From: Neorhizobium galegae bv. orientalis str. HAMBI 540
Lineage (GTDB): Bacteria > Pseudomonadota > Alphaproteobacteria > Rhizobiales > Rhizobiaceae
Assembly (NCBI RefSeq): GCF_000731315.1
Contig: NZ_HG938353.1
Location: 3,906,001 to 3,970,000 of the forward strand
DNA: 64,000 bases
Direction: 5' to 3'
The notes below the pieces were generated by a model, which was not told the DNA's origin, did no database searches, and saw nothing but the letters and a program-made list of their open reading frames with translations. Position 1 is the first letter of the stretch. Each line of letters starts with the position of its first letter. Positions 1 to 64,000 of the stretch are shown one piece after another. The position numbers and the translations under genes are program-made.

Positions 1-95
1 AACCCATGCCTACAATTGCCTCGCTTCCGTCGCCGGAGTGTTTCGCGAGACGTTCGCGGGCAAGCGGGAGCCGGCGCCCTCATTCGATCCGTAAC

Positions 96-300
96 GTGCG
101 GGGAAGGTGAGGGAGGTGAAAGCCATGGAGTGCAAGTCGAAAGACGACCATTCCTATCAAGCCTCCCCCGGACAGCCATGTCCGGTTCGGTTGAGCCGTG
201 CAAGTGGCAAGGTTTCCCGAAAGGAAGCCGTGAACACAGCCACGCAGCGAGGCGAGATGATCACCTGTAGAGGCCGGAAGCCTCGACAAGACGCCGAAGG
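96..300 (+). mobile_element. possible 5' relic of a group II intron (domain I-like), no reverse transcriptase
   Basis: A stretch opening with GTGCG at 96-100, the usual 5' end of bacterial group II introns, is followed by GAGGTGAAAGCC at 112-123, a small hairpin CGGACA..TGTCCG around 169-184 and a GTGAACACAGCC segment around 230-241. These resemble domain I elements of bacterial introns. No reverse transcriptase/maturase follows, and the similarity fades before the inverted repeat at 301-356. If the reading is right, this is a truncated, inactive remnant. It rests on pattern memory only, and a structured RNA or chance resemblance is possible. Confidence 0.3.
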
Positions 301-356
301 CCACGCGAATGCGGAGCCACACATACTAAACAAAATGAGGTTCCGCATTCGTGTGG
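301..356. repeat. imperfect inverted repeat, 15-bp arms
   Basis: Arms at 301-315 and 342-356 are complementary except for one position and enclose a 26-nt AT-richer loop. The repeat lies about 107 bp beyond the stop of the minus-strand PBP1C gene and just after the possible intron relic. It could be a transcription-ending or mRNA-stabilising hairpin, or a mobile-element scar. No T-tract follows on either strand, so a simple Rho-independent terminator is not favoured. Confidence 0.5.
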
Positions 357-462
357 GCTCTCCGATCTTTGAAAACCACGGCAGGCGACTGCGCGGGGCT
401 CCGGAGTATTGGCCGAAGCCAAGCGGACGCCCGAACGCCTTCCTCGCGAAGCTCCAACATTT

Positions 463-2544
463 CTATTCCACGAAAACCCGAACGCTCGCGGCACGGCCGG
501 CGGCGTCGATCACCGTCAGCGTCGAATAACCGGCTCCATCCGGTTTCCACTCGCTGGTTCGGCGGCGGGACAGCTCGCTGAGCGGCTTGCCATTGGCGAG
601 CCACCGGAACGGCGCACGGCCGCCCTGCAGCTTCAGGACCAGCGGCGAGATATCGCCCGATAACGCCCCGAGATCGACCCGTGCGCCTTCCGGCGGATAG
701 ACGATCTGTGGTGCCGGCTCCCGCGTCGAGGCGGAAAACAGCCCGTTCGCGGTCATCGAGAACCGCCGCTGGCTGATCGGCAGTTCGGCCTGCGCAATGC
801 GCACGGCACCCGACGGCGCCGATGGCAGCGGCGTGATCGGCACGCCGGATTTGGAAAAAGCTTCGAACAGGATCGGCGCCGCAGTCTGATAACCGGCAAT
901 GCCCGGCACCGCGCCATTGTCCGGCCGCCCGACCCAGACGCCCAGCACATGACGTCCGTCGAACCCGACGGACCAGGCGTCGCGATAACCGTAGCTCGTG
1001 CCAGTCTTGTAGGCGATGCCGAGCCTTCGGCTGCCCTGCGGCGGCAGAACGTCGGACAGAATGTCCGCAACGTTCCACACCGCCTGCGGATCGAGAAGCG
1101 GCTCGCCGTCGATCATGCCCGGCTGGTCCTCGATGCCATTGCCGATCCGCATCGGATTGCCGCGATTGGCGAGCGCCGCATAGGCCTGCACCAGATCCTT
1201 GAGCGTGATGCCGACGCCGCCGAGGCCGATCGCCAGGCCCGGCGCCTCGTTGGCCGGCAGGACCGGGCGCACGTCGGCGCGACGAAAGCGGATCATCAGC
1301 CGCGACGGGCCGACGGCATCGAGCAGCCGCACGGCCGGCACGTTGAGCGACAGCTGCAGCGCCTGGCGGACGCTGACATCGCCCTGGTAGGTCATGTCGA
1401 AATTTTTCGGCCGGTAACCGAAGAAATCCGCCGGCCGGTCCTCGATGATCGTTTCCTGGGACACCAGCCCCTGCTCGAAGGCGAGGCCATAGATGAACGG
1501 CTTCAGCGTCGAGCCGGGCGAGCGGTTGACCCGCGTCATATCCACCCAGCCGGAGCGGCTCGCATCGAAATAATCGGCCGAACCGACCTCGCCGACGATC
1601 GCGCCGGTGGTGATATCCGCCATGACCATGGCAACCGAAACCTTCGGGCTGAGCTTGACCGAAGCCTCCCTCGCCACCTGTTCCAGCCCCTGCTGGATAC
1701 TGCGCTTCAGCGTCGTCCTGTGCTGCTCGGTCTTGGGCTGTTTGCGGATCGCCGCCTCGGCGAGATGCGCCGCATAGGCCGGCAATTGCAGCCGGCGTGC
1801 CGGGATGCCATCGCGTGCCGCCCGCTCCATTTCGCCGTCGCCGGTCACCGCGGCAACGGCCGAGCGCATCAGCACCCGCTCGCGAGCCGCCTGGGCAATC
1901 TTGAAATGCCGGTCCGGCCGCCGGCCCTCCGGTGATTGCGGCAGGGCAACGAGGAGGGCCGCTTCCGCCACCGTCAGCCGCCGCGGCTCCTTGCCGAAAT
2001 AGGCAAGGCTTGCTGCCCGCACGCCCTCGAGATTGCCGCCATAGGGCGCGTGGGTCAGGTAGAGTTCGAGGATTTCCTTCTTGGACAGCCGCCGTTCTAT
2101 CTGGACCGCACGGACGACCTGGCGGAGCTTTGCCGTCAGAGAGCGGCTCTCCCGCGGTTCGATCAGCCGCGCCACCTGCATCGACAGCGTCGAAGCGCCC
2201 GAGACCACATGGCCATTGGTGACGAGTTGCAGCACGGCGCGACCAAGCGCCCACGAGTCGACGCCGGCATGCTCGTAGAAACGCTGGTCCTCATAGGCGA
2301 CCAGCATTTTCAGGAAGCGCGGGTCGACGTTTTCGATGGTCGTGCGAAGCCGCCAGCGGCCTTCCGGCGCCGCGAAGGCGCGCAGTAGTTCGCCATCCGC
2401 ATCCAGCACTTCGGCAGAAACCACCCGCGCCCTTTCGAGTGGCGGCGGATAGGCCCTGTCGGCCGCTTCGAGTCCGACGATCAGCCCCGCCGCAGTGACG
2501 AGGCCGATAGCCAGACCGATCGAAAGTTTCCACCTGAGCTTCAT
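463..2544 (-). CDS. pbpC: penicillin-binding protein 1C (bifunctional glycosyltransferase/transpeptidase)
   Basis: Class A penicillin-binding protein of 693 aa that polymerises and may cross-link peptidoglycan at the periplasmic face of the inner membrane. An N-terminal membrane anchor (about residues 7-25) is followed by a GT51 domain with the catalytic glutamate E85 in YEDQRFYEH, then GASTLSMQ at 116-123 and the conserved ELYL segment near 160. The transpeptidase domain has S345-T-L-K348, S399-L-N401 and K513-T-G515. A PBP1C-type C-terminal domain follows from about 605. It starts 16 bp after the stop of the alpha-2-macroglobulin gene on the same strand, the pairing known from Escherichia coli yfhM-pbpC. 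All catalytic motifs are intact. Confidence 0.95.
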   Translation of the reverse strand: MKLRWKLSIGLAIGLVTAAGLIVGLEAADRAYPPPLERARVVSAEVLDADGELLRAFAAPEGRWRLRTTIENVDPRFLKMLVAYEDQRFYEHAGVDSWALGRAVLQLVTNGHVVSGASTLSMQVARLIEPRESRSLTAKLRQVVRAVQIERRLSKKEILELYLTHAPYGGNLEGVRAASLAYFGKEPRRLTVAEAALLVALPQSPEGRRPDRHFKIAQAARERVLMRSAVAAVTGDGEMERAARDGIPARRLQLPAYAAHLAEAAIRKQPKTEQHRTTLKRSIQQGLEQVAREASVKLSPKVSVAMVMADITTGAIVGEVGSADYFDASRSGWVDMTRVNRSPGSTLKPFIYGLAFEQGLVSQETIIEDRPADFFGYRPKNFDMTYQGDVSVRQALQLSLNVPAVRLLDAVGPSRLMIRFRRADVRPVLPANEAPGLAIGLGGVGITLKDLVQAYAALANRGNPMRIGNGIEDQPGMIDGEPLLDPQAVWNVADILSDVLPPQGSRRLGIAYKTGTSYGYRDAWSVGFDGRHVLGVWVGRPDNGAVPGIAGYQTAAPILFEAFSKSGVPITPLPSAPSGAVRIAQAELPISQRRFSMTANGLFSASTREPAPQIVYPPEGARVDLGALSGDISPLVLKLQGGRAPFRWLANGKPLSELSRRRTSEWKPDGAGYSTLTVIDAAGRAASVRVFVE

Positions 2545-2560
2545 CGGGACGAGCTGCCGC

Positions 2561-5500
2561 TTACTGGGCGGCCAGCACCTCCATCTTGCCGGTCGCGGTG
2601 CGGGCCGAGAACTGCGGACGGTACATGTCCTCGACCTGGGCAGCCGGATGATCGTAGACGCCAGGGGTTACGGCGCGGACCACATAGGCGAGCGTGATCT
2701 CGCGGTTGTCGCCGGCGCTCCGGTCGAAGGCCGCCACGAAACGATCGTTGCGGAATTCGGTATGGGCCGCCTGCACTTCCTCGATCCAGTCGAAATTGGC
2801 AAGGCTGGCGCTGTTGACGATGCTCGGATTGTCGATCTCGAACCCGGCCGGCAGAAGATCAGTGACGACAATGCGCGACGGCCAGCTGTTGCTCTCGGTG
2901 ATCTTGATCACCGCGACATAACGCTGGTTCTGCTCCGCTTCGCTGACATTGGCCTCCTCGCCATCCATCGAATAGTAGGTGCGGGTGATCTGGAAACCGT
3001 CGCCGCCGGCCGGCAGCGGCTGCGCCGGCGCCGCGACCGTGGTGATCGAGGCAGACAGCGGATCGGCGCTGTTGTTCTTGACGATCAGCGGATGACCGAT
3101 CAGCGCATCGCCGGTCATCTGCGACATCAGCGTGCCGCGATGATCGGCGCCGTTGACCTGCAGGCGCAGACCGTCGTCACCGTTCTGCAGCGCACGGGCG
3201 GCGAGCAGCATCCAGGTCTGTTCCTGGGTGCTGGTATATTTCTTCTGCCCCCATTCCTTGGCGACGATGGTGGCGAGCGCCGGGACGATCGGCGGCACCG
3301 GCCGGCTTTCGGCGGCGAGCGCCAGGACCGCGGCGCCGTCTCGCAAGGACGAGCCATAGTCCGAGCGCGACAGGCTGACCCGGTGGATCTGCGCATCTTG
3401 CGACATCTGCAGCGAGGCCGCGAAGATATTCTTTGACCGCTGCGCATCGCCATAAAGTGCCAGCGCCGCGGCAATATGAGCCTTGGCGAGCGGCGTCGGG
3501 AAGTCGTTCAGCATCGTGTCGGCATAGTAGCGAAGGTCGCTGATCGCGGCCTTGCGATTGCGGGCGAGCACATAGAGCGCATAGGCGATCTCGTTGCCCT
3601 GATCCTTGATGTTGTTGGTGAAGCCGAGCGAGTTCTGCAGGCTGTCGAGAGCCTGGACGAGCGCCTGTTCGGGCACGTCGTAACCCTGTTCGCGGGCCCG
3701 GCTGAGGAAGTCGCTCACGTAGGAATCGAGCCACAGATCGCCGCCGCCCGGACCCCAGAGGCCGAAACTGCCGGCCGAGGACTGGTAGGAGAGCACGCGA
3801 TAGATCGCATCCTGGACCCGCTTCTTGACCTCCGTATCGTCGGCAAGACCGTTCTGCACCGCCATCTGGCTGAGATAAAGAAGCGGCAAGGCGCGGCTGG
3901 TCGTCTGTTCGGCGCAGCCATAGGGATAACGGCTGAGGCTCATCAGCAGCGCCGGAATGTCGAAGGCGGTGGAGCGGCTGACGTTCACGCTGATCGAGGC
4001 ACCCGGCAGGATGCTGTCGGCAAGCAGGTTGGCATCGACCGTGACACTGGCGCCGGGCTTCAGCTCGACGAGCCGCTGCTGGGTGATCGGCATCGCGGCC
4101 GGCCGCACCGGAATATCGAGCACCTGGTCGAGCGACATGCCCGACGCATTCGAAAGGCGGATCGAGATCGACCCGTCGCCCGGCTCGACGCCGTGAAGCG
4201 CCAGCGTGAGATCCGACTTGCCGCCAGCGGCAAGCGTTATCTTTCCAGTCCCCTTCTGATCGACGGAGACCGGCTTGTTGGTAGTGATGGCGAGCTGGTA
4301 ATCGCCGGCCGGCGCATCGGTATTGGCGACGTCGAGCCTGAGATTGGTCTGGTCGCCAGGTGCCAGGAAGCGCGGCAGGCTGGCTGTCACCACGACCGGA
4401 TCGCGGATCACCACGTCCTTGACGCCATGCCCGACGCCGGTCTTCGACCAGGCGACCGCCATGACGCGCGCCGTGCCGTTGAATTGCGGAATGTCGAAGG
4501 AGACATTCGCCTTGCCCTGCGCATCGAGTTTCACCGGGCCGGAGAAGAAGGCAATCAGCTTTTCCTTCGGCGGGCTGCTCTGCAGCGCCGCGCTGCCGCC
4601 GTCGCCGCCGGTGCGCAGTCGACCGGTCGCGCCGAGCGAGCCATCGATCAGGCGGCCGTAGAGGTCGCGGATTTCGAGGCCGAGGCGGCGCTGGCCGAAA
4701 TACCAGTCGTCCGGCGCCGGAGGCTGGTAACGCGTCAGATTGAGGATACCGACATCAACCGCCGCGACGGTGACATAGGCGTCCTGGTTTGCGCCTGCTC
4801 CGGCGACCTGCAGCGAGATATTGAGCGGCTGGCGCGGCAGCGTCTTTTCCGGCGCCGTGATCGACACCTGCAAATCGCGGTTTTCCGGATCGACCTTCAG
4901 CCAGGTGACGCCGATGGCGCGCATCGGCATGCGGCTTTCCTGCGCCTGGCCCGGACGATAGAGCGTCGCCGTGACATAGGAACCGGCACCCCAGGCGGCG
5001 GTGACCGGAATCTCGACTTCGCCGCCATTCGCGCCGATGCTGGCGGTCTTGACCGCAATCAGGTTCTCGGAACCCGACGTGATCATCAGCTCGCCGGCAT
5101 AACGCGACGACACCTTGAGCTTGGCCGTCTCGCCGACCTTGTAGCTCTGCTTGTCCAGCGCAATTTCCAGCGCATCCGGGGTTTCGGTCGAGGTCGCAGT
5201 CACGAACCAGCCGGCATCGAACTCGACGCTGGAGGTGGGTCCCCCGATATCGGCGGTTTCGACTTCGAGCCGGTAGCGGCCCCACTTGACCGGAACGGAA
5301 ACCCTGCCGCCATCGGCGGTGACATTCACCGTGCCGTTGGCAGCCTGGCTGGTGCGGGTCACCGGCTCATATCGCCAGGACGAACCGTCGCGATACCACT
5401 GGTAATCTCGGTCGATCTTGATCAGTTTCCAGGGCAGGTTCTGCATCGCCTGTTTCTTGCCGGCCTCGTCCACCATGATCACGGTGAAATTGCCGACCGA

Positions 5501-8008
5501 GTTTTCGCCGAGATCGCCGGAAAATTCCGGCTTGATGCCGATCCGGGCACCTTCCGCCTTCACCGGCAGGGTGATCGAACGCTCGATCGCCCGGCCGCCC
5601 GCCTCCTGCATGCGCACGACGATATCGGCATTGACAAGCTGCGTCGTCGAAGGCGCCTCGGCAACGGTCGCGTCGAAGACTGCCTTGCCGTCGTCGTCGA
5701 GCGGTTCGAGCGCCTCCAGCGGAATGCGAACCGCTTCGCTCGCCTCTTCATCCACAAGGCCGAACTGGTAGCCCGGGAAGGCCGGATTTTCACGCGTCGT
5801 CTTCAGCGCGATCTCGCCTTCGAGATTGAGGCCGGCAGCCGGCGCTCCATAAAGATAACGGCCGTCGATATTGATCGGCACCGGTTCCCCGACCGCGATA
5901 TCCTTGGCGTCGCTGGTCATGTCGAATTCGATGCGGTCCGGCACGAAGTCGTCAACGAGGAAGGTCTTTTCACCGATTGCCGACCCCTTGGGATCGGTGA
6001 AGATCTGCATCGTCCAGGTGCCGCGCATCGAGGTCGCCAGCAGCGGCAGATCGAGCGCATAACCGCCGAGCGAGCCGTTGTTGACGATGCGCCGATCCTC
6101 GACGCCGTCAGGCCGCAGGAAGACGAAGGTAAGCGGCAGGTTCTCGATCGCCGTCGCATCGATATTGCGGGCAAGCGCCGAGGCATGCACGGTTTCGCCG
6201 GGGCGGTAGATGCCCCGTTCCGTCCAGGGCAGGATATCGATCGCACCAGGCGCCGGGCGCCCGGTAACGCCACGGTCGGAAAGATCGAAGCCGGCACGGG
6301 CCATGTCGAGGAAGACATAGTCCTGGCCGTTGTTCTGGGCCGCCAGCACCGCCGGCACCATCGCCGCCGTGCCGCGCATCAGGCCGGCGGTAAATACCGC
6401 GCGGCCATCCGCATCGGTCTTCGCCGTGCCGAGGATTTCGTTATTCTTGGCGAGAAGCTGCAGGTCGACGCCGGCCATCGGCTTTGCACTGCCGAGCGAG
6501 CGGGCAAAGACGTTGAGGCCATCCGTGCCGGCATAGGTGGTGAGACCGATATCCGACACCACGAACCATTGCGTCGCCTTGGTATCGTATTCCTGGCTCG
6601 TCGCATTGGCGGCGGCCGCCGTCAGCATGTAAACGCCGGGTTTGCGGGTCGGCAGAGCCTCGTCGACCGGGAAACTCGTCACCACGTCTTTGTTGAGGTC
6701 CTGGGCGATGTCGATCGTGCCCTGCCAGACCAGTTCACCGCTCTGCTCCTGGATCTGGGTGGCGTTATAACCGTCCATCTGGGTCAGGAACTGCGAATTG
6801 GCGAGCAGCGGGGCAATGCTGCGGTCCCCCACCCTGTAGAGCTTCAGATTGGCCTTTTCGGTATTGACCGACACGATCGGAATGCCGCGGCGCGCGGTCG
6901 ACGGCAACACGAAACTGTCGCCGGTGAACCGCACGGTCGCCGAGCGATCCTTGACGTAGATGTCGATATCGACCTGGGCCGCGAGCGGCTCATCCACGGA
7001 AGACGGCAGGCCGCGGCGTAGCGACAGCTTGTAGCGCTGGCCATGGGTCAGGCCTTCGACGCAGATCTGGTTGTCCTTGGCCTCCATCGCCTTCGGCGCC
7101 TGGCCGTTGAGCACGACAAAGGGCGCGTAATCGACACCGATCTTCACCAGCGGCTCGGAGAATTGCACGCAGACGCGCGGGTTGGCGCTGTCGGCATCGA
7201 CCGTGTTGCCGGTCATCCGGAAACCCTGACGTTCGCGCAGATCGTTATAGGCGGCTTGAACGGTGCGGGCATTCACCAGCGCCAGGCTTGCCTTGTAGGC
7301 GTTGAGCGCGGCGCGATAATTCTGCTGCTTGGCAAGCGCGGCCCCGAGAACCGCCAGCGCATCGGCGCGGGTCTGGGTCGTGCGCGAAAGCTGGTAGCCA
7401 TTAACGGCGGCAAGCGTGCCTTCGCCATCGACCGTGGTGTTGTTCTTCGCGGTGCTGGCAGCACGGGCAAGCTCGATCCACAGCGCACCGTCGTCGGGGA
7501 TGATCGAGAGCGCGCCTTTGAAATTGTAGACCGCCGTATCGACATTGCCGGCCAGAACCTGGCCCTGGGCGATCGTCCTGAGGTTTTCGACGCCGTAACC
7601 CTGCTGGTTGCCGCCAAGCGTCAGGCCATCCTTCTGATCGCGCGCCTGCTGGAGAACTTCTTCCGAAAGGAAGGACAATTTTGGCGGGGCGCCGATATCG
7701 GGTTCAACGGCGGTTACGACGATCTTGCCGGCGGTCGCACCCGGAAACGGGTTGAGCTGGCTATAATCCGACTTGAGGAAGCACCATTTGGCTTTCTCGT
7801 TATAGGTGAAAGCCTTGCAGGCATTGTCGCCGATGCAGGCCGCCTCGCACTGGGGCTGGCTGACATTCTTCACGGTTCGAAGATCGAAACCGAGATAATC
7901 GCTGTTCGGAGTGCTTTCGATCCGCCGGTCGGCCGCAGTCAGCGGCGAGACGAGAGCGAAAGCGAAAACGATGAGAGCGAGAAAGCCGAATAACGCGCGC
8001 CTAGACAT
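2561..8008 (-). CDS. bacterial alpha-2-macroglobulin with N-terminal PAN/Apple domain and intact thioester motif
   Basis: A very large periplasmic protein (1815 aa) of the bacterial alpha-2-macroglobulin family, which traps foreign proteases through a reactive thioester and is thought to protect cell-wall synthesis. A signal peptide covers about residues 1-26 and appears to be Sec type I, because no lipobox cysteine is present. A PAN/Apple-like domain carries C54, C58, C64 and C76. MG and bait-region segments follow, and the thioester motif C-A-E-Q begins at C1365 inside YPYGCAEQTT. The C-terminal receptor-like domain ends near 1815. Unlike E. coli YfhM, the protein seems soluble or anchored in some other way. 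It is co-transcribed with downstream pbpC. Confidence 0.95.
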   Translation of the reverse strand: MSRRALFGFLALIVFAFALVSPLTAADRRIESTPNSDYLGFDLRTVKNVSQPQCEAACIGDNACKAFTYNEKAKWCFLKSDYSQLNPFPGATAGKIVVTAVEPDIGAPPKLSFLSEEVLQQARDQKDGLTLGGNQQGYGVENLRTIAQGQVLAGNVDTAVYNFKGALSIIPDDGALWIELARAASTAKNNTTVDGEGTLAAVNGYQLSRTTQTRADALAVLGAALAKQQNYRAALNAYKASLALVNARTVQAAYNDLRERQGFRMTGNTVDADSANPRVCVQFSEPLVKIGVDYAPFVVLNGQAPKAMEAKDNQICVEGLTHGQRYKLSLRRGLPSSVDEPLAAQVDIDIYVKDRSATVRFTGDSFVLPSTARRGIPIVSVNTEKANLKLYRVGDRSIAPLLANSQFLTQMDGYNATQIQEQSGELVWQGTIDIAQDLNKDVVTSFPVDEALPTRKPGVYMLTAAAANATSQEYDTKATQWFVVSDIGLTTYAGTDGLNVFARSLGSAKPMAGVDLQLLAKNNEILGTAKTDADGRAVFTAGLMRGTAAMVPAVLAAQNNGQDYVFLDMARAGFDLSDRGVTGRPAPGAIDILPWTERGIYRPGETVHASALARNIDATAIENLPLTFVFLRPDGVEDRRIVNNGSLGGYALDLPLLATSMRGTWTMQIFTDPKGSAIGEKTFLVDDFVPDRIEFDMTSDAKDIAVGEPVPINIDGRYLYGAPAAGLNLEGEIALKTTRENPAFPGYQFGLVDEEASEAVRIPLEALEPLDDDGKAVFDATVAEAPSTTQLVNADIVVRMQEAGGRAIERSITLPVKAEGARIGIKPEFSGDLGENSVGNFTVIMVDEAGKKQAMQNLPWKLIKIDRDYQWYRDGSSWRYEPVTRTSQAANGTVNVTADGGRVSVPVKWGRYRLEVETADIGGPTSSVEFDAGWFVTATSTETPDALEIALDKQSYKVGETAKLKVSSRYAGELMITSGSENLIAVKTASIGANGGEVEIPVTAAWGAGSYVTATLYRPGQAQESRMPMRAIGVTWLKVDPENRDLQVSITAPEKTLPRQPLNISLQVAGAGANQDAYVTVAAVDVGILNLTRYQPPAPDDWYFGQRRLGLEIRDLYGRLIDGSLGATGRLRTGGDGGSAALQSSPPKEKLIAFFSGPVKLDAQGKANVSFDIPQFNGTARVMAVAWSKTGVGHGVKDVVIRDPVVVTASLPRFLAPGDQTNLRLDVANTDAPAGDYQLAITTNKPVSVDQKGTGKITLAAGGKSDLTLALHGVEPGDGSISIRLSNASGMSLDQVLDIPVRPAAMPITQQRLVELKPGASVTVDANLLADSILPGASISVNVSRSTAFDIPALLMSLSRYPYGCAEQTTSRALPLLYLSQMAVQNGLADDTEVKKRVQDAIYRVLSYQSSAGSFGLWGPGGGDLWLDSYVSDFLSRAREQGYDVPEQALVQALDSLQNSLGFTNNIKDQGNEIAYALYVLARNRKAAISDLRYYADTMLNDFPTPLAKAHIAAALALYGDAQRSKNIFAASLQMSQDAQIHRVSLSRSDYGSSLRDGAAVLALAAESRPVPPIVPALATIVAKEWGQKKYTSTQEQTWMLLAARALQNGDDGLRLQVNGADHRGTLMSQMTGDALIGHPLIVKNNSADPLSASITTVAAPAQPLPAGGDGFQITRTYYSMDGEEANVSEAEQNQRYVAVIKITESNSWPSRIVVTDLLPAGFEIDNPSIVNSASLANFDWIEEVQAAHTEFRNDRFVAAFDRSAGDNREITLAYVVRAVTPGVYDHPAAQVEDMYRPQFSARTATGKMEVLAAQ

Positions 8009-8145
8009 TGAAAGTCCCCCCGTGGCTGCCGTCGGAAGTCGGCAGTTTTCTAATCTATCCCGTGACTTGTCAACGAGCCTCGATGCGTGGAGCCACCTAT
8101 TTTCGTGAAGAGATTGTCATATGACGAATGTCGTGCCGGAACGGT
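8009..8145. other. intergenic stretch upstream of the alpha-2-macroglobulin gene
   Basis: Between the SDR stop and the macroglobulin start. It must hold the promoter of the macroglobulin-pbpC unit. A perfect 10-bp palindrome GTCATATGAC lies at 8116-8125, and no partner copy was noticed elsewhere in the window. No convincing -35/-10 pair was identified. Confidence 0.35.
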
Positions 8146-8895
8146 TCAGGCCATCAGCCCGGCAGCCGTAAATCCGCCGTCGACGGCAAGAATCTGGCCG
8201 GTCACATAGGAGGACTGGCGTTCGTCGACGAGAAAGGCGATTGCCGTGGCAATCTCCTCCGGCCGACCGTAGCGGCGCATCGGCACGGTGCGGTTCCACT
8301 CTTCACGCGTCACCGCCGTGTGGTTCTCCTTGACCATCGGCGTCTCGATCGGACCCGGCGCAATGGCGTTGACGCGGATCAGGTCGTCGGCAAGTTCGAC
8401 CGCCATGATCTTGGTAAGCGTCACCAGCGCGCCCTTCGACGCGCCATAGGCGGAACGGCCGAGATTGCCCTTGATGCCGGAGACCGAAGCGATGTGGACG
8501 ATCGACCCGCCGCCGTTTTCCCGCATGATCGGCGCCAGTGCCTGCGACAGCGCAAACGCGCCGACGACATTGACCTCGTAGATCCGCCGGAGCTGATCGG
8601 TCGTAGTATCGGCGAAACGAACATTCGAACCGATGCCGGCGCTGTTGACCAGTGCCTGCAGCGGACTTTGAAGCGCCTGGCAGCGATCGGCAAGATCCGC
8701 GATCGCCTTCTCGTCGGTGATATCGAGAAGAACGGTGGTGAGGAGACCGGCGCGATTGCCGAGCCGTTCCATCAGCCGATCGAGTGCTGCGGCATCGCGG
8801 TCGGCGGCCAGCACATGCCAGCCGGCTTCGATCAGAAGCTCCGTCGTCGAAAGGCCGATACCCGATCCCGCACCCGTGACGACGACGCTGCGCAT
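8146..8895 (-). CDS. SDR family NAD(P)-dependent oxidoreductase
   Basis: Classical short-chain dehydrogenase of 249 aa. The dinucleotide-binding TGAGSGIG is at residues 7-14, NSAG at 84-87, catalytic Y150-G-A-S-K154 with a serine near 137-139, and the PGPIETPM loop after it. It is the last gene of a minus-strand unit and lies 2 bp from the acyl-CoA ligase stop. A role in oxidising a hydroxyacyl-CoA or hydroxyacid intermediate made by the neighbouring ligase and thiolase is inferred from position only. The substrate cannot be read from the sequence. Confidence 0.9.
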   Translation of the reverse strand: MRSVVVTGAGSGIGLSTTELLIEAGWHVLAADRDAAALDRLMERLGNRAGLLTTVLLDITDEKAIADLADRCQALQSPLQALVNSAGIGSNVRFADTTTDQLRRIYEVNVVGAFALSQALAPIMRENGGGSIVHIASVSGIKGNLGRSAYGASKGALVTLTKIMAVELADDLIRVNAIAPGPIETPMVKENHTAVTREEWNRTVPMRRYGRPEEIATAIAFLVDERQSSYVTGQILAVDGGFTAAGLMA

Positions 8896-8897
8896 GT

Positions 8898-11402
8898 TCA
8901 GCTCTCCCGATTTTCGATGATGACCAGTTCGAAGGTGACGCCGACCGGATTGTCACCCCGCGCCAGCCGGCCGTGATAGATCACGCCGTCCGTATCGACG
9001 ACCGCAGCATCGATCGAGGCCCGGAGCCCATCCGGCGTCATTTCGAGCACGCCGTTCTCTATGGCGATCTCGGTCGCGAGGCAGACCACGCGGCGCCCAT
9101 CCTCGAAGACTGGCTCGTTGATGCTGCCGATGCCGTAGATGCGGGCGCGCTCGATGCCATGCTCGCGGCAGACCTCTTCGATCGCTATCCCGACATCCTC
9201 GTTCGGGCGCACCCGCAGCAGGATGCCGTTGCCCTCGCCGCTTTCGCCCTTGGCGGAAAACAGCGTGAAATTCGTTTCCGGATCGGGGATCGACGAGAAG
9301 GTCGCGGTGGCGCTGCCATACCCTTTGACAGTGATCGGCCGGCTGACGATGCTGTCGAAGGGCAACACATGCCCCATGCGCAGGGCGCCTTCGCCGGTAT
9401 CCCAGATGCCGTGGCAATGCAGGAACGGCGTGCCGTCCCGCTCACCCACCATCGCAGTCGCCGAGTGGAATTTGCCGCCCGCTTCCGGCGCGAAGGTCGC
9501 GCTGTACCAGGCCGCATGGTCCTTGTCCGGCGAGAAGGCCGGCAGGACATAACGGAACGGATCGCAGGCTCCACCTTCGATATTGAGGAAACCACCCTTG
9601 CAGCCGGCCTCCGCAAAAACGCGCGCTACCTCGGCCATGAAAACCTCGCCCGGCCGCAGCATGCCCTCGACCGGCTTTAAAGCGGTCCGCACCGCCTCGC
9701 GCCTGATCGGAGCGGCAGGGCCTGGATGCTTGAGCTGGCGCAGCGCCGGCATGTCGTTAGCCGGCTTATCGTCGAGTTCGCCGCGTGCCTGAAGCTCTTC
9801 GCGGATCATCTTCTTGGTGATCTTGCCATAGGCCGATTTCGGCAGAGCTTCCCAGAAGATGAAGCGTTTCGGCATCTTGTAGCGGGACATCCGGCCGTCG
9901 ATGAAGGCGAACAGGTCCTTCTCGGTCACCGCCGAACCCGGCTTGGCGACGCAGACGGCGATGCCGACTTCGCCCCAGAGTGGATCGGGTACGCCGAGCA
10001 CGGCCACCTCGCTGATTGCCGGATGGGTAAGGAGCTTCTCCTCGATCTCCCGCGGATAGACGTTCGAGCCGCCGGAAATATACATGTCCGAGGCACGGCC
10101 GGTAATGTAGAGGAAACCCTCCGCATCCATATGGCCAAGGTCACCGGTGCGGAACCAGCCGTTGCGGAACGCCTTCTCGTTAGCCTCCGGATTGTCGTAA
10201 TAGCCCGCGAAGACCGCCGGGCCGATGCAGCAGATCTCACCTGTCTCGTGAGGCGCGACCTCCTCGCCCGCATCGTTCTGGATCGACACCTGCATGCCGG
10301 TGCGCTCCATGCCGCAGGTGCCTATCCTGGCGGCTTCGCCGTCCTCGGCAGAATGTTGCGCCGGCGGCAGAACGGTGATCGCGCCGGTCACCTCGCCGAG
10401 CCCGAAATATTGCACGATCACAGGCCCGAGGCTTTTCAGCGCCCGCTTCTGGTCCTCGCGATACATCGGCGCGCCGGCATAGATGACGTAGCGCAGCGAA
10501 GAATGGTCGTATTTCTTGGCGGCCGGATGTTCGACCAGCAGCTTCAGGATGGTCGGCACGGTGAACATGGTCGACACGCGCCATTTTTCGATCAGCGACC
10601 AGGCGGCGTCGATGTCGAATTTCTCGGTCGGCAGCAGGATGGTCTTCACCCCATGCGCCACCTGGGTTAGCTGGTGGACGCCCGCACCATGCGACAAAGG
10701 CGCAACGACCAGCGCCGCGTCGGCGGAGGTGACACCGGGCATCAGGTCGCAGAGATGGTTGTTGATCACGAAGGCCATCTGGCCATGGGTCAGCACCGCC
10801 GCCTTCGGCCGCCCGGTCGTGCCCGACGTGAAGAAGAACCAGCATGGATCGTCGCGCTCGACGCGCGCCTCGGCCGGCTTCCTGCCACCGAATTCGTCGA
10901 CAATTGCATCATAGGACGGCCCGAAATCCGCTTCGCCGATGGCAATAGCGAAACCGATTTCGGGATTGTTCTCCCGCACCACCCGGGCGTGATCCGGAAA
11001 CGAGGCGCTGCATATCAGGCCGGTCGCGCCGCTCGCCTTGGCGAGATAGGCGACCTCTTCCGGCGTCTGCCGGAAATTGGTCGGCACCCAGACGGCGCCG
11101 ATCCGGAAACAGGCGAACATGCTCTCGAACATCTGGTTGCAGTTCTGCGACTGGACGAGGATGCGGTCGCCCTTGCTCACCCCGAACCGCTGCTGCAGCG
11201 CCGCAGCCATCGCGTCGATGCGGGCCTCGAACTCTTCCCAGGTCCAGGTCTTCTCGGCCCAGACCAGCGCGATGCCCTGCGGTTCGCGACGCATCGCCTG
11301 CGTCACGAAGCGGGCAAGGTTCATCACCTGCGTCGAGCGGGGGCTCAGCCCGCCCTTCGGTTCGGTCCGATTGCCGATGCCAACCGAGGTCGTCGCATTC
11401 AT
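8898..11402 (-). CDS. acyl-CoA ligase (AMP-binding) fused to a C-terminal PPC/DUF296-like double domain
   Basis: An 834-aa protein. Residues about 30-555 form an ANL-family acyl-CoA synthetase: the P-loop FTSGTTGRPK is at 191-200, the RTGDLGHMD hinge and GGSNVYPREIEE segments follow, and the acyl-adenylate lysine lies in SAYGKITKK near 540. A further 270 residues (about 565-834) are not part of normal ligases. They look like two tandem PPC/DUF296 (PCC) folds, with a histidine-rich FLHCHGIWD segment in the first and RARIYGIGSINEP in the second. The start overlaps the thiolase stop by 4 bp (11399-11402), implying translational coupling. The ligase should activate a carboxylic acid, possibly aromatic or branched. 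The role of the extension is unknown. Confidence 0.88.
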   Translation of the reverse strand: MNATTSVGIGNRTEPKGGLSPRSTQVMNLARFVTQAMRREPQGIALVWAEKTWTWEEFEARIDAMAAALQQRFGVSKGDRILVQSQNCNQMFESMFACFRIGAVWVPTNFRQTPEEVAYLAKASGATGLICSASFPDHARVVRENNPEIGFAIAIGEADFGPSYDAIVDEFGGRKPAEARVERDDPCWFFFTSGTTGRPKAAVLTHGQMAFVINNHLCDLMPGVTSADAALVVAPLSHGAGVHQLTQVAHGVKTILLPTEKFDIDAAWSLIEKWRVSTMFTVPTILKLLVEHPAAKKYDHSSLRYVIYAGAPMYREDQKRALKSLGPVIVQYFGLGEVTGAITVLPPAQHSAEDGEAARIGTCGMERTGMQVSIQNDAGEEVAPHETGEICCIGPAVFAGYYDNPEANEKAFRNGWFRTGDLGHMDAEGFLYITGRASDMYISGGSNVYPREIEEKLLTHPAISEVAVLGVPDPLWGEVGIAVCVAKPGSAVTEKDLFAFIDGRMSRYKMPKRFIFWEALPKSAYGKITKKMIREELQARGELDDKPANDMPALRQLKHPGPAAPIRREAVRTALKPVEGMLRPGEVFMAEVARVFAEAGCKGGFLNIEGGACDPFRYVLPAFSPDKDHAAWYSATFAPEAGGKFHSATAMVGERDGTPFLHCHGIWDTGEGALRMGHVLPFDSIVSRPITVKGYGSATATFSSIPDPETNFTLFSAKGESGEGNGILLRVRPNEDVGIAIEEVCREHGIERARIYGIGSINEPVFEDGRRVVCLATEIAIENGVLEMTPDGLRASIDAAVVDTDGVIYHGRLARGDNPVGVTFELVIIENRES

Positions 11403-12568
11403 TTCGTCCGCTCCAGGATCGACACATAGTTGGCGACGGCAGCACCGCCCATGTTGAAGACCCCGGCCATCGTCGCCTTCGGCAGCTGCATGTCACCGGC
11501 TTCGCCGCAAAGCTGCATCGCCGCCATGACATGCATCGAAACGCCGGTTGCGCCGATCGGATGGCCCTTGGATTTCAGCCCGCCGGAAGGGTTGACCGGC
11601 AGGCGACCATCCTTGCGGGTGATGCCTTCACGGATGACGCGATAGCCCTTGCCGGGTTCGGCGAGCCCCATCGCCTCGTATTCGATGAGCTCGGCGATGG
11701 TGAAGCAGTCATGGGTTTCGACGAAACTGAGGTCATCCAGCGACACGCCCGCCTCAGCCAGTGATTTCTGCCAGGCCATGCGCGCGCCCTCGAAAGCGAT
11801 CGGATCGCGCCGCGACATGGCGAGGATATCGTTGACGTGATTATGCGCCTTGAAGGCGACGGCGCGCTTCATACCGGCTGCGACTTCGGGCGAGGCGATC
11901 ACCAGAGCGGCCGCACCATCCGAAACCAGCGAGCAGTCGGTGCGCCTCAGCGGCGCTGCCACATAGGGGTTCTTGTCGGACACCGTGTTGCAGAAATCGA
12001 AGCCGAAATCCTTCTGCATATGCGCATAGGGGTTCTTCATGCCGTTCGCGTGGTTCTTGGCCGCGATCATCGCCAGCTCTTCCGAACGATCTCCGTAACG
12101 CTGAAAATAATGGCTGGCGATGCGGCCGAAGAGGCCGGCAAAGCCGCCTTCGACATCCGCTTCCTCCTCGCGGTAGGAGGCGGACAGCAGGATGTCGCCC
12201 GTCTCCTTCGTGGGCAGCGCCGTCATCTTTTCGGCACCGACGACCAGCGCGATCTTGCCGCGGCCGGCAGCGATGAAGTCGAGCGCTGTATAGAGCGCCG
12301 CCGAACCGGTGGCGCAGGCATTCTCCATCCGAACCGCCGGCACATGGTCGAACCCGTCGGCCGCCATCGCCACGAGGGCACCCTGAAAATCCTGCTTGGA
12401 AAAGCCGTTGTTGAACACGCCGACGAAAATGCCGTCGACATCCTTGGCCGTGATGCCGGCATGTTCGAGGGCCGGATTGATCACCTCGGCCATCAACTCC
12501 CGCGTCGAGGCCGCTTCGGACTTGCCGAACTTCGAATGCGCCCAACCGACGATCTGCGCTCCTGCCAT
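11399..12568 (-). CDS. thiolase family protein (acetyl-CoA acetyltransferase / SCP-x type)
   Basis: A 389-aa thiolase of the SCP-x branch. The nucleophilic C85 in ENACATGSA is present, as is the catalytic H336 in SKGHPIGATG and the conserved DCFTIAELIEYE segment. The start at 12568 is chosen over a longer frame because AAGGAGAAGGTC precedes that ATG. It probably performs thiolytic or Claisen-type C-C chemistry on a beta-ketoacyl-CoA produced by its ligase and SDR partners. It shares a 4-bp overlap with the ligase downstream and lies 16 bp from the IclR stop frame upstream. Confidence 0.92.
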   Translation of the reverse strand: MAGAQIVGWAHSKFGKSEAASTRELMAEVINPALEHAGITAKDVDGIFVGVFNNGFSKQDFQGALVAMAADGFDHVPAVRMENACATGSAALYTALDFIAAGRGKIALVVGAEKMTALPTKETGDILLSASYREEEADVEGGFAGLFGRIASHYFQRYGDRSEELAMIAAKNHANGMKNPYAHMQKDFGFDFCNTVSDKNPYVAAPLRRTDCSLVSDGAAALVIASPEVAAGMKRAVAFKAHNHVNDILAMSRRDPIAFEGARMAWQKSLAEAGVSLDDLSFVETHDCFTIAELIEYEAMGLAEPGKGYRVIREGITRKDGRLPVNPSGGLKSKGHPIGATGVSMHVMAAMQLCGEAGDMQLPKATMAGVFNMGGAAVANYVSILERTK

Positions 12569-12584
12569 GACCTTCTCCTTCGTT

Positions 12585-13460
12585 TCAAACGCGTTCCGGT
12601 GTTCTCGACCGTGCCGCTTGCGGCGTCTTTCGAAGCGCCGGTTTCTCCGAACTGAACAGCGATTTAAGCTTGCCCTGCACCCGCTCGACTTCATGAGCCA
12701 GCAGCCCGACAAGTTCCTTCTGACGCGCCTCGCCCATGCGACTGTCGATTGCGGCAATCGACAACGCTCCTGCAAGCCGCCCGTCGGGCAGCAGGATCGC
12801 CATGCCGATCCCCCAGGAATTGGCGATTACCCGCCCCGGATTGAGCGCGTAGCCAAGCTCGCGTGTGCGGCCGACATCCTCTCGGATAATCTGAGGGGAA
12901 TAGCCCGGATATTGCGCGGCAATGACGCCTTCAATGCGGCCGAGGACCGCCTCGACTTCCGCGTCCGGCAATGCCGCCAGCATCGCAAGCGAACCGGCGC
13001 CGACGCCGAGCGGGTTCTGGTCGCCGGTCAGCAGCGCGTGGGTGCGCACCGGATGCGTACCCTCCTCGCGATGCAGGCAGACGGCGTAGTCGTCACGCCG
13101 CATCGAGACGAAACTCGTGTCGGCCGATTTGCCGGAAAGCCGCTTCAGACTCTCGCCGGCCATCTCCAGAAGGCCATGCCGGCGAGAGGCCAGCATGCCG
13201 AGTACGTAAAGCTCCCCGCCGAGGTAATATCGGCGGGTAAGCTCGTCCTGTTCGACGAGGCGGGACCGCATCAGCGCCATCAGCAGCCGCCGGGCCGTGG
13301 GTTTGTTGAGGCCGCTATCGGCGACCACATCGGCCAGCGCCACGCCCTTTTCCGCCCCGCGGCCGACGACGGAGAGAAGCTGCAGCGCCCGCTCCACCGC
13401 CTGCGAGCCGGAAACGGCACCTTCCCGAAGACCCGACGGGATCTCGATCACCTGTTGCAT
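12585..13460 (-). CDS. IclR family transcriptional regulator
   Basis: About 291 aa. An N-terminal winged HTH (residues about 15-75, with the recognition region LNKPTARRLLMAL) is followed by an IclR effector-binding domain ending near 265 and a basic tail. It sits between the TRAP binding-protein gene and the thiolase gene on the same strand, so it probably senses the imported acid or its CoA thioester and controls this operon. The start at 13460 is chosen because the HTH begins shortly after it; the longer open frame upstream is the antisense/shifted frame of the binding-protein gene. The ribosome binding site is weak. Confidence 0.9.
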   Translation of the reverse strand: MQQVIEIPSGLREGAVSGSQAVERALQLLSVVGRGAEKGVALADVVADSGLNKPTARRLLMALMRSRLVEQDELTRRYYLGGELYVLGMLASRRHGLLEMAGESLKRLSGKSADTSFVSMRRDDYAVCLHREEGTHPVRTHALLTGDQNPLGVGAGSLAMLAALPDAEVEAVLGRIEGVIAAQYPGYSPQIIREDVGRTRELGYALNPGRVIANSWGIGMAILLPDGRLAGALSIAAIDSRMGEARQKELVGLLAHEVERVQGKLKSLFSSEKPALRKTPQAARSRTPERV

Positions 13461-13495
13461 ATGCCGTTTCCCATCAGATGCATGTCCGCCACCGA

Positions 13496-14515
13496 TCAGC
13501 TCAATGACTTGCCGATGGCCTTTTCGAGGATCGCCCAGGCCTCGTCGCCGTATTTCGACTTCCAGTCCTTGTAGAAATTGGCGGCGCGCAGCTTTTCCTG
13601 GAAAAGGGCGCCGTCCGGCTTGTTGAACTTCATGCCCTTGCCTTCGAGTTCGGCCTGAACGGTGGCGTTGAGGCCCATGACGTCCTTGCGCTGCAGCTCG
13701 GCGGCGGCGTTGAAGTGTTTCGAGACTATACCCTGCAGATCTGCCGGCAGCGCCTGCCAGGAGCGGCGGTTGAGCAGGATCCAGAAACCATCCCACATGT
13801 GGTTGGTCATCGAGACGTATTTCTGCACCTCGAACAGCTTTGCCGTCGTCAGGATGGCGAGGGGATTTTCCTGGCCGTCGACGATGCCGGTCTGCAACGC
13901 GGTATAGGTTTCGGCAAAGTTGATGCTGGCGGGCGCCGAGCCGAAGGCGGTGAACATCGAGGTCCAGAGCGGGCTGACCGGCACGCGGATCTTGAAACCT
14001 TCGAGGTCCTTCGGCTTTTCGATCGGTCCCTTGGACGAGGTGATCTGCCGGAAACCGTTGTCCCAGATCTTCTCGAGCGTCAGCAGACCCTTCTTCTCGA
14101 TCTCGCCGCGAACATATTTGCCGAGTTCGCCGTCCATGGCCGGCCAGACCTTGTCGTAGCTCGGGAACGCGAAACCAACGCCGTTGAGCGAGGCATTCGG
14201 CACCAGGGTCGACAGGATGATCGGCGAAAGGCTGAACATTTCGACGCCGCCCGAACGCACCTGGTTCAGCATATCCGTATCGGCGCCGAGCTGGCTCGAC
14301 GGGAAGATATTGATCGCCATGCGACCACCGCTCTCCTCCAGAATCTTGGCGACAGCCTCCTTGGCGCGGGTGTTCATCGGATGCGTCAGCGTCTGGTTGT
14401 TGGCGAACTTATAGGTGAACTCGGCGGCATTGGCCGGCCGCGTGCGGATCGAAAAGGTCGTGGCGATGCCGGTCGTGGCCGCGCCCAAAAGAAGCGTTCT
14501 GCGATTGACGTTCAT
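13496..14515 (-). CDS. dctP: TRAP transporter substrate-binding protein (DctP family)
   Basis: A 339-aa periplasmic binding protein of a TRAP transporter. A twin-arginine-like export signal (NRRTLLLGAA, about residues 4-13) ends near residue 30 at ANA-A. The mature part has the DctP layout, including the GGVEMFSLSP region and the conserved arginine segment GFKIRVP that binds the ligand carboxylate. It is downstream of the fused permease gene by 46 bp. The ligand is probably an organic acid, fitting the acyl-CoA ligase in the same cluster. Confidence 0.93.
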   Translation of the reverse strand: MNVNRRTLLLGAATTGIATTFSIRTRPANAAEFTYKFANNQTLTHPMNTRAKEAVAKILEESGGRMAINIFPSSQLGADTDMLNQVRSGGVEMFSLSPIILSTLVPNASLNGVGFAFPSYDKVWPAMDGELGKYVRGEIEKKGLLTLEKIWDNGFRQITSSKGPIEKPKDLEGFKIRVPVSPLWTSMFTAFGSAPASINFAETYTALQTGIVDGQENPLAILTTAKLFEVQKYVSMTNHMWDGFWILLNRRSWQALPADLQGIVSKHFNAAAELQRKDVMGLNATVQAELEGKGMKFNKPDGALFQEKLRAANFYKDWKSKYGDEAWAILEKAIGKSLS

Positions 14516-14561
14516 GAAATCCTCCTCCGAATTCAGTTCCCAGTTTTTTGCCTCACAGCCT

Positions 14562-16448
14562 CTAGAGAAAGGCGGTCGAGAAATAGGGCACGGCTGCGAT
14601 CACCAGAAGGCCGATCATCAGCGCGCCGATATAGGGCCAGATGGCCTTCATCGCTTCGTCCGGCGAAACATTGCCGATCTTGCAGGCGATGTAGAAACCG
14701 ATGCCGATCGGCGGCGTCATCAGGCCGATATTCATCGCCGTCACCACCACCATGGAATAGTGGATATCGTTGATTCCGAGCGAGCGGGCGACCGGAAACA
14801 TGATCGGCGCCATCAGCACGATCGCCGGGAGGCCCTCGAGCACGCAGCCGAGCACCATGAATATCAGGATGGTGACGCCCATGAAGGTCATCCAACCACC
14901 CGGCAGGCCTTGGACCGCCTGCACAAGCTGCGCTGCGAACCCCGTCTGGGTCAGTGCCCAGGCCATCGCGGACGCCGCACCCAGGATCATCAGGATCGCG
15001 CCGGAAAGCGCTGCCGTCTCCACCAGCATGGAATAGAGCTTCTTCAGGCTGATGCCGCCATAAAGCGTTGCGCCGATGATCATCGCGTAGAGAACCGCGA
15101 TCGTCGAAACCTCGGTCGCAGTGGCAATCCCCTCGCCGACGGCGGTGCGGATCAGGAAGGGCAACACCAGTGCCGGAGCGGCGACCAGAAACGCCTTCTT
15201 GATCACCGAGATCGGCGCGCGGCGAACACCGGCCATGGATTCATGCCGCGCCTTCCAGCGCGCCAGGATCGCAAGAACCAGAAGTAAAACCATGGCGATC
15301 GCGAAACCCGACGTGAAAAGCCCGGCGATCGAGACGCCGGCGGCGGAGCCGAGCACGATCAGCACGATCGACGGCGGCACGGTTTCCGCCATTGCAGCAC
15401 CGGTTGCCAGCAGCGCGATCATCTCCGGCGGCCTGTGGCCGCGACGCTTCATTTCCGGAAACAGGGCAGGCGCGACGGTCGCCATATCGGAGACCTTGGA
15501 ACCGGAAATGCCGGACACCAGAAACATCGAGCCGAGCAGAACATAGGACATCCCTGCCCGCACATGCCCGAGCAGCGAGGCCAGCACCTCGACGATCGCC
15601 CTGCCCATGCCGGTCGCATCCAGCACGCAGCCGAGCAGCACGAAGATCGGCACCGACAGCAGGATGATGCTCGACATGCCCTCGTCCATGCGGCCGATCA
15701 TCACGAACACCGGAACTGACGTCGTGAACGTCAGGAATGCCAGCGTCCCAAGGCCGAAGCAGAAGGCGATCGGCACCCCGAGCACGAGAAACAGCGCCAC
15801 GAAACCGACGAGGAAGATCGGAATGTTCCAGTTGCCGATCTGCTTCAGGCCCGGCCCGACAAGCCAGAGCAGCATGGTCACGACGGCGATAACCACCACA
15901 GATATCGCGACCTGCCTCAAGGTCGATCCCTTCAATGCGTTGACAACCGCGAGGATCAACATCAGCCCGACACCAACGGGCAGGGCGGCGGCGCGAAAAC
16001 TCATCGGAATGTTGAGCGCCGCCGAAGTGATGTAGGATTCCTCGATTGCATATTCATAGGCCGGCCGCAGCATCACGCCGAGGAAAAGCGCCATCAGCAA
16101 CAGGGCCAGCGTGTTGGCCAATCCCTGCACCTTTTCCGGCAGCATGCCGACGAAGAGCGTCAGCCGCAGGTGCTCGCTGCGGTCGACGGCCATGGCCGAG
16201 CCGAGCATGGCAAGCCAGAGGAAAGAGATCGATGCCACCTCGTCGATCCAGACGATCGGCAGCGAAAAAACATAGCGGGAAACAACCCCGGCCAATAGCA
16301 GCGCGATAATGCCGACGAGAAGCCCGGCAGCAATCGCCTCCGCCGGCCGCATCCAGACGGAACCGCTCTGCTGCGGCGCCACGCCTTCGAGGCCGGCGAG
16401 CAGCGAAGCCTCGTCCATGGGCTCGATCGTATTATGGGCTGCCGTCAC
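14562..16448 (-). CDS. dctQM: fused TRAP transporter permease (small DctQ + large DctM)
   Basis: A 628-aa inner-membrane protein. Residues about 30-190 form the small TRAP subunit with four membrane spans and the VWIDEVASISFLWLAMLGSA signature. Residues about 210-628 form the large DctM subunit with 12 or so spans, including VLGVPIAFCFGLG and the GGWMTFMGVTILI region. Natural Q-M fusions are known in this family. It drives sodium-coupled uptake of the substrate delivered by the DctP protein encoded downstream. Confidence 0.94.
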   Translation of the reverse strand: MTAAHNTIEPMDEASLLAGLEGVAPQQSGSVWMRPAEAIAAGLLVGIIALLLAGVVSRYVFSLPIVWIDEVASISFLWLAMLGSAMAVDRSEHLRLTLFVGMLPEKVQGLANTLALLLMALFLGVMLRPAYEYAIEESYITSAALNIPMSFRAAALPVGVGLMLILAVVNALKGSTLRQVAISVVVIAVVTMLLWLVGPGLKQIGNWNIPIFLVGFVALFLVLGVPIAFCFGLGTLAFLTFTTSVPVFVMIGRMDEGMSSIILLSVPIFVLLGCVLDATGMGRAIVEVLASLLGHVRAGMSYVLLGSMFLVSGISGSKVSDMATVAPALFPEMKRRGHRPPEMIALLATGAAMAETVPPSIVLIVLGSAAGVSIAGLFTSGFAIAMVLLLVLAILARWKARHESMAGVRRAPISVIKKAFLVAAPALVLPFLIRTAVGEGIATATEVSTIAVLYAMIIGATLYGGISLKKLYSMLVETAALSGAILMILGAASAMAWALTQTGFAAQLVQAVQGLPGGWMTFMGVTILIFMVLGCVLEGLPAIVLMAPIMFPVARSLGINDIHYSMVVVTAMNIGLMTPPIGIGFYIACKIGNVSPDEAMKAIWPYIGALMIGLLVIAAVPYFSTAFL

Positions 16449-16743
16449 ACATCATCCTCCTCTGTGCTGCGAAGCGGACAAACGGAAGAAACGCTCCGGA
16501 TATTCGCGGACCAAGCCGCAAATCCGCGCGGACCACGCCCCTCTCCGGCGCGACCGCTTCTCCTCCCGACGTCCGGCTCCTCCAGCCATCCGCAGTGGTC
16601 CATTATCTGGATCTTATTCTTCTTCAAGTTGCCGGAGTTTGCTGAAGCCCGACAGATTAGGCAAGCCTAAATTTGCCACCGGAGTAGAAAACTTTAAAAC
16701 CGATCCACATCATGGATCTCACCCCAGCGCACCTGCAATTGCC
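16449..16743. promoter_or_regulatory. upstream region of the TRAP operon with a copy of the ATTTTAGGCTTGAA-like element
   Basis: A 295-bp gap between the SDR gene and the TRAP permease gene, both minus-strand. On the minus strand, 16674-16662 reads AAATTTAGGCTTG, nearly identical to elements found upstream of other units in this window (44611, 47258, 53805, 61404). It points towards the TRAP permease, about 215 bp before its start. No gene is seen here, and no clear -35/-10 was identified. Confidence 0.45.
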
Positions 16744-17547
16744 TCAGTTCAAGCTGCCGGACACCGTCACATGCAGCCCGCCGTCGATCGGAAGCTCGAC
16801 GCCGGTAATGTATTTTGCCTCGTCGGAAGCGAGGAAAACCGAGGCCCAGGCGATGTCCCAGCCGTCTCCCTGGCGTTTCATCGGCGAAAGCGCATCCCTT
16901 TTTGCTTTCATCTCATCGGCTGAAGCATAGTAGCCGCTGATCTGTTTCTGAATGTGCGGTGTGTCCATCACCCCTGGCAAAATGGCATTGGCCCGGATGC
17001 CTTTGGCCGCATATTCGATCGCAATCGCGCGCGTGAAGTGGTTCAGCGCCGCCTTCGATGCATAATATGAAACGTAGGGATAGCCGGTCCATCGGATGGA
17101 GGCGAGCGAGGAAATATTGATGATCGCCCCCCCGCCCTGCTTCTCCATGATCGGCAGAACGGCCTTGCAGGTGAGGAATGCGCTGGTCAGGTTGACGTCC
17201 ATCACCTTGCGCCAGCTCTCTTCGGTTGCCTCCGCCGCACCGCCCGGCAGGTTGATGCCAACATTGTTGTGCAGCACGTCGATGCGGCCGAAACGCTCCA
17301 TGGTCGCTTCGACAACGGCAGAAATATCACTGGATCTGGTGACGTCCGCGGCGAGCGCCACGCCTAAGCCTCCCTCGGATTCGATGACGTCGACCGTGTT
17401 CCTCGCCGCATCGAGATCGACGTCGACGCAGATGACGCTGCCGCCCTCACGCGCATAGGCGACGGCCGCAGCCTTGCCGTTCCCGAAACCCGGGCCGACC
17501 GAACCGGCACCAAAGACGAGAACGACCTTATTCTTCATGCGATCCAT
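16744..17547 (-). CDS. SDR family oxidoreductase
   Basis: A 267-aa short-chain dehydrogenase. The nucleotide-binding segment is the slightly divergent GAGSVGPGFGNG at about residues 13-24, followed by HNNVGINLPGG, the catalytic YVSYYASKAAL motif and the PGVMDTP loop. A GGAG 5 bp before the first ATG supports the start at 17547. It is upstream of the TRAP operon on the same strand but separated by 295 bp, so it may be a separate unit. The substrate is unknown; a hydroxyacid or sugar-like alcohol is plausible. Confidence 0.9.
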   Translation of the reverse strand: MDRMKNKVVLVFGAGSVGPGFGNGKAAAVAYAREGGSVICVDVDLDAARNTVDVIESEGGLGVALAADVTRSSDISAVVEATMERFGRIDVLHNNVGINLPGGAAEATEESWRKVMDVNLTSAFLTCKAVLPIMEKQGGGAIINISSLASIRWTGYPYVSYYASKAALNHFTRAIAIEYAAKGIRANAILPGVMDTPHIQKQISGYYASADEMKAKRDALSPMKRQGDGWDIAWASVFLASDEAKYITGVELPIDGGLHVTVSGSLN

Positions 17548-17712
17548 AACTGCTCCTCCGAGCCACCCTCCCCGGCGGCGCGAAGCAACTTACGGTGCGG
17601 TTTTCATCCGGTCCATGTTCAATCGCGGACAGAACATGTTCAAAAAGTACCTGATTGCTCCGGACTGCCTGATGTCAGCGGTGTTTTCGGCGACTACTCG
17701 AAATAACGGGAG

Positions 17713-18294
17713 TTATTTTTCTTCGGCGGAGCCGGCCCCGAACGCGGCTCGGGCGAGATACCGGGCATGTTCTCGAACATCCTTCGGCCAGCTCTCCGTC
17801 AGCTCCTTGAAGCGATTCTCTTGCCCGGCATAAAGCGCCCGCGCCGCGTCCTCATATCCCGGCTGATCCCCGCCGAGCGCCCGCATGAAGCGATCGGAGG
17901 CCTCCTGCGCCCGGCGCGTGTCGTCTCCCGAACTGCCGGCTGCACGCGCCGAATCGACGAGCTTGCGCAGAGCCACCGAGGCCCCGCCCGGCTGCTGGCC
18001 GAGCCATTCCCAATGCCGCGGCAGCAGTGTCACCTCGCGTGGCACTACACCGAGCTTCGGCCGCCCGGGCCGCCGTTCCACCGGCTCGACAGGCTCCACA
18101 TTATCCCTGGGAAGGCGGCCGAGACAGTCTTCGAGTGTGCCGCGGAGATCGAGATCGACCGGCTTTCCGGTCGCATCGTCGAAGACCAGAACGCTTTCAT
18201 GGCCACCAGCCTTGACCGCCGTTACGACTTCCGCCGGTGATCCACCTGCAACGCGGTTTTCACCCCAAAAAGCTGTCCAATGAAAATCTGCCAT
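17713..18294 (-). CDS. DUF2239 family protein
   Basis: A 193-aa soluble protein of a widespread proteobacterial family of unknown function. The N-terminal part (FTAFWG-type opening, residues about 5-60) is followed by a proline/arginine linker RRPGRPKLGVVPREVTLLPRH near 85-105 and an alpha-helical C-terminal region. The linker resembles an AT-hook core (RPGRPK), which might bind DNA. No signal peptide or membrane span is visible. It is not obviously part of the neighbouring catabolic clusters. Confidence 0.8.
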   Translation of the reverse strand: MADFHWTAFWGENRVAGGSPAEVVTAVKAGGHESVLVFDDATGKPVDLDLRGTLEDCLGRLPRDNVEPVEPVERRPGRPKLGVVPREVTLLPRHWEWLGQQPGGASVALRKLVDSARAAGSSGDDTRRAQEASDRFMRALGGDQPGYEDAARALYAGQENRFKELTESWPKDVREHARYLARAAFGAGSAEEK

Positions 18295-18354
18295 CTGCTT
18301 CCTCTGTATTGAGAGGAAGATTTATCCGGGTAAAATAGGATCGTCAATTCGGGA

Positions 18355-19434
18355 TCAGGCGGTTCGCTGTCTCAGGCGGCCGAGACCGTCGCGAAGATGA
18401 CCAGCAGCGCGGATGATCGCCCGCCGCGCCGCCGGTTCGATGGTCGTTGCGATCACCCAGGCGACGAAGAGCAGGGCGGCAACCAGCACCAGGGCAACGA
18501 GCCAGCGGTTCTGATCCGTGCCGAAACGGGCAAACACCGCGTAACCGATATTCTGGTGCAGCAGGTAAAGCGGATAGGTGAGGCCACCGAGACCGATCGC
18601 CAATGCCGGAGAAATGCGCAGCGACGGCGCCGTGGCGCAGACCGCAACCGCTGCAAGCGCCAACGGCCCGATGAGCGCGAGCCCGACGGCGCTGCGGCTC
18701 AGCCCGTATGTTGCGATGAAATCCGGTTCGGTCAGGAAGGGTGTGGCGATTGCCCAGCAGACGGCAGCGGCGAACACGCAGAGGCTCGAAAGGGACGCAT
18801 GCTGCCTCACCTTGTAGAGCGCCAGGCCGAAGGCGAAATAGCCGGAATATTCGGTGATCAGCAATTTCTGGATCGCGCCGCTGCCAATGAAGGCCTCGTT
18901 GACGATCGAAATCGCCAGCCATGCCAGCACGACAACCCGCCAGCCGCGCTCGAAAAGGCCAGTGGCAATGAGCAGGAAAACCCAGAAGTAGAAGATGATC
19001 TCGTAGGCGATCGTCCAATAGGCACCGTCGAGAAAGGGCTGCCCGAGGCCGCGCGAGATGATGACGACATGCGCCAGCCATTGTTTGACCGTCGGCGGAT
19101 CGAGGGTCGGCACATGCCAGACGGCGAGCACGACGGCTGTAATCGTCGCGCAGACGATGAAGGTCGGCCAGAGCCGGGCAAAACGACCGGCGGCGAAATC
19201 ATAGGCCGTGCGGCCCTCCGCCGACATGGTGATGACATAGCCGGAAATCGCAAAGAAGATCAGCAGGCCGGTATCGAACCACATGGCAAGGGGTGCGAGT
19301 TCGGGAAAGCCGATGCCAGCGCCCTCGCCGGAAATCCGCATGCGGAAACCGTAGTGGAACGTCATGACCATCAGCGCCGAGACAAGGCGTAGGATATCCA
19401 GGTTCAGCAGCCTTGGCGTCTTCGGGGCCGTCAT
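18355..19434 (-). CDS. acyltransferase-3 family membrane protein
   Basis: A 359-aa integral membrane protein of the acyltransferase-3 family, which transfers acyl groups to surface sugars or other cell-envelope molecules. The family start LLNLDILRLVSALMVMTFHY holds the conserved RL..FH pattern, including the histidine at about residue 26; ISGYVI and FAAGRFARLWP follow, and about ten membrane spans run to residue 345. The start has AGAGGATCGG ahead of it. It lies alone between unrelated genes, and the acceptor cannot be deduced. Confidence 0.9.
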   Translation of the reverse strand: MTAPKTPRLLNLDILRLVSALMVMTFHYGFRMRISGEGAGIGFPELAPLAMWFDTGLLIFFAISGYVITMSAEGRTAYDFAAGRFARLWPTFIVCATITAVVLAVWHVPTLDPPTVKQWLAHVVIISRGLGQPFLDGAYWTIAYEIIFYFWVFLLIATGLFERGWRVVVLAWLAISIVNEAFIGSGAIQKLLITEYSGYFAFGLALYKVRQHASLSSLCVFAAAVCWAIATPFLTEPDFIATYGLSRSAVGLALIGPLALAAVAVCATAPSLRISPALAIGLGGLTYPLYLLHQNIGYAVFARFGTDQNRWLVALVLVAALLFVAWVIATTIEPAARRAIIRAAGHLRDGLGRLRQRTA

Positions 19435-19631
19435 CCGATCCTCTGGGGTGAAATAGCCTAATGCCGGACCCTATCGCACCTGCCTTTGGAAAAGGTGAAT
19501 CCTTCCCCGAGAATATGAGCGGATCCGACTGGACTGCCTCAGGTAACGCCAAGGACTTCCCTTTCCTTGCGGAATATCGTTTCCTATCAAATTCATGACA
19601 GGACCCACACAAGATCCTGAGGGAGGTTTCG

Positions 19632-20435
19632 ATGTCGATTTTTCTCTGCGGCGCCTGTGGCACCTCCTTCGAGGAAGCCGAAGAGGCGCCGGAAACGTGC
19701 CCCATCTGCACAGACGAGCGGCAGTACATACCGCCTTCCGGCCAGGCCTGGACGACGACGGAAAAGCTTGCACGGACGCATCGAAATGCTTGGACGCAGC
19801 TCGAGCCGGATCTGATGGCAATCCAGACCGTTCCAGCCTTCGCCATTAACCAGCGCGCCCTGCTGCTGCGCACACCGGCTGGAAATATCCTGTGGGATTG
19901 CATCGCGCTGCTGGACGACGCGACCAGGAAGATCATTCAGGCTCTGGGCGGCCTCAGCGCCATCGCGATCTCCCATCCGCATTATTACTCGACCATGCAG
20001 GACTGGGCCGCGGCCTTCGACGCGCCGATCTATCTGCATGCCGCCGATAAGGAATGGATCTGCCGCCCATCGGATTACGTCCGGCTCTGGGACGAGGACG
20101 CGTTGGTGCTCTCCTCTTCCGTCACGCTGGTCCATGGCGGCGGACATTTTGCCGGCGGCACCGTGCTGCATTGGACGGGCGAGGACGGCAAGGGCGTGCT
20201 GCTCGCCGGCGACATCGTCCAGGTCACGCCGGGCACCGACCATGTCTCCTTCATGTGGAGTTATCCCAACATGCTGCCGCTCAGCGCCGCTGAAGTTGCC
20301 GATGTCGCCGAGCGGCTGGCACCCTGGCCGTTCGAGCGCATCTACGGCGCCTTTTCGCATCAGAATGTCCGCCAGGATGGCCAGGCGATCGTCGCCCGCT
20401 CCGCCAAGCGTTATATCGACCGGCTTTCCAAATAA
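19632..20435 (+). CDS. metallo-beta-lactamase-fold hydrolase with N-terminal rubredoxin-like zinc ribbon
   Basis: A 267-aa protein. A small metal-binding knuckle (C6, C9, C23, C26) precedes a glyoxalase II-like metallo-beta-lactamase fold. The usual HxHxDH is degenerate here: H115 and H117 are kept, but the Asp and His positions are Y119 and S120. Later ligands seem present (HGGGHF, LLAGDIV, FSHQN). It may bind a single metal or have changed chemistry. GAGGGAGGTTTCG precedes the ATG. It converges with the amidohydrolase gene across a strong hairpin. Confidence 0.85.
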   Translation: MSIFLCGACGTSFEEAEEAPETCPICTDERQYIPPSGQAWTTTEKLARTHRNAWTQLEPDLMAIQTVPAFAINQRALLLRTPAGNILWDCIALLDDATRKIIQALGGLSAIAISHPHYYSTMQDWAAAFDAPIYLHAADKEWICRPSDYVRLWDEDALVLSSSVTLVHGGGHFAGGTVLHWTGEDGKGVLLAGDIVQVTPGTDHVSFMWSYPNMLPLSAAEVADVAERLAPWPFERIYGAFSHQNVRQDGQAIVARSAKRYIDRLSK

Positions 20436-20468
20436 AAAACGCGCGGGTGTTGCCACCCGCGCGTTCGA
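20436..20468 (-). terminator. Rho-independent terminator between convergent genes
   Basis: A 12-bp perfect stem (20439-20450 with 20455-20466, 4-nt loop TTGC). Read on the minus strand the stem runs into a T-tract (complement of the A-run at 20435-20440), so it should end the amidohydrolase transcript. It may also stop the plus-strand metallo-hydrolase transcript less efficiently. Confidence 0.85.
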
Positions 20469-20489
20469 TAATTCCGAAAACCGGATCGT

Positions 20490-21503
20490 CTACTTCAGGC
20501 CGAGAAGCTTCTTGGCATTGCCCTCGTAGATCTTTTGGCGGGTAGCGTCGGAGATGTCCATGTTGTCGAGAACCTTGATGGTCTCGCGGATGTACATCGG
20601 GCCGCCTTCCGGATCGAACGGCGCGTCGGACGCGAACAGCACCCGGTCTTCGCCAAAAAATTCGATGGCGTGTTCGATTGCCTTGGTCGAACCGAAGCTC
20701 GCCGTGTCGGCATAAAATTCCTTGAAATATTCGAGATGCGGGCGCTCGAGCGCCTTCAGCACGACCGAGAGGTCGCGGTCGGTCGTGCGTTTGCCCATCT
20801 GGTCCCAGCCGGCACCAACGCGGCCTTCGAAGAAGGGCACCATGCCGCCGGCATGGTGGGTGACGACTTTGAGACCTTTGTACTTGTCGAAGATGCGCGA
20901 GAAGACGAGGCGCGCCATCGCCGCCGAGGTTTCATACGGCCAGCCGAAGGTCCAGAAGATCTCGTATTCCGAACGGTCTTCGGTCAGGTAGTCCGGGAAG
21001 TTGGCGCCACGCGACGGATGCAGGAAAACCGGCTTGCCGGACTTTGCCATATATTCGAAGAATGGCTCGAACTGCGGCAGGTCAAGTGGCTTACCGCTGT
21101 AGTTGGTGAAGATCTGGACCGCACAGGCGCCGAGATCTTCGACGACCCGCTTGGTTTCCGCCATCATCCATTCCTGGTTTTCCATCGGCACGGTGGCGAT
21201 GAAGGCCGGGAAGCGTTCCGGATACTTTTCGCAGAGTTCCGCCTGCGAATCGTTGCCGATCCGACCGAGGTCATAGGCGCGTTCGGGGCCGGCCAGCTTT
21301 TCCAGCGGCGGGGAAGCGAGCGACAGGACCTGCTGATAGTCGCCGCCGAACATGTCCATCACCTGGAAACGACGGTCGAGATCGGTCATCATCGGCACCG
21401 CACCGCTGCGCATGGTGACGTCTGTCATCGTGCCGATATAGCCGATCAGCTTGTCGAAAAACGGCTTCGGCCAGATGTGGTTGAAAGCGTCAATCTTCTT
21501 CAT
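20490..21503 (-). CDS. amidohydrolase-2 family protein (ACMSD-like decarboxylase/hydrolase)
   Basis: A 337-aa TIM-barrel metal enzyme of the amidohydrolase-2 family, which contains aromatic decarboxylases (ACMSD, LigW), lactonases (LigI) and the LigJ hydratase. The usual N-terminal HxH is F7-N-H9 here (DAFNHIWP). VFLHPSRG near 180, VVTHHAGG near 225 and the metal-binding aspartate in FASDAPFD near 295 are present. AGGAGGAGC precedes the start. It lies next to IclR and LysR regulators and a demethylase/gallate-type pathway, so an aromatic acid or ring-cleavage product is a likely substrate. The exact reaction is not determined. Confidence 0.82.
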   Translation of the reverse strand: MKKIDAFNHIWPKPFFDKLIGYIGTMTDVTMRSGAVPMMTDLDRRFQVMDMFGGDYQQVLSLASPPLEKLAGPERAYDLGRIGNDSQAELCEKYPERFPAFIATVPMENQEWMMAETKRVVEDLGACAVQIFTNYSGKPLDLPQFEPFFEYMAKSGKPVFLHPSRGANFPDYLTEDRSEYEIFWTFGWPYETSAAMARLVFSRIFDKYKGLKVVTHHAGGMVPFFEGRVGAGWDQMGKRTTDRDLSVVLKALERPHLEYFKEFYADTASFGSTKAIEHAIEFFGEDRVLFASDAPFDPEGGPMYIRETIKVLDNMDISDATRQKIYEGNAKKLLGLK

Positions 21504-21679
21504 GGAATGCTCCTCCTGTCTATCCCTGCTACGGCACCGCGAACTTAAGGGAAGTTCAGTGCCCCCGAGGGGTTTAAAAAATCCGCGAGCCGAGCAATGT
21601 CGAGATCTCGGCCATGCTCCGTCGCGGCAAAATGCGAAGACGGTCGCCGAAAGTCAACACATTTTCTTGCAATATGAGA

Positions 21680-22459
21680 TTACCGGCTTGAAATTCGATG
21701 TCGATGCGAGGCAAGCGCGGCGGTGATCTCGCCGGCTGCGAACAAGACTTCCCGGCCGATCTCCTCCACAGCGGAGCCGCCGACCTGATCTTGAGCGATC
21801 GTTACGGAAAAGCTGGCGATGGGGCTCTGGCCAGCATCGAAGATCGGTGCCGCGAAACCGACGACACCAGGTGTCACCTCGCCATGAGCCACGGCATAAC
21901 CCTTCTTGCGCACCGACTTCAGCCCGTCCAGAACCGCTTCAACGGTATCGCCGGCGCCCGCTGCCTGCCAGTCGTCGAGCGTGCGATTGATCAGCGGCAC
22001 CAGATTGCGGCGCGGCAGAAAGGCGACGATGGACCGGCCGATCGCGCCGCGGCTGAGCGGCATCGGCCGTCCGCGCGGATAACTGCTGATCGCCTCGCGG
22101 CTGGAACTGATCGAATCGACGCAGAGGATCTTTTCGCCGTACCAGCGCACCAGAAGCGCCGTGCATTCGTATCGACCGGTGAGTTTCTGGAGATAGGGCG
22201 CGCCGGAGAGGATCAGATTGTCCGACTTCCGCAGGAGATAATCCATCTCCACCACCCTTGGTCCAAGGGTGAAGCCGGTATTCGGCATGGAGGTCAGAAA
22301 ACCGCTGTCTTTCAGGATCTTCAGGTAGCGATAGAGCGTCGGCCGGCTATAACCCAGCTCCTCCATCAGCTCTTCCGGCGTCCATTCCAGACGGTCCTCG
22401 GTGAAGACCTCAAGAACTGCTTGAAGGCGTTCGAGACTGTTGACGGCCTTTTTTCTCAA
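21680..22459 (-). CDS. IclR family transcriptional regulator
   Basis: An IclR-type regulator. The winged HTH has its recognition helix in GYSRPTLYRYLKIL, and the effector-binding domain shows the GAIGRSIVAFLP and KKGYAVAHGEVTPGVVGFAAP segments. A TTG start at 22459 (259 aa) is proposed because GGAGAGCGGGAGC sits directly upstream; the first ATG in frame lies at 22546 and would add an implausible Cys/Pro-rich leader. It sits between the LysR gene and the amidohydrolase gene and probably controls the latter. Confidence 0.88.
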   Translation of the reverse strand: MRKKAVNSLERLQAVLEVFTEDRLEWTPEELMEELGYSRPTLYRYLKILKDSGFLTSMPNTGFTLGPRVVEMDYLLRKSDNLILSGAPYLQKLTGRYECTALLVRWYGEKILCVDSISSSREAISSYPRGRPMPLSRGAIGRSIVAFLPRRNLVPLINRTLDDWQAAGAGDTVEAVLDGLKSVRKKGYAVAHGEVTPGVVGFAAPIFDAGQSPIASFSVTIAQDQVGGSAVEEIGREVLFAAGEITAALASHRHRISSR

Positions 22460-22552
22460 GATGCTCCCGCTCTCCGCTGACGGCGCGCAACATCGAGCGG
22501 GCCGGGCATATGCGGATAACGATAACCACGAAAACTGCAATGGCAAGTGGCG

Positions 22553-23803
22553 CTACTCGGCGGCATTCAGCGAAGGCAAACGGCTGCCGTCAGCAGCGCT
22601 GACTGTGTCTTCCGTCGCGACTACCCGCCGGATCGCTGCCAGATATTCCGCCTGGAGAGCGGTCGACTGCCAGTTGCGGCGGGTGGTGATGCCGACCGAC
22701 AACGGCTTTCCCGGCACTTCGTAGTTCAGAAGCGTCAGGAACCCGGCCTTCAATTCGTGCCGGAGCTGATGCCGGGACAGCAGCGCCAACCGATCCGTCT
22801 GCATCAGGATGCCGCGCAACGCCGTCAGCGAGCCGGTCTCGACAGTTCCTTGCGTCTGCGGTCCATCTGGAAACGTTGCCGCCAGGGCATCGAACGTTCT
22901 GCGGTTGGGGGTGCCCTTGCGGGCCACGACCCATGGGTAGGAAGCAAGTTCGGTTGCCGAGACATCCGCCTTGCCGGACAGCGGATGACCGGCACCGGCG
23001 ACAACCGCGAGGCGGAAATCGAAAAGCGGCTCCTGAATCAGCGACGGCGTCAGGCGGCTGCGCAGCGCGCCGATCAGAAAATCGATATGTCCCATCTCCA
23101 GATCGCTGAGGAGCTGTTCGTAGCTGCCTTCGAGGATCTCGAACCGTGCCAGCGGATGGGTGAGGGCCAGCGAAGCAATGGCATCGGGCACGATGGTGGT
23201 ACGCGCCATCGGCAGCGCGCCGATCGATACAAGGCCATCGAACTTACCGCGCAACTCCTGCACTTCCTCGGTGGCGTTGCCGAGTTCCTTTAGCGAAAGG
23301 CCGGCCCAGCGGGCAACGGCACGGCCGGCACTGGTGAACCGCGTCGCCCGGCCGTCGGCCTCGAAAAGGTTTGCACCGAGGATCGCTTCTGCATTGCGCG
23401 CGGTGCGCTGAACCGCAGCACCCGATTGTTCGAGGATGCGCGCGGCACCCGGAAAGCCGCCGGTCTGGGCAAAGGCCTGCAGGGCGCGCAGGTGGGAGAT
23501 CGTCAGCCGCGCGTCCGCACCGGAGCCGCGCGAGCCGGAATCCGCCTGGAGTTTCTGGCAGCCGGTCCGGATAAGATCGAGCGCCCTGAGCGATCGGGTC
23601 TGGACGACGCGCCCCTCGGGCGTCACCATCGCATGCCCGGGACCACGTTCGAGAAGCTTGGTGCCGAAAAGTTCTTCAAGCCGGGAAATCGCCTGCGATG
23701 CCGCTGGCTGGGTCACCCCCACGATATCGGCCGCCTGCGTCAGCGAGCCGGTGCGCAGGCAGGCGCAGAAAAGACGGATATGGCGCAGATTGGGATAGTC
23801 CAC
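22553..23803 (-). CDS. LysR family transcriptional regulator with two tandem HTH domains
   Basis: An unusually long LysR-type protein (about 416 aa against the usual 300). Residues 5-63 form a normal LysR winged HTH (SLTQAADIVGVTQPAASQAI), and residues 102-160 repeat the same fold (FPGAARILEQSGAAVQRT). The periplasmic-binding-like effector domain then occupies about 190-400. A GTG start at 23803 is preferred because GGGGAGG lies 8 bp upstream; a TTG at 23824 is also possible. It lies in the O-demethylation/gallate-type cluster and probably regulates it. Confidence 0.88.
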   Translation of the reverse strand: MDYPNLRHIRLFCACLRTGSLTQAADIVGVTQPAASQAISRLEELFGTKLLERGPGHAMVTPEGRVVQTRSLRALDLIRTGCQKLQADSGSRGSGADARLTISHLRALQAFAQTGGFPGAARILEQSGAAVQRTARNAEAILGANLFEADGRATRFTSAGRAVARWAGLSLKELGNATEEVQELRGKFDGLVSIGALPMARTTIVPDAIASLALTHPLARFEILEGSYEQLLSDLEMGHIDFLIGALRSRLTPSLIQEPLFDFRLAVVAGAGHPLSGKADVSATELASYPWVVARKGTPNRRTFDALAATFPDGPQTQGTVETGSLTALRGILMQTDRLALLSRHQLRHELKAGFLTLLNYEVPGKPLSVGITTRRNWQSTALQAEYLAAIRRVVATEDTVSAADGSRLPSLNAAE

Positions 23804-23884
23804 GTATCTGTCCTCCCCTGCCAATCTCCTCCCGGCAGCGGGTCGAAACGGTGCAAGCCCAGCAGTTGCCCCGTTTCGGTTAAG

Positions 23885-24808
23885 TCACAATGCGATGCTG
23901 CGCTCGCCGGTCAGCTGTTCGTTCATCCATTCCGCGCTGGCGCGGATGCCGCCGAGCGGGAAGACATGGATCTGCTGAAGCAGACTTTCCGGATGGGCGG
24001 TCTTGTAGTTGGCGATGTCAGCCAGCACTTCGGTCGGCTCGTAGGGAACCAGGAGCTTGCTGAGATCCATTGCGCGCTTCTGCAGCACGCCGAGCGAGGG
24101 GCCGACGCCGCATGCGATCGCAAACTTGATAAGCGTCTGCAGTTTGGTGGGGCCGGCAATGCCAAGGTGGATCGGCAGCTTGACGCCGGCGGCGGCAATC
24201 CGCTCGGCCCAGGCGATCACCGGCTTGGCATCGAAGGCGAACTGGGTGGCGATCGCCATCTCCGCATCGGTGCGCTCGGAATAGGCCTGTTTGAACTTCA
24301 ACGCCTCGTCGACGATCCTGTGACCGCCATCCTTGTCGATGTCCTTGTTGCCTTCCGGGTGGCCGGCGACGTGCAGCCGCCTAAAGCCGTAGCGGTCGAA
24401 CAGGCCGGTCTCGATCAGCTGGATGGAACTGTCGAAATCGCCAGCGGGGGTCGATACGCCGCCGCCGAGCAGCAGCGCCTGTTCCACACCCGCCTCGTTT
24501 CTATAGCGCTTGATCCAGTCCTCTAGGATCGCATGGCTTGCAATGATGCGGGAGGGAAAATGCGGCATGACGGGGAAGCCGTCTTCGTGCAGGCGCCTTG
24601 CGGTCTGCACCATGTCCTCGATCGGCGTCCCGTCGATATGGGCGATATAGACCCGCGTGCCCTTCGGCAGCAGTGTCTTGAAATCTTCGATCTTCGCCGC
24701 CGTGCGCGGCATGACTTCGATGGAATAGCCGTCGATAAGGTCCCTGAAGCGGGCCGGCTCCACGGACTTCTCTTCCTGCTTGCTCCTGAACAAATTTAAA
24801 AGTGCCAT
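23885..24808 (-). CDS. metF: methylenetetrahydrofolate reductase family protein
   Basis: A 307-aa MetF-fold flavoprotein. It is expected to interconvert 5-methyl- and 5,10-methylene-tetrahydrofolate in the cytoplasm. The TIM-barrel start (SIEVMPRTAAKIED), the folate-site region (LLLGGGVSTPAGDFDSS) and IATQFAFDAKPVIAWAERI are recognisable. GGGGGAGG precedes the ATG. The neighbouring upstream gene is a LigM-type demethylase, whose product is methyl-tetrahydrofolate, so this enzyme would regenerate the one-carbon carrier. The same ligM-metF association is known in lignin-aromatic degraders. It may not be the housekeeping MetF. Confidence 0.88.
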   Translation of the reverse strand: MALLNLFRSKQEEKSVEPARFRDLIDGYSIEVMPRTAAKIEDFKTLLPKGTRVYIAHIDGTPIEDMVQTARRLHEDGFPVMPHFPSRIIASHAILEDWIKRYRNEAGVEQALLLGGGVSTPAGDFDSSIQLIETGLFDRYGFRRLHVAGHPEGNKDIDKDGGHRIVDEALKFKQAYSERTDAEMAIATQFAFDAKPVIAWAERIAAAGVKLPIHLGIAGPTKLQTLIKFAIACGVGPSLGVLQKRAMDLSKLLVPYEPTEVLADIANYKTAHPESLLQQIHVFPLGGIRASAEWMNEQLTGERSIAL

Positions 24809-24836
24809 TGTTGATCCTCCCCCCGTTTAGCCAATG

Positions 24837-24859
24837 AAAAACGTCCGGTCAGACGGACG
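24837..24859 (-). terminator. terminator/attenuator between ligM-like and metF-like genes
   Basis: On the minus strand a 6-bp stem CGTCCG/CGGACG with a 6-nt loop is followed directly by TTTTT (complement of 24837-24841). It lies 41 bp after the demethylase stop and 28 bp before the MetF start. Partial read-through would lower metF relative to the demethylase. Confidence 0.6.
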
Positions 24860-24863
24860 GAGC

Positions 24864-24894
24864 GGCGTGCGAGAACAATCCGTTCTCGCACGCC
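24864..24894 (-). repeat. 13-bp perfect inverted repeat downstream of the demethylase gene
   Basis: Stem 24864-24876 pairs perfectly with 24882-24894 around a 5-nt loop. It lies just after the demethylase stop and before the terminator at 24837-24859. No T-tract follows it directly, so it probably stabilises the 3' end of the upstream message. Confidence 0.65.
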
Positions 24895-24900
24895 CATCGC

Positions 24901-26382
<1,482 letters not shown>

Positions 26383-26474
26383 TCAAGGGGAAATATTCGG
26401 CAGGCTGACGATCGCCTCCGCGATAGTAAACCGAAGGCTTCCGGCCATCAAAACCTGCGGCAGGCGGTCGGGTC

Positions 26475-27263
26475 TCAGGGGTTGAGGAGCACCAGGCCCG
26501 GAACGGTCAGCATCAGTTCCGGATCCTCGAACACGGCGTATTCGAGGTTCTTGCGGGCAATGCGGGCATGTTCGCGGGCGATAAATTCCGCCCGCGCACC
26601 CTCGCGCCCGGCGATCGCCTGCACCAAAGTACGATGCTGTTCCTGCGCGATATGCAGCGACTGACGGAAGGCCGCCACATGGGCTCGGCCTGACAGGAAA
26701 GCCGATGGCGACGCGAACGGAAGCCGTGTCGCGCGCTCGACCTCCCGCTGGATTACCGTGCTGCCGGAGAGCTCGACCAGCACCACATGAAACCTTGCGT
26801 TCGCCTCAGAATAGGCTTCCAGATCCACCTCGTCGGCGGCTTCGCCGAAACAATCGTCGAGCCGGGCCTGGATTTCCCGAAGCTGATCCAATCCTGCCTG
26901 CGAGACGCCGCGTTCGGCGGCAAGCCGCGCCGCCGTCCCTTCCAGTACGCCGCGCAGTTCGATCGCATCGACGGCATCCGCATAGGTGAAGCTTCGGACT
27001 ACGAAACCGCCATTCGCCAACCGGTCGAGCAATCCCTCTTCCGCAAGACGCGACATCACCTCGCGCACCGGCGTTCGGGAAATCTGCAGCGTCTCGGCCA
27101 GCGAAACTTCGAACAGCCGGGTGCCGCCGGGGTAGTCGCCGCTCAGGATTTTCTTGCGCAGCTCCATCAGCGCGCGCATCGTGTGGGTCGTTCTCGAGGT
27201 CTCTTCCAAATCCGCACCTTTGCCTGAGACAAGCCGGCGCAACCTCCGCCTGTCGGTCCGCAA
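26475..27263 (-). CDS. GntR/FadR-family transcriptional regulator
   Basis: Up to 262 aa. The winged HTH (residues about 27-90, with LQISRTPVREVMSRL as recognition region) is followed by an FCD effector domain with the expected Asp/His metal-binding pattern (FHVVLVEL, AFRQSLHIAQEQH). The true start may be a TTG around residue 18, since the first 17 residues are arginine-rich and no ribosome binding site stands out. It lies between the demethylase gene and the gallate-type operon on the same strand. Two GTATAC sites 60 bp apart upstream suggest autoregulation. Confidence 0.9.
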   Translation of the reverse strand: MRTDRRRLRRLVSGKGADLEETSRTTHTMRALMELRKKILSGDYPGGTRLFEVSLAETLQISRTPVREVMSRLAEEGLLDRLANGGFVVRSFTYADAVDAIELRGVLEGTAARLAAERGVSQAGLDQLREIQARLDDCFGEAADEVDLEAYSEANARFHVVLVELSGSTVIQREVERATRLPFASPSAFLSGRAHVAAFRQSLHIAQEQHRTLVQAIAGREGARAEFIAREHARIARKNLEYAVFEDPELMLTVPGLVLLNP

Positions 27264-27296
27264 ATCTTAGCCACATCTGATGGATTGGCCAAGCCT

Positions 27297-27367
27297 CATG
27301 TATACAGGGGGCAGAGGCTGTGGATGACGATGCGGGTTTGGAGCGCAAATGCATGGCGCGTATACAA
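27297..27367 (-). promoter_or_regulatory. pair of GTATAC operators upstream of the GntR gene
   Basis: TGTATACA at 27299-27306 and GCGTATACAA at 27358-27367, centres 60 bp apart, lie in the 127-bp gap before the GntR gene and after the DUF1932 dehydrogenase stop. The core matches the palindrome ahead of the demethylase gene. The spacing is close to six helical turns, which would suit cooperative binding by two dimers. Confidence 0.6.
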
Positions 27368-27390
27368 GGCAACGCGCTGAAGAGGCGAGC

Positions 27391-28263
27391 TTATTTGCCT
27401 TGACGCCGCGCCGAAAGGACCCGCGCAACGGTTTCCCTGAGATCGCCGGCCGGCTTCACGCCGCTCGCCGCCATCTCGTCCTGGACGGCGGCAATCTCGC
27501 GGGCAAGACCGCCGTTCAGCCCCAGCGCATCGAGCGTAACGCCGCTTTCACGCATCTCGGCGGCCCGGCGGCGGCCGTGGCGGGTCGTTCGCTCAAACTG
27601 GTAATCCGGGAATTTAGACCAGTCGAGGCCTGGAAAGCTCTGGGAGAGCGAAGAGAGAATTTCCTCGAAACAGTCTGACGCCTCAGCTGCGAGTAACGCC
27701 TCGACAGTGATTGCTTCAAGACCTTTCACGAACACAGAGCGCACCATCTTGATGGCCGTTGCCGAGCCGACTGCTTCTCCGGCAACATCGGCGCTGAAGC
27801 CGAGATCGCGAAAACGTTCCAGAAGCTCGGCCGCGTTTTTGCCGGCAATCAGAACCGGCGTTGCATGGCCCTTCGGATGGACCGGGGCCATCACGGCCAT
27901 GTCGAGATAATCGGCGCCGGTCTCGTTGACCAGCGCCGCGGTCTCGCGCTTGCGGCCGGGGGACACGGAATTGATGTCGATCAGCAGCGCGCCCTGGCCG
28001 AGATGCGGCGCGATCGACTGGGCGGCAATGAGGCTCTGGTCGGCGGTGACCGCGCTGAAGATCCATTCGGCATCGGCAAGACCCGCAGGCGACGCTTCCG
28101 GCCTGACGCCACGGCTCGCCATCGCCACCTGCATCTCCCCCGCCTTCTCGGCGTCGTCGAGCAGCAGGTCATAGGCCCGGAATTCGCCATTCTCGAGCTT
28201 CGGCGCCAGGCTGTCATGGAAGGCGCGTGCCGCTTCGCCAAAACCCAGAAATGCGATCCTCAT
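27391..28263 (-). CDS. NAD(P)-dependent oxidoreductase, DUF1932 / 6-phosphogluconate-dehydrogenase-like
   Basis: A 290-aa beta-hydroxyacid-dehydrogenase-like protein. The Rossmann start FLGFGEAARAF (residues 5-15) is followed by a DINSVSPGRKRE segment, the substrate loop MAPVHPKGHATP, the conserved lysine in TAIKMVRSVFVKG near 175, and a helical DUF1932 C-terminal domain. It is the last gene of the unit beginning with the VOC dioxygenase, 15 bp from the tautomerase stop. Its place in the pathway is uncertain; it may handle a hydroxyacid side product or a variant intermediate. Confidence 0.85.
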   Translation of the reverse strand: MRIAFLGFGEAARAFHDSLAPKLENGEFRAYDLLLDDAEKAGEMQVAMASRGVRPEASPAGLADAEWIFSAVTADQSLIAAQSIAPHLGQGALLIDINSVSPGRKRETAALVNETGADYLDMAVMAPVHPKGHATPVLIAGKNAAELLERFRDLGFSADVAGEAVGSATAIKMVRSVFVKGLEAITVEALLAAEASDCFEEILSSLSQSFPGLDWSKFPDYQFERTTRHGRRRAAEMRESGVTLDALGLNGGLAREIAAVQDEMAASGVKPAGDLRETVARVLSARRQGK

Positions 28264-28278
28264 GGTCGTATCCTATTC

Positions 28279-29334
28279 TCAGTCGCCGAAAACCACGCCG
28301 TCGAAAAGCTTGCGCGCCGTGCGCAGCACCGCCGCACGATGGACTTCGCCATCCTTCATGGTGGCGATGACGCTCATCTCGCCGGTCGGATGCTCGATCG
28401 ACAGCAGCTTCTCGTCGCCTTCCGGAATGACGGCCAGTTCCGAAGCCGGGCCTTCCGGCAGAAGGCAGGCGGTCGCAACGCTGACAGCGCCGAGCACGCC
28501 GATCGCGTCATGGCACGTATGCGGGATGAAGGTGCGGGTCGAGATCACCCCGCCCGCCGTCGGTGCAGAGACCATGGTCATCTTCGGCACGGATTTCTTG
28601 GTAACGTCGCCGAGGTTCATCATCGGCCCGGCTTTCAGCCGGATCGCCTCCAGCTTGGCGCGCAGTTCCTGGTTCGCTTCGAGATCCTTCGGGCTCTCGG
28701 TGCCGGTAATGCCGAGCACATCGCCGCGCATGACGACGCAAGGCATGCCGTTGTCGATCAGCGTGCAGGCAATGCCTTCGATCACGTCGACCGCATTTCC
28801 GGTCGGCAGCAGCGCCCCGCAGGAGGAACCCGCCGTATCCGCAAACACGATCGGCACCGGCGCGGAGGTTCCCGGCACGCCGTCGATCCGGGCATCGCCC
28901 TTGTAGGTCACCTCGCCGCCGGGCGTTTCGATCGTCGCGATGGCGATTTGCCCGGTATTTTCCATGAAGATCGAGACTTCGGTCTTTTCGCCCTTGACCG
29001 GCACCAGCCCGCGCTCGATGGCGAAAGGCCCGATGCCGGCGAGGATATTGCCGCAGTTCTGTGCGTCGGTGACGATCGGTTGATCGACAAAGACCTGCAG
29101 GAAGAGATAATCGACATCGACCCCTTCCCGCTCGGATTTCCGAATCACCGCCACCTTGGAGGTCAGCGGATGGGCGCCGCCCATGCCGTCGATCTGGCGG
29201 GGATCGGGCGATCCCATCACCCGCAGCAGGAAATTGTCGCGATCGGCCGGCAGGTCCGAGGCGAGGAAATAGCCGCCCTTGGAGGTGCCGCCCCGCATCC
29301 ACATGCAACGGACGCCGGTTTCAGTTTCACTCAT
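28279..29334 (-). CDS. galD: 4-oxalomesaconate tautomerase (PrpF family)
   Basis: A 351-aa PrpF-type isomerase with the diaminopimelate-epimerase fold. The family opening CMWMRGGTSKGGYF is at residues 10-23, DAQNCGNILAGIGPFAIE at about 100, and a GSSCGALLPTG segment near 170. GalD enzymes interconvert keto and enol forms of 4-oxalomesaconate after gallate ring cleavage. Its position among GalB-like and LigK/GalC-like genes supports that role over the methylcitrate-pathway PrpF role. AGAAGGGAGATCGAG precedes the start. Confidence 0.88.
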   Translation of the reverse strand: MSETETGVRCMWMRGGTSKGGYFLASDLPADRDNFLLRVMGSPDPRQIDGMGGAHPLTSKVAVIRKSEREGVDVDYLFLQVFVDQPIVTDAQNCGNILAGIGPFAIERGLVPVKGEKTEVSIFMENTGQIAIATIETPGGEVTYKGDARIDGVPGTSAPVPIVFADTAGSSCGALLPTGNAVDVIEGIACTLIDNGMPCVVMRGDVLGITGTESPKDLEANQELRAKLEAIRLKAGPMMNLGDVTKKSVPKMTMVSAPTAGGVISTRTFIPHTCHDAIGVLGAVSVATACLLPEGPASELAVIPEGDEKLLSIEHPTGEMSVIATMKDGEVHRAAVLRTARKLFDGVVFGD

Positions 29335-29387
29335 CTCGATCTCCCTTCTTCTCCCCAGCGGGGAAAAGAGAAAACGGCCTCCATCGC

Positions 29388-30059
29388 TCAGATATACTTC
29401 AAGCCTTTTTCGGCGAGCTTGCCGCGCATGTCATAGATATCGAGGCCGAGTTCACCGGCGGCAAGCCGCTTGCGCTTGTCTTCTTCAGCGGCGACACGGG
29501 CTTCCGCCTTCTTGGCAACCGCTTCGGCCTCCTCGCGGACAACCACGCAGACGCCGTCGTCATCGGCAACGATCACGTCGCCGGGCCGAACATAGGCGCC
29601 AGCGCAAACGACCGGAATATTGACCGAGCCGAGTGTCTCCTTGACCGTGCCCTGAGCATAGACGGCCTTCGACCAGACCGGGAATTTCATCTGGGTCAGA
29701 TCGACCACGTCACGCACGCCGGCATCGATGATCAAGCCCCTGCAGCCGCGCGCCTGGGCGGAGGTCGCAAGCAGGTCGCCGAAATAACCGTCTTCGCAGG
29801 GGCTGGTCGGAGCGAGAAGCAGGATGTCGCCGGCCTTCAACTGCTCGATCGCCACATGCAGCATCCAGTTGTCGCCCGGAGGCGCCGAGATGGTGACGGC
29901 GCTCGCCGCAAGGCGCGCACCCGGATAGATCGGCCGCATGTAGCTGGCGAGCAGGCCCTTGCGGCCCTGCGCTTCATGCACCGTGGCGACACCGCAGGCG
30001 GCCAGCCGGTCGATGACCGACTGATCCGCGCGCTCGATATTCTGGACGACGACGACCAT
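29388..30059 (-). CDS. ligK: 4-carboxy-4-hydroxy-2-oxoadipate aldolase / oxaloacetate decarboxylase (RraA family)
   Basis: A 223-aa class II aldolase of the HMG/CHA family (RraA fold). It should split 4-carboxy-4-hydroxy-2-oxoadipate into pyruvate and oxaloacetate. Diagnostic are [19 protein letters not shown] at about residues 98-116, with the arginine and Asp of GVRD after it, and [16 protein letters not shown] at about 160. The start at 30059 is chosen because AGGAGG lies 9 bp upstream. It lies directly after the GalB-like gene. GalC and LigK are equivalent names for this activity. Confidence 0.9.
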
Positions 30060-30075
30060 CAGAGTCCGCCTCCTA

Positions 30076-30804
30076 TCAAAGTTCGTCGACGGTACGCGGG
30101 AAGACCGACTGGAAGCCTTCCGCATGGGTCGACTTGCGTCCGCTGGCCTGGCCGCCGGAATTGCGCATGAAGTGGTTGCCGCGGTTCTCGGCGACGTTCT
30201 TGTAGAAGTGCCAGAGATGTTCCTGACCTTCCATGCACTGGATGGCCGCCCACTTCTTTTCCCAGACGGGAGAGATGTCGAGGAAGACGTCCGGCTTCCA
30301 TTCCATCTGCTCGGTCTGGTGCGGCTCGAACAGGTAGAGCTGCGGCGCCCCAAGAATCTTTTCGCCCGGATTGTGGCCCCAGGCCTGGGCGATCATCCGG
30401 GCCTCGATCGCAACCTGCGTCGCGTACATGTGGTCGGTATTGTAGGGGTCCCACTTGGAATGGGAGAGCATGAATTCCGGCTGCACCTTGCGGATCACGT
30501 CGACCAGCTTGAACTTGGCGTCCTGGTCGACGACCAGCGGATAGTCGCCGAGGTCGAAGAACTGGATGTCGGTGACATCTAGCGCTTTTGCCGCGTTCTC
30601 CGCCTCCTTGCGGCGCTCGGTCTTCACCTTTTCGAGCGTCATGCCCGGGTTCTTCCAGAGCTTGGCGCTTTCGCCGCGCTCGCCATAGGACAGGCAGATG
30701 ACGGTGACGTCGTAGCCCTTTTCCTCGTGAAGCGCGATCGCGCCGCCGCAACGCCAGACGAAATCCGCCGAATGGGCGCTGATGACCAATGCTGTCTTTG
30801 CCAT
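30076..30804 (-). CDS. galB: 4-oxalomesaconate hydratase, PIG-L family (GalB-like)
   Basis: A 242-aa PIG-L/LmbE-fold zinc protein. The metal ligands are H11 and D14 in [10 protein letters not shown] and a distal histidine in DPYNTDHMY near 122. [10 protein letters not shown] and LSYGERGES are characteristic of GalB, which hydrates 4-oxalomesaconate rather than deacetylating sugars. The neighbours (tautomerase, CHA aldolase) fit this exactly. It starts 15 bp after the VOC dioxygenase stop. Confidence 0.9.
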
Positions 30805-30819
30805 GGGATGCCTCTTGAC

Positions 30820-31776
30820 TTACTTGTGTGCCACCGGCGGCGTGCCGTGCGTGTGAAAGGTTTCGATCGTCTTCATCCCCCAGGCCTGGCCCTTCTTGCG
30901 GTCGGCTTCGGTCCAGACGACCGGCTTCCAGTCGGGACGAAGGATCAGTCGCGCACCTGCATTGGCGAGCTCGACGCGGTTGCCTGCAGGCTCCCAGACA
31001 TACAGGAAGAACGTGCCCTGGATCGCATGCTTGTGCGGGCCGGATTCGATGTGAACGCCGTTTTCCAGGAAGATGTCCGCGGCGCGCAGGATGTCCTCGC
31101 GCTGGTCGCAGGCATAGGTGACATGGTGGAAACGGCCATGCGAGCCGGTATGGTCCTCGGAGCAGGCAAGGTCATAGGTCTTGTTGTTGATGGTGAACCA
31201 GCAGCCGCCGAGGCGGCCGTTGTCGAGCTGGATCATTTCGGTGACCCGGCTGCCGAGCGCCGTGGTCATGAATTCACGGATCAGGCTGACATCGGCGGCA
31301 AGCAGGTTGACGTGGTCGAGGCGGCGTGGGCTCGCGCCGCGACCGTGGTAACGCTGGGCGATGTTCTTGAGCGCCGGCTTTTCTTCCGGCGGCGCCACAT
31401 ATTCCCTGGTATCCCAATAGAGCTCGAACAGATGGCCGTCGGGGCTCTTGAACTGATAGGCCCGGCCGTGACCGAGGTCGCCTTCCGTCCAGCCGACGCC
31501 CCAGCCCTTTTCCTCGATTACCTTGACGCGGCGTTCCAGTGCTTCGGCTGACGACGTACGATAGGCGATGTGGCCGACACCGGTGGTATGATGTCTGGTG
31601 AGCTTCAGCGTGTGGAATTCGTAGTCGTCATAGGCGCGCAGGTAGACGCTGTCGCCCTCGCGGCCACTTTCGGTCAACCCGTAGACGCGGGTGAAGAAGT
31701 CGAGCGACTCGTCGAAACGGTCTGAGTAAAGCTCGACGTGGCCGAGATGGGCGACATCATAACAGGGTTCGGTCAT
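30820..31776 (-). CDS. VOC-family extradiol ring-cleavage dioxygenase (catechol 2,3-dioxygenase type)
   Basis: A 318-aa two-domain type I extradiol dioxygenase. The C-terminal module keeps the iron ligands: H155 (LDHVNLL), H217 or H218 (RFHHVTY) and E269 (GNRVEL), with the HKHAIQGTFFLYVWEPAG active-site stretch. It is first in an operon whose next genes degrade 4-oxalomesaconate, so it probably cleaves gallate, 3-O-methylgallate or protocatechuate between or beside the hydroxyls. Known gallate dioxygenases (GalA, DesB) and LigAB are of the unrelated LigB type. AGGAAAAGCC precedes the ATG. The substrate is inference; the family call is firm. Confidence 0.87.
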   Translation of the reverse strand: MTEPCYDVAHLGHVELYSDRFDESLDFFTRVYGLTESGREGDSVYLRAYDDYEFHTLKLTRHHTTGVGHIAYRTSSAEALERRVKVIEEKGWGVGWTEGDLGHGRAYQFKSPDGHLFELYWDTREYVAPPEEKPALKNIAQRYHGRGASPRRLDHVNLLAADVSLIREFMTTALGSRVTEMIQLDNGRLGGCWFTINNKTYDLACSEDHTGSHGRFHHVTYACDQREDILRAADIFLENGVHIESGPHKHAIQGTFFLYVWEPAGNRVELANAGARLILRPDWKPVVWTEADRKKGQAWGMKTIETFHTHGTPPVAHK

Positions 31777-32055
31777 GGCTTTTCCTAGATGATCGATCTA
31801 TCGCGCCCGGCGGACAGGCGCATCTCCTCCAAAAATCGAGCCCGCGTCCTCCACTCCAACACGGCCGGCGCATGGGCACCGCAGCTTGGCATGAAGACAT
31901 AAAAGCAGATCGGCAGCCTGACGAATAGGTTCTGCTGACGCGGCATAAGTTTTGGTTGAGATCAGGGAAAAGCGGCTCGGCAAATGGCGAGCGAAGACGG
32001 GGCTTTAAGTCCCGAAGGAAACGGCGCGACGGCAGGACCGCCGCGCCGGAAGACA
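31777..32055. promoter_or_regulatory. upstream region of the VOC/gal-type operon
   Basis: A 279-bp gap between TerC and the dioxygenase operon. It must hold the operon promoter. An inverted repeat TAGAT-N5-ATCTA at 31786-31800 lies 10-24 bp before the dioxygenase start and could be an operator or affect translation. No GTATAC core is present, so control by the GntR proteins is not evident. The end next to TerC contains a hairpin (32022-32048). Confidence 0.4.
32022..32048 (-). terminator. probable terminator downstream of terC
   Basis: An 11-bp stem (32022-32032 with 32038-32048, one G-U pair, 5-nt loop) just after the TerC stop. On the minus strand it is followed by GTTTCCTTC, a weak U-rich tail. 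Confidence 0.55.
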
Positions 32056-32709
32056 TTACCCGCCGATATAGGGCGCAACTTCATGAAAGCCGCGCCAGAT
32101 CATTTCGAGCGCGACGTAAAGGATGACGGCGAGACCGACATAGGCAATCCAGCGATGCTTGTTGAGCAGGCGGGCGATGAAGCTTGCGGCGATACCCATC
32201 AGCGCGATCGACAGGACCAGGCCAAAAATCAGCACGCCCGGATGTTCGTGGGCGGCACCGGCAACGGCGAGCACGTTGTCGAGCGACATGGAGACGTCGG
32301 CAATGACGATCTGCCAGGCGGCCTGGGCGAAAGTCTTGCGCGGAGCCCCGCCGGCAACCGTGCCGTCGGCGTTGAGGTCGGCCTCCTGGAGCGCTTCGCT
32401 GGCTTCATCCTCATGATGATGCGGCGTGCGCAGTTCCCGCCACATCTTCCAGCAAACCCAGAGAAGCAGGACACCGCCGGCCAGCAGCAGGCCTACGATC
32501 TGCAAGAGCTGGGTCGTGGCAAGCGCGAAACCGATACGCAGCACGGTGGCCGCGATGATACCGACCAGAATGGCTTTGGACCGCTGTTCCTTCGGCAGGC
32601 CGGCAGCCGCGAGACCGATGACGATCGCGTTGTCCCCGGCCAGCACGAGGTCGATCATGATAACCTGCAGGAGGGCGGACAACGCCTCCGGCGTAAAGAA
32701 TTCCATCAT
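32056..32709 (-). CDS. TerC family integral membrane protein
   Basis: A 217-aa inner-membrane protein of the TerC/YjbE family, linked to tellurite resistance and metal (manganese) export. The family opening LLQVIMIDLVLAGDNAIVIG (about residues 14-33), with its conserved Asp and Asn in the membrane, is repeated in the second half as VIADVSMSLDNVLAVAGA. About seven spans are seen, and a charged loop HHHEDEASEALQE at about 97-109 may bind metal. It stands alone between the aromatic operon and an ABC operon. Confidence 0.92.
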   Translation of the reverse strand: MMEFFTPEALSALLQVIMIDLVLAGDNAIVIGLAAAGLPKEQRSKAILVGIIAATVLRIGFALATTQLLQIVGLLLAGGVLLLWVCWKMWRELRTPHHHEDEASEALQEADLNADGTVAGGAPRKTFAQAAWQIVIADVSMSLDNVLAVAGAAHEHPGVLIFGLVLSIALMGIAASFIARLLNKHRWIAYVGLAVILYVALEMIWRGFHEVAPYIGG

Positions 32710-33087
32710 TTGGCACCCAATCTCTTAAAAGGCGGGAGTGCCCGCGTGTGGACCGAGACGAACTTGAGACGCTCACGACCTGCATTCCGCCTGCCGTAGG
32801 TCACCGCCGTTGTCGTCACATGATTTCCACAAACACCAGGCACCCAAGTTGGACTAATCCAGTCCGACATCACAGCTCAGAGATGAACTGTCAGAGGGGC
32901 CCGGTCCTGGTGGCCTGAGATTTAGCGGCATGATTGCAGAAACTCAAGTGGCGAGTTTATGAAACGGCCCGGAATAGCGCTATTTCCGGCCGGATCGTTG
33001 ACGATCCGTTGCAATTCCGCCCCGTAATACAGATGCAGGTGGCGGCCGGTCTTGCGGCCGCCACCTGAGATTACGCCGCGCCTTGGA
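32710..33087. other. intergenic region upstream of terC and downstream of the ABC operon
   Basis: A 378-bp non-coding stretch. The TerC promoter must lie here. A small inverted repeat GGACT/AGTCC around 32851-32865 and the terminator-like hairpin at 33036-33067 are the only structures noticed. TerC genes are sometimes preceded by a manganese riboswitch, but its conserved segments were not found. Confidence 0.4.
33036..33067 (-). terminator. hairpin terminator after the peptide-type ABC operon
   Basis: A 13-bp perfect GC-rich stem (33036-33048 with 33055-33067, 6-nt loop), 21 bp beyond the stop of the last permease gene. It lacks a strong T-tract on the minus strand, so termination may be partial or Rho-assisted. 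Confidence 0.6.
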
Positions 33088-33969
33088 CTACGAAAGGGTC
33101 GGGTCGAGCTTGTCGCGCAGCCAGTCGCCGACGATGCTGATCGACAGCGTGGTCAGCATGATCACCACCGAAGGAGCGAGCATGATCCACGGCGCGCGGG
33201 TCAGGTATTCGCGGCCGAAGCCGACCATGTTGCCAAGGCTCGTTTCCGGCGGCTGCACGCCGAGGCCGAGGAAGGAAAGACCGCTTTCCATCAGGATGAT
33301 TTCCGGGAAAGTCAGCGTCATCGAGACGATTAGGGTCGAGGCGACGTTCGGCAGGATGTGATGGAAATAGACGCGCGCCGGCGTCGCGCCGAGCTGCACG
33401 ACGGAGGCCGCATATCCCTGAGAGCTTGCCGAGATCGCCAGGCCGCGGGCGATGCGGGCGTAACGTTCCCAACCGTAGAACCCCATGAGGCAGACGAGCA
33501 GCACCATGGAGGAGCCGAAGAAGGCGAGCACGGCGAGCGACATGATCAGGAACGGCAATGCTGCCTGGAAATCGGCAAGCACCAGCACGAGATGCTCGAC
33601 CGCACCCCGGAACTGGGCTGCCGCGAAGCCCAGCGCCGTGCCGAACACCGCAGATAGGATCGTGGCGCCAAAGGCGATGATCAGCGACACCCGGACCGAC
33701 TGGAGGAGACGTGAAAGCACGTCACGACCGAGTTCGTCGGTGCCGAGCAGGTGCTTGAGAGCGCCCGGATGGGAAAGGCGGCTCGACAGGTCCATGGCGG
33801 TGATGTTGTAGGGGCGGATCTGGTCGGCAAAAATGGCAACCACCACCACGGCCGCCAGCCAGAGAATGCCGATACCGACGGTGAACGGCACGTTGCGACG
33901 CAGGCGCGTGATGAGCGTCGCATACCAGCCCGGCGTCCGCGCGGTTTCCGACAGATTGATCGTAGCCAT
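33088..33969 (-). CDS. peptide/nickel-type ABC transporter permease (DppC family)
   Basis: A 293-aa inner-membrane permease with an N-terminal span (about residues 30-50), the DppC-type LLGTDELGRDVLSRLL segment near 75-90 and the EAA loop YAASVVQLGATPARVYFHHILPN split near 200-220. It is the last gene of a five-gene importer unit on the minus strand (binding protein, two ATPases, two permeases). The peptide-type fold also carries opines, sugars and other small solutes, so the ligand is unknown. Confidence 0.92.
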   Translation of the reverse strand: MATINLSETARTPGWYATLITRLRRNVPFTVGIGILWLAAVVVVAIFADQIRPYNITAMDLSSRLSHPGALKHLLGTDELGRDVLSRLLQSVRVSLIIAFGATILSAVFGTALGFAAAQFRGAVEHLVLVLADFQAALPFLIMSLAVLAFFGSSMVLLVCLMGFYGWERYARIARGLAISASSQGYAASVVQLGATPARVYFHHILPNVASTLIVSMTLTFPEIILMESGLSFLGLGVQPPETSLGNMVGFGREYLTRAPWIMLAPSVVIMLTTLSISIVGDWLRDKLDPTLS

Positions 33970-33981
33970 ATCTCTTTATCC

Positions 33982-34908
33982 TCAATGCGCCGCGTTTGAG
34001 CGAAGGCGGGGGTCGAGCCAGCCGTAGAGCAGGTCGACGACGAGGTTCGAAACCACCATTGCTGCGGCGATGATCAGCAGGATGCACTGGACGACCGCGA
34101 GGTCGCGGTTGCTGACCGAGACGATCAGCAGGCGGCCGATGCCCGGCCACGAGAAGATCGATTCGACCACCACGGCGCCGGCGATCAGCGAGCCGACCAT
34201 GAAGCCGACGATCGTCACGATCGGCACGGCCGCGTTCGGCAGCGCATGGTTCCAGACCACGTCGCCCCATTTCAGGCCCTTGGCGGAAGCGGTGCGGATA
34301 TAGGGCTGACCCATCACCTCGATCATGGCGCTGCGCGAGAAACGGGCGAGGATGCCGATACCGCCGATGCTCATGGTCACCGTCGGCAGAATGCCGTGCA
34401 CCCAGGTGTCCTGACCACCGGATGGCAGCACGCCGAGGATGACCGCGAAGATCAGCACCAGGAGGAGGCCCATCACGAAGGACGGGATCGTGAAGCCGAG
34501 CACCGCAAGCAGGATCACGCCACGATCGGCAAAGCTCTGGCGATGCAGCGCCGCGTAGACGCCCGCCGGAATGCCGAACACCAGCTTGAGAAGCAGCGCC
34601 GGCAGGGTGAGCTGCAGCGTCGCGGGCAGGCGCTGCAGCACCAGATCCAGCGCCGACGCCTTGTCACGCATCGACACGCCGAAATCGCCGGTGAAGATCG
34701 ATTTGATATAGGCGAGGTATTGGATCCAGAGCGGCTGGTCGAGCCCCCAGGAACGACGGAACGCATCGACGGCTTCCTGCGGCACATCCGGGCCGAGCAT
34801 GACCTGCGCCGGGTCTCCCGACATGCGCAGCACGACGAAGGCGAAGGTGACGACGGCAAAGATGGTGATCATTGCCCGTAGCAGTCGGACGGCTATGAAG
34901 CGGATCAT
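33982..34908 (-). CDS. peptide/nickel-type ABC transporter permease (DppB family)
   Basis: A 308-aa permease. The DppB-type N-terminus (VRLLRAMITIFAVVTFAFVVL) and periplasmic loop with GDPAQVMLGPD come first, then six spans and the EAA motif YIRTASAKGLKWGDVVWNHAL near 220-240. It pairs with the DppC-type gene that starts 12 bp after its stop. It forms the membrane channel of the region 5 importer. Confidence 0.93.
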   Translation of the reverse strand: MIRFIAVRLLRAMITIFAVVTFAFVVLRMSGDPAQVMLGPDVPQEAVDAFRRSWGLDQPLWIQYLAYIKSIFTGDFGVSMRDKASALDLVLQRLPATLQLTLPALLLKLVFGIPAGVYAALHRQSFADRGVILLAVLGFTIPSFVMGLLLVLIFAVILGVLPSGGQDTWVHGILPTVTMSIGGIGILARFSRSAMIEVMGQPYIRTASAKGLKWGDVVWNHALPNAAVPIVTIVGFMVGSLIAGAVVVESIFSWPGIGRLLIVSVSNRDLAVVQCILLIIAAAMVVSNLVVDLLYGWLDPRLRSNAAH

Positions 34909-34920
34909 CAGGAACTCCTC

Positions 34921-35904
34921 TCAGGCCGCAATCGAGGCGGCTTCGCCGGCCACGACATGGCAGGCGGCCGTGCGACCATTGCCGATTGGGCGGAGCTGCG
35001 GCACGACAGTGCGACAGACGTCCTGCGCCAGCGCGCAACGGGGGTGGAAGGCGCAACCGAGCGGGCGATTGGCCGGATTCGGCGGCTCGCCCTGAAGGAT
35101 GACGCGTCCCTGGAGGATCTTGCCCGGCACCGGCACGCTGGAGACCAGCGCCTTGGTATAGGGATGCTGCGGCGAGTGAAAAATCACGTCGGACGAGGCT
35201 TCCTCGACGATCCGGCCGAGATACATCACCGCCACCCGGTCGGCGATATTGCGCACCACCTTGAGGTCATGGCTGATGAACACCATGGCGACGCCGTTCT
35301 GCTCCTGCAGATCGCGCAGCATGTTGACGACCTGTGCCTGGATGGAGACGTCGAGCGCGGAAACCGGCTCGTCGCAGACCAGAAGCTTGGGACGTGCGGC
35401 AAGCGCGCGGGCGATCACCGCGCGCTGCCGCTGGCCGCCCGACAGTTCGTGAGGGTAGCGCCCGGCCTGATCCGGACGCAGACCGACGGCCGTCATCAAC
35501 TCGGCAACGCGGGCTTCCTGGTGCTGCTTCGGAATGAGCCTGTGGATGTCCAGCGGCTCGCCTATCTGTTTTGCGATCGTCACGCGTCGGTCGAGCGCTG
35601 CCAGCGGATCCTGATAGACGAACTGCATCTTGGCCCGCAGCGCGCGCCATTCCGGCGTCTTCAGGTGCGGCATCGGCTTGCCTTCGAACCGCACTTCTCC
35701 GCCCTGTGCGGCGTCGATGCCGAGCAGCATTCGGCCGAGCGTCGATTTGCCGGACCCCGACTCGCCGACGATCCCAAGCGTCTCGCCAGGCTTCAGCGCC
35801 AGCGAAATGCCGTCCACGGCACGCACCGGATGCGGCTGTGCGAACAGGCCGCGACGGATCTGATAGACGCGAACGAGATTGTCCGCTTCGACAAGGGCGG
35901 TCAT
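34921..35904 (-). CDS. peptide-type ABC transporter ATP-binding protein (DppF-like)
   Basis: A 327-aa ATPase. Walker A GESGSGKST is at about residues 48-56, the signature LSGGQRQRAVIARAL near 155, and Walker B LLVCDEPVSALDV near 175. The C-terminal oligopeptide-ABC extension carries the cysteine-containing GCAFHPRC. Its start overlaps the stop of the companion ATPase by 4 bp. Two different ATPases are normal for this family. Confidence 0.94.
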   Translation of the reverse strand: MTALVEADNLVRVYQIRRGLFAQPHPVRAVDGISLALKPGETLGIVGESGSGKSTLGRMLLGIDAAQGGEVRFEGKPMPHLKTPEWRALRAKMQFVYQDPLAALDRRVTIAKQIGEPLDIHRLIPKQHQEARVAELMTAVGLRPDQAGRYPHELSGGQRQRAVIARALAARPKLLVCDEPVSALDVSIQAQVVNMLRDLQEQNGVAMVFISHDLKVVRNIADRVAVMYLGRIVEEASSDVIFHSPQHPYTKALVSSVPVPGKILQGRVILQGEPPNPANRPLGCAFHPRCALAQDVCRTVVPQLRPIGNGRTAACHVVAGEAASIAA

Positions 35905-36914
35905 TGCAGCATGTCCTCGGTCATTCTGGTTCTTGTCTCGACAGGCTCATTGGCCGGAACCGGCCGGAAGCAGGCGAGCTGCCGGCCGTCGGCCGACGTT
36001 TCGAGCGAAGGGCGCTCGCTCCGACAGGCCTCGACCGCGCGAAAACAGCGCGGCGAAAACGAACAGCCTTCGGGCAGATGTTTCGGGTTCGGAACCGTAC
36101 CGGGGATCGGGATCAGCCGCTGGCGGGGACCGTCGATCCGCGGGATCGCGTCGAAAAGACCGCGTGTATAAGGATGACGCGGCTCGGAGAAAAGCTGAGC
36201 GACGCTGCCTTCCTCGACGATCCGGCCGGCATACATGACGCAGACGCGCTCACAGACCTGGGAAACGGCACCGAGATCGTGGCTGATGAACACCGTCGCC
36301 ATGCCGGTCTCGGCCCGGAGCTGGATCAGCAGGTCGAGGATCTGCGCCTGGATCGTCGCGTCGAGCGCGGTGGTCGGCTCGTCTGCAATCAAGAGGTCCG
36401 GCTCGCCGGCAAGCGCCATGGCGATCATCAGCCGCTGACACTGACCGCCCGAGAATTCGTGGGGATAGAGATCGAAACGGCGGCGGGCATCGGGAATGCC
36501 GACCATGTCCAGCAGCCGCAGCGCCTCTCTTTTGGCCGCATCGCCCCGGAGGCCACGATGCAACGACAGAGCCTCGACGATCTGGCGGCCGATCCTGAGC
36601 ACCGGATTGAGCGAGCTCGACGGGTCCTGGAAGATCATCGCGATCCGGCCGCCGCGCACCCGCTCGAAAACCTCACGGGGACCGCCGGCGAGTTCCTGCC
36701 CATCAAGCTGAACGGAACCGCTGACACTCGCCTTGCCGGGAAGCAGTCCCAGAGCCGCGAGCCACGTCACCGATTTTCCGCATCCCGATTCTCCGACGAG
36801 ACCGACTGCTTCGCCCCGGCCCACATTGAGATCGATGCCGTGCAGAACCTGGACGCCGTCAAAGGCGACCTTCAGGTCACGCAGCTCCACCAGATTGGAC
36901 GATGCTCTATCCAT
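35901..36914 (-). CDS. peptide-type ABC transporter ATP-binding protein (DppD-like)
   Basis: About 337 aa. Walker A GESGCGKS, signature [16 protein letters not shown], Walker [14 protein letters not shown] and the C-terminal GCSFSPRC cysteine extension are all present. The ATG at 36914 is favoured over one 45 bp upstream because AGGAG and GCGGGAT precede it, whereas the upstream ATG has no ribosome binding site. It follows the binding-protein gene by about 110 bp and overlaps the second ATPase by 4 bp. Confidence 0.92.
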
Positions 36915-37023
36915 ATCCCGCCATACTCCTGCCTTCCGCCGTTTCCGGACCGAAGACATTACCGTTTTGAAAACAGATGCTCCGGCGGCCGCATGGTCGC
37001 CGGAGCAGAGGAGAACAATCCGA

Positions 37024-38655
37024 TCAGATCGCCCAGTTGGAGGAGCGGAAGTCCATCGCGAAGGCCGGAGCGGCCTTCCATTTAAGCGACGACTTCATGC
37101 CCGTGAACACGGCGTTCTGGTGCAGGACCTGGTAGACGGGGTCTTCGCGCTCGCAGATTTCCAGCATGCGGGCGAAAGCCTTCTTGCGGGCAGCCGCGTC
37201 GGTGCTGGTTTCCAGGATCGACGCCATCTGGTTGGCTTCCGCATTGGTCCAGTCCTTCTTCTGCTGCACCTCGCCGTTCGGACCGAACTGAGCGACGATC
37301 GAGGAGACCGGATCACTGAAGGCGGCCGAGGCCGACCAGTCGCGAACACCCTTGACGCCAGCCGGATCGTGGATCTGGCCCCAGTTTTCCTTCATTTCGA
37401 TCTGAACGTTGAGGCCGACCTGCTTCCACATCTCAACCATGATCTGACCGTTCGAGGTCTGGTTGGTGTAGTAGTTGTTGAGAAGGCGGAACGGGATCAC
37501 GTCGCCCTTGTAACCGGCCTGCTTGATCAGGTCCTGGGCAAGCTTGGCGTTGAACTCCGGAACCTTCCAGCCTTCGACGAACATCGGGCCGTAGAACGGG
37601 AATTGCAAACCAGCCGGGATCTTGGTCTGGCCGGCCCACAGCGCTTCGACGATCGCCTGGCGGTCGATCGAATGCGTCATGGCGCGGCGCATCAGCGGGT
37701 TGGCAAGGATCGGGTTCCGAGTGTTGAAGACCGAGATGCGGTGGTTGTTGATCGTCGATCCCTGAACCTCAAAGCCCTTGGCAGCCTTGACGGTCGCGAT
37801 CTGGTCCGGCGGCAGGTCGCAGGCGAAGTCGTATTCGCCGGAAAGCAGGCCGTTGACGCGGGAAGCGACTTCCGGAACTTCCACGAAGCGGATCTGGGCG
37901 AGCGGCGGACGGCCACCCCAGTATTCGTCGAAGGCGACGAGCGTCAGCGAAACGTCCGGCTTGTATTCGCCGACCATGTAGGCACCGGTCGTAACAGGCT
38001 TGCGGGCCCAATCAACGTAGGTCTTGGCTTCGTCCCAGGCGCGGCGATTGGCGATCTGGCTGCCGAAGGCGTAGAGGCGGCCTTCGAGCGTGACATCCGG
38101 CGTCGCGTTGTGGAAACGGACGGTGTATTTGTCGACGGCTTCGACGCCGGCGAGTGCCGGCCACAGGCGGCGGCCGATGCCCGGGATGGCGGCCGGCAAT
38201 TCCTTGGCGGTCACCGGCTTATTGTCGTCGGCGAAGATGGTCTTGCCGCCGGCAGGCTGGGTGGTGCCGAACAGGCGCTGGGCGGAGAAGCTGAAGACGA
38301 CGTCTTCTGCGGTCAGTTCGTCGCCGTTGTGGAACTTGACGCCCTTGCGGAGCTTCAGTTCGAGCGTCTTGTCGTCGATGCGCTTCCATTCGGTTGCGAG
38401 ACCCGGAAGCGGCCCCTGGTTGCCCATCCAGTCACGCAGGATGAGGCCTTCCCAGAGGTTCGGGAAGAAAACGCGCTCGCCAACGTTCGACTGTTCGTTC
38501 CAGATGTCGAGCGTGTTGTTGTTGGTGATCTTCTGAACGGCGATCGTGATCGACGGGCGTTTGGCGCCCTGGGCGAACGAGAAGCGTGGCAGGATCAGCG
38601 AACCGGCAGCGGCGCCAGCAAGGCCGAGCGTGCTGCGGCGGGTGAAGTTGACCAT
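37024..38655 (-). CDS. ABC transporter substrate-binding protein, family 5 (peptide/nickel type)
   Basis: A 543-aa periplasmic binding protein (SBP_bac_5 fold). A twin-arginine signal (TRRSTLGLAGAAAG, about residues 4-18) ends near 30 at FA-Q. Conserved family stretches such as TLELKLRKGVKFHNGDELTAED and MRRAMTHSIDRQAIVE are recognisable. It is the first gene of the importer operon and so probably the most expressed. The ligand is not evident. Confidence 0.94.
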   Translation of the reverse strand: MVNFTRRSTLGLAGAAAGSLILPRFSFAQGAKRPSITIAVQKITNNNTLDIWNEQSNVGERVFFPNLWEGLILRDWMGNQGPLPGLATEWKRIDDKTLELKLRKGVKFHNGDELTAEDVVFSFSAQRLFGTTQPAGGKTIFADDNKPVTAKELPAAIPGIGRRLWPALAGVEAVDKYTVRFHNATPDVTLEGRLYAFGSQIANRRAWDEAKTYVDWARKPVTTGAYMVGEYKPDVSLTLVAFDEYWGGRPPLAQIRFVEVPEVASRVNGLLSGEYDFACDLPPDQIATVKAAKGFEVQGSTINNHRISVFNTRNPILANPLMRRAMTHSIDRQAIVEALWAGQTKIPAGLQFPFYGPMFVEGWKVPEFNAKLAQDLIKQAGYKGDVIPFRLLNNYYTNQTSNGQIMVEMWKQVGLNVQIEMKENWGQIHDPAGVKGVRDWSASAAFSDPVSSIVAQFGPNGEVQQKKDWTNAEANQMASILETSTDAAARKKAFARMLEICEREDPVYQVLHQNAVFTGMKSSLKWKAAPAFAMDFRSSNWAI

Positions 38656-39056
38656 GGAAATTGTCCTTTGGCTTCGGTTAATGGACGAGCTCGATCAGCC
38701 CTGCGAGCTTGAGCGGTGACGGCTTAAGGGGTTCGCAGAGCTTGGCCCGCCAACGGCACGCCATCCGCTCGGGCTTCGAATGCGAAAGCCGCCCGGTCCG
38801 ATGAACAACGATGAGAAGCGTCTTGCTGCAGCTCACGACTACCCCCTGATTTGCAGGGGCTATTTGGCCAGCCTGTGTATCAGTTCCGTGACGCTAACTT
38901 GGCGATTGGATGAAATTGAACACGGATGCAAATTTCATCATCTTGCGTTACAAATGTAATACTACCGACACAAAATTCTGAGATGGGGAGCCTGCGCAGA
39001 TTTCTTCCTGCGTGTCCTTCTCCCCGATATTTCCTTTGTTTTTGATGGAGTTTTCC
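38656..39056. promoter_or_regulatory. divergent promoter region, ABC importer operon / TIM-barrel isomerase
   Basis: A 401-bp gap between divergent genes, so it should carry promoters in both directions. No clear regulator palindrome or repeat was noticed; the region around 38930-38990 is AT-richer, as expected for a promoter. TGGAGT precedes the isomerase ATG at 39057. No small gene is supported. Confidence 0.4.
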
Positions 39057-39875
39057 ATGTCCTCCCTCCCCGTGATCGGCGCCGCCATGACGCTTGGCGA
39101 GCTCGAAGTTCACCGCAACTGGCTTTTCGAAAAACAGCGCGATCTCGAACTCCAGGATTTCACCACCGCCGACGTCCTGAACGGCGATTGGACGCTGCTC
39201 GCCGAGCGCGCCAGGAAGCTGCTGGATGGTTTTGAAGGCCGCCTGGGCATCCACGGCCCGTTCTGGGGCTTCACCATTGCCTCGAATGACCCGGATATCC
39301 GCGCCGTCGTCGCCAAGCGCCTGAAGCAGGGCCTCGACGTCTGCGCCGCGATCGGCGCGACGCAGATGGTCGCCCACAGCCCCTATACGACCTGGTCCTA
39401 CAACAACCTCGACAACAACAAGGGCGAGCCCGAGCGCGTCGTCGAGCATGTGCATCTGACGATGAGGGACGCCGTCAAGCAGGCCGAGGATATCGGCGCC
39501 GTGATCGTTCTAGAAAACATCGAGGATATCGACCAGCACGTCCGCGTGGCACTCGCCGACAGCTTCAACTCGCCGGCCGTCGCGGTCTCGATCGACACTG
39601 GCCATGCCCATTACGCGCATGGTTCTACCGGCGCACCGCCGGTCGATTATTATGTGAAGGCAGCCGGCAACCGCCTGCAGCACGTCCACCTACAGGACGC
39701 CGACGGATACGCAGACCGCCACTGGGCGCTCGGCGAAGGCAATATCCTCTGGCCGTCGGTCTTCCAGGCACTTGCCGATCTCACCAGCAATCCGCGCCTG
39801 ATCGTCGAGATCAAGGACAAGTCGAAGATTCCGGCTTCGGTCGAGTATCTCGCTTCCCTCGGCCTCGGCCAGTAA
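39057..39875 (+). CDS. sugar phosphate isomerase/epimerase family TIM-barrel protein
   Basis: A 272-aa AP-endonuclease-2-type TIM barrel, a fold used by xylose/hydroxypyruvate isomerases, epimerases and dehydratases. Probable metal ligands are the Glu in VIVLENIED, Asp/His in SIDTGHAHY, His in HVHLQDADGYADRHWALGEG and the Glu in LIVEIKD. The ATG at 39057 is chosen because TGGAGT lies 6 bp upstream; an upstream GTG would add 15 hydrophobic residues. It is divergent from the peptide-type importer and may act on the imported compound. Confidence 0.85.
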   Translation: MSSLPVIGAAMTLGELEVHRNWLFEKQRDLELQDFTTADVLNGDWTLLAERARKLLDGFEGRLGIHGPFWGFTIASNDPDIRAVVAKRLKQGLDVCAAIGATQMVAHSPYTTWSYNNLDNNKGEPERVVEHVHLTMRDAVKQAEDIGAVIVLENIEDIDQHVRVALADSFNSPAVAVSIDTGHAHYAHGSTGAPPVDYYVKAAGNRLQHVHLQDADGYADRHWALGEGNILWPSVFQALADLTSNPRLIVEIKDKSKIPASVEYLASLGLGQ

Positions 39876-39896
39876 GCCAGACTTTAAAAGCCCACG

Positions 39897-39917
39897 CCCC
39901 GGCGCACAGCGCCGGGG
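39897..39917. terminator. bidirectional hairpin between convergent isomerase and GntR genes
   Basis: A 9-bp perfect stem CCCCGGCGC/GCGCCGGGG with a 3-nt loop, placed exactly between the two stops. On the minus strand GCTTTTAAAG follows a short distance later; on the plus strand only TTA follows. Confidence 0.6.
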
Positions 39918-40610
39918 TTACCGCAGTTCCGGGGACATATCCCGCAGGTGCGACTGGGTGGCGAGGATATCCCCCACCATCATCTCCCGCGCAAGCGCAC
40001 CATTCCGCTCGCGAAGCGCCGCGACGATCCTGAAATGATAGGACGAGAACGGGTACACAACGCCCTTGTCGAATTCCTTTTCCACGTAATTGGTCAGCAT
40101 CCGCATATAGGGGCCGAACCGCAGCCAGAGCATTTCGATATGCTGTGGCAGCACTTCGGAGCGCGATGCCTCGTAGATGCCGAAATGGAATGCCTGGTTC
40201 TTGCGCAGCATGCCATAGACGTCGCCGGCCTTGCCGGTCTCGTCATGCTCGCGGGCGAGCGCTTCCGAACGGTCGATATCCTCATCGGTCATATGCGCGG
40301 CGGCGAGTTCCGTCGCCAGACCTTCGAGCGCGATGCGCGCTTGGCAGAGATCGTCGAGCCGCTCGCGGGAAACCGCCGGCACCCGCGCCGATCCGTTATG
40401 GCCGATCTCTAGCCCGTTCTCCGCCGCGAGCCGTCTCAATGCCTCGCGCACCGGCATGTGGCTGGTGCCGAACTCGGTCGCCAGCGACGAAATAGTGATC
40501 GCCTGCGCCGGGGCAAAGGAACCCCACATCAGCGCCCGGCGCAACTGTTCGTAGACCGTATCCTGAACAGTCACGCGCGACGTGACCTTCAAAAGCCCGC
40601 TATCCGCCAT
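39918..40610 (-). CDS. GntR/FadR-family transcriptional regulator
   Basis: A 230-aa regulator. The winged HTH (about residues 10-75, with GTSHMPVREALRRL) is followed by an FCD domain (ARIALEGLATELAA, FHFGIYEAS, SSYHFRIVAAL). The ATG at 40610 is preferred because GAGG lies 6 bp ahead; an ATG 18 bp further upstream is possible. It diverges from the class V aminotransferase-like gene, and two TTGATCAA repeats in the shared gap are its likely operators. Confidence 0.9.
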   Translation of the reverse strand: MADSGLLKVTSRVTVQDTVYEQLRRALMWGSFAPAQAITISSLATEFGTSHMPVREALRRLAAENGLEIGHNGSARVPAVSRERLDDLCQARIALEGLATELAAAHMTDEDIDRSEALAREHDETGKAGDVYGMLRKNQAFHFGIYEASRSEVLPQHIEMLWLRFGPYMRMLTNYVEKEFDKGVVYPFSSYHFRIVAALRERNGALAREMMVGDILATQSHLRDMSPELR

Positions 40611-40715
40611 TCTTGTCCTCTGATCCATTCATATCACAACCAGGCCTCGCATAACGGGCCGCGCTCTTCAAGTCTCCCGGCGTCCGGCCATCTCCCGTTC
40701 GCGACGCGTTTCCCC

Positions 40716-40773
40716 TTGATCAAATGCCAATGGCACAATAGAACATTTGAAAGTTTGATCAAATGCTCATTGG
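40716..40773. promoter_or_regulatory. two direct repeats with TTGATCAA palindromes in the gntR/aminotransferase gap
   Basis: TTGATCAAATGCCAATGG starts at 40716 and TTGATCAAATGCTCATTGG at 40755, 39 bp apart. Each has a perfect 8-bp or longer palindromic core (TTTGATCAAA at 40754-40763). They lie in the 249-bp region between divergent genes, as expected for operators of the GntR protein. Confidence 0.65.
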
Positions 40774-40859
40774 GCTGCGAACAAACATAAATAAGGGGGA
40801 GGCTTATTGTCACCTGCATCCCCTCTTCTTCGATGAAGACGACACCCTGGGAGAAATCC

Positions 40860-42137
40860 ATGAACACGCATGTCACGGCAGGCGATAACCTCGCCAAGGC
40901 TTTTCCGGTCGACGAACTCAGGCTGAAATTTCCGGCTCTCCAGAAATATAAGGACTTCATCTTCTTCGAAAATGCCGGCGGTGCCCAGGTGCCCCAGGCG
41001 GTCGTCGATGCGGTCGCAGCCCACCTCGTCGACTGCAACGTGCAGCGCATGGCACCCTATCTCCACAGCCAGGGCGTCGACCGCACCATTTCCGAAGCTC
41101 GCGTGTCGGTCGGCCTGCTGGTCAATGCCTACCGTCCGGAGGAAATCTCCTTCGGCCTCAACGCCACCTCATTCATCCGCCTCGTCAGCCTCGGCATCGC
41201 AAAGATGCTCCAGGAGCGCAACGAGATCATCGTCACCGACATGGACCATGACGCCGACATCGCCACCTGGATGGCGCTGGAGGCAGACGGTGCCAGGATC
41301 GTCTGGTGGAAGATGCGCGAAGATGGAATGCTGCATACCGACGACCTGAAGCCGCTCCTGAACGACAAGACCCGCCTGGTCGCCTGCACGGTGACCGCCC
41401 ATTCGATCGGCACGATCGTCGACGTGGCAACCGTCGGCAAGCTGGCGCATGCGGCCGGCGCCGAGGTCTTCCTCGATTGCGTGCATTACGGCCCGCACGC
41501 GCTGATCGACGTTCAGGCCTGGGATTGCGACTATCTCGTCTGCTCCGGCTACAAGAATTTTTCGCCGCATATGGGCTTCCTCTGGGGGCGTTATGACGCG
41601 CTGGTCAAGCTGCCCACCTTCAAGGAAGACTTCATTCCGGACGTGCCGCCCTACAAGATCGAAGTCGGCACCTTCACCTACGAGAACGTCGCCGGCATGA
41701 ATGCTGCCGTTCTCTATCTCGAAGAGCTCGGCCGCAGGTTCCTGCCCGAAGGCGAACATTCCCGCCGCGATGCGCTTGCCGCCGCCATGGGCGCCATCCG
41801 CGCCTATGAGCAGACGCTGTCGAAAAAGATGCTGTCGGTGTTGAAGAAGCACGGCGCCACGATCTACGGCGTGTCCGACGAAGCGCAGGTGGAAAAGCGC
41901 GTTCCGACCATTTGCTTCAATATTCCGGGCCTGACGCCGCAATATCTGTCGTCCGAACTCGGCAAGAACAGCATCGGCAGCCGCGACGGCCACATGTTTG
42001 CGCCGCGCCTGATGAAGCGCCTCGGGCTGACCATGGAAACGGGCTGCATGCGCGTCTCCATGGTCCACTACAACAAGGCGGAAGAGATCGACCGTTTTGA
42101 CACGGTGCTCGGCGAGATCATCGCCAAGACCAGGTGA
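40860..42137 (+). CDS. class V aminotransferase / cysteine-desulfurase-like PLP enzyme
   Basis: A 425-aa PLP enzyme of fold type I. The cofactor lysine is in [12 protein letters not shown] near residue 235, and the PLP-contacting Asp/His region is [15 protein letters not shown] just before it. The opening [22 protein letters not shown] fits the NifS/CsdA-like branch that includes desulfurases, isopenicillin epimerase-like and amino-acid racemase or lyase enzymes. The ATG at 40860 has GGGAG ahead of it. The operators upstream suggest GntR control. The substrate is not determined. Confidence 0.85.
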
Positions 42138-42144
42138 TGCAAAG

Positions 42145-42175
42145 ACCTCCGCGGGACAAACTCCCGCGGAGGTTT
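42145..42175. terminator. bidirectional terminator between aminotransferase-like and flavin reductase genes
   Basis: A 12-bp perfect stem (42145-42156 with 42162-42173, loop CAAAC) between convergent genes, followed by TTT on the plus strand and CTTTG on the minus strand. Confidence 0.75.
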
Positions 42176-42180
42176 CCATC

Positions 42181-42690
42181 TCACTTGAGATGATGATAGC
42201 GGCGCCGGAAATAGACGAGTGCTTCTTCATCCTCCGGGCCGTGGACGATCCCGACGACCCGGCAGAACAGCACGTGATGCGTGCCGCTCTCGACCGCATT
42301 TTCCACTTCGCAATCGAAAGACACGACCGCATCGGTTAGCCGCGGTGATCCCGTCGCGGCAAGCACCCAATCGCCTACAGCGAACCGGTCGTCCTGCGGC
42401 GTCGAACCGCCGAATAGCTTTGACATCGGCTCGTGGCCTGCGGCCAGCGTATTGACGCAGAGCACCCGGTTTCTCTCGAACATGCCGGCGACCGAACTCG
42501 ATCGGTTGAGGCAGACGAGCAGCGTCGGCGGCCGGTCCGTCACGCTGCAGACAGCTGACGCCGTAAAGCCCGCAAGCCCGCCCGGCCCGTCTGTGGTGAC
42601 GATGTTCACTGCCGCCGCCAGCTGCGCCATGCCTTCCCGGAAGGCGAGCCGCGTCGCGTCCACTTCGTCGCTTGGAATATTTATCGTCAT
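42181..42690 (-). CDS. flavin reductase family protein (monooxygenase partner)
   Basis: A 169-aa flavin:NAD(P)H reductase of the HpaC/RutF-like family with a split-barrel FMN fold (AAVNIVTTDGPGGLAGFTASAV, PPTLLVCLNRSSSVAG, RVLCVNTLA). It should supply reduced flavin to the LLM monooxygenase encoded directly upstream, whose stop overlaps this start by 4 bp. This two-component pairing is typical of RutA/RutF and alkanesulfonate or EDTA monooxygenase systems. Confidence 0.92.
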   Translation of the reverse strand: MTINIPSDEVDATRLAFREGMAQLAAAVNIVTTDGPGGLAGFTASAVCSVTDRPPTLLVCLNRSSSVAGMFERNRVLCVNTLAAGHEPMSKLFGGSTPQDDRFAVGDWVLAATGSPRLTDAVVSFDCEVENAVESGTHHVLFCRVVGIVHGPEDEEALVYFRRRYHHLK

Positions 42691-43781
42691 TCGACCCTCA
42701 GTCCCGCTTTTCTCAACAAAGGCACGACGCGATCGCAGAAGAAAGGCAGCTCATAGGTGTAGTTTACAAAGGACATGGCAATGCCGGAATACCCCTGTTC
42801 GGCGATCGCGATCATGTCTTCGACGATCTTTTCCGGCGTACCGATCAACGGATAGCCGCCGGCGCCGCCGGCAAACCGCTTTCGATAAAGATCGTAAGCA
42901 TTTTTGTCGTGCGACTGGGTGAATTCCTTCTTGCCGGCCATATGCGCATCGACCGCCGCGTGATCGGCCATCGTCACGGCATAACGCTCGTAATAATCCT
43001 CCGCCTCCTGCTGGGTTTCACGGCAAACGACGTGGCAGACCGTATAGGCGCCGACATCGCGCCCGAGCTTGTCAGCGCGGGCTTTGATGTCCTCCACGTG
43101 TTTTCCGGCTTCGGAGATCTCGGTGAAGGTGGTGAACAAGTATTCGCAGTTCTTGGCCGCGAAATCCCGACCCGGCCCGCCGAAGGCCGCATTCATGGTG
43201 ACCGGCCGCGGCGACTGCAGGCTGGCTGGCCGGCTGACGACGTCCTTCAGCTTGTAATAGGTGCCGTCGTAATCGAATGGCGCGTCCGACGTATAGGCCC
43301 GTTCCATGATCTCCAGCCATTCGTCAGCCTGATCATAACCCTTTTCGACCAGCGGCACCCCGAACATGCCGAATTCCTTCGGGTTCCAGCCACAGACGAT
43401 GTTGAGGCCCGCCCGGCCGTTGCTGATATGATCGACGGTCGCCAGCGCCTTCGCCGCATAAAGCGGATGCACGAGCGGCACATGCACGGTCATGAACAGC
43501 CCGATCCGCTCGGTGACGGAAGCAAGGCCGGCGGCCCAGGTGAAGGTCTCGAAGGACCATTCGCGCACCCGGTTCTTGCCGCCGAAACCTTTCCAGCGGG
43601 CGATCGGCAGGAAAAAGTCGAGCCCACCGCGATCGGCGATCTGCACGGCATTGAGATTGTCTTCCCAGCGTGCCTGCCAGCGTTCCGGCACGTCGGTAAT
43701 CGCAAGCCCCCCGTCCGCATTCGGCGAAAAGACGCCGAGTTTCAGTCTGCTGGGGCCTTTCAGCGGATGCGGCTTGATCAT
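42687..43781 (-). CDS. LLM-class flavin-dependent monooxygenase (RutA/SsuD-like)
   Basis: A 364-aa luciferase-like TIM-barrel monooxygenase using reduced FMN from the adjacent reductase. Family marks are FETFTWAAGLASVTERIGLF, VDHISNGRAGLNIVCGWNP at about residues 130-148, EFGMFGV and GTPEKIVEDM near 320. It overlaps both neighbours by 4 bp (the GntR gene upstream, the reductase downstream). The substrate could be a pyrimidine-like, sulfonate or other carbonyl or heterocyclic compound; the sequence does not decide. Confidence 0.92.
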   Translation of the reverse strand: MIKPHPLKGPSRLKLGVFSPNADGGLAITDVPERWQARWEDNLNAVQIADRGGLDFFLPIARWKGFGGKNRVREWSFETFTWAAGLASVTERIGLFMTVHVPLVHPLYAAKALATVDHISNGRAGLNIVCGWNPKEFGMFGVPLVEKGYDQADEWLEIMERAYTSDAPFDYDGTYYKLKDVVSRPASLQSPRPVTMNAAFGGPGRDFAAKNCEYLFTTFTEISEAGKHVEDIKARADKLGRDVGAYTVCHVVCRETQQEAEDYYERYAVTMADHAAVDAHMAGKKEFTQSHDKNAYDLYRKRFAGGAGGYPLIGTPEKIVEDMIAIAEQGYSGIAMSFVNYTYELPFFCDRVVPLLRKAGLRVE

Positions 43782-44485
43782 GCTGTTCCTCTCTTTTGTA
43801 TTCTTCTGCGAGCGGGACGCGCGGTCTCCGCCTCTTCCACTTGGCGCCGCCGGACGGAAAGGTAGGCTTCCTCCGCCGCGAACATGAAAAGCATCATGCG
43901 GTCCTGGACCATCAGCGGGTCGTGTGCGAGGAAGGCCGCATGAATGCGGGAAAGACCGTTGATATACTGATAGGCCGTAGCCGGGTCGGCGAACGTGCCG
44001 AGCCGCACCGACTGGAAATAATCGATGAAGCGGGAAATCGTCGCCGCCATATGCGGATTGTTGACCGCCTTAAGCCACGCATTGCGGAAATCGACATTGG
44101 CCGCCAGCAAGGCTGGAATATCGCTTTGGCTCAACGCCCGTTCCACCCGGTTCATCGCCGTCGTGATCTCCGCCTCGATCTCCGGCGTCATGTCGCGGGC
44201 GGCGCAGGCTGCGGCGCGCGGCTCGAGCTGGCGGCGCACCTCGAAAAGCCCGGAAATGTCCTCCAGCGACAATTCCCGCACCGCAAAGCCGCGCGTCGTG
44301 CCGACAAGATAACCTTCGGAAACCAGCCGAAGCAGCGCCTCGCGCGCCGGCATGCGGGAAATACCGTGGGCATTGGCGATTTCGGTATCCACCAGGCGGT
44401 CGGTCGGCGAAACGGCGCTCCGCTGCAGCTTCAGCCGCAGATCGGCATAGATCGCATCCACCAGATTGTCGCTCGGTTTCAACAT
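43778..44485 (-). CDS. GntR/FadR-family transcriptional regulator
   Basis: About 235 aa. The HTH spans about residues 10-75 (HGISRMPAREALLRLVSEG), followed by an FCD domain (FEVRRQLEPRAAACAARDM, VDFRNAWLKAVNNPHM, IHAAFLAHD). The start at 44485 has GGAG 6 bp upstream; the longer frame lacks one. It is first of a three-gene unit with the monooxygenase and reductase, and is divergent from the HpcH-type aldolase gene. Two GTATAC sites upstream point to autoregulation. Confidence 0.9.
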   Translation of the reverse strand: MLKPSDNLVDAIYADLRLKLQRSAVSPTDRLVDTEIANAHGISRMPAREALLRLVSEGYLVGTTRGFAVRELSLEDISGLFEVRRQLEPRAAACAARDMTPEIEAEITTAMNRVERALSQSDIPALLAANVDFRNAWLKAVNNPHMAATISRFIDYFQSVRLGTFADPATAYQYINGLSRIHAAFLAHDPLMVQDRMMLFMFAAEEAYLSVRRRQVEEAETARPARRRIQKRGTA

Positions 44486-44502
44486 AGAAATCTCCTGCCA
44501 AA

Positions 44503-44588
44503 ACCGTATACCGATTTTACCGTATTTCAAGCATATTTTCGTAATTCTGCGCTTTACCTGCGAGAGATCATCAGTTTTCGTATACTGT
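44503..44588. promoter_or_regulatory. pair of GTATAC operators between gntR and the aldolase gene
   Basis: CCGTATACCG (core 44506-44511) and TTCGTATACTG (core 44580-44585), centres 74 bp apart, flank the region just upstream of the GntR start. They share the core seen at 26350 and 27299-27367 for another GntR protein but differ in the flanks. Control of both the monooxygenase unit and the divergent aldolase is plausible. Confidence 0.55.
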
Positions 44589-44610
44589 TTAATTCACTTG
44601 CAGCGTTCGG

Positions 44611-44625
44611 AATTTTAGGCTTAAA
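44611..44625 (+). promoter_or_regulatory. copy of the shared ATTTTAGGCTTGAA-like element upstream of the aldolase gene
   Basis: AATTTTAGGCTTAAA, 56 bp before the aldolase ATG and pointing towards it. It matches the element at 53805-53820 at 12 of 14 core positions. Confidence 0.5.
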
Positions 44626-44680
44626 CTTTAATTTGCCACAGGTTTCAAAGCTGTTTCAGCAGATTTCAGAAGGTATCCCG

Positions 44681-45436
44681 ATGAGCGACTTCCGCAGGAA
44701 ATGTATCGGTTACGAGCGCGTCATCGGCACATTCGCGGCGATCCCGCATCCCGTCGCAATCGAGGTGACCGCTGCGGCGGGCCTCGACTTCATCTGCATC
44801 GACACCGAGCATGCCCAGATCGGCCGTGAGCTGATCGAAAACCTCGTCCGTGCCTCCGATGTCCATCGCGTGCCCGCCATGGTGCGCGTTCCGGGCCACG
44901 CCCCGGAATCGATAGCCAGCGTGCTGGATGCCGGAGCTGCCGGCGTCCTGGTGCCGCGCGTCTCGACCGCCGCCCAGGCCAAGGCCGCCGTTCTGGCAAC
45001 CCGCTATCCGCCGATCGGCGAACGTGGCGTCGGCCCCGGACGTGCCGCGGGCTACGGCTACCGCATTCCCGACTATCTGAAATCGGCCAATGAAACCCTC
45101 GTCCTCGCAATTCAGATCGAGACCGCGGAAGGACTCGCCAATGTCGAGGAAATCGTCGCCGTCGAAGGCATCGATGTGGTCTTCATCGGCCCCGGCGACC
45201 TCTCCGTTTCGATCGGCGCGATAGGGCCGGATGGAGCCGAGAAGCTGGACGCGGCCATTCTCAAGATCACCAAAGCCGCGCGCAAGGCAGGTAAGGCCGT
45301 CGGCATCTTCCGCCCCTCCGCCGATGACATCGGCAAATGGTCGGAGGCCGGCATCAGCTTCTATCTGCTCTCAAGCGATACGAGGTTTCTCGGCGCCGGC
45401 GTCGCTGCCGACGTCGCCGCCGCGCGCTCCGCATAA
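44681..45436 (+). CDS. HpcH/HpaI family aldolase/citrate lyase-like protein
   Basis: A 251-aa class II pyruvate-type aldolase of the HpcH/HpaI family. It should split or make a 4-hydroxy-2-oxoacid. Visible marks are FICIDTEHAQIG, VPRVSTAAQAKAAV, RYPPIGERGVGPGRAAGYG, the metal-binding Glu in IQIETAEG and the Asp in FIGPGDLSVS. The start at 44681 is supported by AGAAGG upstream and by the family length. It is followed 28 bp later by a quinone-reductase-like gene, probably in the same unit. Confidence 0.92.
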   Translation: MSDFRRKCIGYERVIGTFAAIPHPVAIEVTAAAGLDFICIDTEHAQIGRELIENLVRASDVHRVPAMVRVPGHAPESIASVLDAGAAGVLVPRVSTAAQAKAAVLATRYPPIGERGVGPGRAAGYGYRIPDYLKSANETLVLAIQIETAEGLANVEEIVAVEGIDVVFIGPGDLSVSIGAIGPDGAEKLDAAILKITKAARKAGKAVGIFRPSADDIGKWSEAGISFYLLSSDTRFLGAGVAADVAAARSA

Positions 45437-45464
45437 GCCGCATCAACTTCCAGGGAGTGACGAC

Positions 45465-46391
45465 GTGAAGGCCATTCAGTACAGCGAACACGGCCCGGCC
45501 GATGTGATGCACTATATCGAGCTGCCAGATCCGGTCGCCGGACCGGGCCAGATCCTGGTGAAACTCGAGGCCGCCAGCGTCACGCCTTTCGACTGGAAGC
45601 TCCGCGCCGGACATCTGCAAAACCATTTCACGCTGCCCATGCCGAGCGTGCCTGGCCGCGATGGCGGCGGCACGGTGATTTCCGTCGGCGACGGCGTCAC
45701 GGAATTTGTGGTTGGGGACCGTGTCGCAGTCATGGCCGGCGTCTTTGCCCAGGGCGGTTATGCGGAAATGATCGCCGTCGATGAAAAGCATGCTGTCAAG
45801 ATTCCCGACAGCCTCTCGACCATCGACGCCGTGGCGCTCACCAATGCCGGCCTCAGCGCCTGGATTGCGGTGCGAACCGCGGAAGTCAAATCCGGCGACA
45901 AGGTTCTCGTCCATTCCGGCTCGGGCGCGGTTGGCGGATTGCTGGTCCAGCTCTGCCACCATCTCGGCGCCCATGTCACTGCCACCTGCCGCTCCACGAA
46001 CCGCGATTATGTCCTCGGCCTCGGCGCCGACCGCGTCGTCGCCTATGACGAGGAGTACTTTTCCGACATCCTCACCGGCCAGGACATCGTCTTCGAACTG
46101 ATGGGCGGCGAAGTCCACGACAAGTCCTACAAGGTGCTGAAAAAGGGCGGCCATATGGTCTGGCTGGTCGCCGATCCAATCCGGGACCGCGGCGAGGAAT
46201 TCGGCGTCAACGTCACCCGCGCAATGATCACCGACGACAAGTCGGCGCTTCAAGGGATGATGGATCTCGCCGGCACCGGCCTACTCAAGCCCCAGGTTGC
46301 CCGCACCATGCCCTTGTCGGAGGCAGCCGAAGCCCACCGCCTGATGGAAAAAGGCGCCATCTCGCGCGGGCGCCTGATGCTGACGATGTGA
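45465..46391 (+). CDS. zinc-independent alcohol dehydrogenase / NADPH:quinone reductase-like protein
   Basis: A 308-aa medium-chain reductase of the quinone oxidoreductase branch. PGRDGGGTVISVGDGVTEF near residue 65, the dinucleotide loop HSGSGAVGGLLVQ near 150, and no cysteine ligands for catalytic zinc are seen. A GTG start at 45465 is chosen because AGGGAG lies just upstream. It is co-oriented with the aldolase gene and probably reduces an enone or quinone intermediate of the same pathway. Confidence 0.9.
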   Translation: MKAIQYSEHGPADVMHYIELPDPVAGPGQILVKLEAASVTPFDWKLRAGHLQNHFTLPMPSVPGRDGGGTVISVGDGVTEFVVGDRVAVMAGVFAQGGYAEMIAVDEKHAVKIPDSLSTIDAVALTNAGLSAWIAVRTAEVKSGDKVLVHSGSGAVGGLLVQLCHHLGAHVTATCRSTNRDYVLGLGADRVVAYDEEYFSDILTGQDIVFELMGGEVHDKSYKVLKKGGHMVWLVADPIRDRGEEFGVNVTRAMITDDKSALQGMMDLAGTGLLKPQVARTMPLSEAAEAHRLMEKGAISRGRLMLTM

Positions 46392-46397
46392 CGTTTC

Positions 46398-47204
46398 TCA
46401 AGCGCCGCTCGGAAACAGCGGCGCCTGACGGCCGTTGGCAACGAAAGTCCGGAAATCTTCGATCGCATGCGCGCTGGCGAGCGAACAGAAGGGCCCGCGG
46501 CTCACCTCGATGCCGCTGATCTTCTGCAGCCGCACGTCCATCTCGGCGCTCTTCAGCGCCACCGCCGCCGTGTTGACGACCGGCGCATGCAGCACCTTGA
46601 ACCCGTATTCGCTGCCGACAAGGAGTCCCGGCAGGACGCCCGCCGGCACCACGACGTCGGCGCCGTCGCGCACCAGCGGTTCGGCGCAGGCGGTGAAATT
46701 GGCAAGCATCCGCCGCCGCGCTCCGTCATCTCCCGCAAAGGCCGCGCTGAAATCCGAAGGCTCGCAGTTCATGCCCACGACATGCTTCACCCGATCGCCG
46801 AGGCCGTAGAGATCGGCCTGCTCGTAATGCCAGGTCTGAAAGACGTCATCGAGGGTGACCAGCGCCATGCGTCGGCCGAGCCGCGCGGCGTAATGCATGC
46901 AGACCTCGCCGGCGCCGATCACGGGAATGGTCAGTGCCGACTTGAGCTCATAAAGGCCCGGATCCTGAAAATGGCCGATGACGACCGCGTCATATCCGCG
47001 GCTCGCCGCTTCCAGCCCGTTGTCGATCGCGATCGCCGCGCAACGGAATTCCGCCAGCCGCCCGAAATGACGGTCCGGAGGGCTGATGCCGAAGACGTCC
47101 ACTGTCGTGCCGGGCTCGGCAATACCGTTCAGATAGTCCGAGAGCCGCGTCATATAAGCGGCGCTTGCAGTCGCATCGATGAAGCTCTGCCAGAAGATGC
47201 GCAT
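46398..47204 (-). CDS. Asp/Glu racemase-fold protein lacking both catalytic cysteines
   Basis: A 268-aa protein of the Asp/Glu/hydantoin racemase superfamily. The first conserved cysteine, normally in a GCF.DPG context, is H78 here (VIGHFQDPG). The second is lost too, with VVPAGVLPG at 186-193. The fold marks IPVIGAGEV and LGRRMALVTLDD remain. It may therefore be a decarboxylase- or isomerase-like variant, or a non-racemising homologue. It converges with the quinone-reductase-like gene and is divergent from the MarR-like gene. Confidence 0.83.
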   Translation of the reverse strand: MRIFWQSFIDATASAAYMTRLSDYLNGIAEPGTTVDVFGISPPDRHFGRLAEFRCAAIAIDNGLEAASRGYDAVVIGHFQDPGLYELKSALTIPVIGAGEVCMHYAARLGRRMALVTLDDVFQTWHYEQADLYGLGDRVKHVVGMNCEPSDFSAAFAGDDGARRRMLANFTACAEPLVRDGADVVVPAGVLPGLLVGSEYGFKVLHAPVVNTAAVALKSAEMDVRLQKISGIEVSRGPFCSLASAHAIEDFRTFVANGRQAPLFPSGA

Positions 47205-47257
47205 ATTTCCCTCGTTTGGTCCGCTTTCGTGTGCGGTTTCGCACTCGTCAAAACTAG

Positions 47258-47271
47258 AATTTAAGGCTTTA
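47258..47271 (+). promoter_or_regulatory. copy of the shared element upstream of the MarR-like gene
   Basis: AATTTAAGGCTTTA, 32 bp before the MarR-like start, in the gap shared with the divergent racemase-like gene. A variant of the element at 53805 and 44611. Confidence 0.45.
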
Positions 47272-47302
47272 CTTGCGACGCAATTACAACCCGGAGAGCC
47301 CC

Positions 47303-47845
47303 ATGATATCGCCTGCCACGCCCGAAAACCCGCTGAGCGATACGGCCCTCGAAATGTCGGAAGCCGCCCTCACCGAATTCGAATGGTCGCTGTGGCGGAT
47401 TTCCGCCGCCTTCCTGCGCTGGCAGTCGGAATGCTCGAGCGAACTTGCGGGCTCCGGCCTGAGCGGTCTCGATACCGCTATCCTGCACACGATCCGTTAC
47501 CGTAACAAGCCGAAAGGGCTTGGCGAAATTTCCCGTCTGCTCGGCCGCGACGACACCGCCAACATTCAGTATGCGATCAAGAAGCTCCAGACCCTGCAGC
47601 TCATCGAACGCGTCAAGGGCCGCTCCCGCAAGGACACGCTCTACACGCCGACCCGCAAGGGCACCAAGCTCACCCAGGATTATCGGGCTCTGCGGCGGCA
47701 GCTTCTCGTGTCGCTGATCCAGAAAATGGAACGCGCGGAACAGGGGCTCGGGGAAGCGACGGAAATGCTGGAATTGCTCACGAGCTTCTACGACACTGCC
47801 GCCCGGCGGGTGGCGAGCGGCTCTCATCCCGTCGAGCGCTCCTGA
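47303..47845 (+). CDS. MarR-like winged-helix transcriptional regulator
   Basis: A 180-aa regulator. The winged HTH lies at about residues 50-125 (KGLGEISRLLGRDDTANIQYAIKKLQTLQLIERVKG, wing SRKDTLYTPTRKG), flanked by helices for dimerisation. The ATG at 47303 has GGAGAG upstream. It is divergent from the racemase-like gene, and its 3' end overlaps the convergent cyclase gene by 22 bp. A shared AT-rich element stands directly ahead of it, so it is one candidate for the regulator of that motif. Confidence 0.88.
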   Translation: MISPATPENPLSDTALEMSEAALTEFEWSLWRISAAFLRWQSECSSELAGSGLSGLDTAILHTIRYRNKPKGLGEISRLLGRDDTANIQYAIKKLQTLQLIERVKGRSRKDTLYTPTRKGTKLTQDYRALRRQLLVSLIQKMERAEQGLGEATEMLELLTSFYDTAARRVASGSHPVERS

Positions 47846-48615
47846 ACCAGCGCCAGAACGCGCAGCGGGCTGCCCGAACCGTTCTGGATTTTAAGCGGAG
47901 CTGCAACGATCATCGCACCCATGGGCGAAAGCTGGTCGAGATTGGTGAGGCATTGTAGCCCGTAGCGGCCAGCGCCATGAAGGTAATGGTGCGCCGGATA
48001 GGGTGGCGAGAAATGCCCAGCCTGACCCGCATCCGTGCCGATCGTCTCGGTGCCGAAGCCGATGATATCCCGCTCCTCGACCAGAAAGCGCATCACCTCC
48101 ACATCCGGTCCGGGCGTATGCGCGCCGTCTGCGTGCAGATTGGCATAGGCGGCACCTGACTTTTTCGACCAGTCGGTGCGCAAGAAGGCCCAGGATCGCG
48201 CCGGAATGCGGCCATGCTGTTCTTCCCACTTCACGACATCGGCAACCGTCAGCAGGAAATCCGCATCCTCGGCCGCCGCAGCCGAGCAATCGATAACGCA
48301 GGCCGGCGCGATCATATCGGCCGGCGGCAGCGTATCGACGGAATTGAGCGGCAGGTCGCGGCCGGTATACCAATGGATCGGCGCATCGAAATGCGTGCCG
48401 GTATGCTCGCCGAAGGAGAGGTTGTTCCAATACCAGGCCGGCCCGCCGCTGTCGTAGCGCGAAATCCGCTCCATCCGGAACGGCGCGGATTGTCCAAGTT
48501 CCGGCGGCATGACGATGACCGGAAAATCCGGAGACAGGGTATGGGTAAGGTCGACGACGCGAACCGCACCGCTCGCCAATGCTCCAGCGAATTTGCCCAG
48601 AATATCGCCGCTCAT
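47824..48615 (-). CDS. cyclase family protein (kynurenine-formamidase-like metal hydrolase)
   Basis: A 263-aa Mn/Zn hydrolase of the cyclase/KynB family. The signature HxGTHxDxPxH is present as EHTGTHFDAPIHW near residues 68-80. DLTHTLSPDFPV opens the fold and FGTETIGTDAG follows near 190. The start at 48615 has GGGAGG 7 bp upstream and overlaps the upstream gene's stop by 4 bp. It is last in the six-gene unit and probably opens a cyclic amide, lactone or N-formyl group. Confidence 0.9.
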   Translation of the reverse strand: MSGDILGKFAGALASGAVRVVDLTHTLSPDFPVIVMPPELGQSAPFRMERISRYDSGGPAWYWNNLSFGEHTGTHFDAPIHWYTGRDLPLNSVDTLPPADMIAPACVIDCSAAAAEDADFLLTVADVVKWEEQHGRIPARSWAFLRTDWSKKSGAAYANLHADGAHTPGPDVEVMRFLVEERDIIGFGTETIGTDAGQAGHFSPPYPAHHYLHGAGRYGLQCLTNLDQLSPMGAMIVAAPLKIQNGSGSPLRVLALVQERSTG

Positions 48616-49859
48616 TGACCAGCCTCCCGCTCGACGGCTTTCGGATTGTCGAACAGCCGCGCCTCGATATCCTTGGCGACGTCGCCGACGTAAATGTCTT
48701 CCAATCCGCGCTTCAATCCGTCGAGAACCGCATCGGCCACGGCTTTTGGCGCCACCTTCGGCGGCGGCACCGTCTGGAACCATTCGGTATCGAGCGGCCC
48801 GACGAATGCGTTGATGACCCGGATACCGCCCGGCCTGAGCTCGGCTCGAAGCCATTGCGACAACGACAGGCACGCGGCATGTGCAGCGGAATGGACGCCG
48901 AACTGCGGCACATTGCTGAGCCCGTGGACCGAGAGCATATTGACCCAGGCGACCGCTCCAGCCGCACCGTCAGCACCGCGGGAGCGCATCACCGGCCCAA
49001 AAGCCTGGGCAAGGCGCATCAATCCCATCACGGTATGATCCATCGCCTCGCGCGCTATATTGACCGCGCCCGCGTCGAAGAGATGCGCCGGCCGGACGTG
49101 ATCGGCAGTGCTGATCAGGATCTCGACCTTGGCGCCGATATCCATCGCCAGCTCCTGCACCGAACGTTCGCTCGTCAGGTCCAGATCGACGAATTCGACA
49201 CCTTCGATCGCCTCCAGCGACGCCTGCTGGTCGAAAGGTTTCCAGCGATCGGCCACGCCGACAAAAATCTTGGACGCTCCCGCTTTCCGGAGAGCCTGCG
49301 CCAACGGCAATGCAAGCGGGCTGCGCCCATCGGTGATCAAGACCCGCCGATGCTTCGGATCGGCGGTCATCTCGCGCCATTGAGGATCGTCATCCATGAA
49401 GGGAGCCTCCGAAACGGGTTTCGCGAAGAACACGGCATTGCCGCTTCTATCGAGCTGTAGCGACATCGCGACGCTGGCGCCGGGGACTGCGCAATCGCCA
49501 TGGAGATGCGTAACCACGCTCGGCCCGCAGTCGAGCTGAACCAGGCCGGTGCGCCAGGGCATATGCTCGCGAAAATACGGATCGCTGGTGACCTCGATCC
49601 GCGTTTCCGACAGTAGCAAGCCGCCAGTCGGCGCGTTTTTGAACGTCAGGTCGGACGAAAGGCAGTTCGGGCAGGCTTCGCGCGCCGGATAGGTATAGCG
49701 CCCGCATTCGGCGCAGCATTGCAGCATGAAGCGGCCGGTGGCGGCAGCGAGCGTCAGCCCGTGCGCCTTGCGGCTGCGGGCCGAGGGAGGCAGCAGCGGC
49801 TGCGTGGTGCGGGCGAGCGGGTTCTTTCGCTTCGGCCTGAGGAAGGGTCCGGTCATCAT
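48612..49859 (-). CDS. DUF35/OB-fold zinc-ribbon protein fused to a degenerate SDR
   Basis: A 415-aa fusion. Residues about 40-150 form a DUF35 rubredoxin-like zinc ribbon (C49, C52, C63, C66) plus OB fold, the kind of partner that docks on thiolase-like enzymes. Residues about 165-400 are a short-chain-dehydrogenase fold with altered motifs: LITDGRSPLALP in place of TGxxxGIG, and VHSAAH where YxxxK is expected. The SDR part may be structural or use other chemistry. It overlaps the thiolase-homologue gene upstream and the cyclase gene downstream by 4 bp each. Confidence 0.85.
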   Translation of the reverse strand: MMTGPFLRPKRKNPLARTTQPLLPPSARSRKAHGLTLAAATGRFMLQCCAECGRYTYPAREACPNCLSSDLTFKNAPTGGLLLSETRIEVTSDPYFREHMPWRTGLVQLDCGPSVVTHLHGDCAVPGASVAMSLQLDRSGNAVFFAKPVSEAPFMDDDPQWREMTADPKHRRVLITDGRSPLALPLAQALRKAGASKIFVGVADRWKPFDQQASLEAIEGVEFVDLDLTSERSVQELAMDIGAKVEILISTADHVRPAHLFDAGAVNIAREAMDHTVMGLMRLAQAFGPVMRSRGADGAAGAVAWVNMLSVHGLSNVPQFGVHSAAHAACLSLSQWLRAELRPGGIRVINAFVGPLDTEWFQTVPPPKVAPKAVADAVLDGLKRGLEDIYVGDVAKDIEARLFDNPKAVEREAGQ

Positions 49860-51031
49860 GCCCTCGCAAGGATGGCGGCCGCGGAAGCAAGCCCGCGGTC
49901 GTAGTTGATCATCCCGAAACCTGAAACCAGCCCGAGCTTCGCATCCTCAACCTGCCTGCCTTCCGCTATTCCCAAAAGCTGGCGCATCGCTTCAGTAATC
50001 CCAAGATGCCCGCCCGCGGCCCCCGCTTGGCCTACTGAAAGCTGACCCCCAGACGTGTTGTGCGGAAAGGACCCGTCGATCGTGAATGTATTCTGCCGCA
50101 CGAAATCCGGCCCCTCGCCTTTTGCGCAAAAACCCAGGTCCTCGAACTGCATCATCGAGATCACCGCATAGTCGTCATAGGTCTGGACGAAATCCATGTC
50201 GTCCGGCTTCGAACCTGCCATGCCGTAAAGTTCGTCGCAATCGACCACCCAGCCGCCGCGCACCTGCACCGGATCCTCGGCAAACGCGTTGTGCCGCTCG
50301 ATAGCCGACAGCAGCCGGACAAAGGGAAGCCCGAGCGAGACCGCCGTCTCCTCGCGCATCACCAGAAAGGCTTCCGCACCGGCGCAGGGCATGACGCAAT
50401 CGAACAGGTGGAACGGCTCGGCGATCGGTCGCGCCGACATATATTGTTCCAGCGTCAGCCGCTTCTTCATCAGCGCATCGGGGTTTTTGAGCGCATTGTC
50501 GCGCTGGGCGACGCAAAGCTTGCCGAAGTCTTCCCGAGTGGCGCCGTAGCGATTTATGTAGTGGCGTGCGATCAATGCGAAACTCGCATTGGGACCACCG
50601 GCGCCATAGGGATAGGAAGCATCCTGCGCAAAGCGGGAGAAGTTGGCGAGCGTCTTGCGGAACGTATCGACCTGATTGGTGTCGGCTGCGACGCAGGCGA
50701 CGATATCCGCATCGCCCGCCTGCACCGCCCGCGCCGCGCGGCGGATCGAGGCGATGCCGGCGGCGCCGCCCATCGGCAAATGATCGAGCCAGCGCGGCGA
50801 CAGCCCGAAATGCTGGGTGAGCGCGATTGCCGCATCCGGCCCCATGGTGAAACTCGCGACCGAAAAACCATCAAAATCCCGGTGGCTGATGCCGGCGCCT
50901 TCCGCCAGCGCCCTCAACGCCTTGCCCATCCACCAGTGCGCGGTCTCGATGGAATAGCGCTGGTAAGGTACCGTCACGGGCACCGCCAGAACCACGCCGT
51001 CATAAGACTGCCGCGCTCGGGAAACGACCAT
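49856..51031 (-). CDS. thiolase-fold protein without catalytic Cys/His (Ltp2-like candidate aldolase)
   Basis: A 391-aa SCP-x/lipid-transfer-type thiolase homologue. The nucleophile position holds glycine (PMGGAAGIAS, about G89), and the usual GH of SGG..GH is GQ (SGGQLSVGQAGAAGG). VQTYDDYAVISMM carries tyrosines where Ltp2-type retro-aldolases have theirs. Together with its DUF35-bearing neighbour this recalls the Ltp2-ChsH2 aldolase pair of steroid side-chain breakdown. The 1-nt stop/start overlap (TGATG) with the Ohr gene and the 4-nt overlap downstream show a tight operon. Aldolase activity is inference. Confidence 0.85.
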   Translation of the reverse strand: MVVSRARQSYDGVVLAVPVTVPYQRYSIETAHWWMGKALRALAEGAGISHRDFDGFSVASFTMGPDAAIALTQHFGLSPRWLDHLPMGGAAGIASIRRAARAVQAGDADIVACVAADTNQVDTFRKTLANFSRFAQDASYPYGAGGPNASFALIARHYINRYGATREDFGKLCVAQRDNALKNPDALMKKRLTLEQYMSARPIAEPFHLFDCVMPCAGAEAFLVMREETAVSLGLPFVRLLSAIERHNAFAEDPVQVRGGWVVDCDELYGMAGSKPDDMDFVQTYDDYAVISMMQFEDLGFCAKGEGPDFVRQNTFTIDGSFPHNTSGGQLSVGQAGAAGGHLGITEAMRQLLGIAEGRQVEDAKLGLVSGFGMINYDRGLASAAAILARA

Positions 51032-51456
51032 CAGGCCACCATCAGCTTGACGTCGACATTGCCGCGCGTCGCATTGGAATAGGGGCAGCGCTCATGCGCA
51101 CCGGCGACTACTTCTTCCGCGACTGCGCGCTCGATGCCGGGCAAGGATGCCACCAGTTCGACCGCCAGCGCGTAACCGACCGATACCGGGCCGATACCGA
51201 CCTTGGCGGTGATCGAAACGTCATCCGGCAGTGCGATCTTGCTGGTGCGCGCCACCAGCTTCACCGCGCCGAGGAAGCAGGCCGCATAACCGGCGGCGAA
51301 AAGCTGCTCCGGATTGGTCCCCTCGCCCCCCGGGCCGCCGAGCCCTTTCGGCACCGAGAGATTGACGGCAAAGCTGCCGTCCGTGCTCTGCGCTTTTCCT
51401 TCCCGGCCGCCATGCGCGGTAACGGACGTCTCATAGAGGATCTTTTCCGGGGTCAT
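51031..51456 (-). CDS. ohr: organic hydroperoxide resistance protein (OsmC/Ohr family)
   Basis: A 141-aa thiol peroxidase. Both redox cysteines of Ohr are present, in AAGYAACFLGAV and HERCPYSNATRGN, with the opening YETSVTAHGGREGKA and GTNPEQLFAAGYAA. The ATG at 51456 is preferred because GGAGG lies 5 bp upstream; an ATG 12 bp earlier is possible. It sits inside a catabolic operon and not beside an OhrR gene. It may remove peroxides formed by the pathway. Confidence 0.93.
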   Translation of the reverse strand: MTPEKILYETSVTAHGGREGKAQSTDGSFAVNLSVPKGLGGPGGEGTNPEQLFAAGYAACFLGAVKLVARTSKIALPDDVSITAKVGIGPVSVGYALAVELVASLPGIERAVAEEVVAGAHERCPYSNATRGNVDVKLMVA

Positions 51457-51472
51457 GCGTGCCTCCATATCA

Positions 51473-51487
51473 GGATTTAAGCTGTGA
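51473..51487. promoter_or_regulatory. weak copy of the shared element upstream of ohr
   Basis: GGATTTAAGCTGTGA, between the acyl-CoA ligase stop and the ohr start. It keeps ATTTAAGCT of the element but is otherwise divergent, and lies in reverse orientation to ohr. Listed as tentative. Confidence 0.3.
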
Positions 51488-51527
51488 TTTATAGTATATC
51501 AGAATCGACGGAGAATCGTAGAGGAGT

Positions 51528-53141
<1,614 letters not shown>

Positions 53142-53151
53142 GACTCTGTCC

Positions 53152-53580
53152 TTATGCCCGTTCCAGAATGCCCTTGATCAGGAACATCTCGGCCTCGTGG
53201 ATCGTGCCGAACTGGATCCATTCCGCATCCGTCTGCGTCTCCAGCCGCCAGGTCAGCAACGTCACCACGCACTTGTCCGGCCCCATGCGCAGCAGTTCGC
53301 CCGGGATGACGCGAGACATATTGCGGAACTGCATGGCTTCCTTGGCCGCACCCACTTCGTAATCTACCTGGAAGCGGGCACGATCGACATTGAGCCGCAC
53401 GAATGTCTGTTTTCCAGAAAAGGTCGAGGTGCCGCAGAAGAGGCCGGGCTCCACCTCTATGCGATTGAGGCTGCCCCATGCCCACTGGCCCTGTTTCAGC
53501 CCGTCCGACATCAGTTCGAAGGCGACCGCCGCCGGGCGCTCCACCATGATGCTGCTGGAATGACAATGCGGATCGATCAT
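53152..53580 (-). CDS. small SRPBCC-like protein of unknown function
   Basis: A 142-aa soluble protein with a layout reminiscent of START/SRPBCC ligand-binding folds: an N-terminal strand and helix (MVERPAAVAFELMSD), then GQWAWGSLNRIEV and alternating strands to a final amphipathic helix (HEAEMFLIKGILERA). The family call is weak. The ATG at 53580 is chosen because AGAGGG lies 6 bp ahead. It is the first gene of the ligase-ohr-thiolase-DUF35-cyclase operon, so it may bind a hydrophobic substrate of that pathway. Confidence 0.7.
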   Translation of the reverse strand: MIDPHCHSSSIMVERPAAVAFELMSDGLKQGQWAWGSLNRIEVEPGLFCGTSTFSGKQTFVRLNVDRARFQVDYEVGAAKEAMQFRNMSRVIPGELLRMGPDKCVVTLLTWRLETQTDAEWIQFGTIHEAEMFLIKGILERA

Positions 53581-53984
53581 GAGCATCCCTCTTTCAGTCG
53601 CGTTGAGGCGTCATTTTCCTAAAAGACATTTTAAGCATAAAATAATCGGAAAGAACGTCAACGGGTTTTTGCGAAGCCGGGTTTCAGCTTGCTCCGTCAG
53701 TGATCGTGTCTCATCAAATTCTCAACCTGAAGGCAACCAAAAGCCCGGCACTACCGGCCCTCCACACGCAGAAGTCGATGGAATTCTCAATTTCCGACGA
53801 TAAGAAATTTTAGGCTTGAAGTAATTTATACCTCGTTCTACGATCCCCTCGATTGTTAAGGGGACGACCGCAAAAAGCGGCATCGAAAATCAACAGAAGC
53901 CCCTGGCAGGATTGCAGGCTTGCGTTTCACCAACCGCCGCAGGTCCGTCGGTCGCGATCGACGGGCAGAACCAGAGGGATCGTC
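53581..53984. promoter_or_regulatory. divergent promoter region with two copies of the shared AT-rich element
   Basis: A 404-bp gap between the ligase operon (minus) and the peptide-type ABC operon (plus). Two related sites occur: ATTTTAAGCATAAAAT at 53628-53643, a near-palindrome about 48 bp before the SRPBCC-like start, and AAATTTTAGGCTTGAA at 53805-53820, 165 bp before the binding-protein start and pointing to it. No gene is supported here; AT content is clearly higher than in the flanking genes. Confidence 0.5.
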
Positions 53985-55520
53985 ATGACTTTTGAAATCG
54001 ACCGCAGAAATCTCCTGCAGATGCTCGGCCTTGCCGCGGTCAGCGGCTCCGTGCTTTCGCAGGCCACAATCGCCTTCGCTGCAGATACCGACAACGTCAC
54101 CATCGGCTGGCCGTCCGACGTGCCGTCCTGGGACCCGAACCTTCGCTTCGTTCCGGACGCGCAGCCGCTCTTCAAGATGGTCTTCGACCAGCCGCTCGAT
54201 CAGTCGCCGGACCTGAAGCTCATCGGCAACCTCATCACCAAATGGGAACTGAAGCCGGACGGTCTTTCGATGCCCTTCGAGATCCGCAGCGACGTGAAGT
54301 TCCATAACGGCGATCCGATGACGATGGAGGACTTCAAATATACCTTCGTCGATCGTATCAAATCCGGCCTGAAGCTCGACATCGCCAATTCCTGGCGCAC
54401 GCTCACCGACATCGAGATCCTGTCGCCGACATCCGGCGTGATGAAGTTCTCCGTCCCGACGCCGACCGCGCCGCAGTGGCTGGCTTTTCTCGGCAGCTAT
54501 CTCGTGCCGAAGAAGTACATCGAATCCGTCGGCCCGGAAGAATTTGCAAAGAAGCCGGTGGGCACGGGGCCCTACAAGCTGGTCGACTACCAGATGAATT
54601 CGCGCATCGTGCTGGAGCGCAACGACGACTATTTCGGCACCAAGCCGAAGATCAAGCGCGTCACGATTGACATCATCAAGGATCCGTCGGCACGGACCGC
54701 AGCCATCCAGTCCGGCCAGGTGGACTTGACGGTCAACATTCCGGTGCGTGAAGCCGAGCGCCTCGGCAAGACCGAGGGCCTGACTGCCGAAATCAACCCC
54801 TTCACTCGTCTGATCCTCCTGCAGATGCGCAACGACAAGGGATTTACGGACATGGCCGTCCGCCTTGCAGCCCATCACGCGATCGATAAGGCAGCCCTCT
54901 CCAAGGCCTTTTATGGCGGCGCGGCCGTGCCGCTCTCCGTTCCGGCCACGCCCGGCACGCCGGGCTACCTGCCTGACTACAAGTTCGCGTACGATCCGGA
55001 ACTGTCGAAAAAGCTTTTGGCCGATGCCGGTTACACGGCCGACAAGCCGGCGACCTTCACGCTCGCCGCCACCAATGGCCAGTTCCCGAGCGATTTCGAT
55101 ATCGCCCGCGCGCTGGTGCAGATGTGGCAGAAGGTCGGCCTGAAGGTCGAACTGCAGCAGATCGAATATTCCAAGTATTTCGAACTGAACCGCGGCGGGC
55201 AGTTGCCGGAAGCTACCCTCTACAGCTTCGACAACGCCACCGGCGACCCGGAAATCTTCTCCGGTTATCTGATGAACCCGAAGATGCCGTTCGGCGCCTG
55301 GAAGGGTCCGGAGATCGGCGACAAGATCCTCAAACTCTTTGTCGAACCGGTCTACGAGAAGCGTATTGCTGGCTATAAGGCCGTCGCGCAGGAAGCTGTC
55401 GAGACAGGCGCCAACATTCCGATCCTGCAGAGCGTACAGACGCTGGTGCGCAAGAAGAGCCTGAACTACGTCAAGTACGGCAATGCTTGGGTTCTGGGCA
55501 GCACCATGTCCTGGTCCTGA
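53985..55520 (+). CDS. ABC transporter substrate-binding protein, family 5
   Basis: A 511-aa periplasmic protein of the peptide/nickel type. A twin-arginine signal (DRRNLLQMLG, residues 6-15) ends near 32 at FA-A. MPFEIRSDVKFHNGDPMTMEDFKYTF is split across the conserved family signature near 80-105, and MAVRLAAHHAIDKAALSK follows near 290. AGAGGG precedes the ATG at 53985. It opens a five-gene unit: two permeases, a fused ATPase and a hydroxyacid oxidase. The ligand is unknown. Confidence 0.93.
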   Translation: MTFEIDRRNLLQMLGLAAVSGSVLSQATIAFAADTDNVTIGWPSDVPSWDPNLRFVPDAQPLFKMVFDQPLDQSPDLKLIGNLITKWELKPDGLSMPFEIRSDVKFHNGDPMTMEDFKYTFVDRIKSGLKLDIANSWRTLTDIEILSPTSGVMKFSVPTPTAPQWLAFLGSYLVPKKYIESVGPEEFAKKPVGTGPYKLVDYQMNSRIVLERNDDYFGTKPKIKRVTIDIIKDPSARTAAIQSGQVDLTVNIPVREAERLGKTEGLTAEINPFTRLILLQMRNDKGFTDMAVRLAAHHAIDKAALSKAFYGGAAVPLSVPATPGTPGYLPDYKFAYDPELSKKLLADAGYTADKPATFTLAATNGQFPSDFDIARALVQMWQKVGLKVELQQIEYSKYFELNRGGQLPEATLYSFDNATGDPEIFSGYLMNPKMPFGAWKGPEIGDKILKLFVEPVYEKRIAGYKAVAQEAVETGANIPILQSVQTLVRKKSLNYVKYGNAWVLGSTMSWS

Positions 55521-55543
55521 TACCGGCTGACCTCGCCATCCTG

Positions 55544-55565
55544 GGGTCCGGGTACGCCCGGACCC
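55544..55565 (+). terminator. intercistronic hairpin after the binding-protein gene
   Basis: A 9-bp perfect stem GGGTCCGGG/CCCGGACCC with a TACG loop between the binding-protein and first permease genes. No T-tract follows. Such hairpins usually protect the upstream message and raise binding-protein levels. Confidence 0.6.
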
Positions 55566-55590
55566 ATTCCTTCACATCGTCATACGGGGC

Positions 55591-56613
55591 ATGCGCATGT
55601 TTGCGACCATTGCCAAGCTCTTGGTAAAGCGTGTCCTCACCGCGATACCGATCCTGCTGCTTGTTTCTGCGCTTCTCTTCTGCATCCTGCGCATCCTGCC
55701 GGTTGATCCGGCCGCCATGTCCCTGCCACCCAATGCGACGGTCCAGGAAGTGGAGGCCATGCGCACCGAAATGGGGCTCAATCTGCCACTCTATCAGCAG
55801 TATGGCATCTGGCTGAACAAGCTCTTCCACGGCGATATCGGCCGCTCCATCCATTTCCGCCAGGACGTGACAAGCCTGATCGGCTCGACACTGCCCGCCA
55901 CCGTCGAACTGGCCCTCATCGCCATGGTGGTCGCCACCGTCTTCGGCCTCGCGGGCGGCCTCTTCCTGTTTTACGTGCGCGGCACCCGCGCCGAAGCAGT
56001 GATGGATTTCTTTTCCATCCTGTTGCTCTCGCTTCCGGAATTCCTCTGGAGCCTGTTCCTGCTCTTGATATTCGGCGTCTTTTTCGAGGTCCTGCCCTTC
56101 ACCGGCCGGCTCAGCCCCGGCTTCGAGCGCCCGGTCGTCACCGGTTTCCTGCTGTTCGACAGCCTGATCACCGGAAAGATCTCGACCTTCTTGAACGCGC
56201 TGGAACATATGATCCTGCCTTGCCTGGCGCTCGGCATCGCGCTGTCGCCATCACTGATGCGCGTGCTGCGCTCCAGCCTGCTCGATGCCTATCAGGACGA
56301 TTATATCCAGCAGGCACGGCTTCGCGGGCTTTCCGAAAAACGCATCCTCATCCGCCATGGCCTGAAGAACGCCATCCTCCCGACGCTGAGCCTGATGGGC
56401 GTGCAGTTCGGCTTCCTGTTCGGCGGCACGCTGCTGGTCGAGATCATCTATTCCTATCCGGGCATGGGTAACCTGATGGTCGACGCGATCCGCAACGCGG
56501 ACCTGCCGATTATCCAGGGTGCGGGCCTCACCTATTGCATCGCCGTTCTGGTGATCAGCATCGTGGTCGACAGCCTCTACCTGATCCTCAATCCGAAACT
56601 GAGGGTGCGTTGA
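55591..56613 (+). CDS. peptide/nickel-type ABC transporter permease (DppB family)
   Basis: A 340-aa permease. The DppB N-terminal span (LVKRVLTAIPILLLVSALLF) and periplasmic loop are followed by six spans and the EAA loop YIQQARLRGLSEKRILIRHGL near residues 235-255. An ATG two codons downstream is an alternative start. It ends 1 nt before the next permease start, so the two are tightly coupled. Confidence 0.93.
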   Translation: MRMFATIAKLLVKRVLTAIPILLLVSALLFCILRILPVDPAAMSLPPNATVQEVEAMRTEMGLNLPLYQQYGIWLNKLFHGDIGRSIHFRQDVTSLIGSTLPATVELALIAMVVATVFGLAGGLFLFYVRGTRAEAVMDFFSILLLSLPEFLWSLFLLLIFGVFFEVLPFTGRLSPGFERPVVTGFLLFDSLITGKISTFLNALEHMILPCLALGIALSPSLMRVLRSSLLDAYQDDYIQQARLRGLSEKRILIRHGLKNAILPTLSLMGVQFGFLFGGTLLVEIIYSYPGMGNLMVDAIRNADLPIIQGAGLTYCIAVLVISIVVDSLYLILNPKLRVR

Positions 56614-56614
56614 T

Positions 56615-57472
56615 ATGCGATCGCTTCCGCTCTGGCTGAGATCCGGCCGCGTCCAGACAGGCCTCGTCATCATTTTCATTCTGGCTGTTTGCGCGATCTT
56701 TGCGCCTTATCTGGCGCCGAACGATCCGAACGAGCAGAACCTCCTCTCGATCCTCACGCCACCCGTGTGGGTCGATGGCGGCGATGCGATGTTTCCGCTC
56801 GGCACCGACAGCCTCGGCCGTTGCGTCCTCTCCCGCCTGATTTTTGGCGCCCGCGTGGCGCTCACCGTGGCGTTTACAGCCTCGATCGGCGCGATGATCA
56901 TCGGTGCCTTCTTCGCCCATGTCGCCGGTTATTTCGGTGGCTGGGTCGATTGGGTGATCGGCCGCATCGTCGAGATCTGGCTGTCCTTCCCGCCGGTCAT
57001 CCTGTCGCTCATCCTCATGGTCGGCCTCGGCACCGGTCTGCGTAACGTCGTACTCGCCATCATCCTGGTCGACTGGACGCGCTTCTGTCGCGTGTTGCGA
57101 AGCGAAGTCATCGTGCTCCGCCGGCGCGACTATGTTTCCGCCGCCCAGCTCGTCGGCTTCTCGCACTGGCGCACCATCACTCGCGAAATCCTGCCCGGCA
57201 CCCTGCCGCTGCTGATCACCCTGATGAGTCTCGAAATGGGCGTCGCCATCATCGTCGAGGCGATCCTTTCCTTCGTCGGCATGAGCGTCGGCTCGGAAAC
57301 GGCCGCCTGGGGCCAGATGATCGCCGATGCGCGCCAGAACATCTACGAGGCGCCGTTCAACCTGATCGCCCCGATCTTCGCGATCTTCTTCGCGGTCTTC
57401 GGTTTCAATATCCTCGGAGATGGCCTGCGCCGCACCCTCGATACGCGCCTGACCCAGACGGAGCGCACCTGA
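56615..57472 (+). CDS. peptide/nickel-type ABC transporter permease (DppC family)
   Basis: A 285-aa permease with the DppC marks FPLGTDSLGRCVLSRLIFGAR split near 65-85 and the EAA loop YVSAAQLVGFSHWRTITREIL near 175-195. It is followed 1 nt later by the fused ATPase gene. It completes the membrane part of the region 7 importer. Confidence 0.93.
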   Translation: MRSLPLWLRSGRVQTGLVIIFILAVCAIFAPYLAPNDPNEQNLLSILTPPVWVDGGDAMFPLGTDSLGRCVLSRLIFGARVALTVAFTASIGAMIIGAFFAHVAGYFGGWVDWVIGRIVEIWLSFPPVILSLILMVGLGTGLRNVVLAIILVDWTRFCRVLRSEVIVLRRRDYVSAAQLVGFSHWRTITREILPGTLPLLITLMSLEMGVAIIVEAILSFVGMSVGSETAAWGQMIADARQNIYEAPFNLIAPIFAIFFAVFGFNILGDGLRRTLDTRLTQTERT

Positions 57473-57473
57473 C

Positions 57474-59351
57474 ATGGCCATTCTCTCTGCCAAAAATCCC
57501 ATTCTTTCGGCGCAAAATCTTTGCGTTGAATCGGTAGGAGCCAAGGAAAGCTTCCCGGTCCTGACCGATCTCAACTTCTCGCTCGAGCCCGGCAAGATCC
57601 TTGGCCTGGTCGGCGAATCCGGGGCCGGCAAGTCGATGATCGGCCGTACCATCTCGCAATACCTGCCGAAGGGCTTTGCGGTCACCAAGGGTACGCTCGC
57701 CTTCGATGGCGAGGACCTGGTGAGCATGCTGCCGGAACGTCGCCGCAGCCTGCTCGGCCGCGACATCGCCTTTATTCCGCAGGAGCCGCTTTCCGGCCTC
57801 AACCCGGTGCTGACGGTCGGCCAGCAGATCAAGGAACACCTTCTGCGGATCGGCCTTGCTGCAGGCGAACATTGGCGCGAGCGGGCGCTGAAGGAATTCG
57901 AATCCGTACATCTGCCGCATGGCGCGGCGCTGCTCGAAAAATACCCACACCAGCTTTCCGGAGGCATGTGCCAGCGCATTCTGATCGCAATGGCCTTTGC
58001 CAGCCGCCCGCGGCTGCTGATTGCCGACGAACCGACCACCGCACTTGATGTCACCATCCAGGCCCGCATCGTCAAGCTGATCGCCGAAATGCAGAAGCGC
58101 GATGGCACGGCGGTGATCTTCATCACCCACGACCTGCGCCTCGCCTCGCAGATCAGCGACGAGATCATGGTCCTCTATGCCGGCCGCCCGGCCGAACGCG
58201 GCCCCGCCAAACAGCTGTTCTCGGCGCCGGCGCATCCCTATACACGTTGCCTGCAGCTCGCCAATCCGACCATTACCGGCCCACGCCGCGGCCTATTCAT
58301 CCTGCCCGAGCGTATGCCGGGCCTGCGGGTGCTGAAGGAGCTGAAGGGCTGCCGCTTCGCCTCGCGCTGTCCGAACGCGATCGAGGCCTGCACCCGGGCC
58401 GAACCGCCGCTGGCAGATATTGGACCGAACCATATCGCCGCCTGCATCCGCACCGAAAAAACACCGGATATCGTGCCGCCGCCGCTGTCGCCCGGCCGCG
58501 AGATCGCTTCAACCAAGATCCATCTCAACGGCGAGAAGCTGACCAAGGCCTATACGACCGCGTGGAGCCCGTTTGCCAAGCGCAGCGCGTTCAAGGCGGT
58601 CAACAATGTTGATTTCGCGCTCGGCGAGGGTGAGTTCGTTGGTATCGTCGGCGAAAGCGGCAGCGGCAAGAGCTCGCTCGCCCGCCTCGTCGTCGGCCTC
58701 GATACGCCGACCGGCGGCAAGATCACGCTGGCCGGCCGCGACGTCACCGCCAATGGCAATGCTGACCGGGCCTATCGCCGCGAATACATCCAGATGGTCT
58801 TCCAGGACCCGCAATCGGCACTCAACCCGCGCCGGCGCATCGGCAGCATCGTCACCCAGGCGAACGAGGCGAGCGGATTGCACAACAGCACCCGCGAGCG
58901 CATGGACCGTGCCGCCGAATTGTTGAAGGAAATCGGCCTGCCGCCGGATGCGGCGATGCGTTTTCCCTCGCAACTTTCGGGGGGCCAGAAGCAGCGTGTC
59001 AATATCGCCCGCGCGCTTTGCACCCTGCCACGCATCCTGGTCGCCGACGAGATCGTCTCCGGCCTCGACGTCTCTGTACAGGCGCAGCTTCTCGACCTTC
59101 TGCTGAAACTGCGCGACGAACATGGCTTCTCGATGCTGTTCATCAGCCACGACCTGTCCGTCGTCCGTTATCTCTGCGATCGGGTGATGGTCATGTATCG
59201 CGGTGAAGTGGTGGAAAGCGGCCGAACTGAAACCGTGTTTGCCGATCCGCAGCACGCCTATACCCGCAGCCTGCTCGCCGCCGTGCCGCCGGACGACGTC
59301 AATGCGGAATGGTCGCCGGTGCTTGCGGAAGCCGGCTACCAGGTCGAGTGA
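57474..59351 (+). CDS. fused dual ATP-binding protein of a peptide-type ABC importer
   Basis: A 625-aa protein with two complete ATPase modules, equal to DppD plus DppF. Module 1 has Walker A GESGAGKS at 47-54, signature LSGGMCQRILIAMA and Walker [14 protein letters not shown]. The oligopeptide-type cysteine tail GCRFASRCPNAIEAC lies between the modules. Module 2 has GESGSGKS at 393-400, LSGGQKQRVNIARAL and VADEIVSGLDV. Fusions of this type (GsiA/YejF-like) are common. The stop overlaps the next start by 1 nt (TGATG). Confidence 0.94.
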   Translation: MAILSAKNPILSAQNLCVESVGAKESFPVLTDLNFSLEPGKILGLVGESGAGKSMIGRTISQYLPKGFAVTKGTLAFDGEDLVSMLPERRRSLLGRDIAFIPQEPLSGLNPVLTVGQQIKEHLLRIGLAAGEHWRERALKEFESVHLPHGAALLEKYPHQLSGGMCQRILIAMAFASRPRLLIADEPTTALDVTIQARIVKLIAEMQKRDGTAVIFITHDLRLASQISDEIMVLYAGRPAERGPAKQLFSAPAHPYTRCLQLANPTITGPRRGLFILPERMPGLRVLKELKGCRFASRCPNAIEACTRAEPPLADIGPNHIAACIRTEKTPDIVPPPLSPGREIASTKIHLNGEKLTKAYTTAWSPFAKRSAFKAVNNVDFALGEGEFVGIVGESGSGKSSLARLVVGLDTPTGGKITLAGRDVTANGNADRAYRREYIQMVFQDPQSALNPRRRIGSIVTQANEASGLHNSTRERMDRAAELLKEIGLPPDAAMRFPSQLSGGQKQRVNIARALCTLPRILVADEIVSGLDVSVQAQLLDLLLKLRDEHGFSMLFISHDLSVVRYLCDRVMVMYRGEVVESGRTETVFADPQHAYTRSLLAAVPPDDVNAEWSPVLAEAGYQVE

Positions 59352-60526
59352 TGGTGGTCGCCGGACGCAGATATTACAGCGGCCGGGATGTCGACCGCGC
59401 CGTCACCATCGCCGACCTGCAGGCCATGGCGCGACGCCGCCTGCCGGCCTTCGTCATGGAGTATCTCGAGGGTGGCGCCGAGGACGAATGGACGCTTCGC
59501 CGCAACCGCGAAGTCTTTTCGGAAATCGAATTTCGGCCCTCGACGCTGACCGGCGTCGGTATACCGGATCTTTCGACGACGATCTTCGGCCGTAAGATGC
59601 GGCTGCCCTTCATCGTCGCACCGACCGGCTTCAATGGCCTGTTTCAATATCAGGGAGATCGGTTGCTCGCGGAAGCCGCCGCCAAGGCTGGCGTCACCTT
59701 CACCCAGAGCACTGTCTCCAATATGCGGATCGAGGAGCTTTCCGGCATCCCCAACCTCTCCCACTGGATGCAGCTCTATGTCTTCCGCTCGCAGGCCTTC
59801 ATGGACGAACTGGTCGGCCGTGCCGAAAAAGCCGGCTGCCAGGCACTGATGGTGACGACCGATGCTGCGACCTTCGGCAACCGCGAATGGGACCGCCGCA
59901 ACTACCGCTCCGGCATGGACCCGGCCTTCCGTCACAAGCTGGATATCCTCTGTCATCCGCGCTGGGCATTGTCGGTCATGGCACGCGGCATTCCGCCCTT
60001 CGGCAATCTGCTCGATTTTCTGCCGGCCGACCAGCAGACCTTCGCTCGCACGGCCATCTGGTCGCGCGAGCAGGTGGAGCCGGACCTTCATTGGACCCAT
60101 ATCCGCCGCCTGCGGAAAATCTGGAAAAAGCCGCTGATCGTCAAAGGCGTCATGACGCTCCGCGATGCCGAACTGGCCGCCGACGCGGGAGCCGATGGTA
60201 TCGTCATCAGCAATCACGGCGGTCGCCAGCTTGACGGCGCGCCATCGCCGATCACCATTCTGCCGAAGATCGCGGGCAAGCTAAAGGGCAGGATCACTAT
60301 CCTTGCCGACAGCGGTTTTCGCCGCGGCACGGACATCGTCAAGGCTTTGGCGCTCGGTGCCGATGCGGTGATGACCGGCCGCGCAACGCTTTATGGCCTC
60401 GCAGCCGGCGGCGAGGCGGGCGCCACCCGCGCCATCACCGTCCTCGAAGAGGAAATCCGCCGCACCATGGCGCTTCTCGGCTGCCGTTCGGTCGCGGATC
60501 TCGACCGCGACCATATAAAGTTCTGA
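59351..60526 (+). CDS. FMN-dependent alpha-hydroxy-acid oxidase/dehydrogenase
   Basis: A 391-aa TIM-barrel flavoprotein of the lactate/glycolate/mandelate dehydrogenase family, which oxidises an L-2-hydroxyacid to the 2-oxoacid. The catalytic base is H289 in SNHGGRQLDG; FMN contacts are seen in FIVAPTGFNGLF, the MQLYVF strand and PLIVKGVM; the C-terminal ADSGFRRGTDIVKALALGADAV binds phosphate. Translational coupling to the importer ATPase suggests the imported compound is, or yields, a 2-hydroxyacid. That link is inference. Confidence 0.93.
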   Translation: MVVAGRRYYSGRDVDRAVTIADLQAMARRRLPAFVMEYLEGGAEDEWTLRRNREVFSEIEFRPSTLTGVGIPDLSTTIFGRKMRLPFIVAPTGFNGLFQYQGDRLLAEAAAKAGVTFTQSTVSNMRIEELSGIPNLSHWMQLYVFRSQAFMDELVGRAEKAGCQALMVTTDAATFGNREWDRRNYRSGMDPAFRHKLDILCHPRWALSVMARGIPPFGNLLDFLPADQQTFARTAIWSREQVEPDLHWTHIRRLRKIWKKPLIVKGVMTLRDAELAADAGADGIVISNHGGRQLDGAPSPITILPKIAGKLKGRITILADSGFRRGTDIVKALALGADAVMTGRATLYGLAAGGEAGATRAITVLEEEIRRTMALLGCRSVADLDRDHIKF

Positions 60527-60532
60527 GCGGTC

Positions 60533-61246
60533 TCACCGTCCGTCAGGGACGATGATCTGCGTTTCCATCGGGAAGTGGGAATTGCCGCCTTCGAAGGGCG
60601 GGAAGGTCTTGAAATCCTCGCGCATGGCGATGCGCGCCGGCGATTGCAGCGCGGCCTGAAGTGCGACAGGGCTGTCGAACATCACCCGGTTGCGCTGCAT
60701 GTGGTTGACCCGCTCCCAGGGCAGAAACCCGCACCAGTCGATCCGTGACAGGACCTCGATCTTGCGGATCCCCGGAAAGGTGCGCATGACCTGCGGGTGA
60801 TGGCTGACATAGTGGTGCATCCACACGTTCAGGTCTTCAGCCGGGCCGGTATAATGAACCACGTAGGAACAAGGATTGCCGTTCTTGGCGACATCAAGTT
60901 TGGCGTCGTCGACCGGAAAATGCCGCGCATACATGGCCTGCTGCGTGCCCTTCGCCCCGCGAATGCTCGACAGCACGCCCGAAGCGGCAAGCTGATGCAA
61001 ATGGCCGGCCGGCGCCATCGCGTCTTCCAGGTCGGTCAGATCGTTGAAATAGAGCTGCATGCCGAAGATCGGCGACTGCTCGTCCTTGTTATACATGTCC
61101 TTGGTGACCTCAGGCGTGTAGAGGTTGGCCGTGGTCAGCCCGGGTGTCAGCTTGATGATCTCGGAGGCGGTCTCGACATCCGCCTTGCTCACGGCGAGCT
61201 GGCTTCCGTCGACATTCTCGAAAAAGGCGAAATAGGCAAAACGCAT
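60533..61246 (-). CDS. EthD/dimeric alpha-beta barrel-like protein, function unknown
   Basis: A 237-aa protein whose two halves (about 1-110 and 115-220) look like ferredoxin-like dimeric alpha-beta barrel modules, as in EthD proteins: MRFAYFAFFENVDGS and YVVHYTGPAEDLNVWMHHYVSHHPQVMRTFPGIRK, the second split here with its HH pair and PGI segment. EthD-type proteins often accompany ring-cleavage or ether degradation genes. The start at 61246 is chosen as the first ATG with an AGGA ahead. It converges with the hydroxyacid oxidase 6 bp apart. Confidence 0.72.
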   Translation of the reverse strand: MRFAYFAFFENVDGSQLAVSKADVETASEIIKLTPGLTTANLYTPEVTKDMYNKDEQSPIFGMQLYFNDLTDLEDAMAPAGHLHQLAASGVLSSIRGAKGTQQAMYARHFPVDDAKLDVAKNGNPCSYVVHYTGPAEDLNVWMHHYVSHHPQVMRTFPGIRKIEVLSRIDWCGFLPWERVNHMQRNRVMFDSPVALQAALQSPARIAMREDFKTFPPFEGGNSHFPMETQIIVPDGR

Positions 61247-61614
61247 GGCTGGGTTTCCTGCTTCTCTATGGGGCCGCAACAATTGCCGGCGGCCTCTGTT
61301 CCCCGGTCGTGGCTCACTATTGAACCGTCGGAAGGAAAAAACAAGTTGAAACCTAAACTATTTTGAGTCCGGTTCGGCCGTAAAAATTAACTGCTCCGGA
61401 CATGATTTAAGCTTCAATCTTTCCCCTTGAAACTTGCCGGATTTTCCATCACGATCCGCTTCCAGGCGCGTTGAAAGAGGATATGAGACGCCGCCGGATA
61501 GCTCTTGGGAAAGGGCTCGCTCAGGTCATTTCATCTACCAACGATCAAGAAGAATTCGCATCCGATCCGGCAGGGAAAACAGCCGCCGGTCACCAAAACA
61601 GAGGGAACGCAATC
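61247..61614. promoter_or_regulatory. divergent promoter region with two shared-element copies
   Basis: A 368-bp gap between the EthD-like gene (minus) and the amino-acid binding-protein gene (plus). GATTTAAGCTTCAA at 61404-61417 faces the binding-protein gene. On the minus strand 61358-61345 reads AGTTTAGGTTTCAA and faces the EthD-like gene. Both are variants of the element at 53805-53820. No gene is supported in this stretch. Confidence 0.45.
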
Positions 61615-62418
61615 ATGACCACGACCCTTTTCCGCCGCGCCTTTTTTGGCCTTGCGGGTGCCGCAGCGCTGTCCGTCGCGGGCACCGGCTTTGCCTCCGC
61701 GGCATCGCTTGCCGTTGGCTCCTATCCGAGCAATCCGCCCTTCGAATACAAGACGTCTACGGGTACGTTCGAGGGCTTCGAAGTCGATATCGTCAACGAA
61801 GTGGCAAAGCGCCTCGGCATGACGGTCGAGATTTCCGATCTCGGTTTCCAGGCGCTGTTTGCCGCCACCGCTTCGAAGCGCATCGATGTGGCGATCTCCT
61901 CGATCACCATCACCAAGGAACGCCTCGGCAGCCAGTCCTTTACCCAGCCCTATTATGATGCCGACATGGGCATCGCCACCCGCAAGGAAGCGACGGTTTC
62001 CAAGGTCGAGGACCTGAAGGGCAAGGTCGTCGGCGTATTGGCAGGCTCCACCGGCGACAAGTGGGCCAAGGACAACAAGGAAAAATACGGCATCACCGAC
62101 ATCAAGAGCTACAACGCCCAGCAGGATCTGCTGATGGATCTCTCCGCCGGCCGTGCCGATGTGGCCGTCAGCGACGTCCCGGGCATGGAATACGCCTTCC
62201 TCAAGATGAAGGACCTCGCCGTCAAGGTGCGCATCAAGACCGGCGAACAGTACGGCCTGATGATGACCAAGGATCACCCGCTGCTTGCCAAGGCGAACGA
62301 CGCGATCACCGCCATGAAGAAGGACGGCACGCTGGCCGCGATCCACAAGAAGTGGTTCGGCTCGGATCCGGCGGCCGGATCCGCCTCCGCCGTCGAACAG
62401 CCGCTGCCGAAGCCCTGA
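61615..62418 (+). CDS. amino-acid-type ABC transporter substrate-binding protein (family 3)
   Basis: A 267-aa periplasmic binding protein. The signal peptide spans about residues 1-29 (RRAFFGLAGAAALSV, cleavage after ASA). The mature part has the polar amino-acid binding layout: YPSNPPFEYKTSTGTFEGFEVD split at the start, AISSITITKERLGSQSFTQPYY and GVLAGSTGDKWA. GAGGG precedes the ATG at 61615. A permease gene follows after a terminator-like hairpin. No cognate ATPase lies in the window. Confidence 0.93.
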   Translation: MTTTLFRRAFFGLAGAAALSVAGTGFASAASLAVGSYPSNPPFEYKTSTGTFEGFEVDIVNEVAKRLGMTVEISDLGFQALFAATASKRIDVAISSITITKERLGSQSFTQPYYDADMGIATRKEATVSKVEDLKGKVVGVLAGSTGDKWAKDNKEKYGITDIKSYNAQQDLLMDLSAGRADVAVSDVPGMEYAFLKMKDLAVKVRIKTGEQYGLMMTKDHPLLAKANDAITAMKKDGTLAAIHKKWFGSDPAAGSASAVEQPLPKP

Positions 62419-62447
62419 GCCGGCTACCGATAACACACCCTAATCAT

Positions 62448-62472
62448 GCCGGCCGGCGACGGCCGGCTTTTT
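62448..62472 (+). terminator. terminator/attenuator between binding-protein and permease genes
   Basis: A 7-bp GC stem GCCGGCC/GGCCGGC with a 6-nt loop followed directly by TTTTT at 62468-62472. It should reduce permease expression relative to the binding protein. Confidence 0.75.
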
Positions 62473-62495
62473 CGTGAGCGTAAAGGCACCAGGAA

Positions 62496-63170
62496 ATGAC
62501 CCTCCTCGATACATTCTTCAACCTCGGGGTTCTCGGCGACGCATTTCCAGCGCTGCTACGCGGATTGATCAACACCTTCCTGCTCGGCGTCGCGGGCATC
62601 GGCATCGGCATTCCGATCGGGCTGGTGATCGCGCTTTTGCGCCTCTATGGACCGAAGCCGGCCCGCTACCTGACGGTTTTTTATATCGATATTTTTCGCG
62701 CCGCGCCGATGCTAGTGGTGCTGATCCTCATCTACTACGCGCTGCCGTTCGTCGGCATCCGCCTGTCCTCCTGGACGTCCGCGGGCCTCGCCTTCTCGAT
62801 CGTCATGGCCGCCTATTCGGCTGAAATCTTCCGCTCCGGCATCGAGGGCATTCCGCGCGGCCAGTTCGAGGCGGCGGCGGCCCTTGGCCTGCCTTTCTTC
62901 GTCACACTGCGCAAGGTCGTGCTGCCGCAGGCGATCCGCATCGTCATTCCGCCGATGACCAACAACTGCGTCTCGATGTTCAAGGACACGTCGCTCGCCT
63001 CAACCGTTGCGCTGCCGGAACTCCTCAAGGAGGCCACGGATGCGCAGGCGCTCTATGCCAACCCGACGCCGCTGATCGGCGCAGCCCTGATCTACATCGC
63101 CTTCCTCTGGCCGATGGTGCGGTTGGTCAATCTGCTCGAACAGAGGTTCAACAAGGAAAAGAAGCGCTGA
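62496..63170 (+). CDS. amino-acid-type ABC transporter permease
   Basis: A 224-aa His/Glu-type permease with about five spans. The N-terminal region LLRGLINTFLLGVAGIGIGI is followed by YIDIFRAAPMLVVLILIYY, and the EAA-type loop IEGIPRGQFEAAAALGLPFF lies near residues 110-130. It follows the binding-protein gene by 77 bp, including a terminator. The unit ends here, against a convergent MarR gene, so its ATPase must be encoded elsewhere or shared. Confidence 0.93.
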   Translation: MTLLDTFFNLGVLGDAFPALLRGLINTFLLGVAGIGIGIPIGLVIALLRLYGPKPARYLTVFYIDIFRAAPMLVVLILIYYALPFVGIRLSSWTSAGLAFSIVMAAYSAEIFRSGIEGIPRGQFEAAAALGLPFFVTLRKVVLPQAIRIVIPPMTNNCVSMFKDTSLASTVALPELLKEATDAQALYANPTPLIGAALIYIAFLWPMVRLVNLLEQRFNKEKKR

Positions 63171-63185
63171 CGCTGGCGGCAAGGC

Positions 63186-63701
63186 CTATTCGAAGGCGGC
63201 GCCGGAAAGGTGGTTGCTGGCGGAGGTCTTGACGGTGCCGATCTCCGCCCAGAGCGCAGCAACCGCATGCGGGTCGATATCCGCCATCATGTCCTGCAGC
63301 CAGCCTTCGTGCGCCACGGCCATCGCCGCAAACAGTGTCACACCCGCCTCGGTAAGTTTTGCCACGGTCACGCGCCGGTCGCCCTGCGGCGTCACCCGTT
63401 GGACGTAACCATCGGCTTCGAGCCTCTCGACGAGCCCGGTGACATTGCCGTTGGTGACCATGGTGCGCTTGGAAAGCTCGCCAAGCCGAAGCCCGTCCTT
63501 CTCGCGGTAGAGCTGCGCCATCAGGTCGAACTGCGGCAGGGTCGCGCCGAACTCGGCGCGCAGGCGGCGGCGAATTTCCTGACTGATCAGCTTGGTCGTC
63601 GACAGCATCCGCAGCCACAGGCGCAGCTCGGGCTTCGACCGCCCATGGGCGCCCTGGACGATGATCTCCAGATCGACGTCGACCGCTTCTGCTTCTGCCA
63701 T
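63186..63701 (-). CDS. MarR family transcriptional regulator
   Basis: A 171-aa MarR regulator. The winged HTH occupies about residues 55-125 (LGELSKRTMVTNGNVTGLVERLEADGYVQRV, wing QGDRRVTVAKLTEAG), with N- and C-terminal dimerisation helices. It is convergent with the amino-acid permease. A TTTGA-N4-TCAAA dyad 46 bp before its start is a probable operator. Confidence 0.92.
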   Translation of the reverse strand: MAEAEAVDVDLEIIVQGAHGRSKPELRLWLRMLSTTKLISQEIRRRLRAEFGATLPQFDLMAQLYREKDGLRLGELSKRTMVTNGNVTGLVERLEADGYVQRVTPQGDRRVTVAKLTEAGVTLFAAMAVAHEGWLQDMMADIDPHAVAALWAEIGTVKTSASNHLSGAAFE

Positions 63702-64000
63702 TTCGAATGTTGCCTCTGTAACCGATCCACCGTCTAGAAGCAGATATTTGAAATGTCAAAGGTTCGTGCTGTGACCGTCATTCGGAACGGTGCTCGCAAG
63801 TCCATGTGACCGGCCCGATCATCACTCCATCACCAACCCTCATCCGCATCCCGTTATTTATTCATACGCATACATTTTCTGAAAACAGCATCAAGAACAG
63901 GCAATCTGTCGATAGCCGGACAGCTACTCATGCTTGCCCTTCCCCGACTCCGCAACAGGCTATTTCTCGCGGAAGTGATCGATGTTCTTCCATAGGGATC
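63702..64000. other. non-coding right edge of the window
   Basis: Upstream of the MarR gene. Apart from the dyad at 63747-63760 no gene or repeat could be supported in these 299 bases; a neighbouring gene may begin beyond the edge. Confidence 0.4.
63747..63760 (-). promoter_or_regulatory. MarR-type operator dyad
   Basis: Perfect dyad TTTGA-AATG-TCAAA, 46 bp upstream of the MarR start. The size and AT-rich arms suit a MarR dimer. Confidence 0.5.

Follow-up and report, generated by a model that had tools for sequence, protein, structure and literature searches.

Gallic acid is released when tannin and lignin are broken down. GalA of P. putida and DesB of Sphingobium SYK-6 convert gallate to 4-oxalomesaconate (OMA), and both belong to the LigB (type II) superfamily; an excerpt of PMC3962378 places the SYK-6 enzymes DesB, LigAB and DesZ all in type II. 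In the window analysed here (64,000 nucleotides of Neorhizobium galegae bv. orientalis HAMBI 540, contig NZ_HG938353.1), close homologues of GalB, GalC and GalD/LigU make the gal lower pathway complete within one cluster, whereas the dioxygenase encoded at its head is a VOC (type I) protein of unrelated fold, lacking the LigB domain PF02900. Which enzyme opens the ring for this cluster? Judged from sequence and gene context, the VOC protein is probably an Fe(II)-dependent type I gallate dioxygenase that takes the place of the LigB-type GalA/DesB and forms OMA. The features of the locus are as follows.

30820..31776, - strand: VOC-fold (type I) extradiol dioxygenase, candidate gallate dioxygenase (domains, ligand residues, fold matches)
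30076..30804, - strand: GalB, 4-oxalomesaconate hydratase, PIG-L family (326 bits to 5cgz)
29388..30059, - strand: GalC/LigK, 4-carboxy-4-hydroxy-2-oxoadipate aldolase, RraA-like (304 bits to 3noj)
28279..29334, - strand: GalD/LigU, 4-oxalomesaconate tautomerase, PrpF family (NF033377, 524.7 bits against a cut-off of 440)
27391..28263, - strand: DUF1932/NAD-binding protein (domain match)
26475..27263, - strand: GntR (FCD) regulator (domain match)
24901..26370, - strand: LigM, tetrahydrofolate-dependent vanillate/3-O-methylgallate O-demethylase (NF047885, 697.3 bits against a cut-off of 580)
23885..24808, - strand: MetF-like methylenetetrahydrofolate reductase (160 bits to 7xg9)
22553..23824, - strand: LysR regulator with two HTH_1 domains (domain match)
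21680..22546, - strand: IclR regulator (domain match)
20490..21503, - strand: Amidohydrolase_2 protein (domain match; closest solved structures: one uncharacterised hydrolase, then aromatic decarboxylases)
20437..20466, - strand: terminator-like hairpin 3' of the last gene (the hairpin scan as a whole being near chance)

Gene identities, gene order and conservation were computed here. The genes run in the order VOC, GalB, GalC/LigK, GalD and DUF1932, with LigM and the MetF-like gene further downstream (31776-20490), and the gaps from the VOC gene through the DUF1932 gene measure 15, 16, 53 and 15 bases. The ATG at 30059, preceded by TAGGAGG, was judged the best start of GalC. GalD scores 541 bits against its solved relative 6p3j and is the sole GalD match of the whole genome. 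LigM passes the curated NF047885 cut-off and scores 611 bits against 5tl4; 7xg9, the solved match of the MetF-like protein, we take to be a protein from SYK-6. Both proteins are shared with the vanillate/syringate route of SYK-6, but ring opening in that route falls to type II enzymes (excerpt of PMC3962378), where the window cluster has the VOC protein. An earlier note on this DNA had read the same gene order, the GalB-, GalC- and GalD-like identities and the LigM- and MetF-like genes from the letters, and all of these were borne out. Its unit of 31776 to 27391 holds for the genes that it named, but also contains the DUF1932 gene, which it passed over and which is a conserved partner found in 41 of 80 VOC loci. 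The double HTH of the LysR regulator recurs in 4/4 partners scanned, and the amidohydrolase gene belongs to the syntenic block of Neorhizobium-like relatives. This amidohydrolase was considered as LigI or LigJ and rejected: its top solved match is the uncharacterised hydrolase 3ij6, followed by aromatic decarboxylases, its match to LigJ is weak (~2e-7), and LigI (4d8l) is absent among the matches listed. LigJ is a 4-oxalomesaconate hydratase. The terminator scan found 12 candidates with 10.4 expected in shuffled sequence, and the promoter scan 3 with 2.6 expected.

The VOC protein carries glyoxalase-type domains only. Its iron ligands H155, H218 and E269 (H217 directly precedes H218) are each invariant in 81/81 aligned sequences, the window protein and 80 relatives, in agreement with the intact ligand set proposed earlier. 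The predicted model (pLDDT 82.6) has the VOC fold, and its top matches are type I dioxygenases, AphC, LapB and XylE being the best; PDB 9wgj was not seen among the fold matches listed. AphC (Rhodococcus RHA1), LapB and XylE share about 38% identity with the protein and have His at the position that is Tyr201 in the window clade. The same position is His200 in homoprotocatechuate 2,3-dioxygenase (HPCD), where it is the acid-base residue and essential for the rate, as described in part of PMC10760822. Since this second-sphere catalytic His is missing from the VOC protein, the chemistry must differ, which counts against the gallate reading; Tyr201, conserved in at least 78/81 aligned sequences, may itself have a catalytic part. 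The entry 9wgj is 52% identical to the window protein, with equal ligands and a Tyr at the same position. It was deposited as 'Catechol 1,2-dioxygenase', the name of an intradiol activity; that name may be merely an annotation, and our literature search found no paper naming 9wgj.

The His-to-Tyr change marks a clade and is usable as a family signature. Position 201 is Tyr in 41/41 distinct proteins of 52-100% identity and His in 8/8 proteins of 28-47% identity. The tree that the earlier note had called for was built from these rows and the VOC proteins of 17 of the 80 loci, after removal of a duplicate Nonomuraea row, and it places all Tyr rows on one side of a branch with support 98/96, so that they form one clade; the alignment retained the Tyr/His column itself, and the His rows have long branches. 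Classical meta-cleavage operons surround four of the six His relatives with known context (L122, L124, L132, L133). A phylum-wide sample gave a VOC match at 1e-40 in 14/299 genomes, with few His-type relatives. Database labels of the relatives read 'catechol 2,3-dioxygenase' or 'VOC family protein' (120 of 7669 proteins listed), and the bacterial family behind these labels appears to be a second, unrelated gallate ring-opening enzyme.

The neighbourhoods of the relatives were compared in 80 loci, the best 80 of 199 confirmed, with flanks of up to 10 kb (shorter on some contigs). GalC accompanies VOC in 57 of them, GalB in 55 and GalD in 54, and the direct same-strand neighbour is GalB in 37/80 and GalC in 21/80; against the association, gal genes are missing near VOC in about a third. 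LigM, MetF-like and PurU genes adjoin VOC in varying combinations in five loci (L140, L025, L047, L075, L077). A match to an MFS aromatic-acid symporter occurs in 7/80 loci, immediately adjacent in 5, and in Pantoea the symporter gene directly precedes VOC. An Agrobacterium plasmid of walnut origin carries these genes as GalB-VOC-GalC-GalD-tannase. Among 199 genomes of the order, a set compiled by hand from searches and including the window's own genome, 22 of 27 VOC genomes have GalD (odds ratio 18.5, p 4e-10). The five without a GalD match are G221, with GalB and GalC near VOC; G244, with GalC near VOC; G085 and G193, where no gal genes were found near VOC; and G238, with a stop codon in its VOC matches.

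From these data we infer the substrate and product of the VOC enzyme. It would open gallate (3,4,5-trihydroxybenzoate) to OMA, which GalD would tautomerise; GalB would then carry out hydration to 4-carboxy-4-hydroxy-2-oxoadipate, and GalC would cleave this to pyruvate and oxaloacetate. In the window organism gallate could arise from 3-O-methylgallate through LigM, which would pass the methyl group to tetrahydrofolate for recycling by the MetF-like enzyme; relatives may obtain gallate through tannase or by transport. The gene context points to gallate over protocatechuate or 3-O-methylgallate, as does the tannase gene in a VOC-gal cluster. Among the papers listed by a literature search, with subscription journals largely outside it, none dealt with a gallate dioxygenase of VOC type.

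It could be argued that the VOC protein is a catechol 2,3-dioxygenase of the usual kind, placed beside gal genes by chance, given that TIGR03211 (catechol 2,3-dioxygenase) is its best curated family, that AphC, LapB and XylE lead its fold matches and that its relatives are so named in databases. We find this scarcely credible: the TIGR03211 score of 309.4 bits falls below the cut-off of 320.2, the Tyr that replaces the catalytic His is clade-wide, and four kinds of meta-pathway gene (dmpG, acetaldehyde dehydrogenase, FAH and pentenoate hydratase) gave no match of at least 100 bits near VOC in the 80 loci. It is less improbable, though still unlikely, that the enzyme mainly cleaves 3-O-methylgallate or protocatechuate and that OMA is reached through a methyl ester or 2-pyrone-4,6-dicarboxylate (PDC). 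Vanillate is another substrate of LigM and yields protocatechuate; genes for LigI-like PDC hydrolases occur in 6/80 VOC loci (351 bits to LigI 4d8l) and in more of the stretches retrieved, and the window's genome has one of 47% identity at C1:4525695, its nearest. The window, however, has no LigI-like match, and the tannase cluster indicates gallate. PF00775 proteins are present in 13 of the 14 VOC-gal genomes that lack the LigB superfamily (G026 is the one without), so that PcaGH-like enzymes are available there for opening protocatechuate. A protocatechuate 4,5-pathway for the window is weakened likewise by the PcaGH-like pair elsewhere in its genome (in searches that covered LigI and PcaGH).

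The gallate reading of the VOC protein also has to be set against the rest of the genome. No LigB-type enzyme occurs in the window, as had been claimed, but a genome-wide search for LigAB, DesB and GalA, which the earlier note had proposed, found one LigAB pair 3.8 Mb from the cluster: the sole PF02900 match of the genome (C1:98684-99475) with a LigA-domain ORF just upstream. With this pair and the PcaGH-like pair, the VOC protein is not the only ring-cleavage candidate, contrary to the note. The pair at C1:98.6 kb might open gallate (or 3-O-methylgallate) and feed GalB-GalC-GalD while VOC takes another catechol. Its LigB scores 288 bits against SYK-6 LigB and 235 bits against gallate dioxygenase 3wku, and LigB-type genes lie within VOC-gal clusters at four loci (homologues of this LigB at L017 and L027; LigB-type genes at L117 and L139). 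We nevertheless hold this to be very unlikely, as the pair is equally remote from the sole GalD, and N. alkalisoli (L010) retains the VOC-GalB-GalC-GalD-LigM block in a genome with no PF02900 match. More widely, the search covered 50 of the 80 locus genomes and PF02900 was absent from 18; among the 42 with VOC and at least two gal genes, 14 had zero LigB-superfamily matches, Rhizobium johnstonii 3841 included, most genomes being drafts and absence firm only for complete ones. Synteny, these 14 genomes, the tannase cluster and the Tyr change support the proposed replacement of a LigB-type enzyme, but not as the work of a sole candidate. VOC and LigB do not strictly exclude one another in the 199 genomes: they co-occur in 9, more than expected (odds ratio 4.6, p 0.003), where LigB means at least 170 bits, a class that includes G018 with only 12 bits to the LigB of the window's genome. 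Neither VOC nor a LigB of this class was found in 22 of 55 GalD genomes. Given both results, the replacement is no simple choice of one enzyme or the other.

A broader proposal is that VOC-fold gallate dioxygenases of Alphaproteobacteria, Enterobacterales, Deinococcota and Actinomycetota arose independently of GalA/DesB, and that the change of His200 to Tyr enables cleavage of pyrogallol-type acids between two carbons that both bear hydroxyl groups, so that the product is the dicarboxylate OMA and not a semialdehyde; we would give it an even chance. If it is true, many 'catechol 2,3-dioxygenase' and 'VOC family protein' entries are misnamed, and Tyr at the His200 position offers a simple marker for renaming the family. 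Gallate ring cleavage would have at least two evolutionary origins, each on its own unrelated fold, and LigB-only searches would overlook the breakdown of tannin and syringyl lignin by many Rhizobiales, Rhodobacterales and Pantoea/Erwinia. The clade would also serve as nature's own experiment on the influence of a second-sphere residue over extradiol chemistry, and would supply a new enzyme for converting lignin or tannin. VOC-bearing plasmids of Agrobacterium from walnut and grapevine were typed as conjugative, which suggests that the cluster on them may be a transferable adaptation to tannin-rich plants.

The proposed gallate dioxygenase, a VOC-fold (type I) extradiol dioxygenase here called the VOC protein, heads a gene cluster on contig C1 (the window is C1:3906001-3970000; genome size 6.46 Mb) and is 98-99% identical to its Neorhizobium galegae, N. 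vignae and N. alkalisoli counterparts. The cluster is laid out as follows.

31776 to 20490, minus strand: genes for VOC, GalB (hydratase), GalC (aldolase), GalD (tautomerase), DUF1932, GntR, LigM (O-demethylase), MetF-like, LysR, IclR and amidohydrolase proteins, in that order
20466-20437: terminator-like hairpin after the last gene (amidohydrolase), from a terminator scan that as a whole was near chance

With gaps of 15, 16, 53 and 15 bases, the genes from VOC through DUF1932 resemble a single operon; the remaining gaps measure, in order, 127, 104, 92, 60, 6 and 176 bases. The LysR regulator next to the gal genes (22553-23824) carries two HTH_1 domains, as do 4/4 LysR partners scanned at other loci (L114:2122-3408, L115:2186-3388, L119:6101-7330 and L120:5994-7169). 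Among the closest solved relatives of the amidohydrolase (20490-21503) are a 5-carboxyvanillate decarboxylase and a gamma-resorcylate decarboxylase. Upstream on the same strand are oligopeptide-type ABC transporter genes (33088-36959), retained in about 10 Neorhizobium-like loci, with an ORF of 543 residues (37024-38655) behind them.

GalB scores 326 bits to 5cgz, whose name is 4-oxalmesaconate hydratase, and GalC 304 bits to 3noj, a 4-carboxy-4-hydroxy-2-oxoadipate aldolase. GalD, the sole match of its kind in the genome, exceeds the curated cut-off for 4-oxalomesaconate tautomerase and scores 541 bits to the oxalomesaconate isomerase 6p3j. Together the three enzymes convert 4-oxalomesaconate (OMA) to pyruvate and oxaloacetate. 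LigM exceeds its own curated cut-off and scores 611 bits to 5tl4, and the MetF-like protein scores 160 bits to 7xg9; there are two further LigM/DesA-like proteins in the genome, and the DesA cut-off is passed by 0/3.

In the proposed route, LigM would demethylate 3-O-methylgallate with tetrahydrofolate as the acceptor, and the methyl group would then be recycled by the MetF-like enzyme. Gallate would bind the Fe(II) of the VOC protein through two neighbouring hydroxyls, and the ring would be opened on the side that bears the third hydroxyl, which would leave a carboxylate at each new end and yield OMA directly. This would bypass two steps of the protocatechuate route, those of LigC and LigI, with GalD, GalB and GalC completing the conversion. 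In sphingomonads, gallate cleavage is described as giving OMA, and 3-O-methylgallate as being routed either via gallate or via a methyl ester (PMC8091115). The SYK-6 enzymes for these acids are all type II (PMC3962378), whereas the VOC protein is type I.

For homoprotocatechuate 2,3-dioxygenase (HPCD), PMC10760822 describes His200 as accepting the catechol proton and handing it to oxygen, and a vanishingly small rate without this residue. The VOC protein has Tyr201 at the HPCD His200 position. This position is Tyr in 41/41 distinct proteins of 52-100% identity and His in 8/8 of 28-47% identity, with the three Fe ligands retained in all of them. Neighbourhoods were seen for six His proteins: classical meta-pathway genes accompany four of them (L122 of T. 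thermophilus, L124, L132 and L133), and the other two, L123 and L125, have different settings. Two Tyr/His pairs are especially informative. Within Thermus, the T. oshimai protein has Tyr and lies with GalB-GalC, whereas that of T. thermophilus has His and lies with a dmpG operon. One genome (G148) encodes two copies, a Tyr copy with GalB-GalC-GalD (L134) and a His copy (L133) beside genes that resemble those for semialdehyde dehydrogenase and pentenoate hydratase. A tree was built from 66 rows (the proteins of this comparison plus VOC proteins of 17/80 loci, a duplicate Nonomuraea row left out), and its 58 Tyr rows fall on one side of a branch with support 98/96; the input retained the Tyr/His column, and branches among the His rows are long. 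Tyr201 may fit a substrate having its third hydroxyl near the place of this residue.

Across 80 VOC loci (the best 80 of 199 confirmed), GalC, GalB and GalD are found near VOC in 57, 55 and 54, and DUF1932, LigM and MetF-like genes in 41, 30 and 19, respectively. The same-strand gene directly beside VOC, within 250 bases, is GalB in 37/80 and GalC in 21/80. With matches of at least 100 bits, dmpG, acetaldehyde dehydrogenase, FAH and pentenoate hydratase were found in 0/80 loci and aldehyde dehydrogenase in 14/80. The gene order of L140 (LigM, TRAP genes, VOC, the formyl-tetrahydrofolate deformylase PurU, MetF-like) links VOC to O-demethylation as well. In A. tumefaciens 186, a strain from walnut, plasmid pAt has the order PIG-L (GalB), VOC, GalC, GalD and tannase (PF07519 at 438 bits), and an A. 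vitis plasmid has the same four genes followed by a carboxylesterase. Tannase releases gallate, which is therefore the common denominator of tannase, LigM and GalBCD. The GalD-GalC-GalB genes of Pantoea piersonii are arranged opposite a group made up of a LysR gene, an aromatic acid/H+ symporter and VOC; this layout largely resembles that of the P. putida gal cluster, except that VOC occupies the position of GalA. GalB and GalC are near VOC in Thermus oshimai, and all three gal genes in Nonomuraea.

Some minor features of these loci were also recorded. The Agrobacterium plasmids that carry the clusters with tannase or carboxylesterase (L114, L115), which come from walnut and grapevine, were typed as conjugative. 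In T. oshimai a DUF6282 protein (L116:10597-11517) lies between VOC-GntR and GalB-GalC. A 282-residue protein weakly like periplasmic binding proteins (NMT1/phosphonate-binding; L131:9112-9960, L117:269-1117) lies near VOC or GalC in Roseomonas as well as in one family of the order.

Relatives are named 'VOC family protein', 'catechol 2,3-dioxygenase' or 'manganese-dependent 2,3-dihydroxybiphenyl 1,2-dioxygenase' in databases, and 'gallate' appears in none of the names among the matches listed (120 of 7669 proteins; 40 of 80 records). The closest solved chain, 9wgj, was deposited as 'Catechol 1,2-dioxygenase'; the literature searched yielded no paper naming it and no report of a VOC-type gallate dioxygenase. 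We rate the pathway and the fold as known, and their pairing and the distinctive active-site change as new.

The earlier note took the VOC protein for the only ring-cleavage candidate, with no LigB-type enzyme present. The latter is correct for the window but not for the genome, which has a single match to the LigB-superfamily domain PF02900 (C1:98684-99475; 288 bits to SYK-6 LigB, 235 bits to gallate dioxygenase 3wku) with a LigA domain upstream. Because this LigAB pair and two adjacent PF00775 matches that form a PcaGH-like pair (C2:61.3-62.4 kb) sit elsewhere, the VOC protein is not the only candidate genome-wide. The C1 LigB is 3.8 Mb from the only GalD, and its neighbours are alpha/beta hydrolase, YciI-like, RraA-like and DHDPS-like proteins; with LigA and LigB these make up a second ring-cleavage module (L002:6544-11837, C1 about 94.5-99.8 kb). 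A LigB-type gene lies within the VOC cluster in L017, L027, L117 and L139, each time with an alpha/beta hydrolase. The L017 VOC-gal-LigM cluster contains homologues of the LigA, LigB, hydrolase, RraA and DHDPS proteins of the window's genome. A division of labour is possible, in which LigAB and the hydrolase would serve 3-O-methylgallate via the methyl ester and VOC would serve gallate, both reaching OMA.

The idea that VOC replaces a LigB-type enzyme is supported by some genomes, but not in strict form. A PF02900 match is absent in 18/50 VOC genomes searched (taken from the 80 loci). Among the 42 with at least two gal genes at the VOC locus, 14 have none, 20 only weaker matches, several of which presumably start like DODA or YgiD proteins, and 8 a match of at least 170 bits. 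The 14 include R. johnstonii 3841, whose sequence is deposited as complete (5.06 Mb chromosome); 13 carry PF00775 proteins and one (G026, locus L048) has neither domain. N. alkalisoli (L010) lacks a PF02900 match and retains VOC, the gal genes, LigM and the MetF-like gene. Against strict replacement, in 199 genomes of the order (the window's own included; LigB counted at >=170 bits) VOC and LigB co-occur above expectation (9 genomes, p 0.003). VOC is present in 27 of these, GalD in 55 and LigB in 26; GalD accompanies VOC in 22 (odds ratio 18.5, p 4e-10) and LigB in 19 (odds ratio 10.3, p 2.6e-7). VOC and GalD are on the same contig, at most about 7 kb apart, in 14/22 genomes having both. Five VOC genomes are without GalD; near VOC, G221 has GalB and GalC, G244 has GalC, and no gal genes were seen in G085 and G193. 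The 55 GalD genomes divide into VOC only (14), LigB only (11), both (8) and neither (22), and the last group would have either another ring-cleaving enzyme or a different use of GalD. These 22, for example G211:C67:14034-15074, include the best-scoring GalD of the sample (562.7 bits).
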